This document shows positions 1-64,000 of a stretch of DNA of 64,000 nt, piece by piece. Made by a program: the position numbers and the translations under genes. The DNA comes from Porphyra umbilicalis. Taxonomy: Eukaryota > Rhodophyta > Bangiophyceae > Bangiales > Bangiaceae. Below the pieces are notes generated by a model. That model saw nothing but the letters and a program-made list of their open reading frames with translations. It did no database searches and was not told the origin of the DNA. Location: contig KV919094.1 of the NCBI GenBank assembly GCA_002049455.2, positions 1-64,000 of the forward strand. Reading direction: 5' to 3'. The first letter of the stretch is position 1; each line of letters opens with the position of its first letter.

Positions 1-145
1 ATAGATCGAATTACATTTGGTGCGGTACTCGAGGATTCCCCACGTGTCTGCCGTGCGCGTCGACCCGGTGTGGGGCACTGCGACAGTGTGGGCAGTGGGT
101 GAGGCCTCCAGGACAGGGTCGCCACCTGCCTGTGTGGAGCCCAAT

Positions 146-155
146 GCATAAAAGG
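146..155 (+). promoter_or_regulatory. TATA-like box of the protease gene
   Basis: The sequence GCATAAAAGG lies about 80 bases before the ATG of the Ulp1-like protease. A TATA-like box sits at a similar distance before the likely start of the leucine-rich-repeat gene, which supports a shared promoter layout in this block. Confidence 0.5.
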
Positions 156-232
156 GGGAGCCCGCGACAATCCAGAGCCCATGCGGGTCCATCCTTGTCC
201 TGCTTGTCGACACCCCCCCGCCACCCTCGACA

Positions 233-1285
233 ATGGCGACGTCCCCGACACGCCCGCCGATCACGGTCGAGACGTTGGTGCGCGGCTCCCGCCGTGCTGC
301 CGCCGCTGAGGGTCCACCCGACCCCCTCGTGGCCGACGCGCCCCGGCCTGGTGTGACCATCGTCCTACCGATCCGTGAATACGCCTCTACGCGTGAATAC
401 GTCTTTACCACGCGGGAGCGCGACGCGCTGCACAATGGGACCATGCTACGCGATGAGACGGTCGACAAGATTGGTCAGCTGCTCATGTCGCTCCACTGCT
501 CTGAGCGTGAAGCTGGCGTCACGTGGCTGATGCCGTCTGCCACGGTCGGAATGATTCTGGGTGGCTACTCTGCCGACCGCTCTGGTGTTGGCGGCGGGGT
601 GCGCCCCGCGACTGACGCGCGGTGGGCGTCTGATCCGTCAGAGGCCTTCCACTCCTCGATTTGTCGCAACACTGCGAGCACGTCGCCATTCAAGATGGAG
701 ACGGTCTTCCTCCCAATCGTCACGGGGCAGCATTGGATCCTGGCCGTCCTTTGTGGTTTGCCAGGTCTGCTAAAGGACTTGCACCTGGAGGCCGCCAAAA
801 CCGAGGTCGTGACCGGCCGCCGACGGCTCGATGCGGCCGCCGTCAAGCGGGGGAGGCTCCACCGATGCCAACTCTTGATGTTTGACTCGGCGGTCGGTTT
901 CTGTAACCACGAGCACGTGGCCGCGTCTGTGCGCGCGTGGCTGTTGGAGGAGTTTCGTTGGCGGCACACGGAGGTGCCACCCAATCGGCCCTTGTTGGCC
1001 CGCTTCCTGGGTGGCGTCGTCCTTTGGACACTCGTGCACACCGGCCCGCAGGCCACGGGCAGCTTGACTTGTGGGGCCTTTGTCTTGGAAGCGCTGCACA
1101 CGTGGCTTGTTACGAGCGCAGGCAAACGTGCTGCATTGTTGGGAAAGGTGTGGGACTCGCACAAAGGTGACGGTCGAGATTGGGTGCTCGGCGAGGATGC
1201 CGGTCCACGGTTTTTGAAGTGGATGACAACGTTTCTAGACGCGTCCACGTCTCTTCCCGTCGATGGCAGTGTGGTTGTGGTGTAG
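233..1285 (+). CDS. Ulp1/adenovirus-type (C48) cysteine protease
   Basis: This 350-residue intronless ORF looks like a C48-family cysteine peptidase of the Ulp1/SENP/adenain fold. The catalytic order His-Asp-Gln-Cys is visible: His in GQHWILAV (about residue 165), Asp in LMFDSA (about 221), and Cys in TCGAFVLEAL (about 283). The oxyanion Gln is in PQATGSLTCG, with the same spacing to Cys as in SENP proteins. Family members cleave SUMO-like modifiers or viral precursor proteins; the substrate here is unknown. Ulp1-like proteases are frequent cargo of large DNA transposons and of nucleocytoplasmic large DNA viruses. That fits the Fanzor gene 8.5 kb downstream, although the two are not shown to belong to one element. 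The ATG follows a TATA-like box by 80 bases, and a long T run follows the stop. The first 100 residues are not recognisable. Confidence 0.72.
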   Translation: MATSPTRPPITVETLVRGSRRAAAAEGPPDPLVADAPRPGVTIVLPIREYASTREYVFTTRERDALHNGTMLRDETVDKIGQLLMSLHCSEREAGVTWLMPSATVGMILGGYSADRSGVGGGVRPATDARWASDPSEAFHSSICRNTASTSPFKMETVFLPIVTGQHWILAVLCGLPGLLKDLHLEAAKTEVVTGRRRLDAAAVKRGRLHRCQLLMFDSAVGFCNHEHVAASVRAWLLEEFRWRHTEVPPNRPLLARFLGGVVLWTLVHTGPQATGSLTCGAFVLEALHTWLVTSAGKRAALLGKVWDSHKGDGRDWVLGEDAGPRFLKWMTTFLDASTSLPVDGSVVVV

Positions 1286-1626
1286 TGTTTTTTTTTTTTT
1301 TTCTTTTTCCCACCCCCATTCTGGGGACGTCCCCCATTTGGGCCTTGACCGCGCCAGCGGATCACCGCGGTGAATGATCAGGCGTGTGTGGGCTACCGTT
1401 GGTTGACCGTCGTGCCCCGTCCAATCCACCCCATTTGCTGCCTGTTGGGGCTGGCAGGGCCGCTGTGCAGGATCTGCGCCGGATGTGGTCAAGACGGGTG
1501 GCAGCCGTCGGCTGCGAATCACTGGCCGTGCGTCGGTGGTCCCGTGTCGTGCTCCACCCCCCACGCGACCCGGCTCTCGCGGACACCACCCCCGAGACGG
1601 CGTGACGCCGCGCCGACGCCCCCCAG
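1286..1626. other. Intergenic spacer with T-rich 3' flank
   Basis: The stop codon of the protease is followed directly by a run of 16 T, a possible transcript end signal. The remaining bases hold no ORF that I can support. Confidence 0.4.
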
Positions 1627-2361
1627 ATGGCGTCTGCTCCACCGCCCCCGCCTCCTTCTCGCGGGCCACGTGTGCCCCCATCTGCCCCTGCTTCCGCTCC
1701 AATGGCGCGGAGCCGGCCCCGCCACCAGCCTGTGCGGGCAGAGGTGTTGAAGGAGGCCTCCATCCTATCCACCCTCATGACCGAGATGCTGAGGCTCCAT
1801 CAAGGCCACGCGCCGACGCCGGGTATCGAGGAGACGACAGGGAGAGGGGCGCCCCTGCCGTGGGCCAACCCGCCGGGCAAGCGCACCCGGCGCCTGGCCC
1901 GTGCCAGTGGCAGTGGGCGGCCACCCCCCGCCGCGGCCTCGACCTCGACCACCAAAAACGACGAGGCGGTGGCGCCGCCCGAAGCGACGGCCGTTGGTGG
2001 TGGTGCTGCGGGAGCGTCTCCCCCCGTTACAGCCGGGCCACGCGGCCGACCGCCCGCTGCGGCCGGCAACCGGAATGGCGGTGGCGACACGTCGGTCGCT
2101 GGTGGGCCTGACCGCCCCGACGCCCGGCCGGCACCCTCCGACGGCTCTGAGGGTATTGCTGGGGCGAGGCCCTCGACGCGGAGCGGTCGTGTCGCCGCGC
2201 CTGGTCCGGCGGTGAGCACCGTCGACGAGGGCAGCAACAGTGGCAGCAACGACGAACAAGATGATGGCGGTGATGTGGACTATGAACCGTCCCGTTCGAA
2301 GCGCCCGCGGCCTGGGGCGGGCGCGCCCGTGGGGTCTGCCAAGCGCGGCCGTCGCCGGTGA
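1627..2361 (+). CDS. Hypothetical basic, low-complexity protein
   Basis: This is a 244-residue ORF with no recognised domain. It begins with a proline-rich stretch and has a short helical-looking segment (AEVLKEASILSTLMTEMLRL, about residues 38-57). It then becomes disordered and rich in Pro, Ala, Gly, Ser and Thr. An acidic patch (DEGSNSGSNDEQDDGGDVDYE) precedes a bipartite basic C-terminus containing KRPRP and KRGRRR, which could act as a nuclear localisation signal. The layout suggests a nuclear or DNA-binding accessory protein. It lies on the same strand as the protease and 341 bases downstream. GC-rich DNA produces long chance ORFs, so the case rests on the ordered acidic and basic segments. 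Confidence 0.45.
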   Translation: MASAPPPPPPSRGPRVPPSAPASAPMARSRPRHQPVRAEVLKEASILSTLMTEMLRLHQGHAPTPGIEETTGRGAPLPWANPPGKRTRRLARASGSGRPPPAAASTSTTKNDEAVAPPEATAVGGGAAGASPPVTAGPRGRPPAAAGNRNGGGDTSVAGGPDRPDARPAPSDGSEGIAGARPSTRSGRVAAPGPAVSTVDEGSNSGSNDEQDDGGDVDYEPSRSKRPRPGAGAPVGSAKRGRRR

Positions 2362-2799
2362 ACAGGCCGTGTGGGGTACTGACCCTTGTCTGCGTTTGTC
2401 GTTTTGTTCAATAGGGTCCCTTCGGGACAATGCAACCACACGCGACGGACGCGAGACGGTCCGCTTTGTCCACCGCGTCCGAGTGGGTGGTGGGGGCATC
2501 AGAGGCCCTCGGCGATCCTATCAAAACGGTGCGTCCCCGCCCGCCACACTCCGTCAATGCTGTCGTCTCGTCCACACCCGCTCCTGTCAGGTCCCCTTTT
2601 CCAATGGGGTTGCCGAGCACCGCGCCCCGTGACGGCGGCAGGGGCGCCTACTGTGCAGCAGCACTACGGACCGTTTCGCATGCGTCTGATGGGAAAGAAA
2701 CGGGCCGACGTGGGATGCTGGAAAACACGCACACCAACAGCCCCGGCACCGGTACACTCCATATCCGGATATGTGCGCTCCAGTGGTCTGGCACCCTGC

Positions 2800-2807
2800 T
2801 ATATAAG
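2800..2807 (+). promoter_or_regulatory. TATA box of the LRR gene
   Basis: TATATAAG lies 83 bases before the ATG at 2890, almost the same spacing as at the protease gene. Confidence 0.5.
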
Positions 2808-2889
2808 ATCTGGGAGAGCAGGGAAAAAAGCGTTTTTCCGGTCGCGCCACGCACACTGTCGCCCCCCCCAGTTCCTGCATCCCGGCGAC

Positions 2890-4323
2890 ATGAGCGGACA
2901 TTGGCTGTACACAGCGTGTAGGTCGTCCCACCACCAGTGTGGTCCTGACGCGTGGCGGGTCCTCCAACCAAAAAACATTGTCAGGGGCGCGCCTCTGACA
3001 CTGTCTCCCATTCGTGTGCATTCGTGCGCGCCCCGGGTGGACGTTGGGTCTCACCAGGGGCACGTGGACGCGCTGAGCGCGGCACACAAAGACCGTCAAG
3101 AGCGCCCCTGCGGCCAGTGCTGCAACACGGTCGTCTTGTGGTGCCACCGCTCACCGTGCCCACCCCCGACGCGACCACCGCCGGGCTGTTTCCGCGGGCC
3201 CCCCGCCACCGTGCGGGCGCCCCAGTCTGTGCCCCCTTCCCCCCCCCTCCCCCCCTGCCCTGTGTTCACCAATGGACAAGCAGGACGCCTGGTTGGGCGC
3301 ATCCGCGAGAGTGGCTGTTGGTTTGCCGCTTCGCAAGAGTTGGAGGCGGAAGATGTTGAAACGTTCCTTGTCGAGGGGATCGAGGTCGCGGTGAAAACCC
3401 GACCGCTGTGGTGCATCCACCTCGCTCGCAACCGGTTGACGAAGCTGAGCTGCTTTGGATGGTCGGCGGCGTGGGGTGTGCGTGTGCTCGACATCTCGTT
3501 CAACCCCTTGCGCCATTGGCCCAGAGATCCCCTCCGAGCGCTTGCCGCGACGCTGCGCTCCCTCACCGCGACCGACTGTCCCTTTACTACCGCGGACGTC
3601 ACGGGGCTGGTGCACGTGCGGTGGTTGGACCTCGCACGCAACCAGTTGCGCGCACCGCCGGATGGGCTCGCAGGCCTGACCAACCTGGACGTCCTCAATT
3701 TGGCCGACAATCAGATCACCGCCCGAGACTGGCCGGCGTTTGTGGCCAACATTGTCAATGTGGAGCACAACCCCGTGTGTCGGTCCCCGGGCTGGTCGGT
3801 TTCCGTGACATCCCGGAATGGCGACGCCGACCCGACCGTCGTCGGTCTGTCGCGGGAACTTCCCGCCCCGCCGCGACTCGCAGCCGTCCCCGCCGATGCA
3901 AACGGTGGGGCGACGGACGACGAGGGCGCTGCAAGCCACCCACCCGTGGTGGACGACGGACAGGAGGAGGACGGGACCGCCGCGGACGGCGGGCGGGAGG
4001 AGGGGACGCCCAGCTCTGAAACGGTCTACGAGTGGTGGATTGTTCCACGGACGAGGACGACGACAAGGACGGCAGGGACGACGCGGACGGCAAGGAGGGC
4101 GGCAGTGGTGACGCGGACGACAAGGAGGGCGGCAGTGGTGACGCGGACGGCAAAGAGGGCGGCAGTGGTGACGCGGACGGCCAGAAGCAGGGCAGGGGCG
4201 ACGCGGACGACGACAACGAGGACAGTGAGGGCATCTACGAGTCAGACGTGGATGTTTCAGACATGGTCGACGCGGACGAGGGAGCCGCCACGGCAAACGA
4301 TCCCATGCAGGTGGACCCCCTGA
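2890..4323 (+). CDS. Leucine-rich-repeat protein with acidic repetitive tail
   Basis: One open frame runs from the ATG at 2890 to 4323. The part that looks like real protein lies at about 3280-4026 and has three to four leucine-rich repeats. Readable repeat cores include LWCIHLARNRLTKL, VRVLDISFNPLRHW, VRWLDLARNQLRAP and LDVLNLADNQITAR. LRRs usually bind proteins, so a recognition or adaptor role is possible. After about 4026 this frame turns into Arg/Thr-rich sequence. The neighbouring frame (4032-4535) instead reads as an acidic tail of GDADGKEGGS repeats followed by an acidic stretch. The true product therefore probably crosses a frame shift or an unseen intron near 4026. The 2890 start is inferred from the TATA spacing; no homology covers residues 1-120. 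Confidence 0.5.
   Translation: MSGHWLYTACRSSHHQCGPDAWRVLQPKNIVRGAPLTLSPIRVHSCAPRVDVGSHQGHVDALSAAHKDRQERPCGQCCNTVVLWCHRSPCPPPTRPPPGCFRGPPATVRAPQSVPPSPPLPPCPVFTNGQAGRLVGRIRESGCWFAASQELEAEDVETFLVEGIEVAVKTRPLWCIHLARNRLTKLSCFGWSAAWGVRVLDISFNPLRHWPRDPLRALAATLRSLTATDCPFTTADVTGLVHVRWLDLARNQLRAPPDGLAGLTNLDVLNLADNQITARDWPAFVANIVNVEHNPVCRSPGWSVSVTSRNGDADPTVVGLSRELPAPPRLAAVPADANGGATDDEGAASHPPVVDDGQEEDGTAADGGREEGTPSSETVYEWWIVPRTRTTTRTAGTTRTARRAAVVTRTTRRAAVVTRTAKRAAVVTRTARSRAGATRTTTTRTVRASTSQTWMFQTWSTRTREPPRQTIPCRWTP
4081..4200 (+). repeat. 30-bp tandem repeat, four units
   Basis: Four exact-length 30-base units begin at 4081, 4111, 4141 and 4171. They encode a ten-residue acidic/Gly unit (GDADGKEGGS) in the frame opened at 4032. 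The unit length is a multiple of three, so copy number can vary without breaking the frame. Confidence 0.85.
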
Positions 4324-4671
4324 GGACGGCGTCGCGACTGGGTGTGGCACGGTCGCCGGCTCTGTCAACGGCATTGTCGAGGATGGCGGGAAGGGTGGCG
4401 ACGATCAACATGACGGGGTGGGCGTCGATATGGGTGGTGTGGTCGACGGTGGTGACGCCAATAGGGCGACTGGTTAGGGGGGGGTGCCATTGTCCCGGCC
4501 TGCTGGCGGGTGGGGCTCATGACGTGGGCTCATAGCCACGGGGGGGTGACCGCGACCGCAGACGGGCCCTGTGGGCCCGTTGTACTCGTTGGGGCGGACG
4601 CAGTGCGTCTGTCGGACAACAGTAAAAAACACACACGCAGATCGACTCGTCTGCTCAAACCAATACATCGG
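4201..4671. other. End of acidic tail and spacer
   Basis: Up to about 4290 the acidic tail continues (DADDDNEDSEGIYESDVDVSD in pieces) in the frame opened at 4032. The rest shows no feature. Confidence 0.3.
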
Positions 4672-4721
4672 AATATTGCTGTCTTCCCTATTTTGGCCGA
4701 TGCCGTCGATGTCAAGAGGGG
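4672..4721 (+). pseudogene. Fragment encoding IAVFPILAD motif (plus copy)
   Basis: The plus strand reads NIAVFPILADAVDVKRG. A related fragment lies inverted 50 bases downstream, a third at 54.9 kb and a divergent fourth inside the minus-strand ORF at 58.3 kb. Differences among the copies fall largely at third codon positions, which points to a shared coding origin. Confidence 0.4.
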
Positions 4722-4770
4722 TGATCAACTGTGCGAAACTGCTTCTCAGCCATCCATTCAGCACCGAGAC

Positions 4771-4820
4771 CCTGTCTTGACTTTGACCACATCGGCCAAA
4801 ATTGGGAAGACAGCAATACT
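4771..4820 (-). pseudogene. Fragment encoding IAVFPILAD motif (minus copy)
   Basis: The minus strand reads IAVFPILADVVKVKTG. Together with 4672-4721 it forms an inverted repeat that could fold as a long hairpin. It may equally be the two ends of a small transposable element. Confidence 0.4.
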
Positions 4821-4835
4821 GCGATCATACCAAAA

Positions 4836-7800
4836 AAGTCCAAGGATTTGTCGTCCGCCACCGCCGTGGGGATGCTCTCGGATTATCCGGTGAGAATAGG
4901 TGCACGGTCATCTGAGAAAAGAAGTACACAGAAGTACGAGTGGCCACGCAGGGTGAGCAAACTCAATACATGCAAGTACCAGGGGCAACACAAGGTGGGT
5001 CATGGGACGGCCCCATGCCGGTACGTATTTGGTCTGTTTTGAGGCGCATTGTTCGCGCTCTATGGGCGCTCAGAGGGCCCTCCAGCGCCCACCCAGCGCC
5101 CACAATACTCTGGGCGCTTTGCTGCGCTCTCTGCACATATATATTGTCATAATAATAAGACTGTCTGCAGCGTTATGGGCGCAGCGGCCCTGCCTGCAGC
5201 TGCCTCAGCGGTACGGCGGGAAGGGTCCTGGCCTTGTGGAACCGGTCTTGGGTTTTGAAATTGACCCCTGTGGCGTGTGGCGACGCCCGTACTTGGTGGT
5301 ACGGGTGCACCAGTGGCACAACGCTGGCCAGTCATTCGACCCTGAGCGATGGGTCCAACAAGGAGTCACCACAAAACCGTGCTGATGTGTGTGGGTTTTG
5401 ACTCACCCCATGACTGTCCACGTGAAGACTTGTCGTTCACATCAAACACAGTCAGGAACAAATTTGTCTGCATTTCTGCTTGCAAGCACAGTCACTGAGC
5501 GATCACGGCGCGCTGGCATCTGTTGCGCACCTGGTGGCTGGGAGGGGGCCGTACTGGAGGGACGCGGCACACCAGGGCCGCAGCGACAACGGATATCACC
5601 ATGATATGAGTCGACGCGGCAAAGAGGGTGCTTGCCGGCACCCAGACGGCACGCACGCTCGGCACCCACGCTCAGCGGGCGGGGGACGCAGCCGAGGACG
5701 GGCGCGTGATGACCGACACCTCGAGGACCCGCGACCGGGGGCAACGAACGCCCAGCCGACCACACCACCTGGGTGTGTCCGTCACCTACCCACACCGGCG
5801 CCGGGTCGTCGATCGACGCGTGGCCGCCGATCGACGTTTACGTCGTCGATGCGTGCGCGCCGGGGGTGTCGGTGGTGGGACCTTGCGCGTGCGGCGCGCC
5901 AGACGTCTGCCCGCACAGCGCTTTGGTTTTATAGGCTTGGGTGACGGTGGGCTACGTTTCAAGATTCAGCCAAACTGCGATGATTGTGTTGCTCGCTCAA
6001 GTGGTGCAGTCAATCGCCGCTTATATGGCACCCCTGTGCACTTTGTAGCCCACCCGCTGTTTCAAGAAACATATTCCTCCACGCCGGCTACTTCGTGTCG
6101 TTTGCTGGATTGGGTCAATGATGTATCAGCGATCGCGACCCTCCCGGCTATATGGCAGGGTGCCATATAACCGGGACGCATATAACCAGATATTGACTGT
6201 ACCCCCTGCGCGTCCCCAATCGGCAGAGTGGGTGCAGCACACGACTGAGCGCGCCTCGTGGGGCACCCACCGCAGCCTGTTGGGCTCAAACGGTCACACG
6301 CTTCTCCCCAGCCCCCATTCCATGGCGCAACCGGCTTGGGGGGCGACACGCCATACGCACCACCGGGTGCTGATCACCCACCCCCACCCTCTCCGTTTGC
6401 GCATAGCAGACAGTCGTACGGGGCTGTCGTGTTTTGTGTTTCATTGTTGCCGCGCGCGTACAGGTCTGTACGCCACATGTACATAGGCGTGTGAACAGGT
6501 GGCTTTCCTTGCAGTTCCTGGCGTTTTGTGTCTCCTCCAGTGGCGCACCTGGGGGCCCGGTCGGCGACGCGGACCGCGTCCCTGGCGAGGTGCAACCGAG
6601 CGCGAGGACGGGCATGGACCAGTGCTCACCGCGTATGGGGTGCGCGGCCGTCGTGCCGCGTGGGTGGGGGGCAAACAGGGATGTGCGCCAATTCCAAATG
6701 TCCGTGTGGGACACGACGTGTGTGCCACCCAAAAGATGTTTTCACAGACAACAACCCGACGCCCACGATCCGTCCCGACGCGCTCTCGAGTGTGTGCGGG
6801 GCGCAGCGGCCCGCGTCTGTCGTGCCCCCACGCCACCTGTACGCGTCCACGCGTCGTGGGGGAGACGAACCCGCTGCCGCAGGGGTCGAATCATGAATCT
6901 TTGACATGATCGGTTGTCTGAATAGTGCACCCCGCCACCGTCTGTCTGACCAGATGCCAACCATGTCACGATGGAGAAGACAACGTCGTCGGGAGCGGCC
7001 GCCGCGCATCACCCCGCAGGTGCTGACACGGGGGGGCACAGCCGCCCACACCCACTGGTACAGGTGCGCGCCGCATGCCACGGGCACTGTCCCTGGCGCA
7101 ATTCTGGATCAAGATTACGCCTCTGGGGGATTGCGCTTTCGGATCTCATCGCAGGAAACAGGTGCTGACGGGCCCGTCAAGGGAGGCCGACGTGGCCCCA
7201 GAATGTGCGCACCAGGAGCGGTCGGCCGGTGCGGGGCGGACAGCGCCCCAACTGCTGTACCGACCTGGGTGTGACCATCGAGAGTCGCCGCCGCCCGAGG
7301 TCGAATGCTGGCCTGCGACTGGCCGGAGAAGGACTCGACGCTCGTCGAGTCGGCGTGGTGAGGTGTACCCTCCTGCCACCGTACTGTATCCTACAAACCC
7401 CCTGCCGTCATGCGCCCAAACCGGCGCGTGCAATGGGGGTTGATGAGGTCAGGCGGCCGGTTGCGGTGGGGGACTGCCGCCGCGCACACGACGCAGATGT
7501 GGGCCGCGACAACACGCCCTTTGCGCGGTGGCACCGCCCGGGCCCCCGCGTGTGGGGCGCGCGGCCCCGTGCAGCCCCGTGGTGGCAGACTCCCCGTCTG
7601 TCGCTCGGGCGACGGGGCCGCTTGGGCCACGACGTGTGCGGGTGTGTGGCCGCAGGGGACGTGCGGCTGCCCAGTGACGACGGGACGCAGTTGCCGCCCA
7701 CAAACGCGCACGGGACGGGCCCGGAGACGGTCGACAGTCTACCGCGTCACAAGTAGGCGGCGCCCGCCGGTGCGGTTTACCACTACGGTACCACCACCAC

Positions 7801-8228
7801 ACAGCCACGTGCATGTAGAGTGGGGATGTGTGTGGGATATACGCCTGCATGTGTGCACCTCGGAGAGGAGGTGCGAGCATAAGGTCGGCCGACCTGGATC
7901 AAGGGTTGGGCCCGCGGTTTCAACACACACACGTCTGTCAACGTGCTTGGGGCGTGCCACGGCCCCGCTCAGTAGCGCGCGTCGGCGCCACAGGCGTCGG
8001 TCAAATGCAGACATGCTGTCTATCGCAGCCGCACGCCCGGCGTGCGTGGCGCCCCGTTTGCATGCGCGCTCGTGTGTGTGTCTGTCTTTCGACGCTGCCC
8101 ACGCTTGGGCGGCGCGCCGTATGAACCGTCTCGCATTGCCGACCTGTCTGAGGCCTGCATCGTCCCACAGCGTCATGCCGTGAGACACTGCCTGTCTAGT
8201 TGCTCGACCCGCCGGCACCCGTACGCGT
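4836..8228. other. GC-rich stretch without supportable gene
   Basis: Many overlapping ORFs occur on both strands, as expected in GC-rich DNA, but none shows a known domain or a clear advantage over its shadows. A pogo-like transposon end lies at 6143-6199. A TATA-like TTTTATAG lies near 5925. Confidence 0.4.
6143..6199. mobile_element. Pogo/Tc1-like terminal sequence (solo end)
   Basis: The stretch reads CCGGCTATAT...ATATAACCGGGACG...TTGACTG followed by TA. A second, clearly related copy is at 38733-38787. Read from the other strand it begins CAGTCA after TA, typical of pogo/Tigger-type termini. No matching opposite end was found nearby. Confidence 0.5.
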
Positions 8229-8231
8229 GCC

Positions 8232-8239
8232 TATAAAAG
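8232..8239 (+). promoter_or_regulatory. TATA-like box
   Basis: TATAAAAG lies in an otherwise very GC-rich setting, upstream of the 8.3-9.7 kb open frames. It could be the promoter of a gene leading into the Fanzor, but the first exon or start is unresolved. Confidence 0.35.
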
Positions 8240-9728
8240 CGCCACCGACCGGGACCGATGGGCGGCACCAGCAGGCGCAACAGCGCACACTGGGCCGACG
8301 CCCCCCGCCGCCGCGCGTGCCGGCGGCGCGGGGCGTCTCGTGCGCGCCGCCCCCCCTTGTTGAGCGCGGCTGCAGCCGCACGCCCTCGGCTGCCCCCCTG
8401 CTCCACCCCGGCCGGCAGACGGTGTCACCCGCCGTGGTGCCCCCCGCCTGTACGGCGCGCGGTACGTTGGGGTATGGCCGACCCGGGTGACAGTGCCCGT
8501 ACGCCTCTGGGGCACGCGACACACCCTGGTGTGTGGGGGTATGTTCGACCGGGCCCCACTCCCCGCGTCCCTGACGCGGCGGGTGTCGGCGGGCACGCCC
8601 GTGCTCGCCGGAACGACGCCATGCGCGTGGACGCACCCCCGTCCGTCGCAGCAGCGAACACTCGCGTCGTCGGCTGGTACCGGCGCCGGTGCGTGCGGCA
8701 CCGTCCCGCTGGGGGGCATTGGGGCGACACCCGGCGGCGACGCAGACGACGTGTCGTCCACAGACGAGGAGGAGGCGCCCGGCACGTCGACGGCGCTGCG
8801 AGCGCGTCGCGGCCCCACCGGGGCGCGGCGGTCAGCCATGATGGCGGGCGGTGGTGCGGGGTGTGGCAGACGGCAACGGGCCCGCGGGTGGGGGCACCGC
8901 TGGCGGCGGCGCACGGGCCGTGGCCGCGACCACCAGAGTCGGTGCCGCGGGCGGTCCCGGCGACGACACTCGTGCCTCGGCGATTGGCGGCGACCACGGC
9001 GGTCTGCTCCCTCGGGTGGGGGGGGTGCCCCCGACAGCCGCCCACAAGCAACGGGGGGCGTCCCCGCGCGCCCCGCGCCGTCGGCGAGTGTCCCCACGAC
9101 CCCCGTGTGCCCGGCGGGGTGCCCCCCCTTCAGCACCAGTGACCGACCCCGCCCCACAGACAGCTGGTGGGAGCGGCGGTGGGGACGGCGGGGGCGGGGA
9201 CGGCCCCGTCGACGGACCCGTCGACAAGGACCTCGACCGTGACGACGCCGTCACGCGTCTGGGTGCGACCGGCGGGGACCGGCCATCAAGGCGGCGGCCA
9301 CGTAGACGCCGCGCGACAATGTGCCGCGTCTGCCGTGCGGTCCGCGACGGTCGAAGTCGCCGCCGCCGCCGCCGCGTGCGAGGCGGCCGGCGACGTGGGG
9401 CCGGTGGGCCCCTTGCGAGACGCGAGCACCCTGCTGGCCAAGCTGCTCGCAGCAAACCCCTTGCACGCGCGGGGCACCACGTCGTACGCGTCGGCAGCGC
9501 TGGGCGACGCCGAGTCGGCCTCGACCGCAGTGCTGCGAGCCGTCGACGCGGTGACCGTGCCGCCGCACCAACCACCCGCTGCCGTCCCTGGGGACGGCGG
9601 CGCGGCAGACGCTGCCGCCGGCGCTGCGACAGCCGCCGACAATGCCGCGGTGGTCGCCTGTCGGCGCCTGGCGCGCGCGCCCGGCACGCCGCAAGCAGCG
9701 TCTTGTCCGCGGCCAAGGGCTTGATCCC
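8240..9728. other. GC-rich open frames upstream of the Fanzor
   Basis: Three plus-strand frames are open in turn. One has an acidic segment (GGDADDVSSTDEEEAPG, near 8730-8780). Another has a plausible helical segment (RDASTLLAKLLAANPL, near 9420-9465). This may be a disordered N-terminal part of the Fanzor read through frame errors, or a separate gene. I cannot choose a start. Confidence 0.3.
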
Positions 9729-12700
9729 ATGGCAACCCCCGACGCGGGGGACCACCCGGGCGACGACGCGGGTGCCGGTGCAGGGGGCGCGCCGGCGAGC
9801 GGCGGCGGCAAGCGCTCTGGTCGACGCCACTGTGGCGGCTGCGGGGCGACGGGGCACTATGTGCGGACTGTCCAGCCGACGCAGCCGCCAAGGCTGCGCA
9901 CGCGGCGCGCGTGGCGGCCGCCCGGGCGGCCAAGGGCGCCGCGGCCGGCAGCGGCCGTACCAGGTGCGGTGCCTGCCACGCGCGGGGCCACACGCGCGCG
10001 AGCGCAGCGTGTCCGCTGCGTGCCGTCGCCCACGGCTGGTCGGACCACAATGAGGACCGCGGCCGCGACTTGGCGTGCGCCGACCAGTACCGCATGACGG
10101 GGGAGGTGACGACGACGGTGGCCGTGTCGGTCGACCGGTTTTTTGGCGTCTGGCGGCGGAGGCTCCCGCGGCCGCCCACAGACTGCGCGCCGCCAGCGGG
10201 ACGCCCGCCGACCACCTCGGCTCATCGCAAGACCGAGGCGTCTGCCGAGGCCGACACCAATGCGGCGGCGGGCGCGGCTGCGCTGACAGAGTTGGCTACG
10301 GCGCAGACGCAGCATCTGCGCCTCGTCTCCATTGTCATGGACGGCACGATGCGGTACCTGCTCGAGGGCGTCGACGGTGGTGGCGGCGGGCTGGGTGCGG
10401 GTGGTGGTGGCGGCGGCCGACGCACGCTCGACGAGTTTATGGCGGCCGTGCCGGCGTCGCTGACGGGCAGCTCGGGCTTGCGTGGAAGCAGGTCGCCTCG
10501 ACCGTCTCGTGTCGCGGTGTCCACGCGTTTGACGGCGCCCCCCGGCGGGCGTGTGTCTCTTGCTCGGGGCGGCGCGCGCACGCCAAGCCGCGTGCAGACG
10601 TCAAGGCGGCAACCGGCGACGGCGATTACACCGCCTTTGTTGCCGCGTCGGCGGCAGTGGCGGCGGCCGTAACCGAGCCAGAGCAGCTGCCGTGCAGCAC
10701 GCTGCTGCCGAGTCCGGCCGAAACGGGCGGCTGGGCGACCGTCGCAACGTCCTTTGAAAACCACTATGTGACGCACGTCACGTCGGCGGTCAAGGCCATT
10801 GCAAAGTGCATCGTCCTCGCGGTCTACCCGCAGGCCCCGGCGGTCTCGACGGACAGCGCCGCGCGGCACTGATTGCGGTCCTCGTTGCCGGCCTGCAAGC
10901 CGCCGACGGCACGCGCCCGCCGTCGTTCAAGTGGCCGGCGGGCAAAGTGTCTGCGGCGCATGGGGCTGCCATGACGGCCGCCGCGGCGCTGGCCTGCGAC
11001 ACCGTCCTCGTGTACACGGATGGCGGCGGTCGGCGGCGCTCGCTGCTGCACCTAGACACGTTGGCCCTGCGACAGCGGCCGCTGCACGTCTACCCGTTGC
11101 TGCACTATGCCCAGGCCCTGTGCGTCGGCGCCGGCATCGAGGCGGCCGACACGTCACCTGGCCGAGTCGCTACGTGCACCGGGTACGCGCGCGTCAGCGG
11201 CGCGCTGCTCCGCAAGCGCCTGGCGGTCCACGGGGGTTCAATCCCACCAGAGACGGCCGACGGTTTGGTCGTGCAGGCGCTGCTCCGCCGCGCGGGCATC
11301 ATCCGCGCCTCGACGGTCGTTGGCCCCTCCATCGTGTCGGACGGCGTCGGCGTGCACTTTACGATACGACACCCCGCCACTGCAGCGTCGACGCGGCCGC
11401 TCGGCGGGCGCGCCGCAGGGCGGCCAGTGACGGTCGCGGGGGGGGGGTCCGACCGAGACGGCGAGCGTGCGGACGCAGCTCGACCGCATGGCGTTTGCGC
11501 CCGACGCTGTCAAGGCGCTGTCTTTGTCGGGTGGGACCCGGGCGTCGCGTCCATCGTCGCTGCCTACTGCCCCGGCGCAGTGCCGTTTGCGCTCTCACCG
11601 GCACCGCACCTGCACGCGTACCGGGCGTATCGGGCGCTGCGGGTTGCGGCCGACGCGCTCGCGCGGGCGGCCATGGCCGCGACCGCAGCTGCAGAGTGCC
11701 ACGTGCGGCGCAGCGGTCGGTTACTGCCGACCGTCGACACGCTGCGTGCAACGGTGGCCCAGATTGTTCGTGCGGCCAAGGCCACCGCGGCGGGCCTACC
11801 CGTCGGCGGCGGTGACGCGGTGTGCGGGACGACCAAAAAGCGCGGCCGTGGCGCGCTCGGCGCGTCGACCGGGGCGGAGGGATCTCCCCCAAAGCAGAGT
11901 CGTACAGCTCTGGTGGGGGGCCCGCCGGCGGCCACGCCGGCGGCACAGGCGTCTGTGCCGCCTTTGGAGGACGCACCGACGCAGCCGGCTGCTGCGCTGC
12001 CCCCCCCCCCCCCCCCGACCCGCCCAAGCGGCCGCGGTACACGCAGCCACATACGGCGACGAGTGGCTGACGCCCGCGCAGCGGAAAGAGGTCGCCCGCA
12101 AGCGGGGGACGAGCGGCCCCGACGGCCGGCGGCCGCTGCTGACGCGCCTGCGCGCGCTCGCACACGCCGCGGTCAACGACGGCGGCGTCCAACCGTGGCG
12201 CCTCCCCAACCACGTGTGTGTGTGGATGGGCGAGGCGGCCCTGTTCAAGGCGTCGACCGACGCGGCCGCCGACGCAGGCGCCAAGGCTGAGGCGGCAGCG
12301 AACGCAGAGGCGGCGTGGCACGCCCTGTCGGTCGGGGGCCACCGACACGCTGCGCGCGTCTGGCACAGCGCGGCGCGCACCGCGAAACAGGCGGCGGCGG
12401 CGGCGCGCAACGCAAAGCGCGCGGCGGCTGCGGCCGCCGCCGGTGCGCCGACAGAGCCCCCGCAGCCTGGTGTGCCTGGCACGCCGCTTCCGTCGGCAGA
12501 CCGCCTACGGGTGCTGTGTGCCGCCCTCCGGCGTGCGGCCACGACCACGAGACCGCGCGCGCGCGCCCGCCGGCGGGGCGACGCTGGTCGTCTCCAAGGG
12601 CGCGTACCGCGAGGCGACGGGCGCCGGTATGACCAGGCGCGCCGAGGCGGCAGCGGCGGCGGCGTGGGCGGCGACCAACCCCGACGTGTCGCGCGAGTCA

Positions 12701-13731
12701 CTGACGGCCGGGTGCTCCCTCAAAGTCGCTTCGTGGGGCGCGTGGGTGGTGGCGGCCACTGCGCGCATCGCCCGCACCTACACAGACGCCTATCAGGCGG
12801 CGTACGGGGCGGCCGCGACGTACGGTCAACGCAAGGCGCGGCTACACGCCCTCATCCAGCGCAACCGGTACGCGGCAGTTGGCCGCCGCTTGACGGGTGG
12901 GCTCCTGCGGCGCACGGTGGACGGCACCAAGGCGGTGCTGGCATTGGGCGGTGTCGGCCGCGCGCCGGCAGCGTCGACCTCGTGCGGCGCATGGCCAAAC
13001 ACGTGCACCTCGTGTACGTGGACGAGCACAATACGAGCCAGACGTGCGCCGAGTGCGGTCACGGCTTGTGCAACACGTACGTGTCGCCCGACTCGCCGGT
13101 CGACCTGACGCCCCTCAAGGCGGCAAGCAGCTACGCGCATCGCGCGTCGGCGTCGGCGGCCAAGCGCGCCTCGCCCCTCCGCGGCGGCCGGCGCGCGCGA
13201 CGGGGTGTGACGACCGGCAGTCGGTCGGGCCCACGCGACGGTGCGGCTGCCCAGCGCGCCAAGGAGCACGCAGAGGCGGTGCGGACAAAGGTGCTGCAGG
13301 CGATTGCGGCTCACGGCAAGTGGGCGTTTGGGACCGACCCGCTGGCGCTGTGGGGGGTCAAGCTGTGCACCAACGTCGCGTGTCCCGCGACGTACGTCGG
13401 GCGAGACACCAACGCGGCGCGCAACATGTCCAAGATTGCCATCAAGAGCATGCAGGGTCGGAGCATCTACCCCCACATCCGGGGGTACACCGTGTCACGC
13501 GCGCCACCCCAGGAAGACCCAGTCCAGGCGACGCGGCACGCGGCTGCGATCGAGGCGGGTAGCTACGAGGCCGGCTACGGGTGGACGCGCTGTTCACCCA
13601 CGTCGTGGGAGCGTTGGCGCCGACCTGTCGTCACCGACCGGCGGTCGTGGAGGCCGGGACGACCCCGGCGGTCGCGGAGGCCGGGACGGCCCCCACGGCC
13701 GTGCCAGTGGCGGCGCCAACGGTGCGGGTAG
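9729..13731 (+). pseudogene. Fanzor (eukaryotic TnpB-like RNA-guided nuclease), frame-disrupted
   Basis: The family's hallmarks are readable but spread over three frames. From the ATG at 9729 come two CCHC zinc knuckles, CGGCGATGHY... (near 9840) and CGACHARGHTRASAACP (near 9965). A helical region follows at 10.2-11.3 kb, then VSDGVGVHFTIRH (near 11340), like the conserved DG segment ahead of RuvC in Fanzors. RuvC-I is GAVFVGWDPGVASIV, with the Asp codon at 11535. A zinc ribbon follows: VYVDEHNTSQTCAECG (near 13018) pairs with CTNVACPATYVGRDTNAARN (near 13367), whose GRD holds the RuvC-III Asp (13405). The Glu of VDE matches the relocated catalytic Glu reported for Fanzors. Frame changes fall near 9865, 10560, 10850, 12001-12017 (a C run), 12550 (a GC repeat) and 12975. 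Fanzors cut DNA guided by an omega RNA. This copy is either decayed or damaged by assembly errors. Confidence 0.82.
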
Positions 13732-13929
13732 AGGCGCTGGGTGTGGTGGCAGACGGGGCGCACGACGCAGCTGCTGCGTCAGCAAGCGGTGACCTGGCGA
13801 CGAGTAACGTCGGCCAGATGGCTGCTGCCAGCCCCGCGCCAGCCGTGGGACGCAGCCACTCGTCTTCGAGCCGCCTCGAGCGGGTAATCGTAGACTGTTC
13901 ACCAGCTTCATCTCGTGGGGTGTGAATAG
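13732..13929. other. Spacer downstream of the Fanzor
   Basis: This is 198 bases of sequence after the Fanzor stop with no ORF. In TnpB and Fanzor loci the guide (omega) RNA usually overlaps or follows the 3' end of the gene, so this and the hairpins beyond are the place to look for it. Confidence 0.3.
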
Positions 13930-13960
13930 GGAGCTTCGCTCCTCACCTCTTCCAGAGGTG
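13930..13960 (+). other. Two adjacent short hairpins, candidate omega RNA element
   Basis: GGAGC-TTC-GCTCC is followed one base later by CACCTC-TTCCA-GAGGTG; both stems are perfect. They lie 200 bases past the Fanzor stop, on the same strand. A transcript terminator or a chance structure is also possible. Confidence 0.3.
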
Positions 13961-14425
13961 ACTACTGGTTCGTCTTGTGTGGACTGGGACTTGTGCTGGG
14001 TAGACGACCGACTCTGCGATCCCCTGGATCATACAGCTTCCGATGCATCGGTGTCGCGATCCAAAGGTAGTCCAAGAATTTTCTTGCGAGGTAGCACCCG
14101 TCTGAAATATTTTGACGATCTGAATTGGCCGTCACGAAGTTGCAACGCGTGATCCGCGACCAGAAATCCGAAGCAGCGCTTCACCCGTCACGCGCGAAAG
14201 AGCATAACTCAAGCGCTACTCCAAGTCGAAGAGCCATGTTCTCGAGAGGTACCCGGAAGCCTCCTACCCCCCTTCTGTGAGAGTTTTGAGACTCTAGCGT
14301 CATTTCTCACACTTCCAGGGCAAAGTCGAGAGAGGTTTTAATGCGTGAGATACACTTTTGTGCGGTGGGTCCCGCACTGGAGCGATCGAGTTGTGCTCAG
14401 TTAAAAAGCAGGGTAGGGTTGCACA
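13961..14425. other. Intergenic, less GC-rich
   Basis: Base composition drops after 13.95 kb, marking a likely edge of the GC-rich gene block. I see no gene in this stretch. Confidence 0.4.
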
Positions 14426-14785
14426 CGACGCCCCTTTTTCGGGGGCGTCAGGGGCGCGCGACGGATAAGACGCCTTACTGACGCCCCATTAGGCAGCCAA
14501 AACGCCCTCACGACGCCCCAAGTAGCACCCTCAATACTCGCAATATGAGTTAAGTGGCACCCATACTGTGCTCTCGTATGAAATGTTTGAATCAAGACTG
14601 GGTGCCTGTCCCCAACCAAGGTGCACAGCTGCCACCTGCTGAATCATGTAGACCCCCCTGAACACTTTCTCTTCGCGACGCCTTGCTGACGCCCTTTTGA
14701 GTCGGGGCGTTAAGGGCGCACGACGCCCAAATGACGCCCTAGTGACGCCCTTAACGACGCCCTTAACGACGCCCCGGGCGTTCTG
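14426..14785. repeat. Cluster of interspersed GACGCCC motifs
   Basis: GACGCCC or its complement GGGCGTC occurs more than a dozen times here, often as GACGCCCTTAAC. The stretch also contains GTAGCACCC and GTGGCACCC. A second cluster with GGGCGTGAT units and the complementary GGGTGCTAC lies at 38.95-39.09 kb, so this looks like a dispersed repeat family. Confidence 0.6.
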
Positions 14786-16003
14786 AGCAACCCTAAAGCA
14801 GGGTACCTTGTAAGCGTGACGCATGTAAACGCGCAATGACTGTACATACTGTAGTCGCCAAGAACCACCCAAGGAAGCATGTAACATGGTCAGTTCAAAT
14901 ACCAAGAACTTCTTCAGTTCATTCCAACCGTTTCATGGAAGGTGCTACTTGACAACTGGGCCGGGCCTGTGGCCCGAAGTGGGACGACACCGTCGGTGTT
15001 GCTTGGAGCTCCGCCCTGTGCTGTGCCCCTCGTGCCGCGGCCTCGCTCCACTTGCCCCGGAGGCTGCAGCTGCTGCCACTGTGCAGTCGATGCAGCAGGG
15101 CCACCGTAGCTCGAGACGGCCCAGACCCCTCTCCCGGGCCACGGGGCGGCTCGGGCAGCCGCTTGAAAACCGAGATTCCTTAGCGGAGTCCCAGCAGCCG
15201 CTGTGCGTGGCGCCTTCAGCAACCCCGTAGGTGTCCCGCCCGGGCCAGTCGCAGAGCGCCCCGTTGTCGACCCAACCCCTTCTCGAGGGCGGGTGCATGC
15301 CGCTCCAGCGACACACCTGGTGTCAGCAGTCAGCCCGTAGCGGCCCGACGGCGGCCTCCGCGGACCACTGCATGGATGACCACTCCGGCACAGGCGGCAC
15401 GCATGTGCGGCCTTCTGCCCGCGGTGGGGACCCCACCACCCGTCCCGTGTCCCATCGCCAGGGCGGTGTCCCGTGCCGCCACCGGCCTCGGGTCGGAAGA
15501 ACCGCCTTGGCCCTGTTGGCAGCCATCGGCCAACCAGCAACCGCCGTCGCGGGCTCACCAGTCTGGCCGGCCGAGCAGCGTGCGTGCCGCCTGCATTCTG
15601 GGTCAGATGTCCCAGGGCAACACCTTCGGCAGCCGCCAAAGTTGGGCGGTTGACAACTTTGTACCGACGGGTGACAGAGCCGTCGGGCGACGTAGGGCCT
15701 CTGACGTACAGGTGGGACACGATGCTCCAGATGTCACGTAGCGGCCGTCTCTAATTGGTCTATGCGAGCATCTGTGACTCTGGGTCCCGTCTGCTGTCAT
15801 GAGGCGGCGCGACAGGCAGCGCGAGAGGCGGCTGTGGGTCCGAGAGGCACGCCGCCACTTTCTCCGCTGGGCACCGAGGTGGCAGCGCGACTGCCTTAGC
15901 CCCGCCGCACGCTGCCTCTGCGGCTGTATGCAGCCTTGCAGATGGCCCCGCGCGTGGCCCTTCCTGTCTCCAGGGGCAGACGAGCAGGTGGACTGTGACG
16001 CCG

Positions 16004-16028
16004 CTACAGTACAGTATATGTACTGTAG
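16004..16028. repeat. Perfect inverted repeat (10-bp arms)
   Basis: CTACAGTACA and TGTACTGTAG are separated by GTATA. The arm resembles the CAGTAC ends of the Tc1-like element at 35.3 kb, so it could be a collapsed terminal pair. Confidence 0.6.
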
Positions 16029-16397
16029 AGGGCCCGTGGGCGTCTCCTTTCTCTGCGACCGCCTCTCCGTGCAACCGAGGCGAGTTGGATGGCGGCTGTC
16101 TGGAGAGAGAACGAAAACGAGACGGACTGCCAGACCCTCGGCTCGACCCGCCCGCGGCGCCGCATCCGTCCCGGCGGTGGCGCCGGTGCCGGGCGGGGGC
16201 CGCGCTCCAGCGCCCCCCGTCAGCCAGCAACAGCGGTCCTCGTGTGAGGCGTGGGGGCTTGCAGCCGGCCACGTGCCACGCCGCCTCAGTTGCAAAAGAA
16301 AGACAAGGCGGCCCGCGTGCGCGGCAGCGTCCGCGCGCTCATTCGTAGAAGACGCCTCGTGTTGGCTTTTTGGGGGCGGGGGCGCGCCCCGGCCGCC

Positions 16398-16441
16398 CGT
16401 GCCCACCAGCAGTCACCGACCGTGCCCACCAGCAGTCACCG
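16398..16441. repeat. 23-bp direct duplication
   Basis: The unit beginning CGTGCCCACCAGCAGTCACC occurs twice in tandem. Confidence 0.7.
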
Positions 16442-18150
16442 AGCAGGCGCCCGCGCCAGCGGCTGGCCGCGGCTCAAAATCTCGACCGCTGACGTGCTGG
16501 CTGCAAGGGACGGGACACGCAAAATGGATGGCGGGCGCGGCGCCGCCACCCGTCCGACAGCGCAAGCGGGGGTGGGGTTGGTGGGCTGCGCCCGCCCCAC
16601 ACCGCGCCTCCGCGGCCGCTGCGCCACGCCCACCTGGTGAAGAGGGTGTTGGACGCGAGTGGGACGACGGCTGGCCGGGAGCTCGCGCGGGAGTCGCCTT
16701 GCGAAAACAACGACCCGAGGGGCGGCCAGCTACCCTGCCTACGCAGCGTGCAGCCGTCGCCCCCTTTTTAGCCCACGGGACTGCAGCGCACCGTCCCTGG
16801 CCGGCCTGGTGCGCCTCCGCGGCCGACTCACTTTTCTCTCTTGAACGCTCGCTGTGGAGGGTACCGCGGCGCCTTCACGGTCCGTGGACGGACGTTCGAC
16901 CACGTCGGCTGGGGTGCCCTCGCCCCCCCCCCGTTGCTAGAGGCGGGTGTCGCGAGCCCGCCGCGACACCCGCGACGGGCGTCTCCACTTCAAAAACCCG
17001 TGCCACCGCACAAAGACACCGAGCTGTCTGCACCACGGGCTGCTCTCCCACGGGAGGCACGTAGCGCGGCCCTGACGTACCGCCCCTCGGGCATGCGCTT
17101 GGCCGACCGACCTACCGCGCGGCAGGGGGGTAACGTACTCGCGCAGCAGCCGAGCTAACAGCGACCGCGGCGCGGGCGGTGCGCGTCGCGCTGACCGCGG
17201 GCGGCGGCGGAGCGCGTGCCATCGGGCTGCCGATGGCCCCACCCGCGCGTGCTGTCGCCGCGGCGGCCCCGGGATCCCGCCGAGGCACCGTGCGCCCTCG
17301 GCGGACCTCCGGCGGGCCTGCCGCCCGCGCGCCGCGTTTGCACCCCGTCGCGTAGCGCGGGGGTGGCGGCGCCCTGCTCCGGTGCCGGCCTTCCCCCTGC
17401 TCCTGTCACCCGCCTTGTTTCAACTGTTCATGCGTTCTCGCGGCGGGTGGCTGTGGGGCAACCGCACCGCTGCTGCCGCGACCAGCGGGTGGGCCGGTGG
17501 CCCCCTCTCCCCCGTCGAGGTCCCTCTCGCCGCTTCGCGACATCCACAGCGGCGGCGGCGCTGGCCCCCTCATTTGCCCTTTGTTTGGGGAGTGGGTCCA
17601 ACAGTACTGTAGGCAGGTGCGGCCGCCACCGCGGGGGTGGTGGGCGACGACGGGTGTGGCGGCCGCGCCAGCCACCCCCCCCCCCTCCATTCCCCCCACT
17701 GCGTACCCTCCCCATCCGGGCGTTTGGTCGCCCCGTCGAAGCAGCGGTCTGCGTCGCAGGCGCCATTGACTGGTTTACGCCGGCTGGGTGGCTCCGACGC
17801 GTCACTGCCGCTGTCGGACGCGGCGGGAGCCGCTTCGGCAGTGCGCGGCGGTTGACGGGGACGCGTACCTTCGGGCGGGCGGGGGGGGAGGGGGGGTGGG
17901 GTGGGGGGTTGCCACTCGGACGGACGACAGTCGCGCCCACCGCGTCACGCGTAGCCGCCCCGGTGGGTGGCGAGGGTGAGCACGCCGCGTGCGGGGGCGC
18001 GCGCGGACGGGCACGGCCCCCCTTTTCACTGGCCGCCGTCCACCACCCGACGGACGTGCACTGGCCCCCCCCGCATCCCGTTGACGGCGGGCGGTGCTCC
18101 CCCCCCCTCGGCACTCGGCGATTGAGGGCCTCCCGAAACGGGGCGGCGGC

Positions 18151-20915
18151 ATGGAGTCGTCCGAGCCCCCATTGCGAGGCGAGGGGGGACGGCGCTCCCC
18201 GCCTCGCGGCGGCGGCGGCGGCGATGGCGGCCACCGGATACGGGTCGTCGATCGATGCGCCGCCGCCGGCAGCAGCAGCCGCACGCCCCTCCCCGCGTCG
18301 CAGGCGCTGGACGGCGGCGCCGCCGCGGCGCTCGGCGAGGCGGTTGCGGACCTGAGCCACCGCGCGGCGGCGGCGGGTCTGACCCTCGAGTCGGCCTTTT
18401 TCCTCCGCGCCCCCGCCGCCGACGCCCGCCCGGCCGTTGCGGTGTACGTGGATGGTCGGCAGACGGACCTTGCCGGCGCCCGAGCCGCCGCCGTCGCCGC
18501 CGCGGCGACGGCCGAGGCGACGGCGGCGGGCGCGGCCGGTGCCACGCCGCGGGCGCTATTTGATTTTGCCGCCGGTGCCCAGCGGTCGGCGGCCGTGGCG
18601 GCGGCTCCCGCGGCCGCGACGCCGGCGGCACGGACGCCCGTGGAGTTGTCGACGCCGTCGCCGCTGGCGGCGCTGGCGGGGTCTTTGTCTGGCGGTCGGG
18701 AGCAGCGGAGCCCCCCCCGGTGGACGCTGCCGCCCCTCCGTGCGCCCTACTCGGCGGGGGGGTACACGGCGCCGACGCCCATTGCGTGGCGCTTGGAAGA
18801 CGGGGGGCTCCCCGAGGGCGTCGGCAGCCGCCGGGCCCGACCGCTGGACGTTGGTGGGGGGGGCTCCCCCTCGCGCTTGGGGGCGCCGCCCAAGCGGTAC
18901 CGGCCCGCACGGGGCGGCGTCGAGGGGGGGGTCCCGCCCTCGGGCGGGGAGGCACGCAGCGTCGGCGTCGGGCCGGCGGGTGGGGTGGCCGCCGGCCCCT
19001 CCCCGAGATTACCCATGTCGCTGCCCCTCGCCCGCCCGTCGGGCGGTCGGGGTGGGCGCGGTGGGGATGGGGGTGGCGGCGCGGTGGCCGACGGCAGCGC
19101 CCACTTTCTCTACCCTGCCACCTTGCAGGAGGCGGCCGCCGGCGCGGCGACGGCGGCGGCGGCGACGGCGACGGCGGCGGTTCCCCGGTCGACCCGGGAG
19201 GCTCCCACGGGGGAGCTCACAACGCCCTCCCCGCTGGTGCTGGGGCGGACCGCAGGCGGCTCGCCGGCTCGTGCAACCGCCGCCGGGGTGGTGTCGCCCC
19301 TGACGGGCGCGCCGGCGGCTGAGGCGCCCCGCGGGGGCACCCGCCTCCTCGCCGCTCTGCCCCGCCCCGCGGCGCGGCTCGGCGCGTATGGCACGCCCGT
19401 GACGCCCGCCACGGTCGGTACCGACGGTGGGACGCGGCTGCCATCGCCGCCGCGGTCATCTGCCGCCGCCGCGTGCACGTCGTCGACGCCCCTCACCGCG
19501 ACGCCGTCGGTGCGGGGCCCCGCCGACGCGGCGATGCTGCTGCTCCCCCCGCCGCCGCCCGTCGGCCGCGGGGGTGGCGGCCGCGGCGCCGCCGCCGCCG
19601 CGTTTCCCGTCGCGGTCTTGTTTCCACCCCTGCCCCAAGGGGGGTGGCCGACCGGCGGCGCTGCGGCGGCGGCGGCGGCGGCGCGCGGCTCCATGCCGTT
19701 GGCTGCGTCGCCGCCCCCCGCCTTGGCGGCGGGCACCCCACCGTCGGCGGCCGACGGGGGCCTGTCCCTCTCCCCGCCGCCGCGCTCGTCCAGCCGCCCC
19801 TCGTCGGGGGCCACCACCTCCGCGGCGGCGGCGCCGACGGCGCGCCGCTTTGCGTGCAGCCTCTGCGCGGCGACCTTTGACCGGGAGGGCCACCGCACCG
19901 TCCACGTGTTGGCGGTGCACAAGAAGGAGCGGCCGTTTGCATGTGATGTGTGTGGGTCGGCCTTTGGGCATAGGTACGTGACGCTGCGGGATGGGGGTCC
20001 CTTAAGGAGTCGCCTTTTGCTTGGGAGTAGCACGCTGGGCCGCCGCCGCGTTTCTGCGTTCAACGCCCGCCTCGCCATTGCGCACGTGCGCACTCGGGTG
20101 AGACGCTACGCTGTTCGCCTCCAACGGTCGCCCTAACGATCCTGCTTCCCTCTCCCGCATGCATTTTCTTGCCTTGGTCCTCGTTTGGGTCGTCCTTTGC
20201 GCCTGCCTCGGTTGACCTTCCCAGCTCGAGTCTCCACCGCCACAAACGTACCGTGCATGACAACGTGCGACGGTGGGAGTGCCCCGAGTGCCAAGACGCC
20301 CGCTTCGCCGAGAAATCTGACTTGGGTACGTTGGCAGCTGCCCCTGTGATCCATTGTGAGGTGCATACAACCGGGCGGGTACGGGCGACGCGGCCGTTCA
20401 AATGGCCGTGGTGAGTTGTGAAGGTGCTTGACATCCTTGCGCAGTATCTGACCGTCGTCTCTCGTGGCGCTTCCTCGCTTCCTCCCCAATCTCGATGCAT
20501 TTCAACGATCACTTTGCCACTCCATACATTTCCCCGCACAGACAAGCACTGCCGAGCTGTCCACGGTATTGGGCGGAGGAAGCGGGCCAGCCCCGGCTCC
20601 CGCACGTCGGCAGGCTCGTCTGACGCGGCTGTCGGAGCGAGCGCACCACCGTCCGTCGGCGGTTTCCCACTCCTTCTCTCGTACACGTCGCAACCGCCGT
20701 CTCAGTCACCGACGACCACTGAAGCGTTGAGCGAGGCAAGGGGAGGTGGTGGCGGCGGGCAAACCCCGCTGCTATCCGCGTCGCCCCCGCCTGGGGTCGC
20801 GGCAACCGCGGGGCTGCCGGGCAGCGGCACGCCCCAATGCGCCGAGTGCAACGCATCCTTCCTGACGGCGGCACAGCTTGCGGCGCACGTGGCCGGTCGC
20901 CACTTTCGACGGTGA
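18151..20915 (+). CDS. C2H2 zinc-finger protein (three exons)
   Basis: Exons 18151-19973, 20225-20325 and 20542-20915 join in frame to 765 residues. Both introns are GT-AG, with GTACGT donors. The first 560 residues are low-complexity, rich in Ala, Pro and Gly. Four C2H2 fingers follow. Finger 1 is FACSLCAATF...HVLAVH. Finger 2 is FACDVCGSAF completed across intron 1 by SSLHRHKRTVH. Finger 3 is WECPECQDARF, completed across intron 2 by DKHCRAVH. Finger 4 is a C-terminal QCAECNASF...HVAGRH. That two split fingers are restored exactly by splicing supports the gene model. A nuclear DNA-binding role is likely; the target is unknown. An upstream in-frame ATG at 18094 would add 19 residues, but I prefer 18151 for its GGCATGG context. 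Confidence 0.8.
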
Positions 20916-22667
20916 CCTGCTGAGCGGCACTGCAGCTCTGACTGGCTCTGCGTGACTTCCTTTTGCATCCATCCGTACCTCGCACGCTATTGCGGGAGCC
21001 CCTTCCAGCGGGGGTTGAGCAGCCCACAACAACCCGACCCATTTTAACATGCTATGTAGTTGCTTTATAAATACGAACAATGCATCACACTATGGGACGT
21101 GGCTCTTGTCATCAACTGAAAGTGGCCTGTGGTCACGGATGAGGGGCGGATTATGTGTAATGGCCTTTCAGATATATGAAACTATAGATTTTGAAGCACA
21201 AATGGTATGGCAAAAGACTGAAAGCTATATCATGGTCCACTGCATGAACGCATGTGTAGCACAGGTTCGGCCATGAGTCGAACCGACGCTTTACTATCCA
21301 GAGCGCTCATCTGCGAACGGAAACAGAGTAGGAGTGGAGGAAAGCGCTACAAATGAAAACGCTTGGACTGTCTCAGAGCCTGTGTCATCTTCAACCCGGT
21401 AAATACATCTCTCGATCATTCGCACGTTCCGCAGACGGACAGCACATCCACAGTCGGGCAGCGTGTCCGTCGCTTTGACGCTGGCTGATCCGGAGTCCTT
21501 TCGGTACATGGTAAGCAGGTCCCTTCTATGCTGCATGAGTTCTTGGTGTAGTCACAGCTGAGTTTTTGGACGAAAATAAATACGTATAGGTTTGTCCAGC
21601 GATCAGCGCGTACTCGACTGGTTCTCACGTAGGACTTGAACTTCAATGATGGGGCTTCTGTGCTACGCCCTGCCCAGCACACTAGCCCACATTCACGCCA
21701 GATAGTCTTGACGGCCAATGACTTTGTGAAGGCAACACCCGAGGCCTATCGTGGATGCCTTTATATCGCCTGATCCTCAGTCCGGGACACCACGACCTGT
21801 GTTTCTGTCGCCACATGGCTTGGTCTCCAAGTCATGCAGCGTCACATATCAGCGCCACGCCGACCATAGAGTTTCTCGGACCGGGGGTAAATCTTAGCTG
21901 GTCCGTTGACGTCGTAACAGCATGAGCATAGGAAGCGCCAGTCACAAAAAGACTGGAACAGTCTATCAATCGACTGAGTATTCAAGCTTTGTCTTCGAAA
22001 GATATAATACATTCAATTGCACATATTAATTGAATTTCACAGTGATGTTGCTGGCCCCTTGAGTAGCATCTCATGCGGTGTCGATCGCAAGAAAAACAGC
22101 CCTACGGACAGCGGGGTCTTGTGGCCGACAGCATTCCGAGTGTTCTGACGGATGGTCACGCGTGGCCCTCGAATTTTTTTCTTCTCCTGCCAATGCGCAT
22201 CGAGGGTGATTGCTGTCAGCATGGGCCTCCAATCCGCCATCTGAGCGTGCTCAGCAAACACCCTTTTTGACCCGCCACGGCCGTCGACCCTTCCTGCTGG
22301 CACCCTTGGGTCACCCGACACAGCGCGCGCCAGACGGGGGTCTGCCGGCGGCGCGTGTGGGAGTGTTTTTTTTTGCCAGGCCGCGGTCGTGTGGCGGTGT
22401 GGCTTGGCCGGTTGGAAGACCCGTAGCAGTCCATCGCCGGCCTGCCGTGACGGTCGCCGCCCACTGGACCGCCCGTGACGCCGCCGGTGTCGAGCAGCAG
22501 TGACGGCGGCACACTCTGCTCCACGCGGACACCCCTTTATTCTCCGTGTGCCCCTGCGCAGCTACTGTGGTCGGTAGTCGTGTTTGGTGTTGCCTACGCT
22601 CCCCTCTCTCTTCCCGACCCCGTCGTTCGTGCGCGCGCGCGAGCGCGCCCAGGCGCCGTCGCCCACC
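20916..22667. other. Intergenic, AT-richer
   Basis: No gene is supported here. A tRNA-like hairpin near 21263-21283 was examined and rejected. The last 150 bases, with CT-rich and GCGC-rich runs, probably hold the ARF promoter and 5' leader; I see no clear TATA box. Confidence 0.4.
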
Positions 22668-24029
22668 ATGGGGATGTCCCTGTCCAAGGTGTTCGCCAAC
22701 TTGTTTGGCAAGAAGGAGATGCGGATCCTGATGGTGGGACTGGACGGTATGCGCTGTGGTCGGGGTGGCTTTCGATGATGTGCTCGTCAAGCAGTGAGGA
22801 CACGCGTTTATGTTGCTGGTTTGCACTGCGGTGAGCTTCGCGCGTGGTGTAGGCGGCGGTCGACTGCTGGTATGCGCTTGGGGGTAGCAAACACACGTCG
22901 AGCGCAACGATGGTGAGCCGACATCTGACGATGAGAGGGTGAGCATCTGTCTGCATGTGGCTGCTTCTTTTTGGTGAATGGTTGGGTTCGTGGATGTTGA
23001 CGCTTGTTTTTGGTGGCTGTTGTTGGCTCGATGCTGACACACAACGTCGGGACCCAGCTGCCGGCAAAACTACCATCCTCTACAAGCTCAAGCTTGGAGA
23101 AATTGTCACCACCATCCCCACTATCGGTATGTTTCTCGACTATGCTTTGAGGACGTCGGCTCCTTGGTGGCGGCGCCTTTCGGCTGTGGCTTGGTTCATG
23201 GGCAGATGTTGCCTCGCCTGCTCTGCTTGTTCCCGTGGTCTTCTTGCGCCTGATCTTTCATGAATGCAGAGCATGAAACGGCTCACGCACGACCGCGGCA
23301 TCGGCAGCAAGCGAGCTGTTGGCTGACACTTGTTTCTCTGCGCATTGCCGTTTGTGTTTTGTTGTCCTACAGGCTTCAACGTCGAGACCGTTGAGTACAA
23401 GAACATTTCATTCACCGTTTGGGATGTCGGGGGTCAGGACAGGGTACGTTCTCTGGGCTCACTGAGCTACGCTTCCCGGCTGGGCTCTCGTGGCGTTTCG
23501 GCGTGGGGCTGGGTGTCCCTGTTGTCTTTTCTGCGAGGCAAAGCCCGATGTTTGTTCCGCACGCGCGCGTGAGTCTTTGCATGGTGCTGCTCTGTGCATG
23601 TGTCCAGTTGCTGACCTATCCTTTTTGTGTGTACCCTGTTTTGCCGTATTCGTATCTCTGCTTTGGTTGTTTATGCATCGTTGTTCTTCATTTTCTCACG
23701 CGCAGATCCGGCCGCTGTGGCGCCACTACTTCCAAAACACGCAAGGTATCATCTTCGTGGTTGATAGCCAGGATCAGGACCGCCTGCAGGAAGCGCGTAA
23801 GGAGCTGCACAAGATGCTATCGGAGGAGGAGCTGCGTGACGCCGTGCTGCTCGTGTTTGCGAACAAGCAGGACCTTCCTGGGGCCTGCAAGACGGCGGAG
23901 ATTGTGAACGCCTTGGGCCTGCCTGCTCTTCGCCAGCGCACTTGGTATATCATGTCTTGCTGCGCGACGAATGGGGAGGGTCTGTTCGAGGGCTTGGACT
24001 GGTTGTCCACGCAGTTGGGCAGCGCCTGA
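22668..24029 (+). CDS. ARF1: ADP-ribosylation factor (ARF1-type small GTPase)
   Basis: Exons 22668-22746, 23058-23126, 23373-23443 and 23706-24029 join to 180 residues, the usual ARF length. The GTP-binding boxes are complete: G1 GLDAAGKT, switch region TTIPTIGFNVE, G3 WDVGGQDR, G4 NKQD and G5 CAT. Gly2 with Ser6 (MGMSLS) is a classic N-myristoylation start. ARFs recruit COPI and clathrin adaptors to Golgi membranes in the GTP form. All three introns are GT-AG (311, 246 and 262 bases) and rich in G and T. The ATG lies in CCACCATGG. The C-terminal third ([20 protein letters not shown]) is slightly more divergent than the rest, but no key residue is missing. Confidence 0.95.
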
Positions 24030-24766
24030 GTGGGGATCGTCGCTGGTGCGCCCCCGCTCTCTTCTCGGGTAGACGCACTCGCGCTTTCGTGTACACCTGC
24101 GTCTGGCTGCACACCGGTGGGGTAATTTCAACTCGTTTTTGCTCTTCCTGTGCGGCCGTTTTGAGCTTGGTCGACACCTTGATGCCGCCAATGGCGGTGT
24201 ACACGTCTGGAGTCTGGGATGGCGACTGTATGGCGGGGCGTAGCTTGAACACAGATCCTGTGCACGTCTGCTTGCCGCTGTGGGTGAGTTGGTGTGTGGG
24301 ACGGTGGTCGGTGAAGGGTGTGGGTTGCATGTGTATGTTCTTTTTTTTTTTCGCTTTCGCCGCGTGTGTAAGTGTGAATCACGTGTGTGGTGTATGAGTG
24401 TGGTGTGTATGCGTGTTTCCAGCCAGCTGTGATGTGGTTGAAGCCTTTCTGGCTCGTCCGACTGGTTGGCTTTTACTCGGTGGGGTGTGCGTCGTCGTGA
24501 CGGACCGTCGGGAACTGGTCGCGGCTTGCGCAGCGCTGTGGAGCAACAGTTAGGCAGTATTCGGCGGAGGGAAAATCAACCAGTCATTTGTTGCTCTTCG
24601 TCGTCGGGCCTGATTAGCCGTGGTGCGATGCTCTCGGTGCTGTGCCCTCACACCAAACGATCTTCTTCGTCCAGTGGTATGACTTGTGGGGCGTTGAAGC
24701 AATTGCAGCGAGACGCTGTCTTTATCAACAGGTGACAAGAGCGGTCTGCCACCGACCACACAGCGA
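24030..24766. other. Convergent intergenic spacer
   Basis: This is the shared 3' region between ARF (plus) and the SOF1 gene (minus). It is rich in G and T and has a T run near 24341. No ORF is supported. Confidence 0.5.
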
Positions 24767-26272
24767 TTACTCGAGCTCGCGCACGATCGACCGCTGCCGC
24801 TCTGGCTTACGCTTCGGCACAGCACCTTTAGCGCTGTTGGCCACCACGTTGCGGTGCTTGCGCACCTCGTTGGCCGCAATCTCCGCCCGTATCCGCTGGG
24901 CAGTCTTGATCGGCTTCGGTACGTGCCGCTTCTTGGCGATGCGACGCACATCGGGCAGCGCCGCATGGCGCTCAACGACCGCAGTTGCATAGTTGATTGC
25001 TGCCTGCTCGGGCGGCAGCAGCGGCTTGATCGGTCGTGAAGCATCCGCCTTCCACACCCGCACGTCGGAGTCGTCAGACCCAGACAGCACGTACCGGCCA
25101 TCACCCGAGTAGAGCACCGAGAAGACCTTCTGCATGCGCTTGGTGTGGTACACCTCCTTCGAGCGGCCGGCCTCGGTGTCCCACAAGCGCACCGTCCGGT
25201 CATAGGAGCCCGACGCAAACTCCCGCCCCGTAGGGGAGTAGGACACAGACATGACGGCGCCGACGTGGTCCTTGTGCACCGCCCGGGCGCCGACGGCAGG
25301 GCCCACGCCGCCGCGCGGCCGGGCGGTGCCAGCCGTCTGCGGGCCCTTGGCCTTGGAGCCGCTGGCGCCGCCTAGCCGCCGCATGTCAAACGAGTAGCAG
25401 TTGCCGTCGTCGCAGCCGATGGTGAAGTTGAAGGCCTCCATCGGGTTCCACGCCACTGCGTTGGCTCGCAGCGCCATGACCAGCTTGCGCAGTGGCGTGC
25501 GCTCCCGAATATCGTACAGGGTCACTGACCGATCCGAGGCGGCCGACGCCAGCAGATCCCGCTCCACCGGGTTCCACGACACCGTGTGGAGGGAGTCCAC
25601 CCCCCACGTCAAGCGCTGCAGCGGCTCGCTCCGCGTCTCATCCCACACCTCCACCGCGTCTGAGGCGGTAGCAAAGAGCGGCCGCTTGTAGTGAGCGTCG
25701 ATGGCCGACAGCGGCGCCGACGCCAGGTAGGACATCTCCCCACCTGCAGCTGCAGCCGCGCCTGCAGCTGTCTCTTCGCCGCCATACACGCCCCCTACGC
25801 CCTCCACGGGCCCGGCGCGCGTCTGCAGCGCGTCCCCGTCCGTCGCAACGCGCATGGCGTAGATGAGTTTGGCGTCCGAGACGGCAAGCACCCGCGACGA
25901 GTCATGCGAAAATGACACATCCCGAATGAACGCACGCGGCAATGGTGTACGAGCGGCAATGGCGCGCTGCGATGGCAGGTGCCACAGCTTGAGCTCCCCA
26001 TCCGCGCTCGCCGACGCGACCAGCGCGGTGGAGACGCGGGAGCGCGCCAGCCCGTACACCCCATCCACGTGGCCGGGGGCAAGGGAAAACAGGAAGGGGC
26101 GGGCAAGCATACGGCCAACCTTGGCGGCATTCAGAGCGCGGACAGCCTCGAGCGGCCGCGATGGCGGGTGCAGGTGAGCGGCAGGGTTTCGGCCGGTCCG
26201 TCGCACGGCGCCGGGGCCGTCCGAGGTGCCCTTCCAGGACGCATCCGACCGGCTCAGCACCTTGACCTTCAT
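24767..26272 (-). CDS. SOF1: WD40 protein SOF1/DCAF13, small-subunit ribosome biogenesis
   Basis: This is an intronless 501-residue ORF. The start MKVKVLSR is the conserved N-terminus of Sof1/DCAF13, so I use the ATG at 26272 rather than the upstream in-frame start. Next comes the family segment VRALNAAKVGRMLARPF. Seven or so WD repeats follow, seen as endings such as LKLWH, VEVWD, VTLYD, VRLWD and VRVWK. The C-terminal Sof1 domain contains ERHAALPDVRRIAKKRHVPK. Sof1 acts with U3 snoRNP in 18S rRNA processing in the nucleolus. Compared with yeast, an extra loop of about 30 residues (GGASGSKAKGPQTAGTARPR) interrupts the middle repeats, and an Ala-rich insert lies near residue 180. Absence of introns sets it apart from its two neighbours. 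Confidence 0.93.
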   Translation of the reverse strand: MKVKVLSRSDASWKGTSDGPGAVRRTGRNPAAHLHPPSRPLEAVRALNAAKVGRMLARPFLFSLAPGHVDGVYGLARSRVSTALVASASADGELKLWHLPSQRAIAARTPLPRAFIRDVSFSHDSSRVLAVSDAKLIYAMRVATDGDALQTRAGPVEGVGGVYGGEETAAGAAAAAGGEMSYLASAPLSAIDAHYKRPLFATASDAVEVWDETRSEPLQRLTWGVDSLHTVSWNPVERDLLASAASDRSVTLYDIRERTPLRKLVMALRANAVAWNPMEAFNFTIGCDDGNCYSFDMRRLGGASGSKAKGPQTAGTARPRGGVGPAVGARAVHKDHVGAVMSVSYSPTGREFASGSYDRTVRLWDTEAGRSKEVYHTKRMQKVFSVLYSGDGRYVLSGSDDSDVRVWKADASRPIKPLLPPEQAAINYATAVVERHAALPDVRRIAKKRHVPKPIKTAQRIRAEIAANEVRKHRNVVANSAKGAVPKRKPERQRSIVRELE

Positions 26273-26728
26273 GGCGCAGGCAAGGGCGACCGCTTCAAAA
26301 CGGCAATCCCAAGCAGCAGGGGAATCGACCAGAAGAAAGTTGCCGCGACGACCACGACGGTGTCGATCACAGCACGGCAGCGGCCAGAGAAGAACGGTTG
26401 GGGTCGCCGGCGGTATCACTTGCCAATCGTAATAGCGTAACCACGCACAGTCCAGTATTGTCTTGGCTATTCAAACTTACTTTCCGTGATTCTACTGCGC
26501 AGAAGAAATCTCTCGAAGAAATGCGTATGTCGCCGATTTACAGCCTTGTTGCTCCGCCCAGTCGCCTCCTCAATCGAACAGAGCCCACCACCCATCTTGT
26601 CGACGCCGCTCAACCCCTTAGACTCCTCCGTCGTGCCGCCCGTCGGCTTCGCGTGCTAGCTCCTTCCCCACCACGTCCCTGTGCGTCCCGTTGTGTTCAT
26701 TGTCTTTGCGGACTCGGGCGTTGCCACC
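26273..26728. promoter_or_regulatory. Divergent promoter region SOF1 / COX6A
   Basis: 456 bases separate two start codons pointing away from each other, so both promoters must lie here. No TATA box stands out on either side. Confidence 0.55.
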
Positions 26729-27826
26729 ATGTCTGCCCTGGGCCGGACAGCTGCGGCCTTCGGGCGCGCCACCGTCCGCCGCGCATCCAGCGCCGCTGCG
26801 CCGGCGTCGACCGAGGCCGCCGCCGCGCGGCCCGCTGCACGCATGCCCGAGGGCGTGGACCCCGCTGCTTTCCATCCCAAGGCGCACGCAGTTTCGGACA
26901 TGTGGCGCTGGCGCCTCGTGACGGGGGTGGCGAGCGTGCCGGTCTTTGGTTACTTCTGCCTGCAGGTACGTTGCGTTTTCGCGCTTGTGTGGCCCGCGCG
27001 GCCTGTGCTGTGCTGTTTTCCTGCAGCGGAACGCCTTCTTGATGCACGTCCTCTGTTTTCGTGAACGCATATTGGGCGATGTGCGCGACACGAAGTTGAG
27101 TTCCGGGGGGTGTTGGGTGGCCTTAGTGGGTCAGTCCGGAGACGCCGGATGGCGCTGAACGTGTGGCCCGAGCAACGTAGCCCATGTGGAGTGCACTTTT
27201 TGAGCATAGTGTTGCGGCAACGCGTTTGCTTACGGTCCTCCGTTGTCTCACGAAGCATGGTGTCTCGCACTGCTCATGGTCCTCGTCGCATTCGATCTCT
27301 GGCTCTTACATCCAGTTTTGTTGCTGACGTTGAACGCCGTGGTTGCAGTCCTTTTTCCTTTTTTTTTTTTTTGCTTTGATCTATCACCAATCGCTTGTCC
27401 TTGCTGGCCCGTCGCGTCTGGTTTGCTCTTTGCTCTGTGCAGATGATGGCCGACCACGCCCACCCTGAGCCGGGACCCGCCTACCCGTACCTGCACATCA
27501 CGTCTCGCGTACGTTTGGCTGGTGCCCTCGTGCGCTGTTGCGTTGCTCCCACGCGTGGGGCGTGTTGCTGCCAGTCTTCCGCGCGGCGTAGGACTCGGCT
27601 ATTCGCTGAAGACTGTCGTGCACGTCAGCAATTGTGCTTTTGCTCTCGCGCCGGTTTCCTTTGGCTGGCTTCGTGATTCACCTGCTCACCCTTCTTCGGC
27701 GTCTCTGTTTTCTCGTCCTGTGTTTCGTCGTCCGCCGTCGTTGTCTAACAGGTGCCGCGCTTCCCGTGGGGCGACGACGACCTCATCGGCACCCCGCACG
27801 ACCGCCTACACAAGCGTGACCACTAA
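26729..27826 (+). CDS. COX6A: Cytochrome c oxidase subunit 6A, mitochondrial
   Basis: Exons 26729-26965, 27443-27508 and 27752-27826 join to 125 residues. The N-terminus (MSALGRTAAAFGRATVRRASS) is Arg/Ser/Ala-rich without acids, as expected for a mitochondrial presequence. A single membrane segment follows (LVTGVASVPVFGYFCL). The C-terminus carries the family signature: YPYLHITSR then VPRFPWGDDDLIGTPHD, equivalent to the YLRIR...FPWG core of subunit VIa. The subunit sits in the inner membrane on the edge of complex IV. The introns are GT-AG (477 and 243 bases). The ATG context is GCCACCATGT. All parts expected of the protein are present. Confidence 0.92.
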
Positions 27827-30560
27827 GAGGGTACGCTCCAGACCGTGCGTGTCCGGTCTGGCCCTCCCGAGATTGTGCCACATCCATTCATTAATGTGGA
27901 TGTGCTCGCCCATCCCCGTGATCGGCGCTCGGTTGTGCGTGTGCGCCACATTCAACAGACCCCCGTTGTGTCCCGGTAGCTGCCGTGCCAAGGTCCAAGG
28001 TTGTCTGTGTGGTCTGTGTGGTCTGTAGCTCCTGCTTTTTTCGCTTCTGTTCTTGCTTTAGTGTGCCTCCCGGTTTTTCTCCCCATTGGCGGCTCGTGGC
28101 TCCGTCAGGGAGAAATTGCCTCGAGCGCGCCTACGCTCAGTCAGTGCTCTGTCTCGTGCTTGACTATTGTGCTTCCCTTTAAAAAAGTAGAAAGTCAATA
28201 ACCAGTCTTGTACAAGAATTCGTGGTTTGATTGGCTGAGAGGGCAATTCCGACCTGTGGCAGGCAGGTGTCACTCTTGTGGGACACACCCCAGAAGCGCG
28301 CGACTGGCGCCGATTGCCGCTCCACGCGGTGCGGCGGAGACACGCGGCGGCGGTGCGTCTCACGTCTTGCCCGCCCCGTCGCACGCCCCGCCGCCCCGCT
28401 CCCGTGTCTGCGCCGCGGCGCCCAGCGCCCGGCGTCGGCCGCGTCGCGGCCGACGCGCCGGCGGCCGCGCCGCACCCACCCCTGTAGCCAGTCTAGTCCA
28501 AATGTTGATCATTCTGTCGACCTTCTCAGCACGACGCTTGCTCCACGACATACAATGCATATATATGGAAAGAGGAGAGCACGAGGAGTATGTTGGTGAT
28601 TTTCTTTTTCTCATAGCGTGTGTTAATAGTGATTTATGAGCAGAAGAAGAAGAACTGATGTAATGGGATGCGTCTTTAAAGTTGACCATCCCTCTCAGCC
28701 AATCATGCTGTCGGCTTTTTGACGTGGCGCGCCACACGCCAATCAATTTGACGCATTGCAGTGCGTTTCTCACGCTCTGGAGGGTGGGGAGGCCTGCAGG
28801 GCCTTCTGAGGCGCCTCCTGGCATGACCAAGAAATACAGGAAAAAGAGAATAAAAAACAGCACGAGAAGGCTGTGTGTGCCCGGTATCCCATTCTTCGTC
28901 AGAAAATCAACAAGACCTACATGCATACATCTGGAGAAAAAGGAACTCTTGGACCTGCTGTAGGCCGTCTTCTGGGCACTGGTACGTAGAGTATTCCCGC
29001 TATGCCTTTATCCAGGTCACGGAATCGGCGCGTACGACCCCGTGGGGAGGTCTCGAGCCTAGTTAACATTTCCGGCGGCGGTGGTCAACATTTGACATAG
29101 CACTGCTACGTGACGTTAAGAGCACGTCTATCGGTGGGCCATCCCACCGTCGCCAAAGTACCATATTTTGGGCAGTTTGGGGATGGCGCTGACGCGGCAT
29201 CTCTCTCGGTGTATGGCCTGGTGGCAAGCCAGATTTGTGGTCACGAAGTTCCTCGGAAAAGTACGACAGGATCACGAGGCACGAAGGAGAGGTGGATTGT
29301 TCAGGACCCTGGGTGATTCTGTTGAGCGCGGGTGATTCGGCGCATATGATTGGTTCCTGTCGTTTGGCGCATGCATCGTCATCCCCATCCCCAAAAGTCA
29401 TGTTTTTGGGGATGGGGATGGCGATATGGGGATGGCGGATGGCATTTTGAGGATCCGATAGAGATGCCGCATCGCCAAAATGCCGTCTGAGATGGCTTTT
29501 TGGCGCACCGATAGACGTGCTCTAACCGCGCGAGGGCGGCGGACCTCGGGGGGATCCACCGTGTCCGCGGGTGGGGGCGCCGGGGCGGGATCCGCGGCGC
29601 CGCCGGGGGGGGGGGGGCGCACCACGGCGGCCGGCGGCGGCGCGTGGGGGGGCGATGGCGCCCGCCGGCGGCGCCGCGGGCGGGCGCGTCAGTGAGCCCC
29701 GCCGCGGCGTGGCGCGGCGCGGCGCGGCGGCGGCGGCGGCACCGAGCCCCCCGACGCGCCGCCGCCGCCACGCCGCCGCCGCGCGCCACACGGGGCTGCG
29801 GGGTCGGCGCTCGCGGCCGCCGCGCCGCCTGACCGCCCCTCGTGACGGGCGGCTGATACGCGCGGCACGGGGTGCGCCGTGGGGGCGGCGGCGCTTCCAG
29901 CGCGCGCACCCGCGGGCCGTGGTTCCCCCCGTGCCTCAAACCCCCTCCACGCGCCTCCGTGACCCGGTCCGGCGCGGCTGCCGTTTTGCGTCGCTGGTCG
30001 CTGCGGGGATGCGGGAAGGCGGACTCGGGGGCGCCGCCCTGTGGGCGACCACCGCCGGGCAGAGGTGCCCACCGGCTCGCGCCGGCGGGAGCGTGCGCCC
30101 CCCGCGCCGCGGCTGGCCCCGCCGTCGGGGGTGGGGGGCTCGGCGCGCCGCGGCCGTCGGGCACGCGTTGGTCCCTGCGGGCGGGCGGGCGGGCGGGCGG
30201 GCGGGCGGGCGGGCGGGCGGGCGGGCGGCGGGCGGGTGCTGGTTGCTGCCGGCAGGGGGGGTGGTGCGGCATCGTGTAACGTGCGCCGCGCCGTGGCGGC
30301 AGGCGTGACGCGGCGATTCGGGAGGGCGGAGGCGGCGACGCGGCGGGCGCGGCCGCGCGCGTGCCAGGGGGGAGTGACGCTGGCGGGGCGGCGGGCGGAG
30401 CGCGGGCGCGGCGGGCGGCGCGGCGGGCGGCGCGGCGGGCGGGGTGCCACGCTCCCGCTGCCGCCGCTGCTGCCGCGCTGCCGCTGCGGCTGCTGCACGG
30501 AGCGTGCCGCGGCGTCGCGGCGCGGGCGCGCGCGCGGGCGTCGGCTGGCAGCAGCGCGGG
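27827..30560. other. Intergenic, becoming extremely GC-rich
   Basis: 27.8-29.5 kb shows no gene. From about 29.5 kb the sequence becomes a GC- and CpG-rich block running to the TATA box at 30561, probably the upstream regulatory region of the secreted cysteine-rich protein. Its long ORFs on both strands are compositional artefacts. Confidence 0.5.
30178..30228. repeat. (GGGC)n microsatellite
   Basis: About twelve uninterrupted GGGC tetranucleotides lie in the GC-rich upstream region. G4 runs of this density on one strand can fold into G-quadruplexes. Confidence 0.9.
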
Positions 30561-30568
30561 TATAAAAA
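30561..30568 (+). promoter_or_regulatory. TATA box of the cysteine-repeat protein gene
   Basis: TATAAAAA is a near-canonical box isolated in GC-rich DNA. It lies 174 bases before the ATG, leaving a C-rich 5' leader with ACACAC repeats. Confidence 0.65.
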
Positions 30569-30734
30569 GGGACCCCCCCGAGTGTTCCTGCCGCCCCACC
30601 CTCGCTCCCCACCCCCGCACACACACGCACACACGCGCTTGCACACGCCCCCTTACCCACACACTCGACGTTGCTCTGCTGCGTCGGTTCCCCACCTCCC
30701 TCGTGCCTCTCGCGCCCGCCCCCCCCCCGTCACC

Positions 30735-31352
30735 ATGGCATTCAAGGTGGTCGTTGCCGCCATCGCTGCCGTCGCCCTGACCGCCTCGGCCGCCGTCGCG
30801 TCGGCGGCCAACCTGCCGACCACCGCCGTGCGCACGGGCCTCGGCGCCACGTGCAGCGCGTACGCCAAGTGTGACGCGGGCCTCGTCTGTGAGCACAACA
30901 AGTGCGTCAAGGAGTATGTGCCCGCGGGCAACAAGTGCGGCGGGCCCGTCAAGTGCTACCGCGACGCCTCCTGCGTCAAGGGGACCTGCTTGACGTATGT
31001 GGCCGCGGGGGAGCGCTGCGGCAAGCGCACGGACAACCAGTGCTATGGCGACGCGTCTTGTGTCAAGGGGATGTGCCTCAAGTACGTGGCCGCGGGGGAG
31101 CGCTGCGGGGAGCACACGGACAACCAGTGCTATCACGACGCGTCCTGTGTCAAGGGGACGTGCCTCAAGTACGTGGCTGCGGGTAAGCGTTGCGGGAAGC
31201 GCACGGACAACCAGTGCTATGGCAACGCGAGCTGCGTTCGCGGCAAGTGTGCCACGTTTGTCGGTGCTGGCAAGAAGTGCGGCGGCAAGCGCAACACGCA
31301 GTGCTTCACGGGCCTGGTGTGCGAGCACGGCACGTGCCGCCGCTCGTACTAG
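30735..31352 (+). CDS. Secreted cysteine-repeat protein (dickkopf-N-like repeats)
   Basis: This is an intronless 205-residue protein. The first 27 residues (MAFKVVVAAIAAVALTASAA...) form a clear signal peptide. The rest is built from five to six repeats of about 31 residues following C-x(5-8)-C-x4-SC-x2-G-x-C, for example GERCGKRTDNQCYGDASCVKG. Each repeat contributes four cysteines. The first and last repeats are more divergent and contain GLVCEH. Such repeats resemble the dickkopf N-terminal cysteine-rich pattern found in secreted proteins of many protists; the function is unknown. It is probably extracellular and disulphide-rich. The strong TATA box and the Kozak-like CACCATGG suggest high expression. 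DNA-level identity among the central repeats indicates recent duplication. Confidence 0.85.
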   Translation: MAFKVVVAAIAAVALTASAAVASAANLPTTAVRTGLGATCSAYAKCDAGLVCEHNKCVKEYVPAGNKCGGPVKCYRDASCVKGTCLTYVAAGERCGKRTDNQCYGDASCVKGMCLKYVAAGERCGEHTDNQCYHDASCVKGTCLKYVAAGKRCGKRTDNQCYGNASCVRGKCATFVGAGKKCGGKRNTQCFTGLVCEHGTCRRSY

Positions 31353-32290
31353 GCGCCTCGGTTGGCGTCGGGGGAACGTCAGAGGACGGGGGTGGACAAG
31401 AGGCTGGGGGGCGGTGCTCAAGACCGCCCGCACCTCAGCCGCAGACGTGGGGGTCACCCCGCACCGGTACGCAACGGTCACTGGTGCGTGGCGCCCTTTG
31501 GCGTGAGTCGTATGTGCATTGCTTGGCGTGTACACCTAGTCTTGTGGCGCACGTTGTCGGCGAGTAGCAGGCGTGCGCGTGCGTATCTTGCTCTGATGCA
31601 CAACGTGAAAGTCACACCTTTCTTGGACAAACATGCGTGGCCACCCGAAGCGTCGGTCCCCGTGCGCCGCGCAGTAGTCCCCAAAACCGACCGTAGTGCC
31701 ATTGTCATTCAAGGACGATTTAGGACGAGTCTGGACCCACAAGAGCGCGTCAACGCTGCCTTGGACGTACCGCCACGCCGGCTTCTGGGTCCGAATTGTT
31801 GCAGTCTGGGCTGGCCGATGGGCTTCACTCACATTGTAGCTCACCGCCACTGCACTGACCTCAGGCCGACCCCGTTGGAAGCGCCTTGACGTGACGGGTC
31901 CTACGGCCTTGGAGAGCGGCGTGAAGCTTATCGACTCGGGCGGTTCACGAGTGTCCACGTAGTGCTGTAGCGGCTTCTCTGCAGGACCGTGCATTCGTTC
32001 CGCAAGAAATCGCGGCTCTCGCCAACTGAATTGAATAATCTCCGTGCAGTAAGCACGGACACGGTTGCGGTCCCCTGACCAATGAGCACACTCATCTGAT
32101 GATAACAGCCTCTGGCTGGCCAGAAGAATGACGATCTCCTCCTTCCCATTGGCTTGTCACAATACTGAAAAAAGAGTCCTGCATGGAAGGTCGAGGTCGA
32201 CCGAGCATTTGTCAATTCAAGAACCTGTGAGTGACTCGTACATAGGTTATTGTAAAATATTCGCTTCTCACCACTAGTGTCTAATCTACC

Positions 32291-32330
32291 GACCGCATCA
32301 TTTGATGCGATTCGCATCAATTGATGCGGT
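32291..32330. repeat. Palindrome pair (CGCATCATTTGATGCG), left
   Basis: CCGCATCATTTGATGCG is followed two bases later by CGCATCAATTGATGCGG. Each half is a palindrome and the two halves are also inverted relative to each other, giving a possible cruciform. Confidence 0.75.
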
Positions 32331-32938
32331 TTTTCTGTCTTCTGCTACGAGAGAATGGCTGCTCCGCTGTTCATTCTGACGGCAGGAACGGGTCCTGCGT
32401 AGGCTTTTTATCCTTGGGGCAGAAGGAGGCCGCCCATAATACATTTCTTCCTGCCCATACAGGCGATGCCGCGGAAGCACCCAGCAGACCATCCTGCCAT
32501 GTCCCCCCCTCCCCACGCCCCATACGAAGCAGAGCTCTTCATGAGTTGTCTGGCTCCAGGAGACTCCACATACCCTTTCTATGAGACACAGAGGTGTCCC
32601 TAGGCAGAAAAAACATGCTCGGACAGCCTCCGCACGTCGAACAAGACGAGCACGCGGGGCCCCCACAGTGGCTGTTGCAAGTCCAAATCGAAGTATTTGA
32701 GGGTTCTGGAGGGGGGGGGGGGGGGAGGGCGATGCTCGGCCCCGCTGGCAGACGCCCTCTGAGTGGGCTTTCATACTTCTTTTCATACGAGGGTCATCCT
32801 CAACGGGTCTTCTTTACGCTGGGCTGACATGGCGACCACCCAGCTCCATGTTGCCGACGAGAACAGCAACAACGTAAGTTTATAGGTGCCAGAAGGGCCG
32901 AATTCCCACTCAGATGCCCCGGAAACCGCGATTCTGAC

Positions 32939-32990
32939 ACCGCATCATTTGATGCGCAGCACCGCATCATTTGATGCGATTCTGCGGTAG
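32939..32990. repeat. Palindrome pair (CGCATCATTTGATGCG), right
   Basis: Two direct copies of CCGCATCATTTGATGCG are separated by six bases. With the left pair they could mark the ends of a 0.7 kb element, or be multiple binding sites for one dimeric factor. Confidence 0.7.
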
Positions 32991-33390
32991 AATAGACACT
33001 AGCCTTGTGGCGCTGAAACGGGCTCAGAAAGCCCTTGCGTGGCACCACGGGTTTGGGACTGCTGCGTAGGTGCCACCGTGAGTGGTACCCGCCGCGGCCA
33101 AAAATACACCCGACATTGGCTCTTGCCGCGGTTGGCACCAGCGGTGTACAGCGCCACCGACGCAGCGGAACTCCCGCCCGCGCCACTATTGGTCCAAGGC
33201 GGAACAGTCTTGCTATAGACAAATCTACAAGGTAAGCGAACGATCAGAGAGGGACGTACAAAAAACAGCTTCGAGCCACAAAACAGTGCGCATCGAACCA
33301 ACTGAGAGACATGGACCTTTGAGTACCAGAAAAGGGAGATGACGGATGGTCAAGGGTACGAGCAAGCGGGCAGCACTACGTTCCAGCAAC

Positions 33391-34401
33391 TCACGCGAAG
33401 GACCGGCCACCTGGTCCGGGACGGACTACGAGGCCCCGTAACACGTCCTCGTCCGAGACGTTTGTAGCCGCGCCACCTGCACCGCCCATCATGCCCGGCG
33501 GCGGGAACTCATCCAACGGCGAGGCCGGCACCATCGCCGCCGGAGCGACTGAGTGCCACGACTCGTACAGCGTGTTGGCCGGCACTTGGTGCCCACCACC
33601 GCCCGAGTCGAGAGGACGGCCAAAATGTGGTGACGCCGGCAGGTTCATGACGCCTGCATGCGGGTCGCGGGGGTAGCCAAAGCCGCCAGGCCCGATGCGA
33701 GTGCCAGGCGGCAACGCGTTGGCATGGTGTGGCTGCAGTTGATCCAGGGCCATCTGGCTCACCAGCGGGAGCCACGCGCTCGAGCCTTCGGAGGGCGGGG
33801 CACTGGACTCCGTCAGCGACAAAGCGCGGGAGGGGGGAGGCGCCTCGGGGATGGCCGTACAGCGGTCCACGCTGCCCCGCGAGGTCGTGTTGCGGTGCGC
33901 CACGCACGGGTGCGGCGGGGGCTCCATATCCCCCAAAAAGGACTCGGGCGGCCCGTCCGTATCGCTCGACACCGAGTCGGCCGACATTCCGTCTTCCGAG
34001 CTGCTCTGGCGCGAGTGACACGACCCCAGCTTCTGGCTGTCCGTGTGGCAGGAGCACGCGTAGGTGATGTTCTGATGGATGTTAACGTCGCCGGTCACGC
34101 CGCTGACTTGGCAGATAGCAGCCGTTTTCGCATCCCCGCCGCAGTTGACCGTCAAGCCGACAGACGCCGCCCGCGTGGTCGCCGAGGACGCAAAGCTGGA
34201 CGCCTGTCCTGCGGCAGACGCGGGCATGTCGAAGCGCACGCTGCCACCGCCCTTCATGTGCGGGTCAACATCGTTGGGCATGGCGCCGCCGCCGGTGAGG
34301 TCGCGGTCGATGTCCGGCTTGGAGAGCGCCGGGGCGGCCGTGGACGGGGTAGGTGCTGACGGGGCACGAGTGACCTTGGGATCACCAGCAGGGTGGTCCA
34401 T
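33391..34401 (-). CDS. Hypothetical protein, Ser/Pro/Gly-rich
   Basis: This is a single-exon ORF of 336 residues with no recognised domain. The N-terminus begins MDHPAGDPKVTRAPSAPTPS. A central cysteine-bearing segment (VSGVTGDVNIHQNITYACSC) precedes a Ser/Asp-rich acidic stretch with possible casein-kinase sites (SSSEDGMSADSVSSDTDG). The C-terminal part is rich in Pro, Gly and His (NALPPGTRIGPGGFGYPRD) and ends in an ordered-looking SDEDVLRGLVVRPGPGG. Signal peptide and membrane segments are absent. It could be a regulatory or scaffold protein. Its amino-acid use is less extreme than that of the chance ORFs nearby, which is the main argument that it is real. Confidence 0.55.
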   Translation of the reverse strand: MDHPAGDPKVTRAPSAPTPSTAAPALSKPDIDRDLTGGGAMPNDVDPHMKGGGSVRFDMPASAAGQASSFASSATTRAASVGLTVNCGGDAKTAAICQVSGVTGDVNIHQNITYACSCHTDSQKLGSCHSRQSSSEDGMSADSVSSDTDGPPESFLGDMEPPPHPCVAHRNTTSRGSVDRCTAIPEAPPPSRALSLTESSAPPSEGSSAWLPLVSQMALDQLQPHHANALPPGTRIGPGGFGYPRDPHAGVMNLPASPHFGRPLDSGGGGHQVPANTLYESWHSVAPAAMVPASPLDEFPPPGMMGGAGGAATNVSDEDVLRGLVVRPGPGGRSFA

Positions 34402-35327
34402 GTCGCAGGTCCGACCAAGAGGGAAGCCTCGCCGACTGACACGAGGTCAGTGATGTGTCTTTGTTTCGTCAGCGGTTGGGCTCCGATGCGACGGGTGGAC
34501 AGACACCCTGCCGGCGCCGGGAAAACACCAGGAAAGACCGTCACGTGGCTACGCGACCGGCGCCGAGCCACAAGCAGTGGGTGGTGCACAGACGAGGGCG
34601 CGAGCCGGAGAGACAGACGACGAGCCGCATACAACAGACTCAAAGCTGCCTGGCGAAATGTCCCTTGCAAGCACGAAGAAACAGCCCCGCCAGCTCAACA
34701 GCCACCACCCAGTGGGGCGGGGCGCTGCGCGTGCGCAGTGCACAAAATACACTCAACCGCGCCCGCGAGACCGTTGACGGCGGCCCCCCGTCGCGGCGTG
34801 CGGTGTGTGGCGCGTCCAGGACGGCGTGCCCGGCCGACGCGGGCACGTTTAACAGCCGTCATATGCCAGGAGGTTGGTGATTGCTGGAAAGGGGACTGAC
34901 AAGGAGGTCAGACACAAGGCTGCAGTTTGTGTGTTGTGGAGGGGTGGCCGGTTTGCCGGCTGGCAGTTCCGCGTCGCCATCGCGCGGGCCTCCCACGAGG
35001 GAAGCCACGGAAGACCGTTGAGCAGCACCAAGTGTGAACCTGCTGCGTGGACGGCCGAGGGTTGGTCGAGCGAGCCACGCCTCGTTGGCACAGATGCGCA
35101 CGAGTGGCCACAAGCCACACTGATTGACGAACAGCCTCCGCCGGCCGAAACAAAACGGCAACAGGCACACTGTTGGCCGGGCAGGGTTAGTCTGCCGTCA
35201 AGGATGATGATGATCCGGTGCATCGTTGTCGTGTGCTGCGGAGAGGACCGGTCATCACACCGTTACGTGAGGAGTGCGACTTGCTCTGAGATGCTAACAC
35301 AGGCCCCAACGCTGTAGGTAAGGTGTA
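34402..35327. other. Intergenic
   Basis: Nothing supportable seen; only short overlapping ORFs. The segment next to 34402 probably contains the promoter of the minus-strand gene. Confidence 0.4.
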
Positions 35328-36118
35328 CAGTACGTACCCAATATTATTTGCCCACCCTGGAAAGGCGATTGCGGTCGTCAATGGGATTGGATAATCGGCC
35401 TCTCTGGCCCTGATCTGCCACATTCTGGGGACTTCAGCGTGGAGCGTTCACTCAGTGACCTACGAAGAAACGCCCCCAGCTTGTCACCAGTGGATAGAAA
35501 CGCACCAGAACCATCATGGCGGGGCTTCGAAGGACCCCCATCACCCCTCTGCAGGTAGGTGCGATCAAGGAGATGATCGCCAACACACAGTTCAACGGCG
35601 ACATGGCAACGTCCATCAGCTACAATCGAAGAACGGATGCTTTCGTCGCTACCACCACTCGGGGGTATGGCGGGCTGGCTGACAATGTAAACAGGGGCAG
35701 GACAAAGGTGGTGAGTGAATGCGAGCTGCCCGCGCTCCGTCTGCTGGAGCAGGACGCCCCCTTCGCCAGTCTGGCAGAAAAAGATGAATCGCACCATGCC
35801 GAGAGCACCAACACTGCTAGAGGGCCCTCCCCCCCCCACTTGTCTTTCCAAACGATGCAGAAGGCCGACAAGGGCCTTGGATTGTCATCTCGTTCTCCTG
35901 CCAAGAATTTTTCTCCTCGTCTGCCAACAAGGACACACACCTCGTGGACGAGGAACAGCGAGTCGGGGACCGACCACTGGGTGTTCGTCTTCCTCTCCGA
36001 CAAAGTCTCCTTTGTAGTGCGGCAGCAGCGAGCGCGGTTTGTGTGAGGCCGGTCTCGGCAACCGTGCGCATTGGCACAGATACAGTAGGGGTGGACAAGT
36101 AATATTGCGTACGTACTG
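35328..36118 (+). mobile_element. Tc1/mariner-type element with internal ORF remnant
   Basis: The left end reads CAGTACGTACCCAATATTAT and the right end, inverted, reads CAGTACGTACGCAATATTAC. The inverted match continues for about 32 bases with three mismatches. TA flanks both sides (35326-35327 and 36119-36120). The 791-base interior carries a short ORF with a possible helix-turn-helix. This looks like an internally deleted derivative of a larger transposon. Confidence 0.8.
35516..36046 (+). pseudogene. N-terminal transposase remnant (possible HTH)
   Basis: A 176-residue ORF fills most of the TIR-bounded element. Residues 1-60 (ITPLQVGAIKEMIANTQFNG then MATSISYNRRTDAF) resemble the start of Tc1-like transposases, where two helix-turn-helix units bind the inverted repeats. 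The segment GGLADNVNRGRTKVV follows. Beyond about residue 70 no DDE motif appears, and a GTGAGT near 35710 could be a splice donor. The assignment rests mainly on the element context. Confidence 0.4.
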
Positions 36119-36120
36119 TA

Positions 36121-36251
36121 CCGTGCGTTCTCGTTATAAGAGACAGCTGATTCGACTCAATATGAAGAAAAAGTGGCCCACACGGACTGGAATGGAAGAC
36201 TCGCGACCCATATTCTTTTGTAAACGATTATCTTATAGCGAGAACGCACTG
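36121..36251. mobile_element. 131-bp MITE, family A, copy 1
   Basis: It is bounded by the 20-mer GTGCGTTCTCGTTATAAGAG and its inverted, slightly mutated partner, with TA on both sides. It shares its left TA with the end of the Tc1-like element at 35328-36118. It is nearly identical to the copy at 38330-38460. Confidence 0.85.
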
Positions 36252-36346
36252 TATTACAGCCGTTCTCCCAAATATCCCGCCCTCCAACAGTTGCAAAAGA
36301 GTTCCGAATTGGCCTCTACGACCCCGCAGAGGCCGATTTGAAACTC

Positions 36347-36972
36347 ATTCCCTGGCCTTTAGGACAGGGTGCTCTCAAAGTGTGGTGATGCACACATTTA
36401 CTTAGATCACGGGACTTGCTCTCCGTTTCAGAGGTGGCAGTCTGCATTCGTGTCCTCAGGGCGTGTCGACGTTGGAAGGGTCACGATGACGCTAAAAGCG
36501 AATAGAGTTACGTGGCTGAGAAGGACTGTCCTGCCACCAGGGTCACAGGGCCCGGACGGTGCCTGCCCCCCTACCACCCCCCACCGCCTAGAGTTGGGCG
36601 CGGCGACCGCGCGCAGCGACTACGGGGGTTGAACGCGCCCGCGATGACCCGTGGGTGATCGTGCCTGCGCGCCGGCTTCTGTTGCGGCGGCCCGTCGGCC
36701 TGCCATCTACCGGCGCGGTTAGAGGTGCGCTGCGCGGCGGAGTGAAAGCCCCTCCCGTCGGCGTCGCGCGACGCCGGCGAGCCGCCGCCGCTGCGGTGCC
36801 GGCGGCGGCACCTTTTTTCCCGCCCCACGTTTCCCCGGCCACGGCAAAGTGGCTGTACGTGCCCCCGTGCGCGCTCGCGGCTATGGAGTCGGCCAGCGTG
36901 CCCGGTGTCGCTGCGTCGCCAAGCGGGCCACCGCCCTGAAGGCCAGGGTATTGCACGCACGTGCCTGGAATT
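36347..36972. repeat. Interspersed repeat family B, copy 1
   Basis: It begins TTCCCTGGCCTTTAGGACAG and ends with GAAGGCCAGGGTATTGCACG followed by GTGCCTGGAATT. The two ends carry inverted CCCTGGCCTT. The core is GC-rich without a conserved ORF. Copies 2 and 3 lie at 39.3 and 46.5 kb. Confidence 0.8.
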
Positions 36973-37030
36973 AGCAACAGTTGGAGTGCGGGATCTTTGG
37001 GAGAACGGCTGTAATTGGAATCGGGTAATC

Positions 37031-37061
37031 CAGTGCGTTCTCGTTACAAAAGAATCGTGTA
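37031..37061. mobile_element. Truncated family A MITE end
   Basis: CAGTGCGTTCTCGTTACAAA and the following AGAATCGTGT match one end of the 131-bp MITE. The match breaks off next to the TA at which the 628-bp element begins. Confidence 0.65.
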
Positions 37062-37064
37062 CTA

Positions 37065-37692
37065 TGGTGCGTGTCCCAAAAATGAGACATCGCGGTTTTT
37101 TCTTTTTTTCTCGGCCCACTGGCCTTCTGCAACGGTCCGATAATGTAATGTGACCCACTCGGTCCCACTGTGCTTCCAGAACAGCCCCTGACAGTGTTAG
37201 CAGAGGCGGCACATCATGACGTGTCATGGGGGAAAGTGTCATTCATTGCAACTTCGACAGGTGACGATCACGCGGCCCAATCAAATGCACAGATACTAGA
37301 GCAGGAATGTGCTGACAATTTGTGCACCAAGAAAAGGGCACCACCTTACCAATAAAAACGTGAAAAAGACCCCCATGTAGCCCCCTGTGAGGAAAACACG
37401 ATTTGGGACACCCCTCATCGAAGCTCCAGTTAGCACATGAGCTTTGGCGTTGCAAACCTTTAACCCCAAGAACCTGAAAAAGACTGGCTCCAAGATCGTG
37501 GCTATCTGAGAGGTCCACAGAACAGGGCCCACGGGCGGGTATTAAGGAGTTGTCAGCCAAGCACGCGTCGGGAGAGGCTCTTTCCATGGAGGCCAGCCGA
37601 GAATTTTCTCGTACCCCACGCCGCCTGCCCCCGTGCAGTGATGTGTCAGTCCTTCAGAAAACGCGCATGTCTCATTTTTGGGACACGCACCA
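37065..37692. mobile_element. 628-bp TA-flanked element, family C
   Basis: The terminal inverted repeats are 26 bases and perfect, starting TGGTGCGTGTCCCAAAAATG. TA lies directly outside both ends (37063-37064 and 37693-37694). The interior has no ORF of note, so it is a non-autonomous Tc1/mariner-like element. Confidence 0.85.
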
Positions 37693-38329
37693 TAGAGAAG
37701 AAGATCTGAGATCACCAAAATGTGCACGGCAAGAAAGAAAGAATCATTTTTTTCGCGTAAGTAGGATAGTGTGATCCTCAAGCTCAGGGGACTAGACACT
37801 AGACGGGTGCCCCTCCCACACTGTCTGCGTCGGTGGTTGCGGCTGCGACGTCAGCTTCTGCTTCTGCAGTGGCCTCTGTTTTACAGCGACAGTGATCCCG
37901 AGACTGCCTGGCCGCCGTCCGTCTTCGTACAGTCATTATTCGGTTAAATCCGTCACCATTTGTTTACAGTTCCGGACAGTACTTAGATTCCTCTGGCTCG
38001 ACTTGCGATCGGCTGCCGTGAGGTCATTTCAATACTACTGGGAAGAAAGAGAAGTACGAAAGACAGCATTTACGGTGAACTCGGACAAGATAAAATCCAA
38101 TTTTACTTGCCTTCGCAGAACCTGATCACGCAAGAGTGTGCCTCGTACCGACCCACCATGCCCCATCACTCTTCATCCTCCGCCCCAGCTAAAACCACGT
38201 CATCCGTCACATCGATGGCCTCAACATCGGTCTCAGCCACCACCCAGCGACGCATCACCTGCGCATGGTCTTGACCGCTGACACTCTCGAACTCGCGCTG
38301 CAGCGTCGTGTTGGCCATCACGGCTACTA
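37693..38329. other. Intergenic between mobile elements
   Basis: Only short ORFs and AT-rich patches; nothing supportable. Confidence 0.4.
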
Positions 38330-38460
38330 CAGTGCGTTCTCGTTATAAGAGACAGCTGATTCGGCTCAATATGAAGAAAAAGTGGCCCACACGGACTGGA
38401 ATGGAAGACTCGCGACCCATATTCTTTTGTACACGATTCTCTTATAACGAGAACGCACTG
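38330..38460. mobile_element. 131-bp MITE, family A, copy 2
   Basis: This is the best-preserved copy. The terminal inverted repeats are perfect over 23 bases (CAGTGCGTTCTCGTTATAAG and on), with TA at 38328-38329 and 38461-38462. It has the same length as copy 1. Confidence 0.9.
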
Positions 38461-38732
38461 TAAAGAAGACACGTCCAAGTTTTCGTTGTCAGCAACAGGC
38501 TGAACGTCATCAGGCTGGCGTCTCAGCTCAGTGTTGGCCCTGTTGGGCAGGCAGTCCGCCTTGAGGCAGACCGGCGCGCAATCTGCGCTGGCAATATTGC
38601 GTTCCATTCCTGCAGGATGAGCTCGGATTTGTGTAAGTTGCTCCTACCTGAGAGTAAGTTCAAAAGGTCGTCCGTAAATGTGATTGCAGTCCACATTCCC
38701 CTTTCTCTCGGCGCCTGTGGTGCGTTCTTCGG

Positions 38733-38787
38733 CCCGGTTATATCCACTGTGGATATAACCGGGACGGATATAACAGAAGAATGACTG
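38733..38787. mobile_element. Pogo/Tc1-like terminal sequence, second copy
   Basis: The hairpin GGTTATATCCACTGTGGATA and following TAACC, then GGGACGGATATAACAGAAG and ATGACTG, is followed by TA. It matches 6143-6199 in order and spacing. Confidence 0.55.
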
Positions 38788-38948
38788 TACTTCCCACCCC
38801 TCCCGCCCATGGGGCGAAGCCACGCGTTTTCCTCTTCAACCTCTGTGGGGTCGTACTTGAAGCATGCCAAGGCAGCTTTCGGTCTGTGATTGATTGGTTC
38901 CATTCAGCCCCAGAGCAGTTCACAAGGATCGCCGCCAGTCCGAAGGGG

Positions 38949-39094
38949 GTGCTACATAATTACGGAACAAATAGATTCGATTACGATGGGTGCTACCTGT
39001 GCTTGTGCCCGCCCCCAAAAGGGGCGTGATTAGGGCGTGATCGGGCGTGATCGGGCGTGACATGCCCACACGCCCCGGGTTTGGGGGCGTGAAG
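38949..39094. repeat. GGGCGTGAT repeat cluster
   Basis: Four GGGCGTGA units run head to tail near 39021-39060, after two GGTGCTAC motifs. It resembles the GACGCCC cluster at 14.4-14.8 kb in motif and in accompanying sequence. Confidence 0.6.
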
Positions 39095-39320
39095 CATAAG
39101 CCTACTGTGGAGCCGGAAAAAACTTATTTCCGGTCGCTGCATTCATATTGTAGCCCACCTGTTCCTGCGTGCCTGCGCAGAGCCCCTTGCAGCGTGGGCG
39201 CACGCAATGGCCAGCGTCCCATGTGTTGGGAAGGTAACTGGTGCTACCAGCCAATGGGAGCGTCCCCTTAGCACTATTAGCGCCAGCCAATAGATTCAGT
39301 TCGTTTCATGCGCATCGGTG

Positions 39321-40016
39321 TTCCCTGGCCTTTAGGACAGGGTGCTCTCAAAGTGTAGAGATGCACACATATACTTAGATCAAGGGACTTGCTCTCCGTT
39401 TCAGAGGTGGCAGTCTGCATTCGTGCACTCAGGGATCTGAGGGCGTGTCAGCGTTTGAAGGGTCGCGATGACGCTAAAAGCGAATAGAGTTACGCGGCTG
39501 AGAAGGACTGTCCTGCCACAAAGGGCACAGGGCACAGACGGCGCCTGCCCCCCTGCCCCCCCCCACCGCCCCGAGTTGCGCGCGCCGACCGCGTGCAGCG
39601 ACTTCCGGGGTTTGACGCGCCCGTGATGACCCGCGGGTGATCGTGCCTGCGCGCCGGCTTCTGTTGCGGCGGCACGTCGGCGGTTTCTCAATCCATCTCG
39701 CGGCACGGTTAGAGGCGTCCCGTCGCGCGGTGGTCGATTCCATCCGCCCGCCCGTGCGCCCTCTCGGCCGCGCGCAGGTGTGCTGCGCGGCGGGGTGACG
39801 GCCCCGCCCGTAGGCGTTGCACCACGCCGGCGGGCCGCCGCCGCCGCCGCGGCGGCGTCGGCATCCCTTTCCCCGCCCCACGCCCCCCCCGCCACGGCAA
39901 CGTGGCTGCACGTGCCCCCGTGCGTGCTCGCGGCCATGGAGCCGGCCGGTATCTATGCGTCGCCGAGCGCGCCACCGCCCTGAAGGCCAGGGTATTGCAC
40001 GTACGTGCCTGGAATT
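39321..40016. repeat. Interspersed repeat family B, copy 2
   Basis: It has the same ends as the copy at 36347. It is about 70 bases longer because of an insertion in the GC-rich core near 39700-39780 (GTCCCGTCGCGCGGTGGTCG). It also carries a duplicated GGGATCTGAGGGCGTGTCAG-type segment that copy 3 shares and copy 1 lacks. Confidence 0.8.
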
Positions 40017-41317
40017 TGATTGGACCGCATGATGTCGCACCAGAGCCGCACATGAAAAACACGTATGCGAGACGTAGCCCCCATTGAGCATGAGTTTAAT
40101 TACTATTGGCTTCCAAATTGAACCACAACCACGCATAATATGATTTTGTTGGGCAGATCTCACCCAAAGGAAACTGGCGTCCATGCGAATGGCTCGGCTG
40201 GACGAAATTGCAGCGCGAAGGAACGTCTCAGTGCACGTCTATCGGTGCCCCAAATCGCCAGATTACTGTTCTTGACACTGGTACCAGTTCTCAGCAACTC
40301 CGTCGTGTGTGGGAAGTCCACAGTGTTTACATATGAAATCGGGTTCCTGGGGATGCTCCGGAACCGCCTATAGCGCAGTTCACGCGTTTTTTATAAAACA
40401 AACAAAGAGTTCTTGAGCAGTCTGAGTCATTCCACTAAACTCATGAGCTCATCGGCTGTCCCACGACACAGCGCGTTGATGAAATCTCGTGTCAGGTTCC
40501 AAGGTATCTGCAACAAGGCCGAACCGTATTGCTGCTCGACCCCTTTGCGTTCAGAGAGAGATCGAAAATGAGTACATAACTCCTCTTTGCCCAATCTTTA
40601 AGGAGAAGTTCACATCCTTCGAGACATATGTTGCGAGACTCGCCGCAATGATCCCTCGGAGGTCTCGGGGAAGAAGTGGAGCAAGACCCTGACGGAGGAA
40701 AGGATGTGACACCGGCCAGCATTGAGGATACATGCCAAAGATGCATTGAAAGACACGGTCGCTTTATTGTTGCTCGGCGCGGGCACGGGTGGCAGAGCAG
40801 ACACGAAATCGATAAGAAAGCCACGGTGTGCTACAGAGTCACGCAGACATGTAGCTAACTGCACACAGCCGCAAACTCTGACAGAGCTACAGGCCACCGG
40901 ACAACAGCAAGCTCACCATGTCAGCGACTCGCGGACACCACGCATGCATGTGCGTATGACACAAGTTACTCGACTTCGATGTCAGCAACACCCATTGGTT
41001 TGCAAAGAAACAGAAGCCAAGAAAGAGGAAGCCATCGCACATATGCATGGTAAGGATACATGGGGGACGGGCGAGCGAACACGAAAAAGAAGTACGTGGT
41101 CAGTTCATCCAACCCATCCACCACCCACCCACCGCGCGCGTCACACTATCCACACTGCGCCAGTGTGGATCCCCACCCAATCGCCACCACCACTAGTCCA
41201 GCGACTGCAAACGTCGTCCGGCCCGTCGTAGAGTGACTCCCCCCCGCCCCCGTGCGAGCTGGAGAGAATGCGTGGGATGGAGGGGATGCAGATAAGAATA
41301 CGACAGGAACGAGGGCG

Positions 41318-41461
41318 GTCGGCAGGAGGGTGGGCGGGGCGATCGAACAGAGGGTGGCCGGGGCTTCCGGCCAGGAGGGTGGGTGGGGCGGTCGACCAGA
41401 GGGTGGGCGGGGCGGTCCGCCAGGAGGGTGGGCCGAGCGGTCGGCCAGGAGAGCGAGCGGG
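41318..41461. repeat. 24-bp minisatellite, about six units
   Basis: The units follow GGTCGGCCAGGAGGGTGGGC and end GGGGC, with point differences between units, in a region of alternating CAGGAGGG and CAGAGGG. Confidence 0.8.
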
Positions 41462-42570
41462 GATGTTGGCAGCACTTGTGCACTTGGGCGGCAGCCAGGA
41501 GCGGGGCTGGGGGCAGCATGGCAGTCACCTGCACACATGCCGAGGGCGCGCATTGGCGCCGCCCAGCACTTCGAATTATTACTAATCGCCCCGCTATCCC
41601 CAAGCACAAGGCTTGACGTTTTCCAGCCCGCTGGTTGGCTGCCCGGTTGACCGGGGGCGCATCCTGGGTCCCCATTGGTAGCAGACTATCATGCCAACAG
41701 GTACTGAACAAAGTCTGGCTGACACAAGCTACGACGGTGAGGCGTCCGAGCAGAGGTCTCCATGTGCCCGCAAGAATGCATACTGTGTACGCCAAGTCTG
41801 CCTTGAACTGGGTGTGAAGGGTGCCGTTTGATCGCGCAAGGAGGACCTGCCCCATGACCCTGCCAGAGCTCTGCACGGCAATGCCAGCAGCCGTCCCACT
41901 CTAGCGACACCGTTTGCGCCCCCATCCTCCCCGACCCCCTCGGCATGTATGTGCAGCCCCCCTCGCCCCCCCCCCCCTGCCAGCAGGAGAAAGGAGTGGG
42001 AGAGGACAGGAAAGGAGGCAAGCACAAGTGTCCGTGGTTGGGCGGTGCCCGCAGCTATTGGGAGTAGACGAGTACGCACATGGGTAGGGGTGACCAGGTG
42101 GGTGGGGTAAGAAGGTCTCTGGGGGTGTCAGAAAGCCTTCTCAGACAGAGCCTTTTAGAGATCGACACAGCGACATTTGCGAGGATGGTGTCACGAGGTT
42201 TGCTGCATGGAAAAACATTTCTCTCACGACCTCTCACGGTTCGCATATATTTTAAGTTCTCCGTGACCCAATTTGACAACGTGCTGTGGACGCTTTGTGC
42301 ACCTCAAACGGAGCACTCCTGGACCAGAAAAGCCCATTTTTTACCCCGGGAAAAAAGCAGCGAAAAGTACATGGCTGGATGGCTGCAATTCGGCGTTCAC
42401 AAAGTCCTTGGGGAGTGATACCGAGCGGAGCGTCTTGCTCCCCGGTCACCACCAGAATCGCGGACCAGAGGTCACCCCGACGCATCCCGGAGCCCCGTAG
42501 TGGCCGTGTGGGTCGGTTTCTCGGGCAAGGTCGACAAAGAGGTGTGATCAGCACATCTGCAGATGCCTCA

Positions 42571-42606
42571 GGCTATAGAGCATCTCAGCTGAGATGCTCC
42601 ATAGCC
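42571..42606. repeat. 36-bp near-perfect palindrome
   Basis: GGCTATAGAGCATCTCAG is followed immediately by its inverted complement with one mismatch, giving an almost spacer-free 18-bp cruciform. Confidence 0.85.
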
Positions 42607-44127
42607 CGAGGTTTGCGGTCGCGTTGTTCTGTGCGGGTTTTTAGGGCTATCCATCGCCCCCCGCACCCCCAGGCCTTGAAGCCATCACAGCGCAAGTCTG
42701 TACCAGTGCCGTAGGTACCAGCACAGCCTTACACATCATATTTTCATGCAGCTGATAGACCCTGCACCCCCCTGCAGCCATCCCCTCCCCTCCCATCCGC
42801 CCCCCTTTCTTCCCCACGCGTTCACCCTCCGTTCCATCGGCTGTCCTCGGCCTGCAGTCTTTCCCCCCCCCCTTCCCTCCTGCTCTGTCCTGGCCCCCTG
42901 CTCAAATGCTGGTTTTCAGCAACCCTCTGTGTCTCCTGGCGCTACCAGAGGTACTCCAACAACACATGTGCCCCTCCTCTGCGAAGCGTCCTGTGCTGCA
43001 AAGGCTCCTTGCGCGGTCCACAAGCACCTTCGTGTGGTGGAAAGCGACACCAGGATGGAAGTAGGGGCTCCCCGATGGCCAAATACTCCGTTCTCAAATA
43101 AGAATAATTGCTGTAATGTGCTATTCCGACCCGTTCTTGTATAAGAAATCATTATGTCAGGCGCAGCACGGCCGGGTGACAGCAGCGGCTGCAGCGGGCC
43201 CACTGTCTGTCCGTCCGTGCTGGTCGAAGGCGTGAAGCTTGCCCTGCTGGATGAAAAGCGCCACACACACCCTGCCGACGAGCTTAAAAAAGTAGTAACT
43301 ACATAATGCTGAAAAAGAACTTCGCCTGCTGTCAAATCAAGTCTGCCCCTGTCTTCCCCGATGTCTTGGATGCACCTTTCCGCACCCGAACTATTCGTCA
43401 CCATTTTCGAACTCACCAAACATATTATATTTATACTGAAAACTCATTGAGATTAACTTTGATAAAAAGTGGTGCTAGGAATACATGGGGGCTACTCATA
43501 TTTTGACGTTTGTTCCGACCACGTGTGGCCTCTTTCTGGGCCGTTCGAGGCCCTATTCAAAGCTTTTCTGGGTCTTATTCAAACATGTTTCCGCGTCCCC
43601 AACACATGGGGAGGGGGCCCACGCAATCAGCAAATCGGCATGTTTTGGACTCCAAGAACTTGTTGGCACCTCCCTCACAGTATCCTGTGGCCCGAATTTC
43701 AGTAGAATTGGTTTACAACAAGGGTTTGCACGGATTGCACTTGTAAAATTCATATCACAGGAAGCGTCTCGCGGCGATGCAGACTGTGAGTGCACGAGAA
43801 CACGTTTTCATGCCGCAGAACAGCGCTTCAGAGTGCGTCAAGTACCGCACGTATTGAACCCTGCAAGAAACTTGTGATGAGGGCGCGCCATGCTCTTCGG
43901 GTCACGGTTCTGATGCACCGATTAGCAGTTTACATATCCAGGATTTAACCACCAACCGTCAACAGACAAGAACTTGCTGCTGCACATGTTCATGCTACAA
44001 GATCTTGTGCTGCAAGATGCCGTCTGACAAGAATTGCTGACGAAAACGGGCTTGCGTGCGCCCACGCTTTAAGGAGCACTGCGCTGTCATGTGCGTCAGG
44101 GTGCGACATACGCGCATTGACTGTGTA

Positions 44128-44295
44128 CAGTCTTTCTCCAATGCTATCCACCCTTTTCGTCGCCTGACAAACCCTCAAGTAGCCCTGTTTTTTCGTGCAG
44201 AAGATGGCAGAATCGCCCTTCCTGGCAGTGCAATGATGTCTCGTTACTATGCAGGGGTGCATAGTAAAGGAAGCTACAGAAATGGAGATAGACTG
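44128..44295. mobile_element. 168-bp MITE, family D, copy 1
   Basis: The left end is CAGTCTTTCTCCAATGCTAT and the inverted right end is CAGTCTATCTCCATTTCTGT, both next to TA. Its right TA is followed by the last 14 bases of a family A MITE (ACGAGAACGCACTG then TA). Confidence 0.7.
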
Positions 44296-44312
44296 TAACG
44301 AGAACGCACTGT

Positions 44313-45266
44313 AATCGATGATTCGGGAAAAAAAGAACAGATCGACAGGATATCGAATTGAGAGTCGAAAAGTCGGGGCAACCGATTTCTCGTTTACGAA
44401 GGTATTGTGTGTGGCCGGTGCTCATAATTGACACCACTTCTGAGTCAGAACACCAACTGAGTCCTCATCGGTCACTTCAGAGCTGGTGGCTCGCCGAGCT
44501 GACGCTTGGCACACACTCTTGGCTGTTCCTCATTCGGGCGAGGATAACGCGCTTGGGCCGAAAAGCTGTGGGTTGGTCCCGTCGGGCACCCGCGTACAGA
44601 CACACAGGTGCAGCATTGCCTTTGAACTCCTACACCCCTGCTCGTCTCCGACTGCGGCTCCCTCTACTACCCCACGACGTTCTTGAAGCGCACCACGGGT
44701 TCATGTCTGAAACCAGACGACTTCCACCCAATGTCTTTGTGCGACAGACCCGCTCCGCTGCCACCATCCGCTGCGCCCGCGTCGTCAGCCATGAGGGATA
44801 GCAGCCCCCCCATCCGCTGCCTCCTCTCGGTGCGCCGCACACGCCCTCTACCCGAACGCCGGAGCTGCATCAGCCGGCTACGCAGGCATCGGCGGTCAGC
44901 TACCGCCACTGTAGCGCGGCGTGGCGCCCCCCCCCAGGGGAGACCGCCCATGCGCCGAACGACCCCAACCTGCTTGACATGACCATTACGACTGACGCCT
45001 GTGGGGCGCGCGCGCGTCGGCCGCAGCCGGCACAAGGGCAGACCGAAGAAGCTCGCCCGCCAACCCGCCTGGGCGTGGAACGCGGATGACCCAGAAAAAG
45101 TGAAGTAGTCCTTGGTTAATGATAGCGCAGGCGTGATGGCGTGTGTGTCAAACCATGTGCTCGAAAAGACAAAAACAAGCGGTTGCGCATGGGTGCACGC
45201 CGGGGTGGATGAGCAAAGGCTGCATTTTTGTACACGTGACATCGACGAGTGAACCTCCCAGTGACG
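44313..45266. other. Intergenic
   Basis: Overlapping ORFs occur on both strands at 44.36-45.0 kb without recognisable domains. Nothing supportable. Confidence 0.4.
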
Positions 45267-45272
45267 AAAAAA
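45267..45272 (-). terminator. Pol III terminator of tRNA-Asp
   Basis: A run of six T on the minus strand lies ten bases past the tRNA 3' end. Confidence 0.8.
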
Positions 45273-45281
45273 CACAGAGGT

Positions 45282-45381
45282 CTCTCCCACCGGGAATTGA
45301 ACCCGGGTCTCCCGCGTGACAGGCGGGCATACTGAATGTTCCGCTCGATTCCGAGCTGTAAGACCACTATACTATGGAAGA
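45282..45381 (-). tRNA. tRNA-Asp (GTC) with 28-nt insertion in the D-loop
   Basis: The acceptor stem TCTTCCA/TGGGAGA pairs fully with one G-U, followed by discriminator G. The D stem is GTAT/GTAT. The anticodon stem CCCGC/GCGGG encloses CTGTCAC with anticodon GTC. The T arm CCGGGTTCAATTCCCGG is canonical. Between D-loop bases AGTGGTC and AGTAT lie 28 extra bases (45334-45361) that form their own hairpin, GCTCG-GAAT-CGAGC. Without them the molecule is a normal 72-base tRNA-Asp. The canonical intron site (37/38) is empty and CCA is not encoded. Eukaryotic nuclear tRNA introns normally sit at 37/38; ectopic ones are known from a red alga, prasinophytes and nucleomorphs. Confidence 0.9.
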
Positions 45382-46077
45382 GGTGTGGCGACGTGGAAAT
45401 TCAATAGTATTATAGATGGTTTTTGTGAGGACAAGTCGATCGAAGGACCAGTTTTGTACATTAAAAGTATCTAATTATCAATCTGTGGTTCGTCTTCCTC
45501 TTGTTTAGTTGCTTCGCCAAGTGGCCCAGCATGCGAGCGACCAATGGCAGCGCGGCAAGCATTGGCCAGGTCATTGGGATTACCTTGCAAGTACCAGCCT
45601 TTTCGTTTGATATTGGCCTTGCATCATCACGTGGCTCGACCAACCCGTGATCCAACAGGCACAGGATACACTTTCTCCAACTGTGTTGTCGCACCAGGGT
45701 CTGACTCTTCCAAGTATCGATTCAGAAAATGCAATCTGTCTTTTGTTGCTCGGCGAGAGAAACGAGGGGGCGGCTGTCGACGGTATATGCTTGCATGGGA
45801 AGAGTGCTGGAGCGGCTGTCATTAACACACGCTGGGGCGGGGGCTAATGCTGGAACACACCATCACGAACACGAAAATGAAGAAAAGAAAGGAGCGCGAG
45901 GCCAATGGCTGCGGCGAAGGGAGGTGCGTAGGGGGCAAGCGCGGGGAACGGCGGTAATGGCGATGATGCCGATGACAGCAATTGTGGCACGCTTGACGGC
46001 GGTCCACACCGCCGACTCCCGTCGAAGTCAGTTTTATTGTCGCTCGTGTGTATATATATGGGCAGGCCTCTGCGTTA
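45382..46077. other. Intergenic
   Basis: Short ORFs only; nothing supportable seen. Confidence 0.4.
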
Positions 46078-46270
46078 CAGTCTTTCTCCATTCTTGTCGC
46101 TCCCGTTATTGTCCAGGGGGGGCTGGCAGCGACTGCGGTTAACCGGCCTCTACGGTACAATCAACGGCGATCCTGGCTACTGATCGTGGTCTTCTGAACG
46201 AAAAACTAGGGCAACGCGCTGGTCATGCGATCGCTATGTATAGAGGGTGGACAGCATTGGAGAAAGACTG
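46078..46270. mobile_element. 193-bp MITE, family D, copy 2
   Basis: The ends are CAGTCTTTCTCCATTCTTGT and inverted CAGTCTTTCTCCAATGCTGT, each next to TA. The right end shares about 25 bases with the left end of copy 1. Confidence 0.75.
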
Positions 46271-46531
46271 TATGAGGCTGCAGATAAATTCTCAATGAGA
46301 AAGACAGCGAGATCCGCCCAAGAAATACGCGCTGTCGTGGTGTTTTTCTTGCTCACTCAGTGTGAATGTGACAACGCAATGTGATCTTCATTGCTTTTTA
46401 GAGCGTCTCCACCAATGGATCCAAACACCGAAACGCCTAAACGTGGCACAGTTTTGCCAAACAGGCATTGGTGGCTGGGATGCGATCCAAAACTAGGGTG
46501 TGAGGGTCCAAAAATATACCATCCTTACATA

Positions 46532-47243
46532 TTCCCTGGCCTTTAGGACAGGGTGCTCTCAAAGTGTAGTGATGCACACATATACTTAGATCAAGGGACT
46601 TGCTCTCCGTTTCAGAGGTGGCAGTCTGCATTCGTGTCCTCAGGGATCTGAGGGCGTGTCAGTGTTGGAAGGGTCGCGATGACGCTAAAAGCGAATGGAG
46701 TTACGTGGCTGAGAAGGACTGTCCTGCCACAGGGGTCACTGGGCCCGGACGGCGCCTGCCCCCGTGCCCCCTCTACCGCCCCGAGTAGCGCGCGGTGACC
46801 ACGCGCAGCGACTTCCGGGGCTTGACGCGCCCACGATCACCCGCGGACGATCGTGCCTGCGCGCCGTCTTCCGTTGCGGCGGCGTGTCGGCGGTTGCTGA
46901 CGCCATCTAGCGGCACGGTTGCAGGCGCCTCATCACGCGGCGATCAGTCCCACTCGCCCGCCCGTGCGCCGTGTCGGCCGCCCTGCCCGCCGTGCGCAGG
47001 TGCGCTGCGCAGCGGAGTGACGGCCTCGCCCGTGGGCGCCGCGCGACGCCGGCGGGCCGCCGCCGCTGCGGTGGTGGAGGCGGCCCCCCTTTCCCCGACG
47101 CCCCCCCCACCACGGCAACGTGGCTGTACGAGCCCCCGTGCGCGTTCGCGGCCATAGAGCCGGCCGGTGTGCCCGGTGTCAATGCGTCGCCGAGCGCGCC
47201 ACCGCCCTGAAGGCCAGGGTATTGCACGCACGTGCCTGGAATT
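46532..47243. repeat. Interspersed repeat family B, copy 3
   Basis: It starts TTCCCTGGCCTTTAGGACAG and ends GGCCAGGGTATTGCACGCAC then GTGCCTGGAATT. It is close to copy 2 in length and core sequence. Confidence 0.8.
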
Positions 47244-47617
47244 AGAAGGTTGCAACCCTGGTGCAGTCGCGAGTAGACGAGCTCAAGGTGAATAGTACTT
47301 GATAGTAAGAACGAATCGCATTTTTACCACACAGCACTTATTTATTTCCCTCCGTGCATGAGACACTGAACGTCGTCATCGATTGTGAATTTCGGCAGCA
47401 CAGTGGTGTCATTTTTGCGTCTTCATATGTAATTCTTTGTCCATCACCGCGATGAAGGCCCCGTGCATCATGCCCATCCCCGCGCCAGTGCAGCAGATCT
47501 GCACCTGTCTCCATCCTCACTGTCCAGCGATCCCGGTCCTGCACCCAGACCAGTCGTGTGTGCCGATTGCCTTGCTCCCCACTGAGGTCCTTTTGGTGGC
47601 CTTCTTGTGGTGCAGCA
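47244..47617. other. Upstream region of the adenylate kinase
   Basis: No gene is supported. The 5' leader and promoter of the adenylate kinase should lie in the last few hundred bases; no TATA box is evident. Confidence 0.4.
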
Positions 47618-49156
47618 ATGGCGTCTGCTGCTGCGGCTGCGCCGCAGCCACCGTCGGACCTGGTTTCAACGCTGTTGGCGCACGTGTCGACAGACCAGTT
47701 GCGCGATGAGATGCAGCGCCGGTGCGTTTCGAGAAGAGCCCGCCCTTTTCTACGCCTCTTGTTTATTGTTCTTGTTCCGCTTGCGTAGGTTTACTGTGGC
47801 AGCTACACAGCATCCTTTGTTGGGGCCGCTCGCCCGGCACCTCGTCGTTGCGTGAGCCCAGTGCACTCGATGCGGTTGCTTGCGGACTGGTTGATGCTAC
47901 GGCGATGGATGCCGTACGAGATGACTCTGCTGAGCGTTTTGCCCCGATTGAACCGCTGATGGTGGTGTTTGTTCCAGCGGCTCGTACTAACCGCTTGAGT
48001 GTTTTGTTTTGGGACACCATGTTGCTCATGTCAGTCTTGTTTCTTGGGTATCTGTTGTACGGTTGGTAGAGGCATGCTCGCGTCGTCCTTTGGGTCTGAC
48101 GATGCCCCAGCGCATGATGGAAAGAAGCGCATTGTGCTCATTGGTATGTCGCGTTTGCCCTGCGGTCCCTTTTCCATCCTTGGTTTTCCCGCCTCTTTTT
48201 CTTGTTTGGTGAAGCGTATCCTGAAGCTTGCTGCAGGTGTCGTACGTCCCCTGTGGAGGCAGTGGATAACTTACCTCGTCTGACGTTTGTGTTTCTTTTT
48301 GATGGGGCCCTCATTCTTCACGATTGCTTGTCTGGTGGCTGCCTCGTACTGCCTCTGCTGCCCTTGTCACTCCCTACAACGCGCTCGACAACCTTTTTCG
48401 CCACCGGGTGCCCTTTTTGGCCGACCGCGCACTCCCGTGGCCGGCTGTGCATCGCTCCCCCCCCTGTCCCTCCTCCCCGTTGCGCGCTGCGCAGGCCCGC
48501 CCGGCAGCGGCAAGGGCACCCAAGCCCCCCGCCTTGTGAAAAAGTACTGCCTCTGCCACCTGGCCACTGGTGACATGCTCCGCGCGGCCGTCCGCGCGGG
48601 CACCTCCCTCGGCAAGGAGGCCAAAAAGGTCATGGATTCGGGCGGCCTCGTCTCGGACGAAATCGTCGTTGGGTTGATCCAGGAGAACCTCTCCTCCCCC
48701 GCGTGTGCCAAGGGCTTCATCCTCGACGGTTTCCCCCGCACCCTCCCCCAGGCGCGCAAGCTCGACGACATGCTCGCCTCGTCGTCGGCGCCGCCCATTG
48801 ACGCGGCGCTCAACTTTCAAATCGACGACGCGCACCTCGTCAAGCGCATCACGGGGCGGCTCTTCCACCCGCCCAGCGGCCGAAGTTACCACACCGAGTT
48901 CAACCCGCCGGCCAAGGAGATGACCGACGACGTGACGGGGGAGCCGCTCATCCGCCGCTCAGACGACAATGAGGCGACGCTGACCAAGCGGCTCGCCTCC
49001 TTCCGCGCCAGCACCGCGCCGGTGCTCGAGTATTACCGGCAGCGGGGGGTGCTGGCGGCCATTGACGCGGCAGCGGGGATTGAGGACGTGAACGGGGCGG
49101 TGTTTGGGGTCGTTGAACAGGCGACGGCCAAGCACGGCCAGTCAAAGACACCATGA
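47618..49156 (+). CDS. ADK: Adenylate kinase (long form, AK2-like)
   Basis: Exons 47618-47721, 48070-48143 and 48495-49156 join in frame to 279 residues. The P-loop GPPGSGKGT is split by intron 2 after its first [16 protein letters not shown] (AMP site), [10 protein letters not shown] and the long LID with [19 protein letters not shown] and [15 protein letters not shown] follow. The LID is complete and of the eukaryotic AK2 type, lacking zinc-binding cysteines. The enzyme interconverts ATP + AMP and 2 ADP. The N-terminal 55 residues are an Ala-rich start and a helix ([20 protein letters not shown]) of the kind seen in plant and protist enzymes, without an obvious targeting signal. Intron 1 starts GTGCGT and ends TAG; intron 2 starts GTATGT. 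Exon lengths give exact phase. Confidence 0.93.
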
Positions 49157-50015
49157 GCGGCGTCGCGGGGGTGGTGGCGGGGGGGGGGGGGCGGTCACCC
49201 GGGTCGGGCTAGGCGGGGGCGAGCAGAGGCGGCCGGCCGGGGGGCGTGTCGTGACGGGTGGGCGTGTTCCGTGCGGTGACCCTTGGCGGAAACAGTTTTG
49301 TTTTCCCTTGCGTTTGACACAGTTCCTTTCTATCTTTTTTTCTTTTTTTTGTATTGTTGTGGTCTTGCCCGACCCTGGTGGCTGGCGGCCATGGACGAGT
49401 GCCCGCCGCCACGCTCCCTCGCGCCCGCGGGGCGGCCCGCCCTCGCATTTCAGACGCTCTGCCGCGCGCCGCGCCCGCGCCGGCCGACGCGCGTGCGTTG
49501 CCGGCGGCCCCCCGTGCGGCACCCGCCCCACCCGCACACGCGCCCGCGGTGCGGCCACGCGCGTCTGACGCGGGCGCCCGCGGCGGCGGGGCGGCGCTGG
49601 CGACGGCGCCCGCGCGCGCCAGCGGCGACACGAGACGAGCGGCGTCGCGCGCCCCGCCGCGACCGACGCGGCGGCGGTTGGGCGCCCGCCCGTTGGAACG
49701 GCAGGGGCCACGCGGCGGGCAGGACTGCAAAACCCGCTCGGCGGATCCGCCCCGTGCCGCGCCTCGGCCGGCTTGATCCGCCCCCGGGTGGCCACCCGGG
49801 TGCGCCACTGACGACGTGCACGCCGCGGCCCGCGGCGCGTCGCGTCACGTGCCCGTCAGCGAGGGTGCCCCCCCCGTCCCCCCCCTGTCCCCGTCCCCGC
49901 CATACCGCATACCGTGCCACCTCCCCGCCCCCCCCCCCCCCCCCCCCCCGGGAGTCCTCCCCCCCCAGCGGCGTCCCCCCCCCCCCCCCGCCGCGTTTCC
50001 CCCCCCGGCGCGGCC
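49157..50015. other. GC-rich spacer with C22 homopolymer
   Basis: No gene is supported. A run of 22 C lies at 49928-49949, with further C runs up to 49989. The overlapping long ORFs in several frames are compositional. Confidence 0.5.
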
Positions 50016-51599
50016 ATGGCGCCCCCCCCCTCCGGGGTGCCCCTCCCCGTCGCCGCCGCGGCGGCGTTGACGACCGCCATCACCGCCGTGGCGGCCTACC
50101 ACCTCATGGCAGGCGCTCGCCCCCCCCCTCCCCCCCCCTCCCCCCCCCCCCATCACCATCAAGGTCGCCGCCCCGGCGGTGGTGGCCCCCCCCCTCACGC
50201 CCGTCGCCGCCGCCGCCGCCGTCGCTGCCGCCACCGCCGCCGCCGCCGCCGCCGCCTCCCCCGCCGCGACGCCCACCCCCACCGACGGGTGGGTGGTCGG
50301 GGTGGAGCTCGGCGGCACGACGTGCGTGGTGGCCATGGCGCGCCTCTCCGCGCCGACGGCGGTGGTGGACCGCCTCGACGTGCCGACGCGGTCGCCCGCC
50401 GAGACGCTCCCCGTGCTCGCCGTGTGGATCCGCGCGCGCGCGACGGCTGGCGGGAGTACGAGCGGCAACCTCAGCGCCGCCGCCATTGCGAGGGGGGGCG
50501 GCGGGGACGACGACGACGTCGACCTGCCGCTGCGCGCGATTGGCGTTGCGAGTTTCGGGCCGCTCGGCGTCGACGCAGCGTCGCCGGTGTACGGGACGAT
50601 TTTGAATACGCCAAAGGTGGCGTGGCGGGGCGTCGACGTCCTCGCCCCGTTTCGGGGGTTTGGCGTGCCCCTCGGCCTCGACACGGATGTGAATGCGCCG
50701 GCGATGGCGGAGCTGCGCTATGGCGGACATGGGTACGGATGGGGGGGGGGGCGGGGGGGGTGGGGCGGGGGTGGGGGCCGGGGCGGGGGGGAGAAAAGCC
50801 CAGGGGATACGCGCATGCCGCTTGCTGGTGACTGATGTGGGCGGATGGACATGCCGCGCGCCCGAGGGGACTGGCAGCCGCCTAGTCGTGCGGGCGTCGG
50901 CCGACCGCCCGGTGAGCGTGTGCGCTACTGCGAGCACCCGCAACGCATCTGACAACTCCCCCTGCGCTGACGCTTCTGTGACCTTTGCCTGACCCACCGT
51001 TTTGCCCTCCCCCTGCGCCCCCCCCCCGCCCCCCCCCCCACAGGCCGGCGACCAACATTGCCTACATCACCGTCGGCACGGGCATTGGCGTCGGCGCGGT
51101 CGTCAACGGTTCCCCCCTCCACGGCCTCCTCCACCCCGAAGCCGGCCACATCTACGCCCCCCCCGCCCCCGGCGACACGTACGGCGGGTGTTTGACGACG
51201 CACCCCCGCGGCGTCGAGTCGATGGCGTGCGCCCGCGCGCTCGCCGACCGCGTCGGGGGCCCCGCCATGGCCGTTGCCAAACTGGCCGACGTGCCTGACG
51301 ACCACGCCGTGTGGGCGGTGGCCGCGCACTACCTCGGCCACCTGGTGTTGTCCCTCGTCTACATCCTCTCCCCCCACGTCGTCGTGCTGTCGGGCGGCGT
51401 GTCGCAGCGGGCGGGGCTGCTCGAGGGCGTCCAGTCGGCACTCGTCGACGCCAACGCGGGGTACCTCGCCGTGTCGGCGCTGACCGAGGCGGGCGTCGGC
51501 CGCTACGTGGTGCGCTCCCGCTTTGGCAACGCCGCGGGGGTGGTGGGCGCGCTGGAAGTCGGGCGGCGGGCGTTGGACCAGGAGGGGGGGCTGCTGTGA
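50016..51599 (+). CDS. ROK-family sugar kinase (fructokinase-like)
   Basis: The kinase core is exon 50179-50732 plus 51044-51599, giving 369 residues from the ATG at 50179. Splicing restores ELRYGGHG-PATNIAYITVGTG exactly to the spacing of bacterial ScrK/YdhR. Motifs are VGVELGGTTCVVAMA (ATP phosphate-1), IGVASFGPLGVD, YGTILNTPKVAWRGVDV, LDTDVNAPAMAE (catalytic Asp) and GTGIGVGAVVNG. HPEAGH...GGCLTTH follows. ROK zinc sites use His and three Cys/His downstream; here Cys and His are kept, but the last Cys region (usually CLEG) reads GVES. It probably phosphorylates fructose or a related hexose. The ATG at 50016 opens MAPPPSGVPLPVAAAAALTT, a possible membrane anchor, which would join only across a one-base slip in the C runs at 50119-50150. 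The family is mainly bacterial, so ancient transfer is possible. Confidence 0.85.
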
Positions 51600-51671
51600 G
51601 CGGCGGACAGGGTTGGGGGGGGGGGGGGGGCGGGGGAGTGCCTGGTGCCTATGGGAAGGCCGTGAGCGTGA

Positions 51672-51693
51672 GGGGGGGGGGGGGGGGGGGGGG
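51672..51693. repeat. G22 homopolymer
   Basis: Twenty-two consecutive G lie just past the ROK kinase gene; similar C22 and G21 runs lie at 49928-49949 and 56855-56875. Confidence 0.9.
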
Positions 51694-54600
51694 AAGTCCC
51701 TCTGCGACTCGGCGGGGGCGGGGGGGTGTCACCCTACGGCTCGGCAGAGGTGTGGTGGTGGGAATCCTGCGTTCGTCGAGCGTCGGCAGCGGTGGTCAAT
51801 AAACAACCGGCAGTGATACATAGTGCACACGCGTGGCCGGGATATCTTGCACATGCCAGCGTCAATGGCGGGCCGACGGCGCCGCCGTGCCCCGCCGCCG
51901 CCCCGGGCCGGCCGCCGCCGGCCACTTGCGTAGAGGTGCCCCCTGCCTCTGCGCGCCGCGCGCTGTCGCCCATGACCGCTGCCGCCACCGTCACGGCCAC
52001 ACGTCCCGGTGGCACCCAACGGTGCCGCCGCCGCCGCGTCCGCCGCCGCGTCCCCCGCCGCGGACGCGCGAGCGGCGGGTCGGACGGCAGCTGGGTGAGG
52101 CACGGCGGCCGACAGCGACGGTGTCGGCTGGCGACGGCGTCGACGGGTGTTGGCCGACGGCAGCCGGGCTGGAGCTTGGACGCTGCACTTGAAGCGTCGA
52201 TGGGCGAGGGCTCACGTCACACCTTGATAGACGCCGACGTCCCGGACAAGCGAGCTGCTTGTGGGCGGGGTGGCCGCCTCGCCGTCGACTTTGGGAGTGT
52301 TGCTAATGGGTGCGACAGCATTGATACAACGTTGGATGTGCTTCCTTCCGTCCTCGACTCCCTGCCTCAAAACAGGAAAGCAGCGAGGTTGGGGGCAGCA
52401 AAGACCGAGAATCGCTGGCGTCGATCGTCGACCACAGTGCACGTCTGCTGCGCAGCTCTGCACCAATGTCAGACTTGCACAGTCCACTAGGCATGTTCCT
52501 GCTGTTCACGGGTAGGTGGGCCGTTCACGGCGACGCGCAGGGCCGCGACGACCCCGCATCCACAACAGCCTTCACGATGAGAGGGCCCGTTTTTAAAACA
52601 GACAGTGTTCTAGTCAAGATTGGAAAACATATATTGATAGGTCCAAATGCTAAACAATCGACCAATGGGTATGTTTTTTCTACGTGTCTTCTTCAGGACA
52701 CGTGCCCGTGGGCAGCAAGAATCGTACATCTTTCACAACGGCGTTCGATTAATCTGTAGATTCCTAAAGTACCTACAATATTCAATTAGCCGGTTATCGA
52801 ATTGCTGTCTCTGTACTTGGATCTAAGTTATCTGCCTGCGAGACGAAGTGCGAATATAATCATTACTGGGCTCGGGTAAAAAGATACTAATCAACCCCTT
52901 GATTTCAAATCGTATGGGGCGAATTTGATTGATTATGGTCATGGGGCATATTAACCGTGCGACAGACCTGAAGTACACATAAATACCACATAAGTCGTTA
53001 CAAGTCGACGTTACACGACATTAGCCAACTTACTATGCTCAGGTGCAATGCAACATGTGCGGCTTCGGCAGGGTCGCAAGCTGTGTGCCTGCTGACAGAA
53101 GATAGTGCCGACACCGCCGCAGCTGATCAGCAACTAATGGCGAGAAACAACGGTGGGGCTAAACCGGCATGTTATTCTGAGTAGTATGACTCAGGTCTGG
53201 ATTGAGCAGTTGCGCAGACGACGCCGTGGCTTTGATCAAGCGTCCTTCTGCGCTCCAAGCACTTCACGGGTCGTGAAGAAACGCAGAGACGGCCACCGTG
53301 AAGTGGCCACACCTGGCAAACTCGCTCAGATGTACTATGTACCATGCTATGCAGTAACTGTGTACTGATGCCATGGCAACAGTAGCTTTTCTGGAGAGGC
53401 CTCACTTCGTGCGCGCGTCTTGCTCTCCGACGCTCTGTCTCTTCGTTCAGGCACTGTTTTTACACTTCCCTGCGCGCGGAAGCGTCAGACTGCCATGCTT
53501 GTGGCCAGTTTCGCCATCTGTGCTGTGGAAGCGCAGCGTGTGAGTGGAGTAGTGCATGTCCTCAAGCCCGACTGTAAAGCGCCCTGCATGGCCATGTGAT
53601 CTTAACCATTAGCGCTGTGATATAAAATGGTTACAATCATTACAATTACTAAGATTATCATCAAATGATAACTTCTGGCCACATGGGCTGGGGGATGCCG
53701 TTGATGCTGCGGTGAAGGCGAGGGAGGACGCTCTGCAGATGATAGTAACACAAGTCAATAGAAGCCCTTCTCAGGGGCAGGAGGGGCTCATAGCGAAGCT
53801 GCTCCGCCTACCTGAACAGTCCCCCAGTGCGCACCGCACCTCTACCCGGCCTTTAGGCTGACAAGTCTCTTTCGTCTACGACTCCTTTCATCTAACACAA
53901 TCCTCCACATCATGTCTCACCGCCGCCAGCGACGCCCCAGCGTCCCCTCCCCCCTATCAGAAAGAATTTGACTGCTTCGTGCCACATCGTCGCTGCCATG
54001 GCCTCGATGGAAGACAGAACCATCCCCCCCCACGCCCTCAGCGGCCCCCACGCCATACAGCCTGGGAATTCTCCCCTGTCCCACCGCCTTCGGCACTCAG
54101 TAAGTTTCCGCCTGTGTTCCGTAGGGGGCCCAACGAGCCAGAGATAATCGTGCAAGACTCAGATCAGATAAATCGGGCGATGATGGTTGATCCTGATGCA
54201 GAAATTCGAGTGAAAGCTCTCGCTGCCCCAATGGTCTCTATGGTTTTGGCCCATGCGCCTCGATTCCTGAGGAGGGGGGGACCTTCTCAAGCCCGATCGC
54301 GATAGCACGGAGGAGGAGGACGGGTTGCGCGCGGTCGCCACGACGGCGGGACTCAGTTAAATAGCCGTCGGAATAATACTTGCCGGAGAACCACGGACGC
54401 AGTCACCAAATAAGTGTAATCTTCATGATTTCTAGCCATGTACATCTCTTAGAGCTCTGTAAGGCGAGTGCGTCCCCACCGACGACGCCACGGGGGGCTC
54501 ATGGCCTCCTCGATGGGCGAAAGGGTGTTGGCCAATACAATGGTCCGCGCCTGCATGTGCGCAGGGGTGATCGGCGTGGTCAGAGAGGATGGGACCCGTG

Positions 54601-54891
54601 CCTGGGGCTCTCTCGGGAAGCACGTCGGTGTTGCCGACGGCGGCGTCACCGACCGCCGCCACCATGACCGGCTGTTCATTATGTGTCGTTCCTGCGAGCG
54701 GGGTGCGGCTGGTGTCGCTGCGGGTGTGGCGAAGCGGGGGACGCAACCGTCTGGTTTCCTTGTGGCCATTGAGTGGGTATGATGCAGTGGGGAGACGAGT
54801 TTAATGCTGCTGCGCAGAGGTTGTTCATGGTCTTCAAGCATGCAAGTCACCTGTTTGTCGCCGATCAGAGTGCCTACCTCAGCAAGACAAA

Positions 54892-54990
54892 GCGGGTATT
54901 ATTGCTGTCTTCCCAATCTTGGCCGATCGGGTGGAAGTCAAGAGAGGGCAGATCAACTATGGCTTTCCGAATGCTGAAAATCTCACGTGA
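54892..54990 (+). pseudogene. Fragment encoding IAVFPILAD motif, third copy
   Basis: The plus strand reads AGIIAVFPILADRVEVKRG then QINYGFPNAENLT and a stop. The second half lines up with KKGTLLFVNNSNVF of the minus-strand ORF at 58.3 kb, extending the similarity beyond the core motif. Confidence 0.4.
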
Positions 54991-55540
54991 AATTGCCCCT
55001 TATGTGCTGACCTGTCCCTCATGAAGCCTTCTTGAATCATCATTTGGGGTATATCTTCCTCTCTTTTCGTCGTTCTGGACACCATCGTTGAGAGAATCCG
55101 CACACCTGTCCTTTTACATGCTATATCAGCGCGCCGAGAAGCCACTCAACTCCGCAGCTACGTAACGTGGTCGCATACTTGCACGTCGCTTGTGGGACCG
55201 CTTCGCACAGGAATCGGGCATTGGACAGAAGCGGGCGTTTTCTGAGGCAAGCTGTCCTGCTAAGGCATGGTCCGCAAGAAAATTGTCCAACGGTGCCGAT
55301 CAGCGCGAGTCCACGAGGCTGATCCAGGCATTGTGCAGCTGTTTACGGGCCCAGAGGACCCGACCTTGCAGTGCTGACATCGAGGTGCGTGTGTTCATCG
55401 TGCAACTGCGCCATCCTGCCCGGGACTCGTCCACCTTGCCTCTCTCACTTGTGCTGCCCCCACCCTTCGAAGCACCCTCCGGCGCCTACACCGCAACTGT
55501 GCTCCCCACTTTCCCACTCCTCACTCCAACACGCTTCGCA

Positions 55541-56560
55541 ATGAAGTCTGCCGAGAAGCGCCAGCACCTTGTCGGCATGGTGCTTGTGGAGGGCATCACC
55601 GTGGCTGCGGCCTCCCGCTGCTTGGGCTTGTCTGTGCGGTCGGCATCGAGGTGCCTGGGCTACTTTCGCCACACCGGCGGCGATTTTCACTACGCGCCTG
55701 AGCGATGGAACCGGCAAATGGACAACGCCACCGACAACCCGTGGCTGAGCGCCGCGGTACTGACGGCCGTCGACGAGCAGCCAGAGATCTTCCTCGACGA
55801 GATGGTGGAAGCCGTGAACTACCTGGCGGAGGAGGTGAGCGCGGGGGTGGTGGTGTCACCCGTTACTGTGAGGAGAATCCTTTCCCGGAACGGCCTCACC
55901 CGCAAGGTCATTGAGCGCGCCTTCATAACGCGCAACGAGGAGCAGCGCGATTTGTCAGTCGAGGCGCAGTGGAGAATCCCTCTGCGTTGTCGCGTCTACG
56001 TGGACGAGGCCCACCGAATGGGGTGGGCGGCAGAGCGCCGCTGGGCATGTTCATTGCGCGGCCCGTGTGCTGAGTGCTACGTTGAGGCTAACCCCGGCGT
56101 GCGCACGAGCTTTTTTGTTGCGATGGCTCATGACCAGGTTCTTGACTGAATGGTGACGCGCTCTCAACCTGGTCAGACGCCTGTTGACTTTCTAGTGTTT
56201 GTGACCAACTTTATGCTTCCTCGTATGCGCACCGTAGAGGAGGGGCTGCCGTGCGAACAGCAGCCCAACAGGTGTGTTCTGGTGTTGGACAATGCTCGTA
56301 TTCATGATGGAGTGTCTCTTGAGGTGCTGCGAGACGCCGGTGTGTTTGTTTTGTCCTTACCTCCGTACTCTCCTGACTTCAACCCCATCGAGGATGATTT
56401 CTCTGTCGGGAGCAGATGGCTTCGTCCGTTCTCGGTACCAGCGCAGTTCAACACGTGGCCGATGCTCACCATCGACACATTGCTCCTGCACATTTCCGGA
56501 AGGATGCGCCAAGGGCTCGTTCGTGCAGCGGTCCGGCGCTACAAGATGTACGTTCCCTGA
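55541..56560 (+). pseudogene. IS630/Tc1-mariner-type DDE transposase with in-frame TGA
   Basis: A frame of 340 codons is interrupted once, by TGA at 56147-56149. The N-terminus (MKSAEKRQHLVGMVLVEGIT...LGLSVRSASRCLGYF) is a helix-turn-helix that would bind the transposon ends. The catalytic triad is present: Asp in CRVYVDEAHRMGW, Asp in CVLVLDNARIHDG and Glu in LPPYSPDFNPIED. The family cuts and pastes at TA. The TGA falls in DQVLD-stop-MVTRSQPGQT, where a tryptophan (TGG) would be a natural residue, so a single G-to-A change would explain it. Family use of TGA as a normal stop in neighbouring genes argues against recoding. AATAAA follows the end (56566-56571). I found no terminal inverted repeats around it. 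Confidence 0.8.
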
Positions 56561-57082
56561 GCATTAATAAACGTAGGCGTCACACCTCTCCACGACGCAA
56601 TAAGAAAAATGGAGCGCCGGCGGCGGCGGCGCGCCACCGATCGTGGCGTCCGCCGCCGCTGCGGGGGTCGCCAGCCCCCCACGGCGGCGGCCGCACCCGC
56701 GCCGCCGCCGACCGCTCCGCCGCCACGCGCCAACAGCCCCCCCGCCCCCCCCTGCCAACACGGACGCGCCGCTCTTGCCGCGGCCGCCGCTGCCGCCGCA
56801 CTTGCCGCCGCCGCCGTCGGGAGGCTGGTGTCAGAATCCGGGGGGTCGGCAAACGGGGGGGGGGGGGGGGGGGGGTGGGCGGGGTGGTCCGCAGGTGTCC
56901 ATCTCGGGCGCTTGTGGGTGCCTTGTGACAGAGTGCGCGCCACCGGCGACTGTCGAGCCGCAGCTGCCGGCGCTGAATTCGTCTGCTGGCGGCGGAATTT
57001 TCAGAGCCACTCCGCGGGGGAAGGTGGGGGGTTCGAAAGGCACAAAGCAGACGTTGACAAAGGGGATTAATACCCAACCAAG
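56561..57082. other. GC-rich spacer with G21 run
   Basis: The overlapping Ala/Arg/Pro-rich ORFs on both strands are compositional. The G run lies at 56855-56875. Confidence 0.45.
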
Positions 57083-57706
57083 TCACAGAGAGGCTGCCGA
57101 TGCGTTCGAATATGCGTCGAGGTCCTTGAAGAAACGACACATGTCCTCGTCTCCCGTGCGCATCTCCAAAATAAACTGCTTCATGGATGCAAGCACAGCG
57201 AGCACAGTCAACTGCACAATCGCGGCGCACGCCATCAGCTCTCCACACACAAAGTCACACGAAGTCGTCTTGTTGGCCACCAAAACTCCCGTGTACATCT
57301 TACCGGGACCGACAAAGGCAGCAAAGGCATCCTTCAACTTGACCGAGTCACCCCCCGTGTCGGACACGCCCACGTACCGCACGGCGGCGAGCTTAAGCTC
57401 CTTACCCTTGACCTTAAAAAAGGGACTGGTCGATCCAAGCACCTCGGCGTCCGCCCCCGACCCTGCTCTTCCAAGTCCCACCTCCTTCTCGCGTCGACGC
57501 TGCTCCCCTCGAGTCGCCGACGAAAACTTCGGCAGCTTGCCCTTTCTACTCGCACACCGAACACGCGACAGAGCATTTGCGGCACGACCTGTCCTTGCAG
57601 CCGCAAAGGATGTCTGGCGCGTTCGCAGTCGGGCATCGCCCAAAATCGTGGTCCGTCAGGCGGCAGACGCCGCACCGCCGGACTTGGCGGATATCTGCTA
57701 GAAAAA
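57083..57706 (-). CDS. Unidentified 3' exon(s), cysteine-rich then hydrophobic
   Basis: On the minus strand a TTTTTCTAGCAG acceptor-like site precedes two informative frames. The first (57706-57556) reads RRCGVCRLTDHDFGRCP, DILCGCKDRSCRKCSVACSVC, a cluster of ten Cys with the order of a zinc-binding domain. The second (57643-57083) reads SRKGKLPKFSSATRGEQRRR, then VLGSTSPFFKVKGKELKLAA, a likely membrane helix (AIVQLTVLAVLASM) and a stop. A single base difference near 57555 would join them into one protein. It may be the 3' part of the gene whose exon lies at 58264-59264, but the intervening splicing is not resolved. Function unknown. Confidence 0.35.
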
Positions 57707-58263
57707 GAAGGACAGAAGATCAAACACGTCCAATAAAAATCCATCCATAAGCAGCGTACAAACGGGAGCACAAGAGTCAGGCGGTGCGCGCGCTGCACGA
57801 TGCCGCGACCAAGGCGTCACTCGACTCGTCACCACGGCGGCTCTTCCCAATAGGACTCGCCAGAGAGGAAAATGAATAACAACAGCAACAGGAACCATAC
57901 CTGTGGGTGAGGACGAGCCGTCTGTCGACTGCTCGCCGTCAGTGCTTGCAGGCTCCACGGCGAGGCACGCTGCACACACACCCATTGACGACGCGGCAAC
58001 GAAAAGAGAGTAGGTGACGAGGCGTTAGGAGTACCAACAGGCTGCCAAGCGGTGTCGTTGCCGGGTGTCGGGGTGTGGGACAGGCCGTCGTAGTTGCTGG
58101 CAGCGACGCCGGACGTCGTAAGCTGTGTCGACCGCGGCTCGTTTTGCTACGCGCTGCTCGCCGACGGCGTGCGACGACGGCGGCGTCGCCAAAATGCGAG
58201 CATTGCGCAAATTGGAACGACCAGCTCCATCGATTAAAACTGACGGTCGCATTCGATACTTAC
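57707..58263 (-). other. Presumed intron(s) of the unidentified minus-strand gene
   Basis: A GTAAGTAT donor starts at 58263. A small candidate exon with GTGTGTGTGCAG acceptor and a GTATGG donor lies near 57904-57968, but phase with the upstream exon does not fit a simple model. Confidence 0.3.
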
Positions 58264-59264
58264 ATGAAAACATTGGAATTGTTCACGAACAGTAAAGTTC
58301 CCTTCTTGACATTGACTTTGACCAGGTCGGCCAAAGTTGAGAAAACAACAATAGTCGAGGACATCCCCTCCGGCCTGATGAGATCATCCATGAGTGCCTC
58401 CGTCGTCATCTCCTCGTTAGTCAGACTGGCCTCCTCGAGAACGCCGTCGCCGTCCCTTCGCGGCTCCCCACCTTTCATCTCTGCCTCCCCACCTTCCTCC
58501 ACCCCCCTCGCGATTCCCATACCAGTGCCACAAACCGCCTTGGCCGCCCCGCTCTCTGCGACCGGGGACCTTTCGGCAGTGATGATGATCGCCGAGTCGG
58601 CAAAGCCATCCGACTGGACGAGGTTGACCACAGTGTCCTCCAAGTGGTCCACCACCGCAGGAATGTGACCGAAAAAATAGTTGCTCGTGCCAGGGTCTGC
58701 CAATGCCATCCAGTGGCGGCCAATGTGCTCGGCGAGGGGGCCGTCAGTCTGCGTGGAAATATCGCCTGTCCACCAGTGCGCCTGGTTGACGGCCATGGCG
58801 GTGCGAAAAGAAGCCTCTTCGGAGACACCTGCGACGTTTAAGCCATCAAACACTTGGAAAGCACGGCTGCGCCTCGACGGGGTGCAGAGCGAGAAATTGA
58901 GCACATGTTTGCCGTTGATGCGGTTGAGTTCGCCAAGGCTATTGGAGAGCGTCAATGACGGCAACTGGACAAGCGCGTGCTCCCCCACGGCACCAACGAC
59001 CTGCAACGTCGTCGTAGACCCTATGTGCATCACCTTGTTGACATAAATGGTCACAACTGTGGCGAAAACACACCTCAGTGGAAGGCACTTTCCCGAAGCC
59101 CAGGGGACGGGCCCACGGCTCTCGAAGGTTAACAGCTGGGGCTCTGGCGCCCGCGTAGCTACAATGTTGCTTGTCTCACGGAGCGTGCATGACTCTGGGC
59201 GAGACAGGGTAGACGTGTACACTTTGAGAGAGGCACCCTTCGAAAATTCCAAAAAAGTCATCAT
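58264..59264 (-). CDS. Unidentified protein, 5' exon
   Basis: This is an open frame of about 334 residues ending at a consensus donor (GTAAGTAT). The residues look like real, folded protein: TIYVNKVMHIGSTTTLQVVG, HALVQLPSLTLSNSLGELNR, NQAHWWTGDISTQTDGPLAE, DPGTSNYFFGHIPAVVDHLE. A Glu/Gly-rich linker follows. The final TIVVFSTLADLVKVNVKKGT matches the IAVFPILAD fragments found elsewhere in the window. I recognise no family. The presence of stray fragments of its 3' end at three other places suggests a multi-copy gene, possibly carried by mobile DNA. The start at 59264 is simply the first ATG; the true start may be downstream or in another exon. Confidence 0.5.
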
Positions 59265-60652
59265 TCAAGCCAAAAAGAGGAGCAACCGGTTGTCAGTCAC
59301 AGCAGTAAATTTTCCAGAATATGCAATACATCGACGCGGAGGCACACGAATCGCGAACATGGCGAACTCGGTACGCTGATAGTTGGAGAAAGCAACTCAA
59401 CGTACATCGCCAATGCCAGATGCTCCTATCATGAGGGAAGTTGGAAACTTGCGGTTCTGGTCTTGGGTGAGGAGCACTTAAGCGGTGCCGAGGCGTCCTA
59501 AAACACCAGGGCGCCGCCGTTCTCTTCATCATAAATCGTGGTCCGGTTCAGCCCGGCGGGGACAAACGCCCCGGAAAGACATGCGACGAAAGCTACGTTC
59601 CAAAGGAGGGATAAAGAAACGTCCGACAGCTTCGACAGAGAAGCAACGGCAGCTGGGCTGGTATGGGCTCGTGGGTGCCACGCCCCTCAGGCGAGGACCT
59701 TCCTGTTGGTAGGAATGGCAGCGATAAAGGGTCCAGGGGTAAAGCAGATGGCCCTGCGGCGTGGTGATGAGGAGATGTGAGGACGGTGCCCGTAAAAAAA
59801 GGAGCGGCTGCTGATATGCAGCGCCTGTGGAAAGCGAAAAGCTCCTCCATTGCGCAACAGAACTCCGTGCGCTGCCCATATTCTTGGGATGCTGGCCCAC
59901 GGTCGTTTCACACAGGGGGCCCCAGCACGCCGCGCAGGTGATACCGGGAGAATCTAGGTGAGCACTGCAACACCCTGTCCGTGACCATTGCCTAACGGCC
60001 CGTGGAAATTGCAGTGTCGCCAAATCCCGCTCAGGTTTTGAAATAGTAAGCCAGATAGGACAACTGGTGAAAAATGGCACCCGTCTCAAGAACGAGTAGA
60101 CACCACCTGGGACTACAAACAACTCGTGCGGGCCGTTCCATTTGGCGTGCTCGTTTGCGGCCGATTCCGATCGACGACATGTGGCACGGTTGATCCTCAT
60201 CTTATGGAGAATACATGGTGGGCCGATTCAAAGGCGACCAACAACCTCAGTTGTCTACTAGCGCGGAGCTTTCTCCTGGAATACTTCTGAACGTTCGGAA
60301 ATCATATGGCCTTCTTCTCTGTGCCTCCCCATATCTGTCCATGTCAGCGGGGAAGCCAGGGCCCATGTGCGATAGTTCTTTGACTCTGGAAGGGGACTCA
60401 TACCATGACGGTGCTGCTCGAAAGCAAGCTCCATCCACTAATATCAGTGGAATAGTCAGGGACTGCGTCTGTTGCACTGTAGAAGCGAGCGCTGGGGCAA
60501 GAGGCAGTTGCCAGATCGTTGCGGATACGGGTGCCATGATAGAAGCTTCTCGCTTAAACTGCGGTGACGAGTGGAGCACATGTCGATGTCGAGAGTCCCC
60601 TGTGGCACCCATGGTCTAGTTCCAGAATGACGACTGGCATATCCACTTCACA
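59265..60652. other. Intergenic, nothing supportable
   Basis: Short ORFs overlap on both strands without domains. Confidence 0.4.
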
Positions 60653-61045
60653 CTAAGCGTGCGACTGTCGAGTTTCTGCAGACTGGCGTGTCTCGCGTGG
60701 GTCTACGGTGGACGCACTGGGACCGTCAAGCACGGTGCCGCTTGCGCCGTTATACAAGTTGAGTTCCTCGCACACGTTTTTGGTTAACAGCACGCGACCG
60801 CATTCAAAAGTGCAAGAGGCGTTGGCCGAAAATTTCTCGCCGCTATTTCCGCCTCGTTCCTTTGTCAGACAGCGTGGTATGATCTGCGCCTGCTCTGGCG
60901 TTGAACATCCGTTGCGCGATAGATTCCTGAGACGACGTGGTTCCACACTCGAACTGTTTGCTCCGTCTGTCCATCTACAGAAGGGGCCGGGCATGCATAT
61001 TGGAGTTTCTGTCCGTTCCACGATATGGCCTCCAGGCTCGTTCAA
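60653..61045 (-). pseudogene. Possible Pif1-like helicase C-terminal fragment
   Basis: The minus strand reads FECGRVLLTKNVCEELNLYN then GASGTVLDG. This resembles the segment of Pif1/Helitron helicases in which a vLl(t)rN motif precedes gLvNGs.GtV. The rest of the ORF (130 residues) is not recognisable and upstream frames carry stops, so it would be a decayed piece of a Helitron or a Pif1 paralogue. The call rests on about 30 residues. Confidence 0.35.
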
Positions 61046-63074
61046 TCCACAGCCACCGCGTCCTCAAGCGATTTTGGAGCTGCTGGACCGTACAGAGCAG
61101 CTGCGCTTGTATTCAATGTAGAAATATCTTCTGGTGACGTGGCAACAACGCTCAATGTCGAGACACTGTCTTGGACCGGGCACAACTTCTTTGTCAAATC
61201 GTTAGGTCGACACATTTGTTTCAGTCCCGGTAGTAGTCCGTCCCACTTATTTCTTCCACTGTCGATTGGCGATCACCGTCACTGTGTCAGATCCTTGTTC
61301 TTCCGATACGACACAGATGGAATGGATCCCGGGAAGGGCCCTTGCAGCGGACAGGACAATATAGACGGACGTGGACGCGGACCGTTCGAGACGGTCCCTT
61401 TCCTCCGATTCGTTTCATTGGGTCCATCTGAAATCCTTATTGATTGTATTTTTCCGTCTGCTTGGTCTCTCATCCGCAGTCGGCCGATGCTGTCGTTTTG
61501 TGGACACTTGCTGGAATTGCTTCGGATTCGAGACTGCGCTGTTTTTGTCAGCCACCCCCTCCCACGGGGCTACCGAGCGCGACCTAATGAGACGGCTGAT
61601 GAGAGGTCTAATGCTTGAGCATGACAAACCGTCCGGAACGCGTGCGATGGGAATCGAACAGACGTGGGACCATAAGACGAAGCGGACGCGTCCACTTTAT
61701 CCGTAACGTCTACTTTAACAAGCCGAATCACCGGCCAAGATGGTAGCAAGTCTATTCGTGGGCTATTGGGTTAGCGCCATCTGACCGCATGTTTTGCCAA
61801 TGATCAAGGGCATCTCCAGCGGTCTGTTCTGGTACTAGACATGGAAATCCCGCGGCTCACCCGCTTTTGGTGGCCCGTACCTCTTGGATGACTCGCAAAG
61901 CACCGCATAGCACAGATGATCGCGTTGCATGGTTCGAAGTCCGCGCACAGAGGGCCTGTGGCGAGGTAGCCACGACATTTGCGAAGCGGCGTGTTCTAGA
62001 GGCGCTTTTGCTCGTCGTTCTCTTGAGTCAAGTCTTTGGCGCAACGTATGGCTATAGCTATCCTTCTGGCCATCCTGCGCAGATTTGGGACGAGGGATAG
62101 CCATATGGCGCAGGATATGGCCACATGATCTCCCGATAGCGATGCTCGCAGCCATTGGATTGCAAAATGGCACATCGATAGAATTGATCTGACGTAAAAC
62201 CAAGCGAAAAGAAGATACATCCTGCTTGGCAATAGTATGCCCAAGAGCGCACAATTTTGCACACAGATGCGCAGGCGTCAGAAAACTAAACTTGTCGATC
62301 TCAAGTACTGCCAGATCACTTCAATCCATCTGCAAGCGGACGAGCGTCATTTCGGACATGTCAGAGCTTATCTCTCTGGCAGGGATTATTGGAGCATTGT
62401 GTTTCGTCAGGCCACTAATACGTGCAGCTGAAACCCCAGTGATGGCTACTTTCACGGGTGGCTTATGTCTCCTCTGCGTGTGTTCTTCTGTACCATCCTG
62501 TCTCGTGAAGTCTTGAGGTACATTGTGATAGTTGCAATAGAGAGCGTCGACAAGTCAAATGTGGGTCGGCGGCGTGGATCGAGGAGACGTTTCGTGCCAC
62601 GCAGCGGCCGCTATCCACATTTGGAACCCATTCGTGGCTATGTGGGTCATCCGACCCACGCCAGATACCGGTCGTTGAAGACCACGTGGCCACACACGTG
62701 GCGCTGGTTGTGCCACCACTGCTCGTCTCAGCCCGGGCTTGTCGCCCGCCACGGGCGCTTGTGTCTCCAGTTTCGTGTGTATCGAGAAGGCGCATAATCT
62801 TGCACCGTACAAGCTGCCTTTGTGAAACGGCACCATACCCTCCCCGATGCCGTCACCCCCCCCCCCCCCCACGCCCTAAACTTCCGGCGCCCCTTCATCC
62901 AAAAGTCGCACCATGCCCATTCAATCCCATCTCCATCGACCGCCGCCCTGTCATATGGTCGGCCGGGGCGTTTCCCCAAGGGGAAAGGGGTGATGGTGCT
63001 TGGAGTGGAGGTCAATTGGAAGGCGTTGCTCGCCCAGAGGTCGCTTCTGTGCCGTTGCGGTAGATGTGGAGAGC
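61046..63074. other. Intergenic, probably old repeat sequence
   Basis: Nothing supportable. A 33-base imperfect inverted repeat with GCGCAGGAT lies near 62045-62120. The part next to 63074 may be the decayed C-terminal half of the piggyBac transposase; DGIEWAWCDFWMKGRRKF (near 62897-62950, minus strand) is a possible relic of its DG...FVW.DR motif. Confidence 0.35.
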
Positions 63075-64000
63075 TCAAATCGTGTCGATGAGCTGTAAGC
63101 CCGCCGGCTTGTGCGACAAAGCGACCTTGACATTTGCAAAGTGCGAGTCCGCACAGACAATGCGCTCCGTTCCGGCCCAGGGGCGAACTAGACGGTGCAA
63201 AACGGTGGTCCTGTGAAGAAGGCGGCTCTCGTCGGCCGACAGGTGAGCGTGTTGGTCCGCGACGGTCGTCACGAGATGCAGTTGTAGCATGATGCCGCTC
63301 CGCCCACATGCCGCGTTTTGAATCTCGCAGCCATTTTCCAGCTTACGGTCAAGGAAAACGTGCATGGGGTGCCCAATGGAGCTCCGAGCTCCCCCGAGAC
63401 CGCACCACTTTACCATGCACACGTCAACACAAATAGCGCCGCCAGGAGTCTCGTGCGCTGCCCTGTGCTCGTTGATGGACAATATGAAATCGTTGATCAG
63501 CGTTCAGCGGTACCTTTCGCCGCTTGCGTCGTCGGTGGACGGGCCGACCGTCTGTTGCCGGCTGAATCTCAACGCCGACCACATAGTGTCGAAGCGGTGG
63601 CGCGACATGCTCGCGCCTGCGCTGAGGGCGCAAACCGGCTGGTCGTGCTACTCAAATTCGTGCGGCGTGGTCGATGCAGCCCCTGCCGGGCTTGACAATC
63701 CCGATGCGGGCGTTCCCGCCACCGTAGACGTTGGGTCGCCAAAAGTATCTTGGGTGGATGGTGGCGTGAAAGGTGGGCCAATCGGCGGCGCCCGTGGCGC
63801 ACTCAGCGATTCCGCAGCGTGCAAAATCAGGGCGGGCCCATCACCAATGGCGCTGTGTCCTGTCACAGGGCCACCGACGGCAGGGGCTGGAAAGGCTGTT
63901 GACGACAAGCCCGTCACTCGCGCAATCGGATCTCGAGACGGGTCTCGCGCGGCGTCGGTTGGTAGAAGTGGGGTAAAGGTCACCGTGGAGTGCACAGCCG
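63075..64000 (-). pseudogene. PiggyBac-type transposase relic (partial)
   Basis: The minus strand, in one frame, reads MSRHRFDTMWSALRFS, then SINEHRAAHETPGGAICVDV, CMVKWCG, IGHPMHVFLDRKLENGCEIQ then NAACGRSGIMLQL, and LVRPWAGTERIVCADSHFAN. This is the DDE_Tnp_1_7 core of piggyBac elements of the kind common in oomycetes and other stramenopiles. The first catalytic Asp (ICVD) and second (CADS) remain; the usual Glu after ICVD is replaced (VDVCM). TGA at 63504-63506 falls in ERYR-stop-TLIND, where relatives have Trp. An earlier TAG lies at 63648-63650. After IDTI the reading is lost, so the C-terminal third is missing. The 5' part runs beyond the window; residues upstream (63651-63995) are Pro/Ala/Ser-rich and unassigned. 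Confidence 0.72.

What the first reader, a model, noticed from the sequence alone, without database searches (positions are those of the whole stretch)
9729..13731. Fanzor (eukaryotic TnpB homologue) with split frames
The RuvC-I Asp (11535), zinc ribbon with the VDE glutamate (13018) and GRDTNAARN with the RuvC-III Asp (13405) are all intact. That makes a programmable RNA-guided nuclease scaffold the best reading. Two zinc knuckles near the N-terminus are unusual. At least six frame changes separate the parts, some exactly at homopolymers.
Basis: partly seen in the sequence, partly recalled or inferred. Interest (0 to 1): 0.9.

Follow-up and report, generated by a model that had tools for sequence, protein, structure and literature searches.

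The report
Giant Fanzor nuclease in mobile DNA
This is a broken copy of an unusually large relative of Fanzor, the RNA-guided DNA-cutting enzyme of eukaryotes, carried by a large mobile element present in dozens of copies in the same genome, and it suggests that this enzyme family can be bigger and travel in more complex elements than described in the papers seen.

Summary
The window copy carries the Fanzor active-site signature in frames split by indels. It is one of at least 40 places sharing this DNA (the others 95-99% identical) in an 84-Mb genome. A sibling (L022) reads as one 1,921-codon open frame with every motif: zinc knuckles, Fanzor1-type TDG, DPG RuvC-I, the displaced glutamate six residues before the zinc finger, RuvC-III RD. 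PF07282 passes its cut-off in 32 of 54 places; dN/dS is lowest in the nuclease part (0.31). One paper gives about 800 residues as the top size of Fanzor1s.

Fourteen copies lie downstream of an Ulp1-like protease gene. Of 20 fetched copies, 17 end in one 39-nt double hairpin; its last 27 nt occur 66 times. Thirty ends lack a nearby Fanzor; 9 of these follow an antisense RT-like element, and 2 of 3 readable minimal ends are flanked by direct repeats of 7 and at least 11 nt. No transposase was identified, and no full-length match to a named Fanzor was found. I file it as a divergent variant of Fanzor1; RNA guidance and copying mechanism are inferred.

The parts
152..1285 (+). Ulp1/C48 cysteine-protease-like ORF of the same element
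   Evidence: PF02902 21.1 bits (cut-off 20.7); 30% identical over 338 aa to the protease ORF of the type A copy in C60; 14 of 17 genomic relatives lie 11.4-21.1 kb upstream of a Fanzor on the same strand
2383..4323 (+). ORF with leucine-rich repeats (best match residues 408-446)
   Evidence: PF13855 E=1.7e-6, PF12799 E=2.6e-6; 34% identical over 185 aa to the LRR ORF of the type A copy in C60
8199..13969 (+). Fanzor gene plus right end: the module shared at about 96% DNA identity between type A and type B elements
   Evidence: blastn of fetched copies
8232..8239 (+). TATAAAAG, TATA-box-like, at the start of the shared module, present in the 6 type A copies, L022 and the window
9831..9880 (+). 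first zinc knuckle (CGGCGTTGHNVKTC in the open copy; disturbed by an indel here); approximate end
9965..10012 (+). second zinc knuckle CGACHARGHTRASAAC (in the open copy L022 its first Cys is changed)
   Evidence: PF15288 zf-CCHC_6 E=4.7e-4, below cut-off
11016..11024 (+). TDG motif, described for the WED domain of Fanzor1
   Evidence: sequence; motif from PMC10711439
11535..11537 (+). RuvC-I catalytic Asp of DPG
   Evidence: sequence
12000..12017 (+). run of C where the reading frame changes in the window copy
13024..13026 (+). displaced catalytic Glu (E-x6-C); invariant in 15 of 15 metagenomic relatives
13045..13383 (+). split zinc finger CxxC ... C-x4-C with an insert of about 100 residues
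   Evidence: PF07282
13405..13407 (+). RuvC-III catalytic Asp of GRDTNAARN; invariant in 15 of 15 relatives
13923..13925 (+). stop codon of the Fanzor frame
13931..13969 (+). 39-nt double-hairpin right end, proposed 3' part of the guide-RNA scaffold

Best explanation
The window holds a frame-broken copy of a Fanzor1-like gene inside a large, high-copy mobile element. It joins a two-zinc-knuckle N-terminal part to a core with Fanzor1 motifs, under purifying selection strongest in the nuclease part. Shown: at least 14 copies have an Ulp1-like protease gene upstream, in the two types compared also an LRR gene, and most fetched copies end in a fixed 39-nt double hairpin. Inferred: transcripts through the right end give a guide RNA with the hairpins as scaffold and the flanking DNA as guide, and the protein cuts DNA matching that flank, so that empty sites are converted or the element is kept when it moves. 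Inferred: copying starts at the right end and often stops early, leaving 5'-truncated copies with duplicated target sites, by a Helitron2-like or reverse-transcription mechanism supplied in trans. The knuckles would bind the RNA or single-stranded intermediate.
For: Copies and open frame. PF07282 over cut-off in 32 of 54 places. Fingerprints DPG, E-x6-C, C-x4-C...RD, TDG. Glu and RuvC-III Asp invariant in 15 of 15 metagenomic relatives while the residue before the Glu varies. dN/dS medians 0.31 (RuvC-II to III), 0.41 (knuckles and following part), 0.47 (TDG to RuvC-I), 0.53 (linker), 0.68 (C-terminal tail), 0.71 (N-terminus). Same right end in 17 of 20 fetched copies, with 0-2 changes in 39 nt; 66 right ends, 0 with the pattern read backwards. 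Direct repeats of 7 and at least 11 nt at two minimal ends, 0 of 702 mismatched pairings reach 7. Protease linkage 14 of 17.
Against: No full-length similarity to any named Fanzor or TnpB by sequence. In P0001 and P0002 the PF07282 match covers model positions 16-37 of 60. The RuvC-I to Thr-Ser spacing, about 500 residues, lies outside the published 125-275. AlphaFold models were unusable (pLDDT 31 and 34). Most fetched copies, the window's included, have broken frames. The open copy L022 has lost the first Cys of its second knuckle. The protease was not found upstream of most Fanzor places (14 of the 50 compared), nor in C141 and C3. No RNA data. One of three readable minimal right ends (L047) shows no direct repeat. 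The left end was not seen.
Confidence: 0.72

Rival explanations
1. The protein is a Fanzor-derived transposition or nucleic-acid-binding factor that no longer works as an RNA-guided nuclease.
For: Long inserts within RuvC and the zinc finger, zinc knuckles, modest constraint outside the core and in the tail, many broken copies.
Against: The catalytic Glu and RuvC-III Asp are invariant in 15 of 15 relatives, and the nuclease part has the lowest dN/dS.
Confidence: 0.17
2. The right-end copies are made by target-primed reverse transcription (a LINE-like machine in trans), not by a Helitron2-like rolling circle. This is compatible with the best explanation, which leaves the copying machine open.
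For: Minimal ends of 35-39 nt, two of three with direct repeats; an RT-like element nested at the right end; of 29 Helitron_like_N places only one shares a contig with a right end, 111 kb away.
Against: No poly-A or simple tail at the right end; the RT call rests on motifs seen by eye, with no Pfam, NCBIfam, PHROG or relevant PDB match; truncated Helitron2 Fanzor1 copies of Chlamydomonas show duplications too (PMC3627910, passages).
Confidence: 0.4
3. The loci are remains of an integrated giant virus.
For: Fanzors occur in giant viruses (PMC3627910, passages); high GC, large size and unusual gene content.
Against: No relative of the Fanzor, protease or ParB-like ORF in the IMG/VR collection (these scans reach mainly close relatives); many copies with a transposon-like right end.
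Confidence: 0.08
4. Chance motifs in an unrelated zinc-knuckle protein.
For: Sub-threshold Pfam scores for the window copy; Ala/Gly/Pro-rich sequence.
Against: 0 of 300 simulations for the strict pattern; conserved residues in relatives; 32 of 54 places over the cut-off.
Confidence: 0.03

Closest known systems
Fanzor1 (SpuFz1, GtFz1, PpFz1)
   Same: DPG RuvC-I, displaced Glu six residues before the zinc finger, RD of RuvC-III, TDG motif; mobile-element context; conserved right end with two predicted stems (SpuFz1 guide RNA: two stems and a linker); many right ends without the gene (ghost loci in Spizellomyces).
   Different: 1,403-1,921 codons against 638 for SpuFz1 and about 800 at most; long RuvC and zinc-finger inserts; N-terminal zinc knuckles; no short element with inverted repeats seen; linked protease and LRR genes.
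CRe-1, CRe-2 and CRe-3 Fanzor1 Helitron2 elements of Chlamydomonas (Bao and Jurka 2013)
   Same: Fixed hairpin-bearing 3' end, 5'-truncated copies, short target-site duplications, no transposase seen in the Fanzor element.
   Different: No shared 5' end or Helitron identified here; the elements carry other genes; only two duplications were seen here.
Fanzor2 / IS607-type elements
   Same: DPG and displaced Glu.
   Different: The scan found no serine recombinase (PF00239) in this genome; the TDG motif is described for Fanzor1.
Prokaryotic TnpB (guided_TnpB, NF040570; phrog_506)
   Same: Weak zinc-ribbon matches, E=0.063 and E=0.004.
   Different: DPG in place of D-hydrophobic-G; displaced Glu.

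Membership tests
Fanzor1 | DPG at RuvC-I | tested here: met
   GWDPGV, residue 1124 of P0002
Fanzor1 | Glu six residues before the first zinc-finger Cys | tested here: met
   E1622-HNTSQT-C1629; Glu in 15 of 15 relatives
Fanzor1 | C4 zinc finger followed by RD | tested here: met
   CxxC then C-x4-C-x6-RD, with an insert of about 100 residues between the pairs; PF07282 over cut-off in 32 of 54 places
Fanzor1 | TDG motif in the WED domain | tested here: met
   TDG at residue 950, upstream of RuvC-I; the domain itself was not modelled
Fanzor1 | Spacing D-X(125,275)-[TS][TS] of Bao and Jurka (a descriptive range of 2013) | tested here: not met
   about 500 residues (D1124 to T1625); long linker of low-complexity and Ala-rich sequence
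Fanzor1 | Fold (REC2, WED, RuvC) and place in the Fanzor1 clade of a tree | tested here: inconclusive
   AlphaFold pLDDT 31 and 34; no tree was built
Fanzor1 | Guide RNA from the right end and RNA-guided DNA cleavage | not testable with these tools
   conserved predicted double hairpin only
Helitron2 element | 3' hairpin and asymmetric terminal repeats at both ends | tested here: inconclusive
   3' hairpins present; left end not reached
Helitron2 element | RepHel gene linked | tested here: not met
   29 Helitron_like_N places; only C26 also holds a right end, 111 kb away (searches compared by eye)
IS607 / Fanzor2 element | Serine recombinase TnpA | tested here: not met
   0 matches to PF00239 at E <= 0.01 in the genome; 10 of 14 control genomes ring

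The most novel reading that the evidence does not exclude
The minimal mobile unit is the guide-RNA scaffold itself: right-end RNA is copied by a resident reverse transcriptase into broken DNA, leaving 35-39-nt tags with short target duplications. Each tag places the scaffold next to new flanking DNA and so creates a new guide for the giant Fanzor, a self-expanding guide repertoire. The reverse-transcriptase-like element nested antisense in the right end would be the supplier.
Probability: 0.1. Interest if true: 0.92.

Novelty: new variant of a known kind. Interest (0 to 1): 0.62.

Why it matters
If the protein is active it is about 1.8 to 2.4 times the length of the largest Fanzor1s mentioned in the paper read, with added nucleic-acid-binding modules, and it widens the known design range of eukaryotic RNA-guided nucleases. 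The genome offers what a test of the open question 'what does Fanzor do for its element?' needs: one fully open copy, many broken copies, right ends without a gene, and traces of target sites. It also ties a Fanzor to a protease/LRR gene pair and to a nested reverse-transcriptase-like element at the right end. Searches of the held library for Fanzor with Ulp1 (one paper, a methods guide, seen as a listing only) and for Fanzor with zinc knuckle (none) found no report of these combinations; that library lacks most subscription papers and preprints outside PubMed Central.

Tried and rejected
Structure prediction of metagenomic relatives (alignments A3 and A4) gave pLDDT 31 and 34 and was not used for fold searches. 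PDB searches and the protein-database searches did not reach named Fanzors; one search returned nothing. The PF02902 family scan of the genome missed the element's own protease and was followed by a protein query. The idea that left breaks in L010, L019, L020 and L027 were 5' truncations was dropped: the left part of L020 recurs, often in pairs about 5.5 kb apart, and looks like an LTR retrotransposon inserted in the Fanzor element. Helitron RepHel in cis and IS607 recombinase were rejected. Rfam found nothing in the window; ARAGORN found no tRNA. Scans of bacterial/archaeal genomes and viral contigs found no relatives. Direct repeats were also sought at the left breaks of six copies without a convincing result. 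The organism was not identified.

Dropped rows and limits: one search lists only matches of 150 bp or more. In some searches insertions relative to L022 were left out and gapped codons skipped; one search used only pairs with more than 50 codons and dS above 0.03, and these pairs are not independent. One search used 50 of the 54 PF07282 places (left out: C313, C15, C303, C96), 23 of the 109 RT matches, and 17 protease loci made by merging the 23 rows. One search scored 40 of 58 candidates and one search scored 40 of 209, so copy numbers are lower bounds. The script prints 12 for L049, but only 11 flank bases were held, so I report 11.
Full report
What is there. The window is the first 64 kb of contig C334 of an unnamed 83.8-Mb genome in 665 contigs. 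It holds eukaryotic genes, such as a Sof1/WD40 gene at 24770-26470. DNA 12900-13500 has 40 scored places, the window's own included (58 first-look candidates); the other 39 are 95-99% identical. I fetched 20 of these copies. In the Fanzor region 18 match the window at 92-99% over 2.6-8.0 kb, in one or two blocks; L025 matches at 85% over 4.8 kb and L024 at 90% over 2.0 kb. The genome scan lists a further open frame of 1,660 codons on C56. The split frames are therefore a property of this copy or its assembly, not of the gene. Between window and L022, 25 of 27 indels are frame-shifting and 13 of these lie near a run of three or more identical bases, so assembly error and decay cannot be told apart. 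In the last 417 codons 19 of 21 sequences have no in-register stop.

What the protein is. In the open copy P0002: zinc knuckle CGGCGTTGHNVKTC at 554, TDG at 950, DPG at 1124, E1622-x6-C1629, C1736-x4-C1741, and RD at 1748. Its second knuckle has lost the first Cys, which the window copy and the metagenomic relatives P0004 and P0005 keep. Passages of PMC10711439 name DPG plus the glutamate six residues before the zinc finger as the molecular fingerprint of Fanzors, TDG as a Fanzor1 mark, and about 800 residues as the size that some Fanzor1s reach. PF07282 matches the window frame at 21 bits, P0001 at 25.2 bits against a cut-off of 26.3, and 54 genomic places at E up to 1, 32 of them over the cut-off, the window's own among them; in P0001 and P0002 the match covers only positions 16-37 of 60. 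NF040570 guided_TnpB is at E=0.063 and phrog_506 'transposase' at E=0.004. The strict pattern occurs in 0 of 300 simulated sequences, a loose one in 1 of 300. Protein-database searches returned only close relatives, from JGI and ENA sources: 5 proteins with the 901-aa query and 15 with the zinc-finger region, one of which is also among the 5, the 15 being 78-93% identical; a third search returned none. In those 15 the displaced Glu and the RuvC-III Asp are invariant, while the residue before the Glu may be D, E, Y or V. dN/dS (median over pairs): 0.31 for 1590-1790, 0.41 for 520-930, 0.47 for 930-1200, 0.53 for 1201-1480, 0.68 for the C-terminal tail, 0.71 for 130-520. So the nuclease core is the most constrained part, and the region with the knuckles is constrained too. 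The start codon is unknown: Met98 or Met519 are candidates.

Against membership. The spacing between RuvC-I and the Thr-Ser pair is about 500 residues where Bao and Jurka give 125-275 (PMC3627910, passages). No named Fanzor was matched over its length, and structure models failed. I therefore file it as a divergent variant and keep 'works like Fanzor1' as the functional claim.

The element. Right of the stop codon lie 44 nt, then flanking DNA that differs from copy to copy. Of the 20 fetched copies, 17 keep this end with 0-2 changes in 39 nt; L010, L016 and L017 replace roughly the last 35-39 nt by the same other sequence. The last 39 nt fold into two hairpins; an older subfamily (L033, L034) keeps the second stem with another loop and has a different first stem. 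The 27-nt end pattern occurs 66 times with up to 3 mismatches, 48 of them perfect, and 0 times in the reversed control. Of the 66, 36 have a Fanzor zinc-finger hit or the DNA probe within 1.5 kb upstream and 30 do not. Nine right ends, all among the 30, have an antisense RT-like ORF 6.1-6.5 kb upstream, and 9 of 50 Fanzor places have that ORF antisense within 12 kb downstream, 6 of the 9 at 1.92-1.97 kb. This ORF shows TQQGDPLGP and FHDDV (by eye); no Pfam, NCBIfam, PHROG or relevant PDB match confirmed it. The site thus looks fixed, and the nested element sometimes doubled (C50, C55, C288).

Four of the 30 lone ends were read. L048 keeps at least 85 nt of the Fanzor 3' end. The other three share only 35-39 nt with the window. 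Two of these three have a direct repeat touching, or within a base of, both borders: 7 nt (L046) and at least 11 nt (L049); L047 has none. Among 702 mismatched pairings of the 27 distinct ends none reaches 7. This looks like one-ended copying from the right end. PMC3627910 describes 3'-overabundant Fanzor1 Helitron2 copies with duplications of about 7-19 bp in Chlamydomonas. Here only one of 29 RepHel places shares a contig with a right end, 111 kb away, so a Helitron supplied in trans and a reverse-transcription route both remain open.

Leftwards the element is large. Type A copies (C88, C60, C272, C232, C25, one on C5) agree with the window at about 96-97% from 8199 on, but upstream of it only in short blocks at 62-73%; type B copies (C141, C3, C274, C8) agree with the window further left, to about 5.3-6.0 kb at least. 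So the Fanzor and right-end module has probably been exchanged between diverged elements. The window and the type A copy of C60 both carry a C48 protease ORF above the Pfam cut-off and an LRR ORF, in the same order, 30% and 34% identical between them. Of 17 protease loci in the genome, 14 lie 11.4-21.1 kb upstream of a Fanzor on the same strand. The reverse is weaker: the protease was found for 14 Fanzor places of 50, and not for C141 or C3 although about 16 kb upstream of their right ends was read. Contig C232 has two copies with right ends about 20.7 kb apart, and repeats known from upstream of one copy begin 0.3 kb from the right end of the other, which suggests a unit of about 21 kb; the left end itself was not read. 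A 723-aa ORF further upstream in C60 (L045) has a weak ParB-like match, E=0.047.

How it most likely works. By the established biology of Fanzor1 (SpuFz1: a guide RNA of two stems plus flank, and RNA-guided double-strand DNA cleavage; PMC10432273, passages), the right-end RNA would guide the protein to the unoccupied site. Cutting there favours spread or retention. The zinc knuckles probably bind RNA or single-stranded DNA. None of this was tested here.

Papers. PMC3627910, PMC10432273, PMC10711439 and PMC11423790 were seen as passages only; other papers as search listings only.

Noticed in passing
L010, L016, L017 and contigs C38, C50, C55, C67, C116, C288, C447: An element of about 8.2 kb (size from the spacing of right ends and RT matches) with an RT-like ORF sits antisense near one fixed point just inside the Fanzor right end, sometimes twice in a row; diverged relatives form arrays of about 8-kb spacing on contigs such as C57 and C210.
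   Followed up: partly
L010, L019, L020, L027: A repeat with ends about 5.5 kb apart (LTR-retrotransposon-like; the end CTTCACA is seen in L019, L020 and L027) abuts the Fanzor part; 209 first-look candidates in the genome for the L020 probe, 40 scored.
   Followed up: partly
L045:743-2914: 723-aa ORF upstream of the type A protease gene with a weak ParB-like match (phrog_1033, E=0.047).
   Followed up: partly
window 36348-47245: Three copies of a repeat of several hundred bp at 36.3, 39.3 and 46.5 kb, 64-94% alike; relatives also occur in the fetched loci L019 and L023.
   Followed up: no
window 29382-31535 (-): 718-aa ORF overlapping an 87-bp tandem repeat (30952-31229); no Pfam match.
   Followed up: no
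window 14414-14796: Dispersed repeat, 91-92% identical to a stretch upstream of the Fanzor in C141 and C3.
   Followed up: no
contig C232: Two Fanzor copies head to tail, unit about 21 kb; a good place to read the left end.
   Followed up: no
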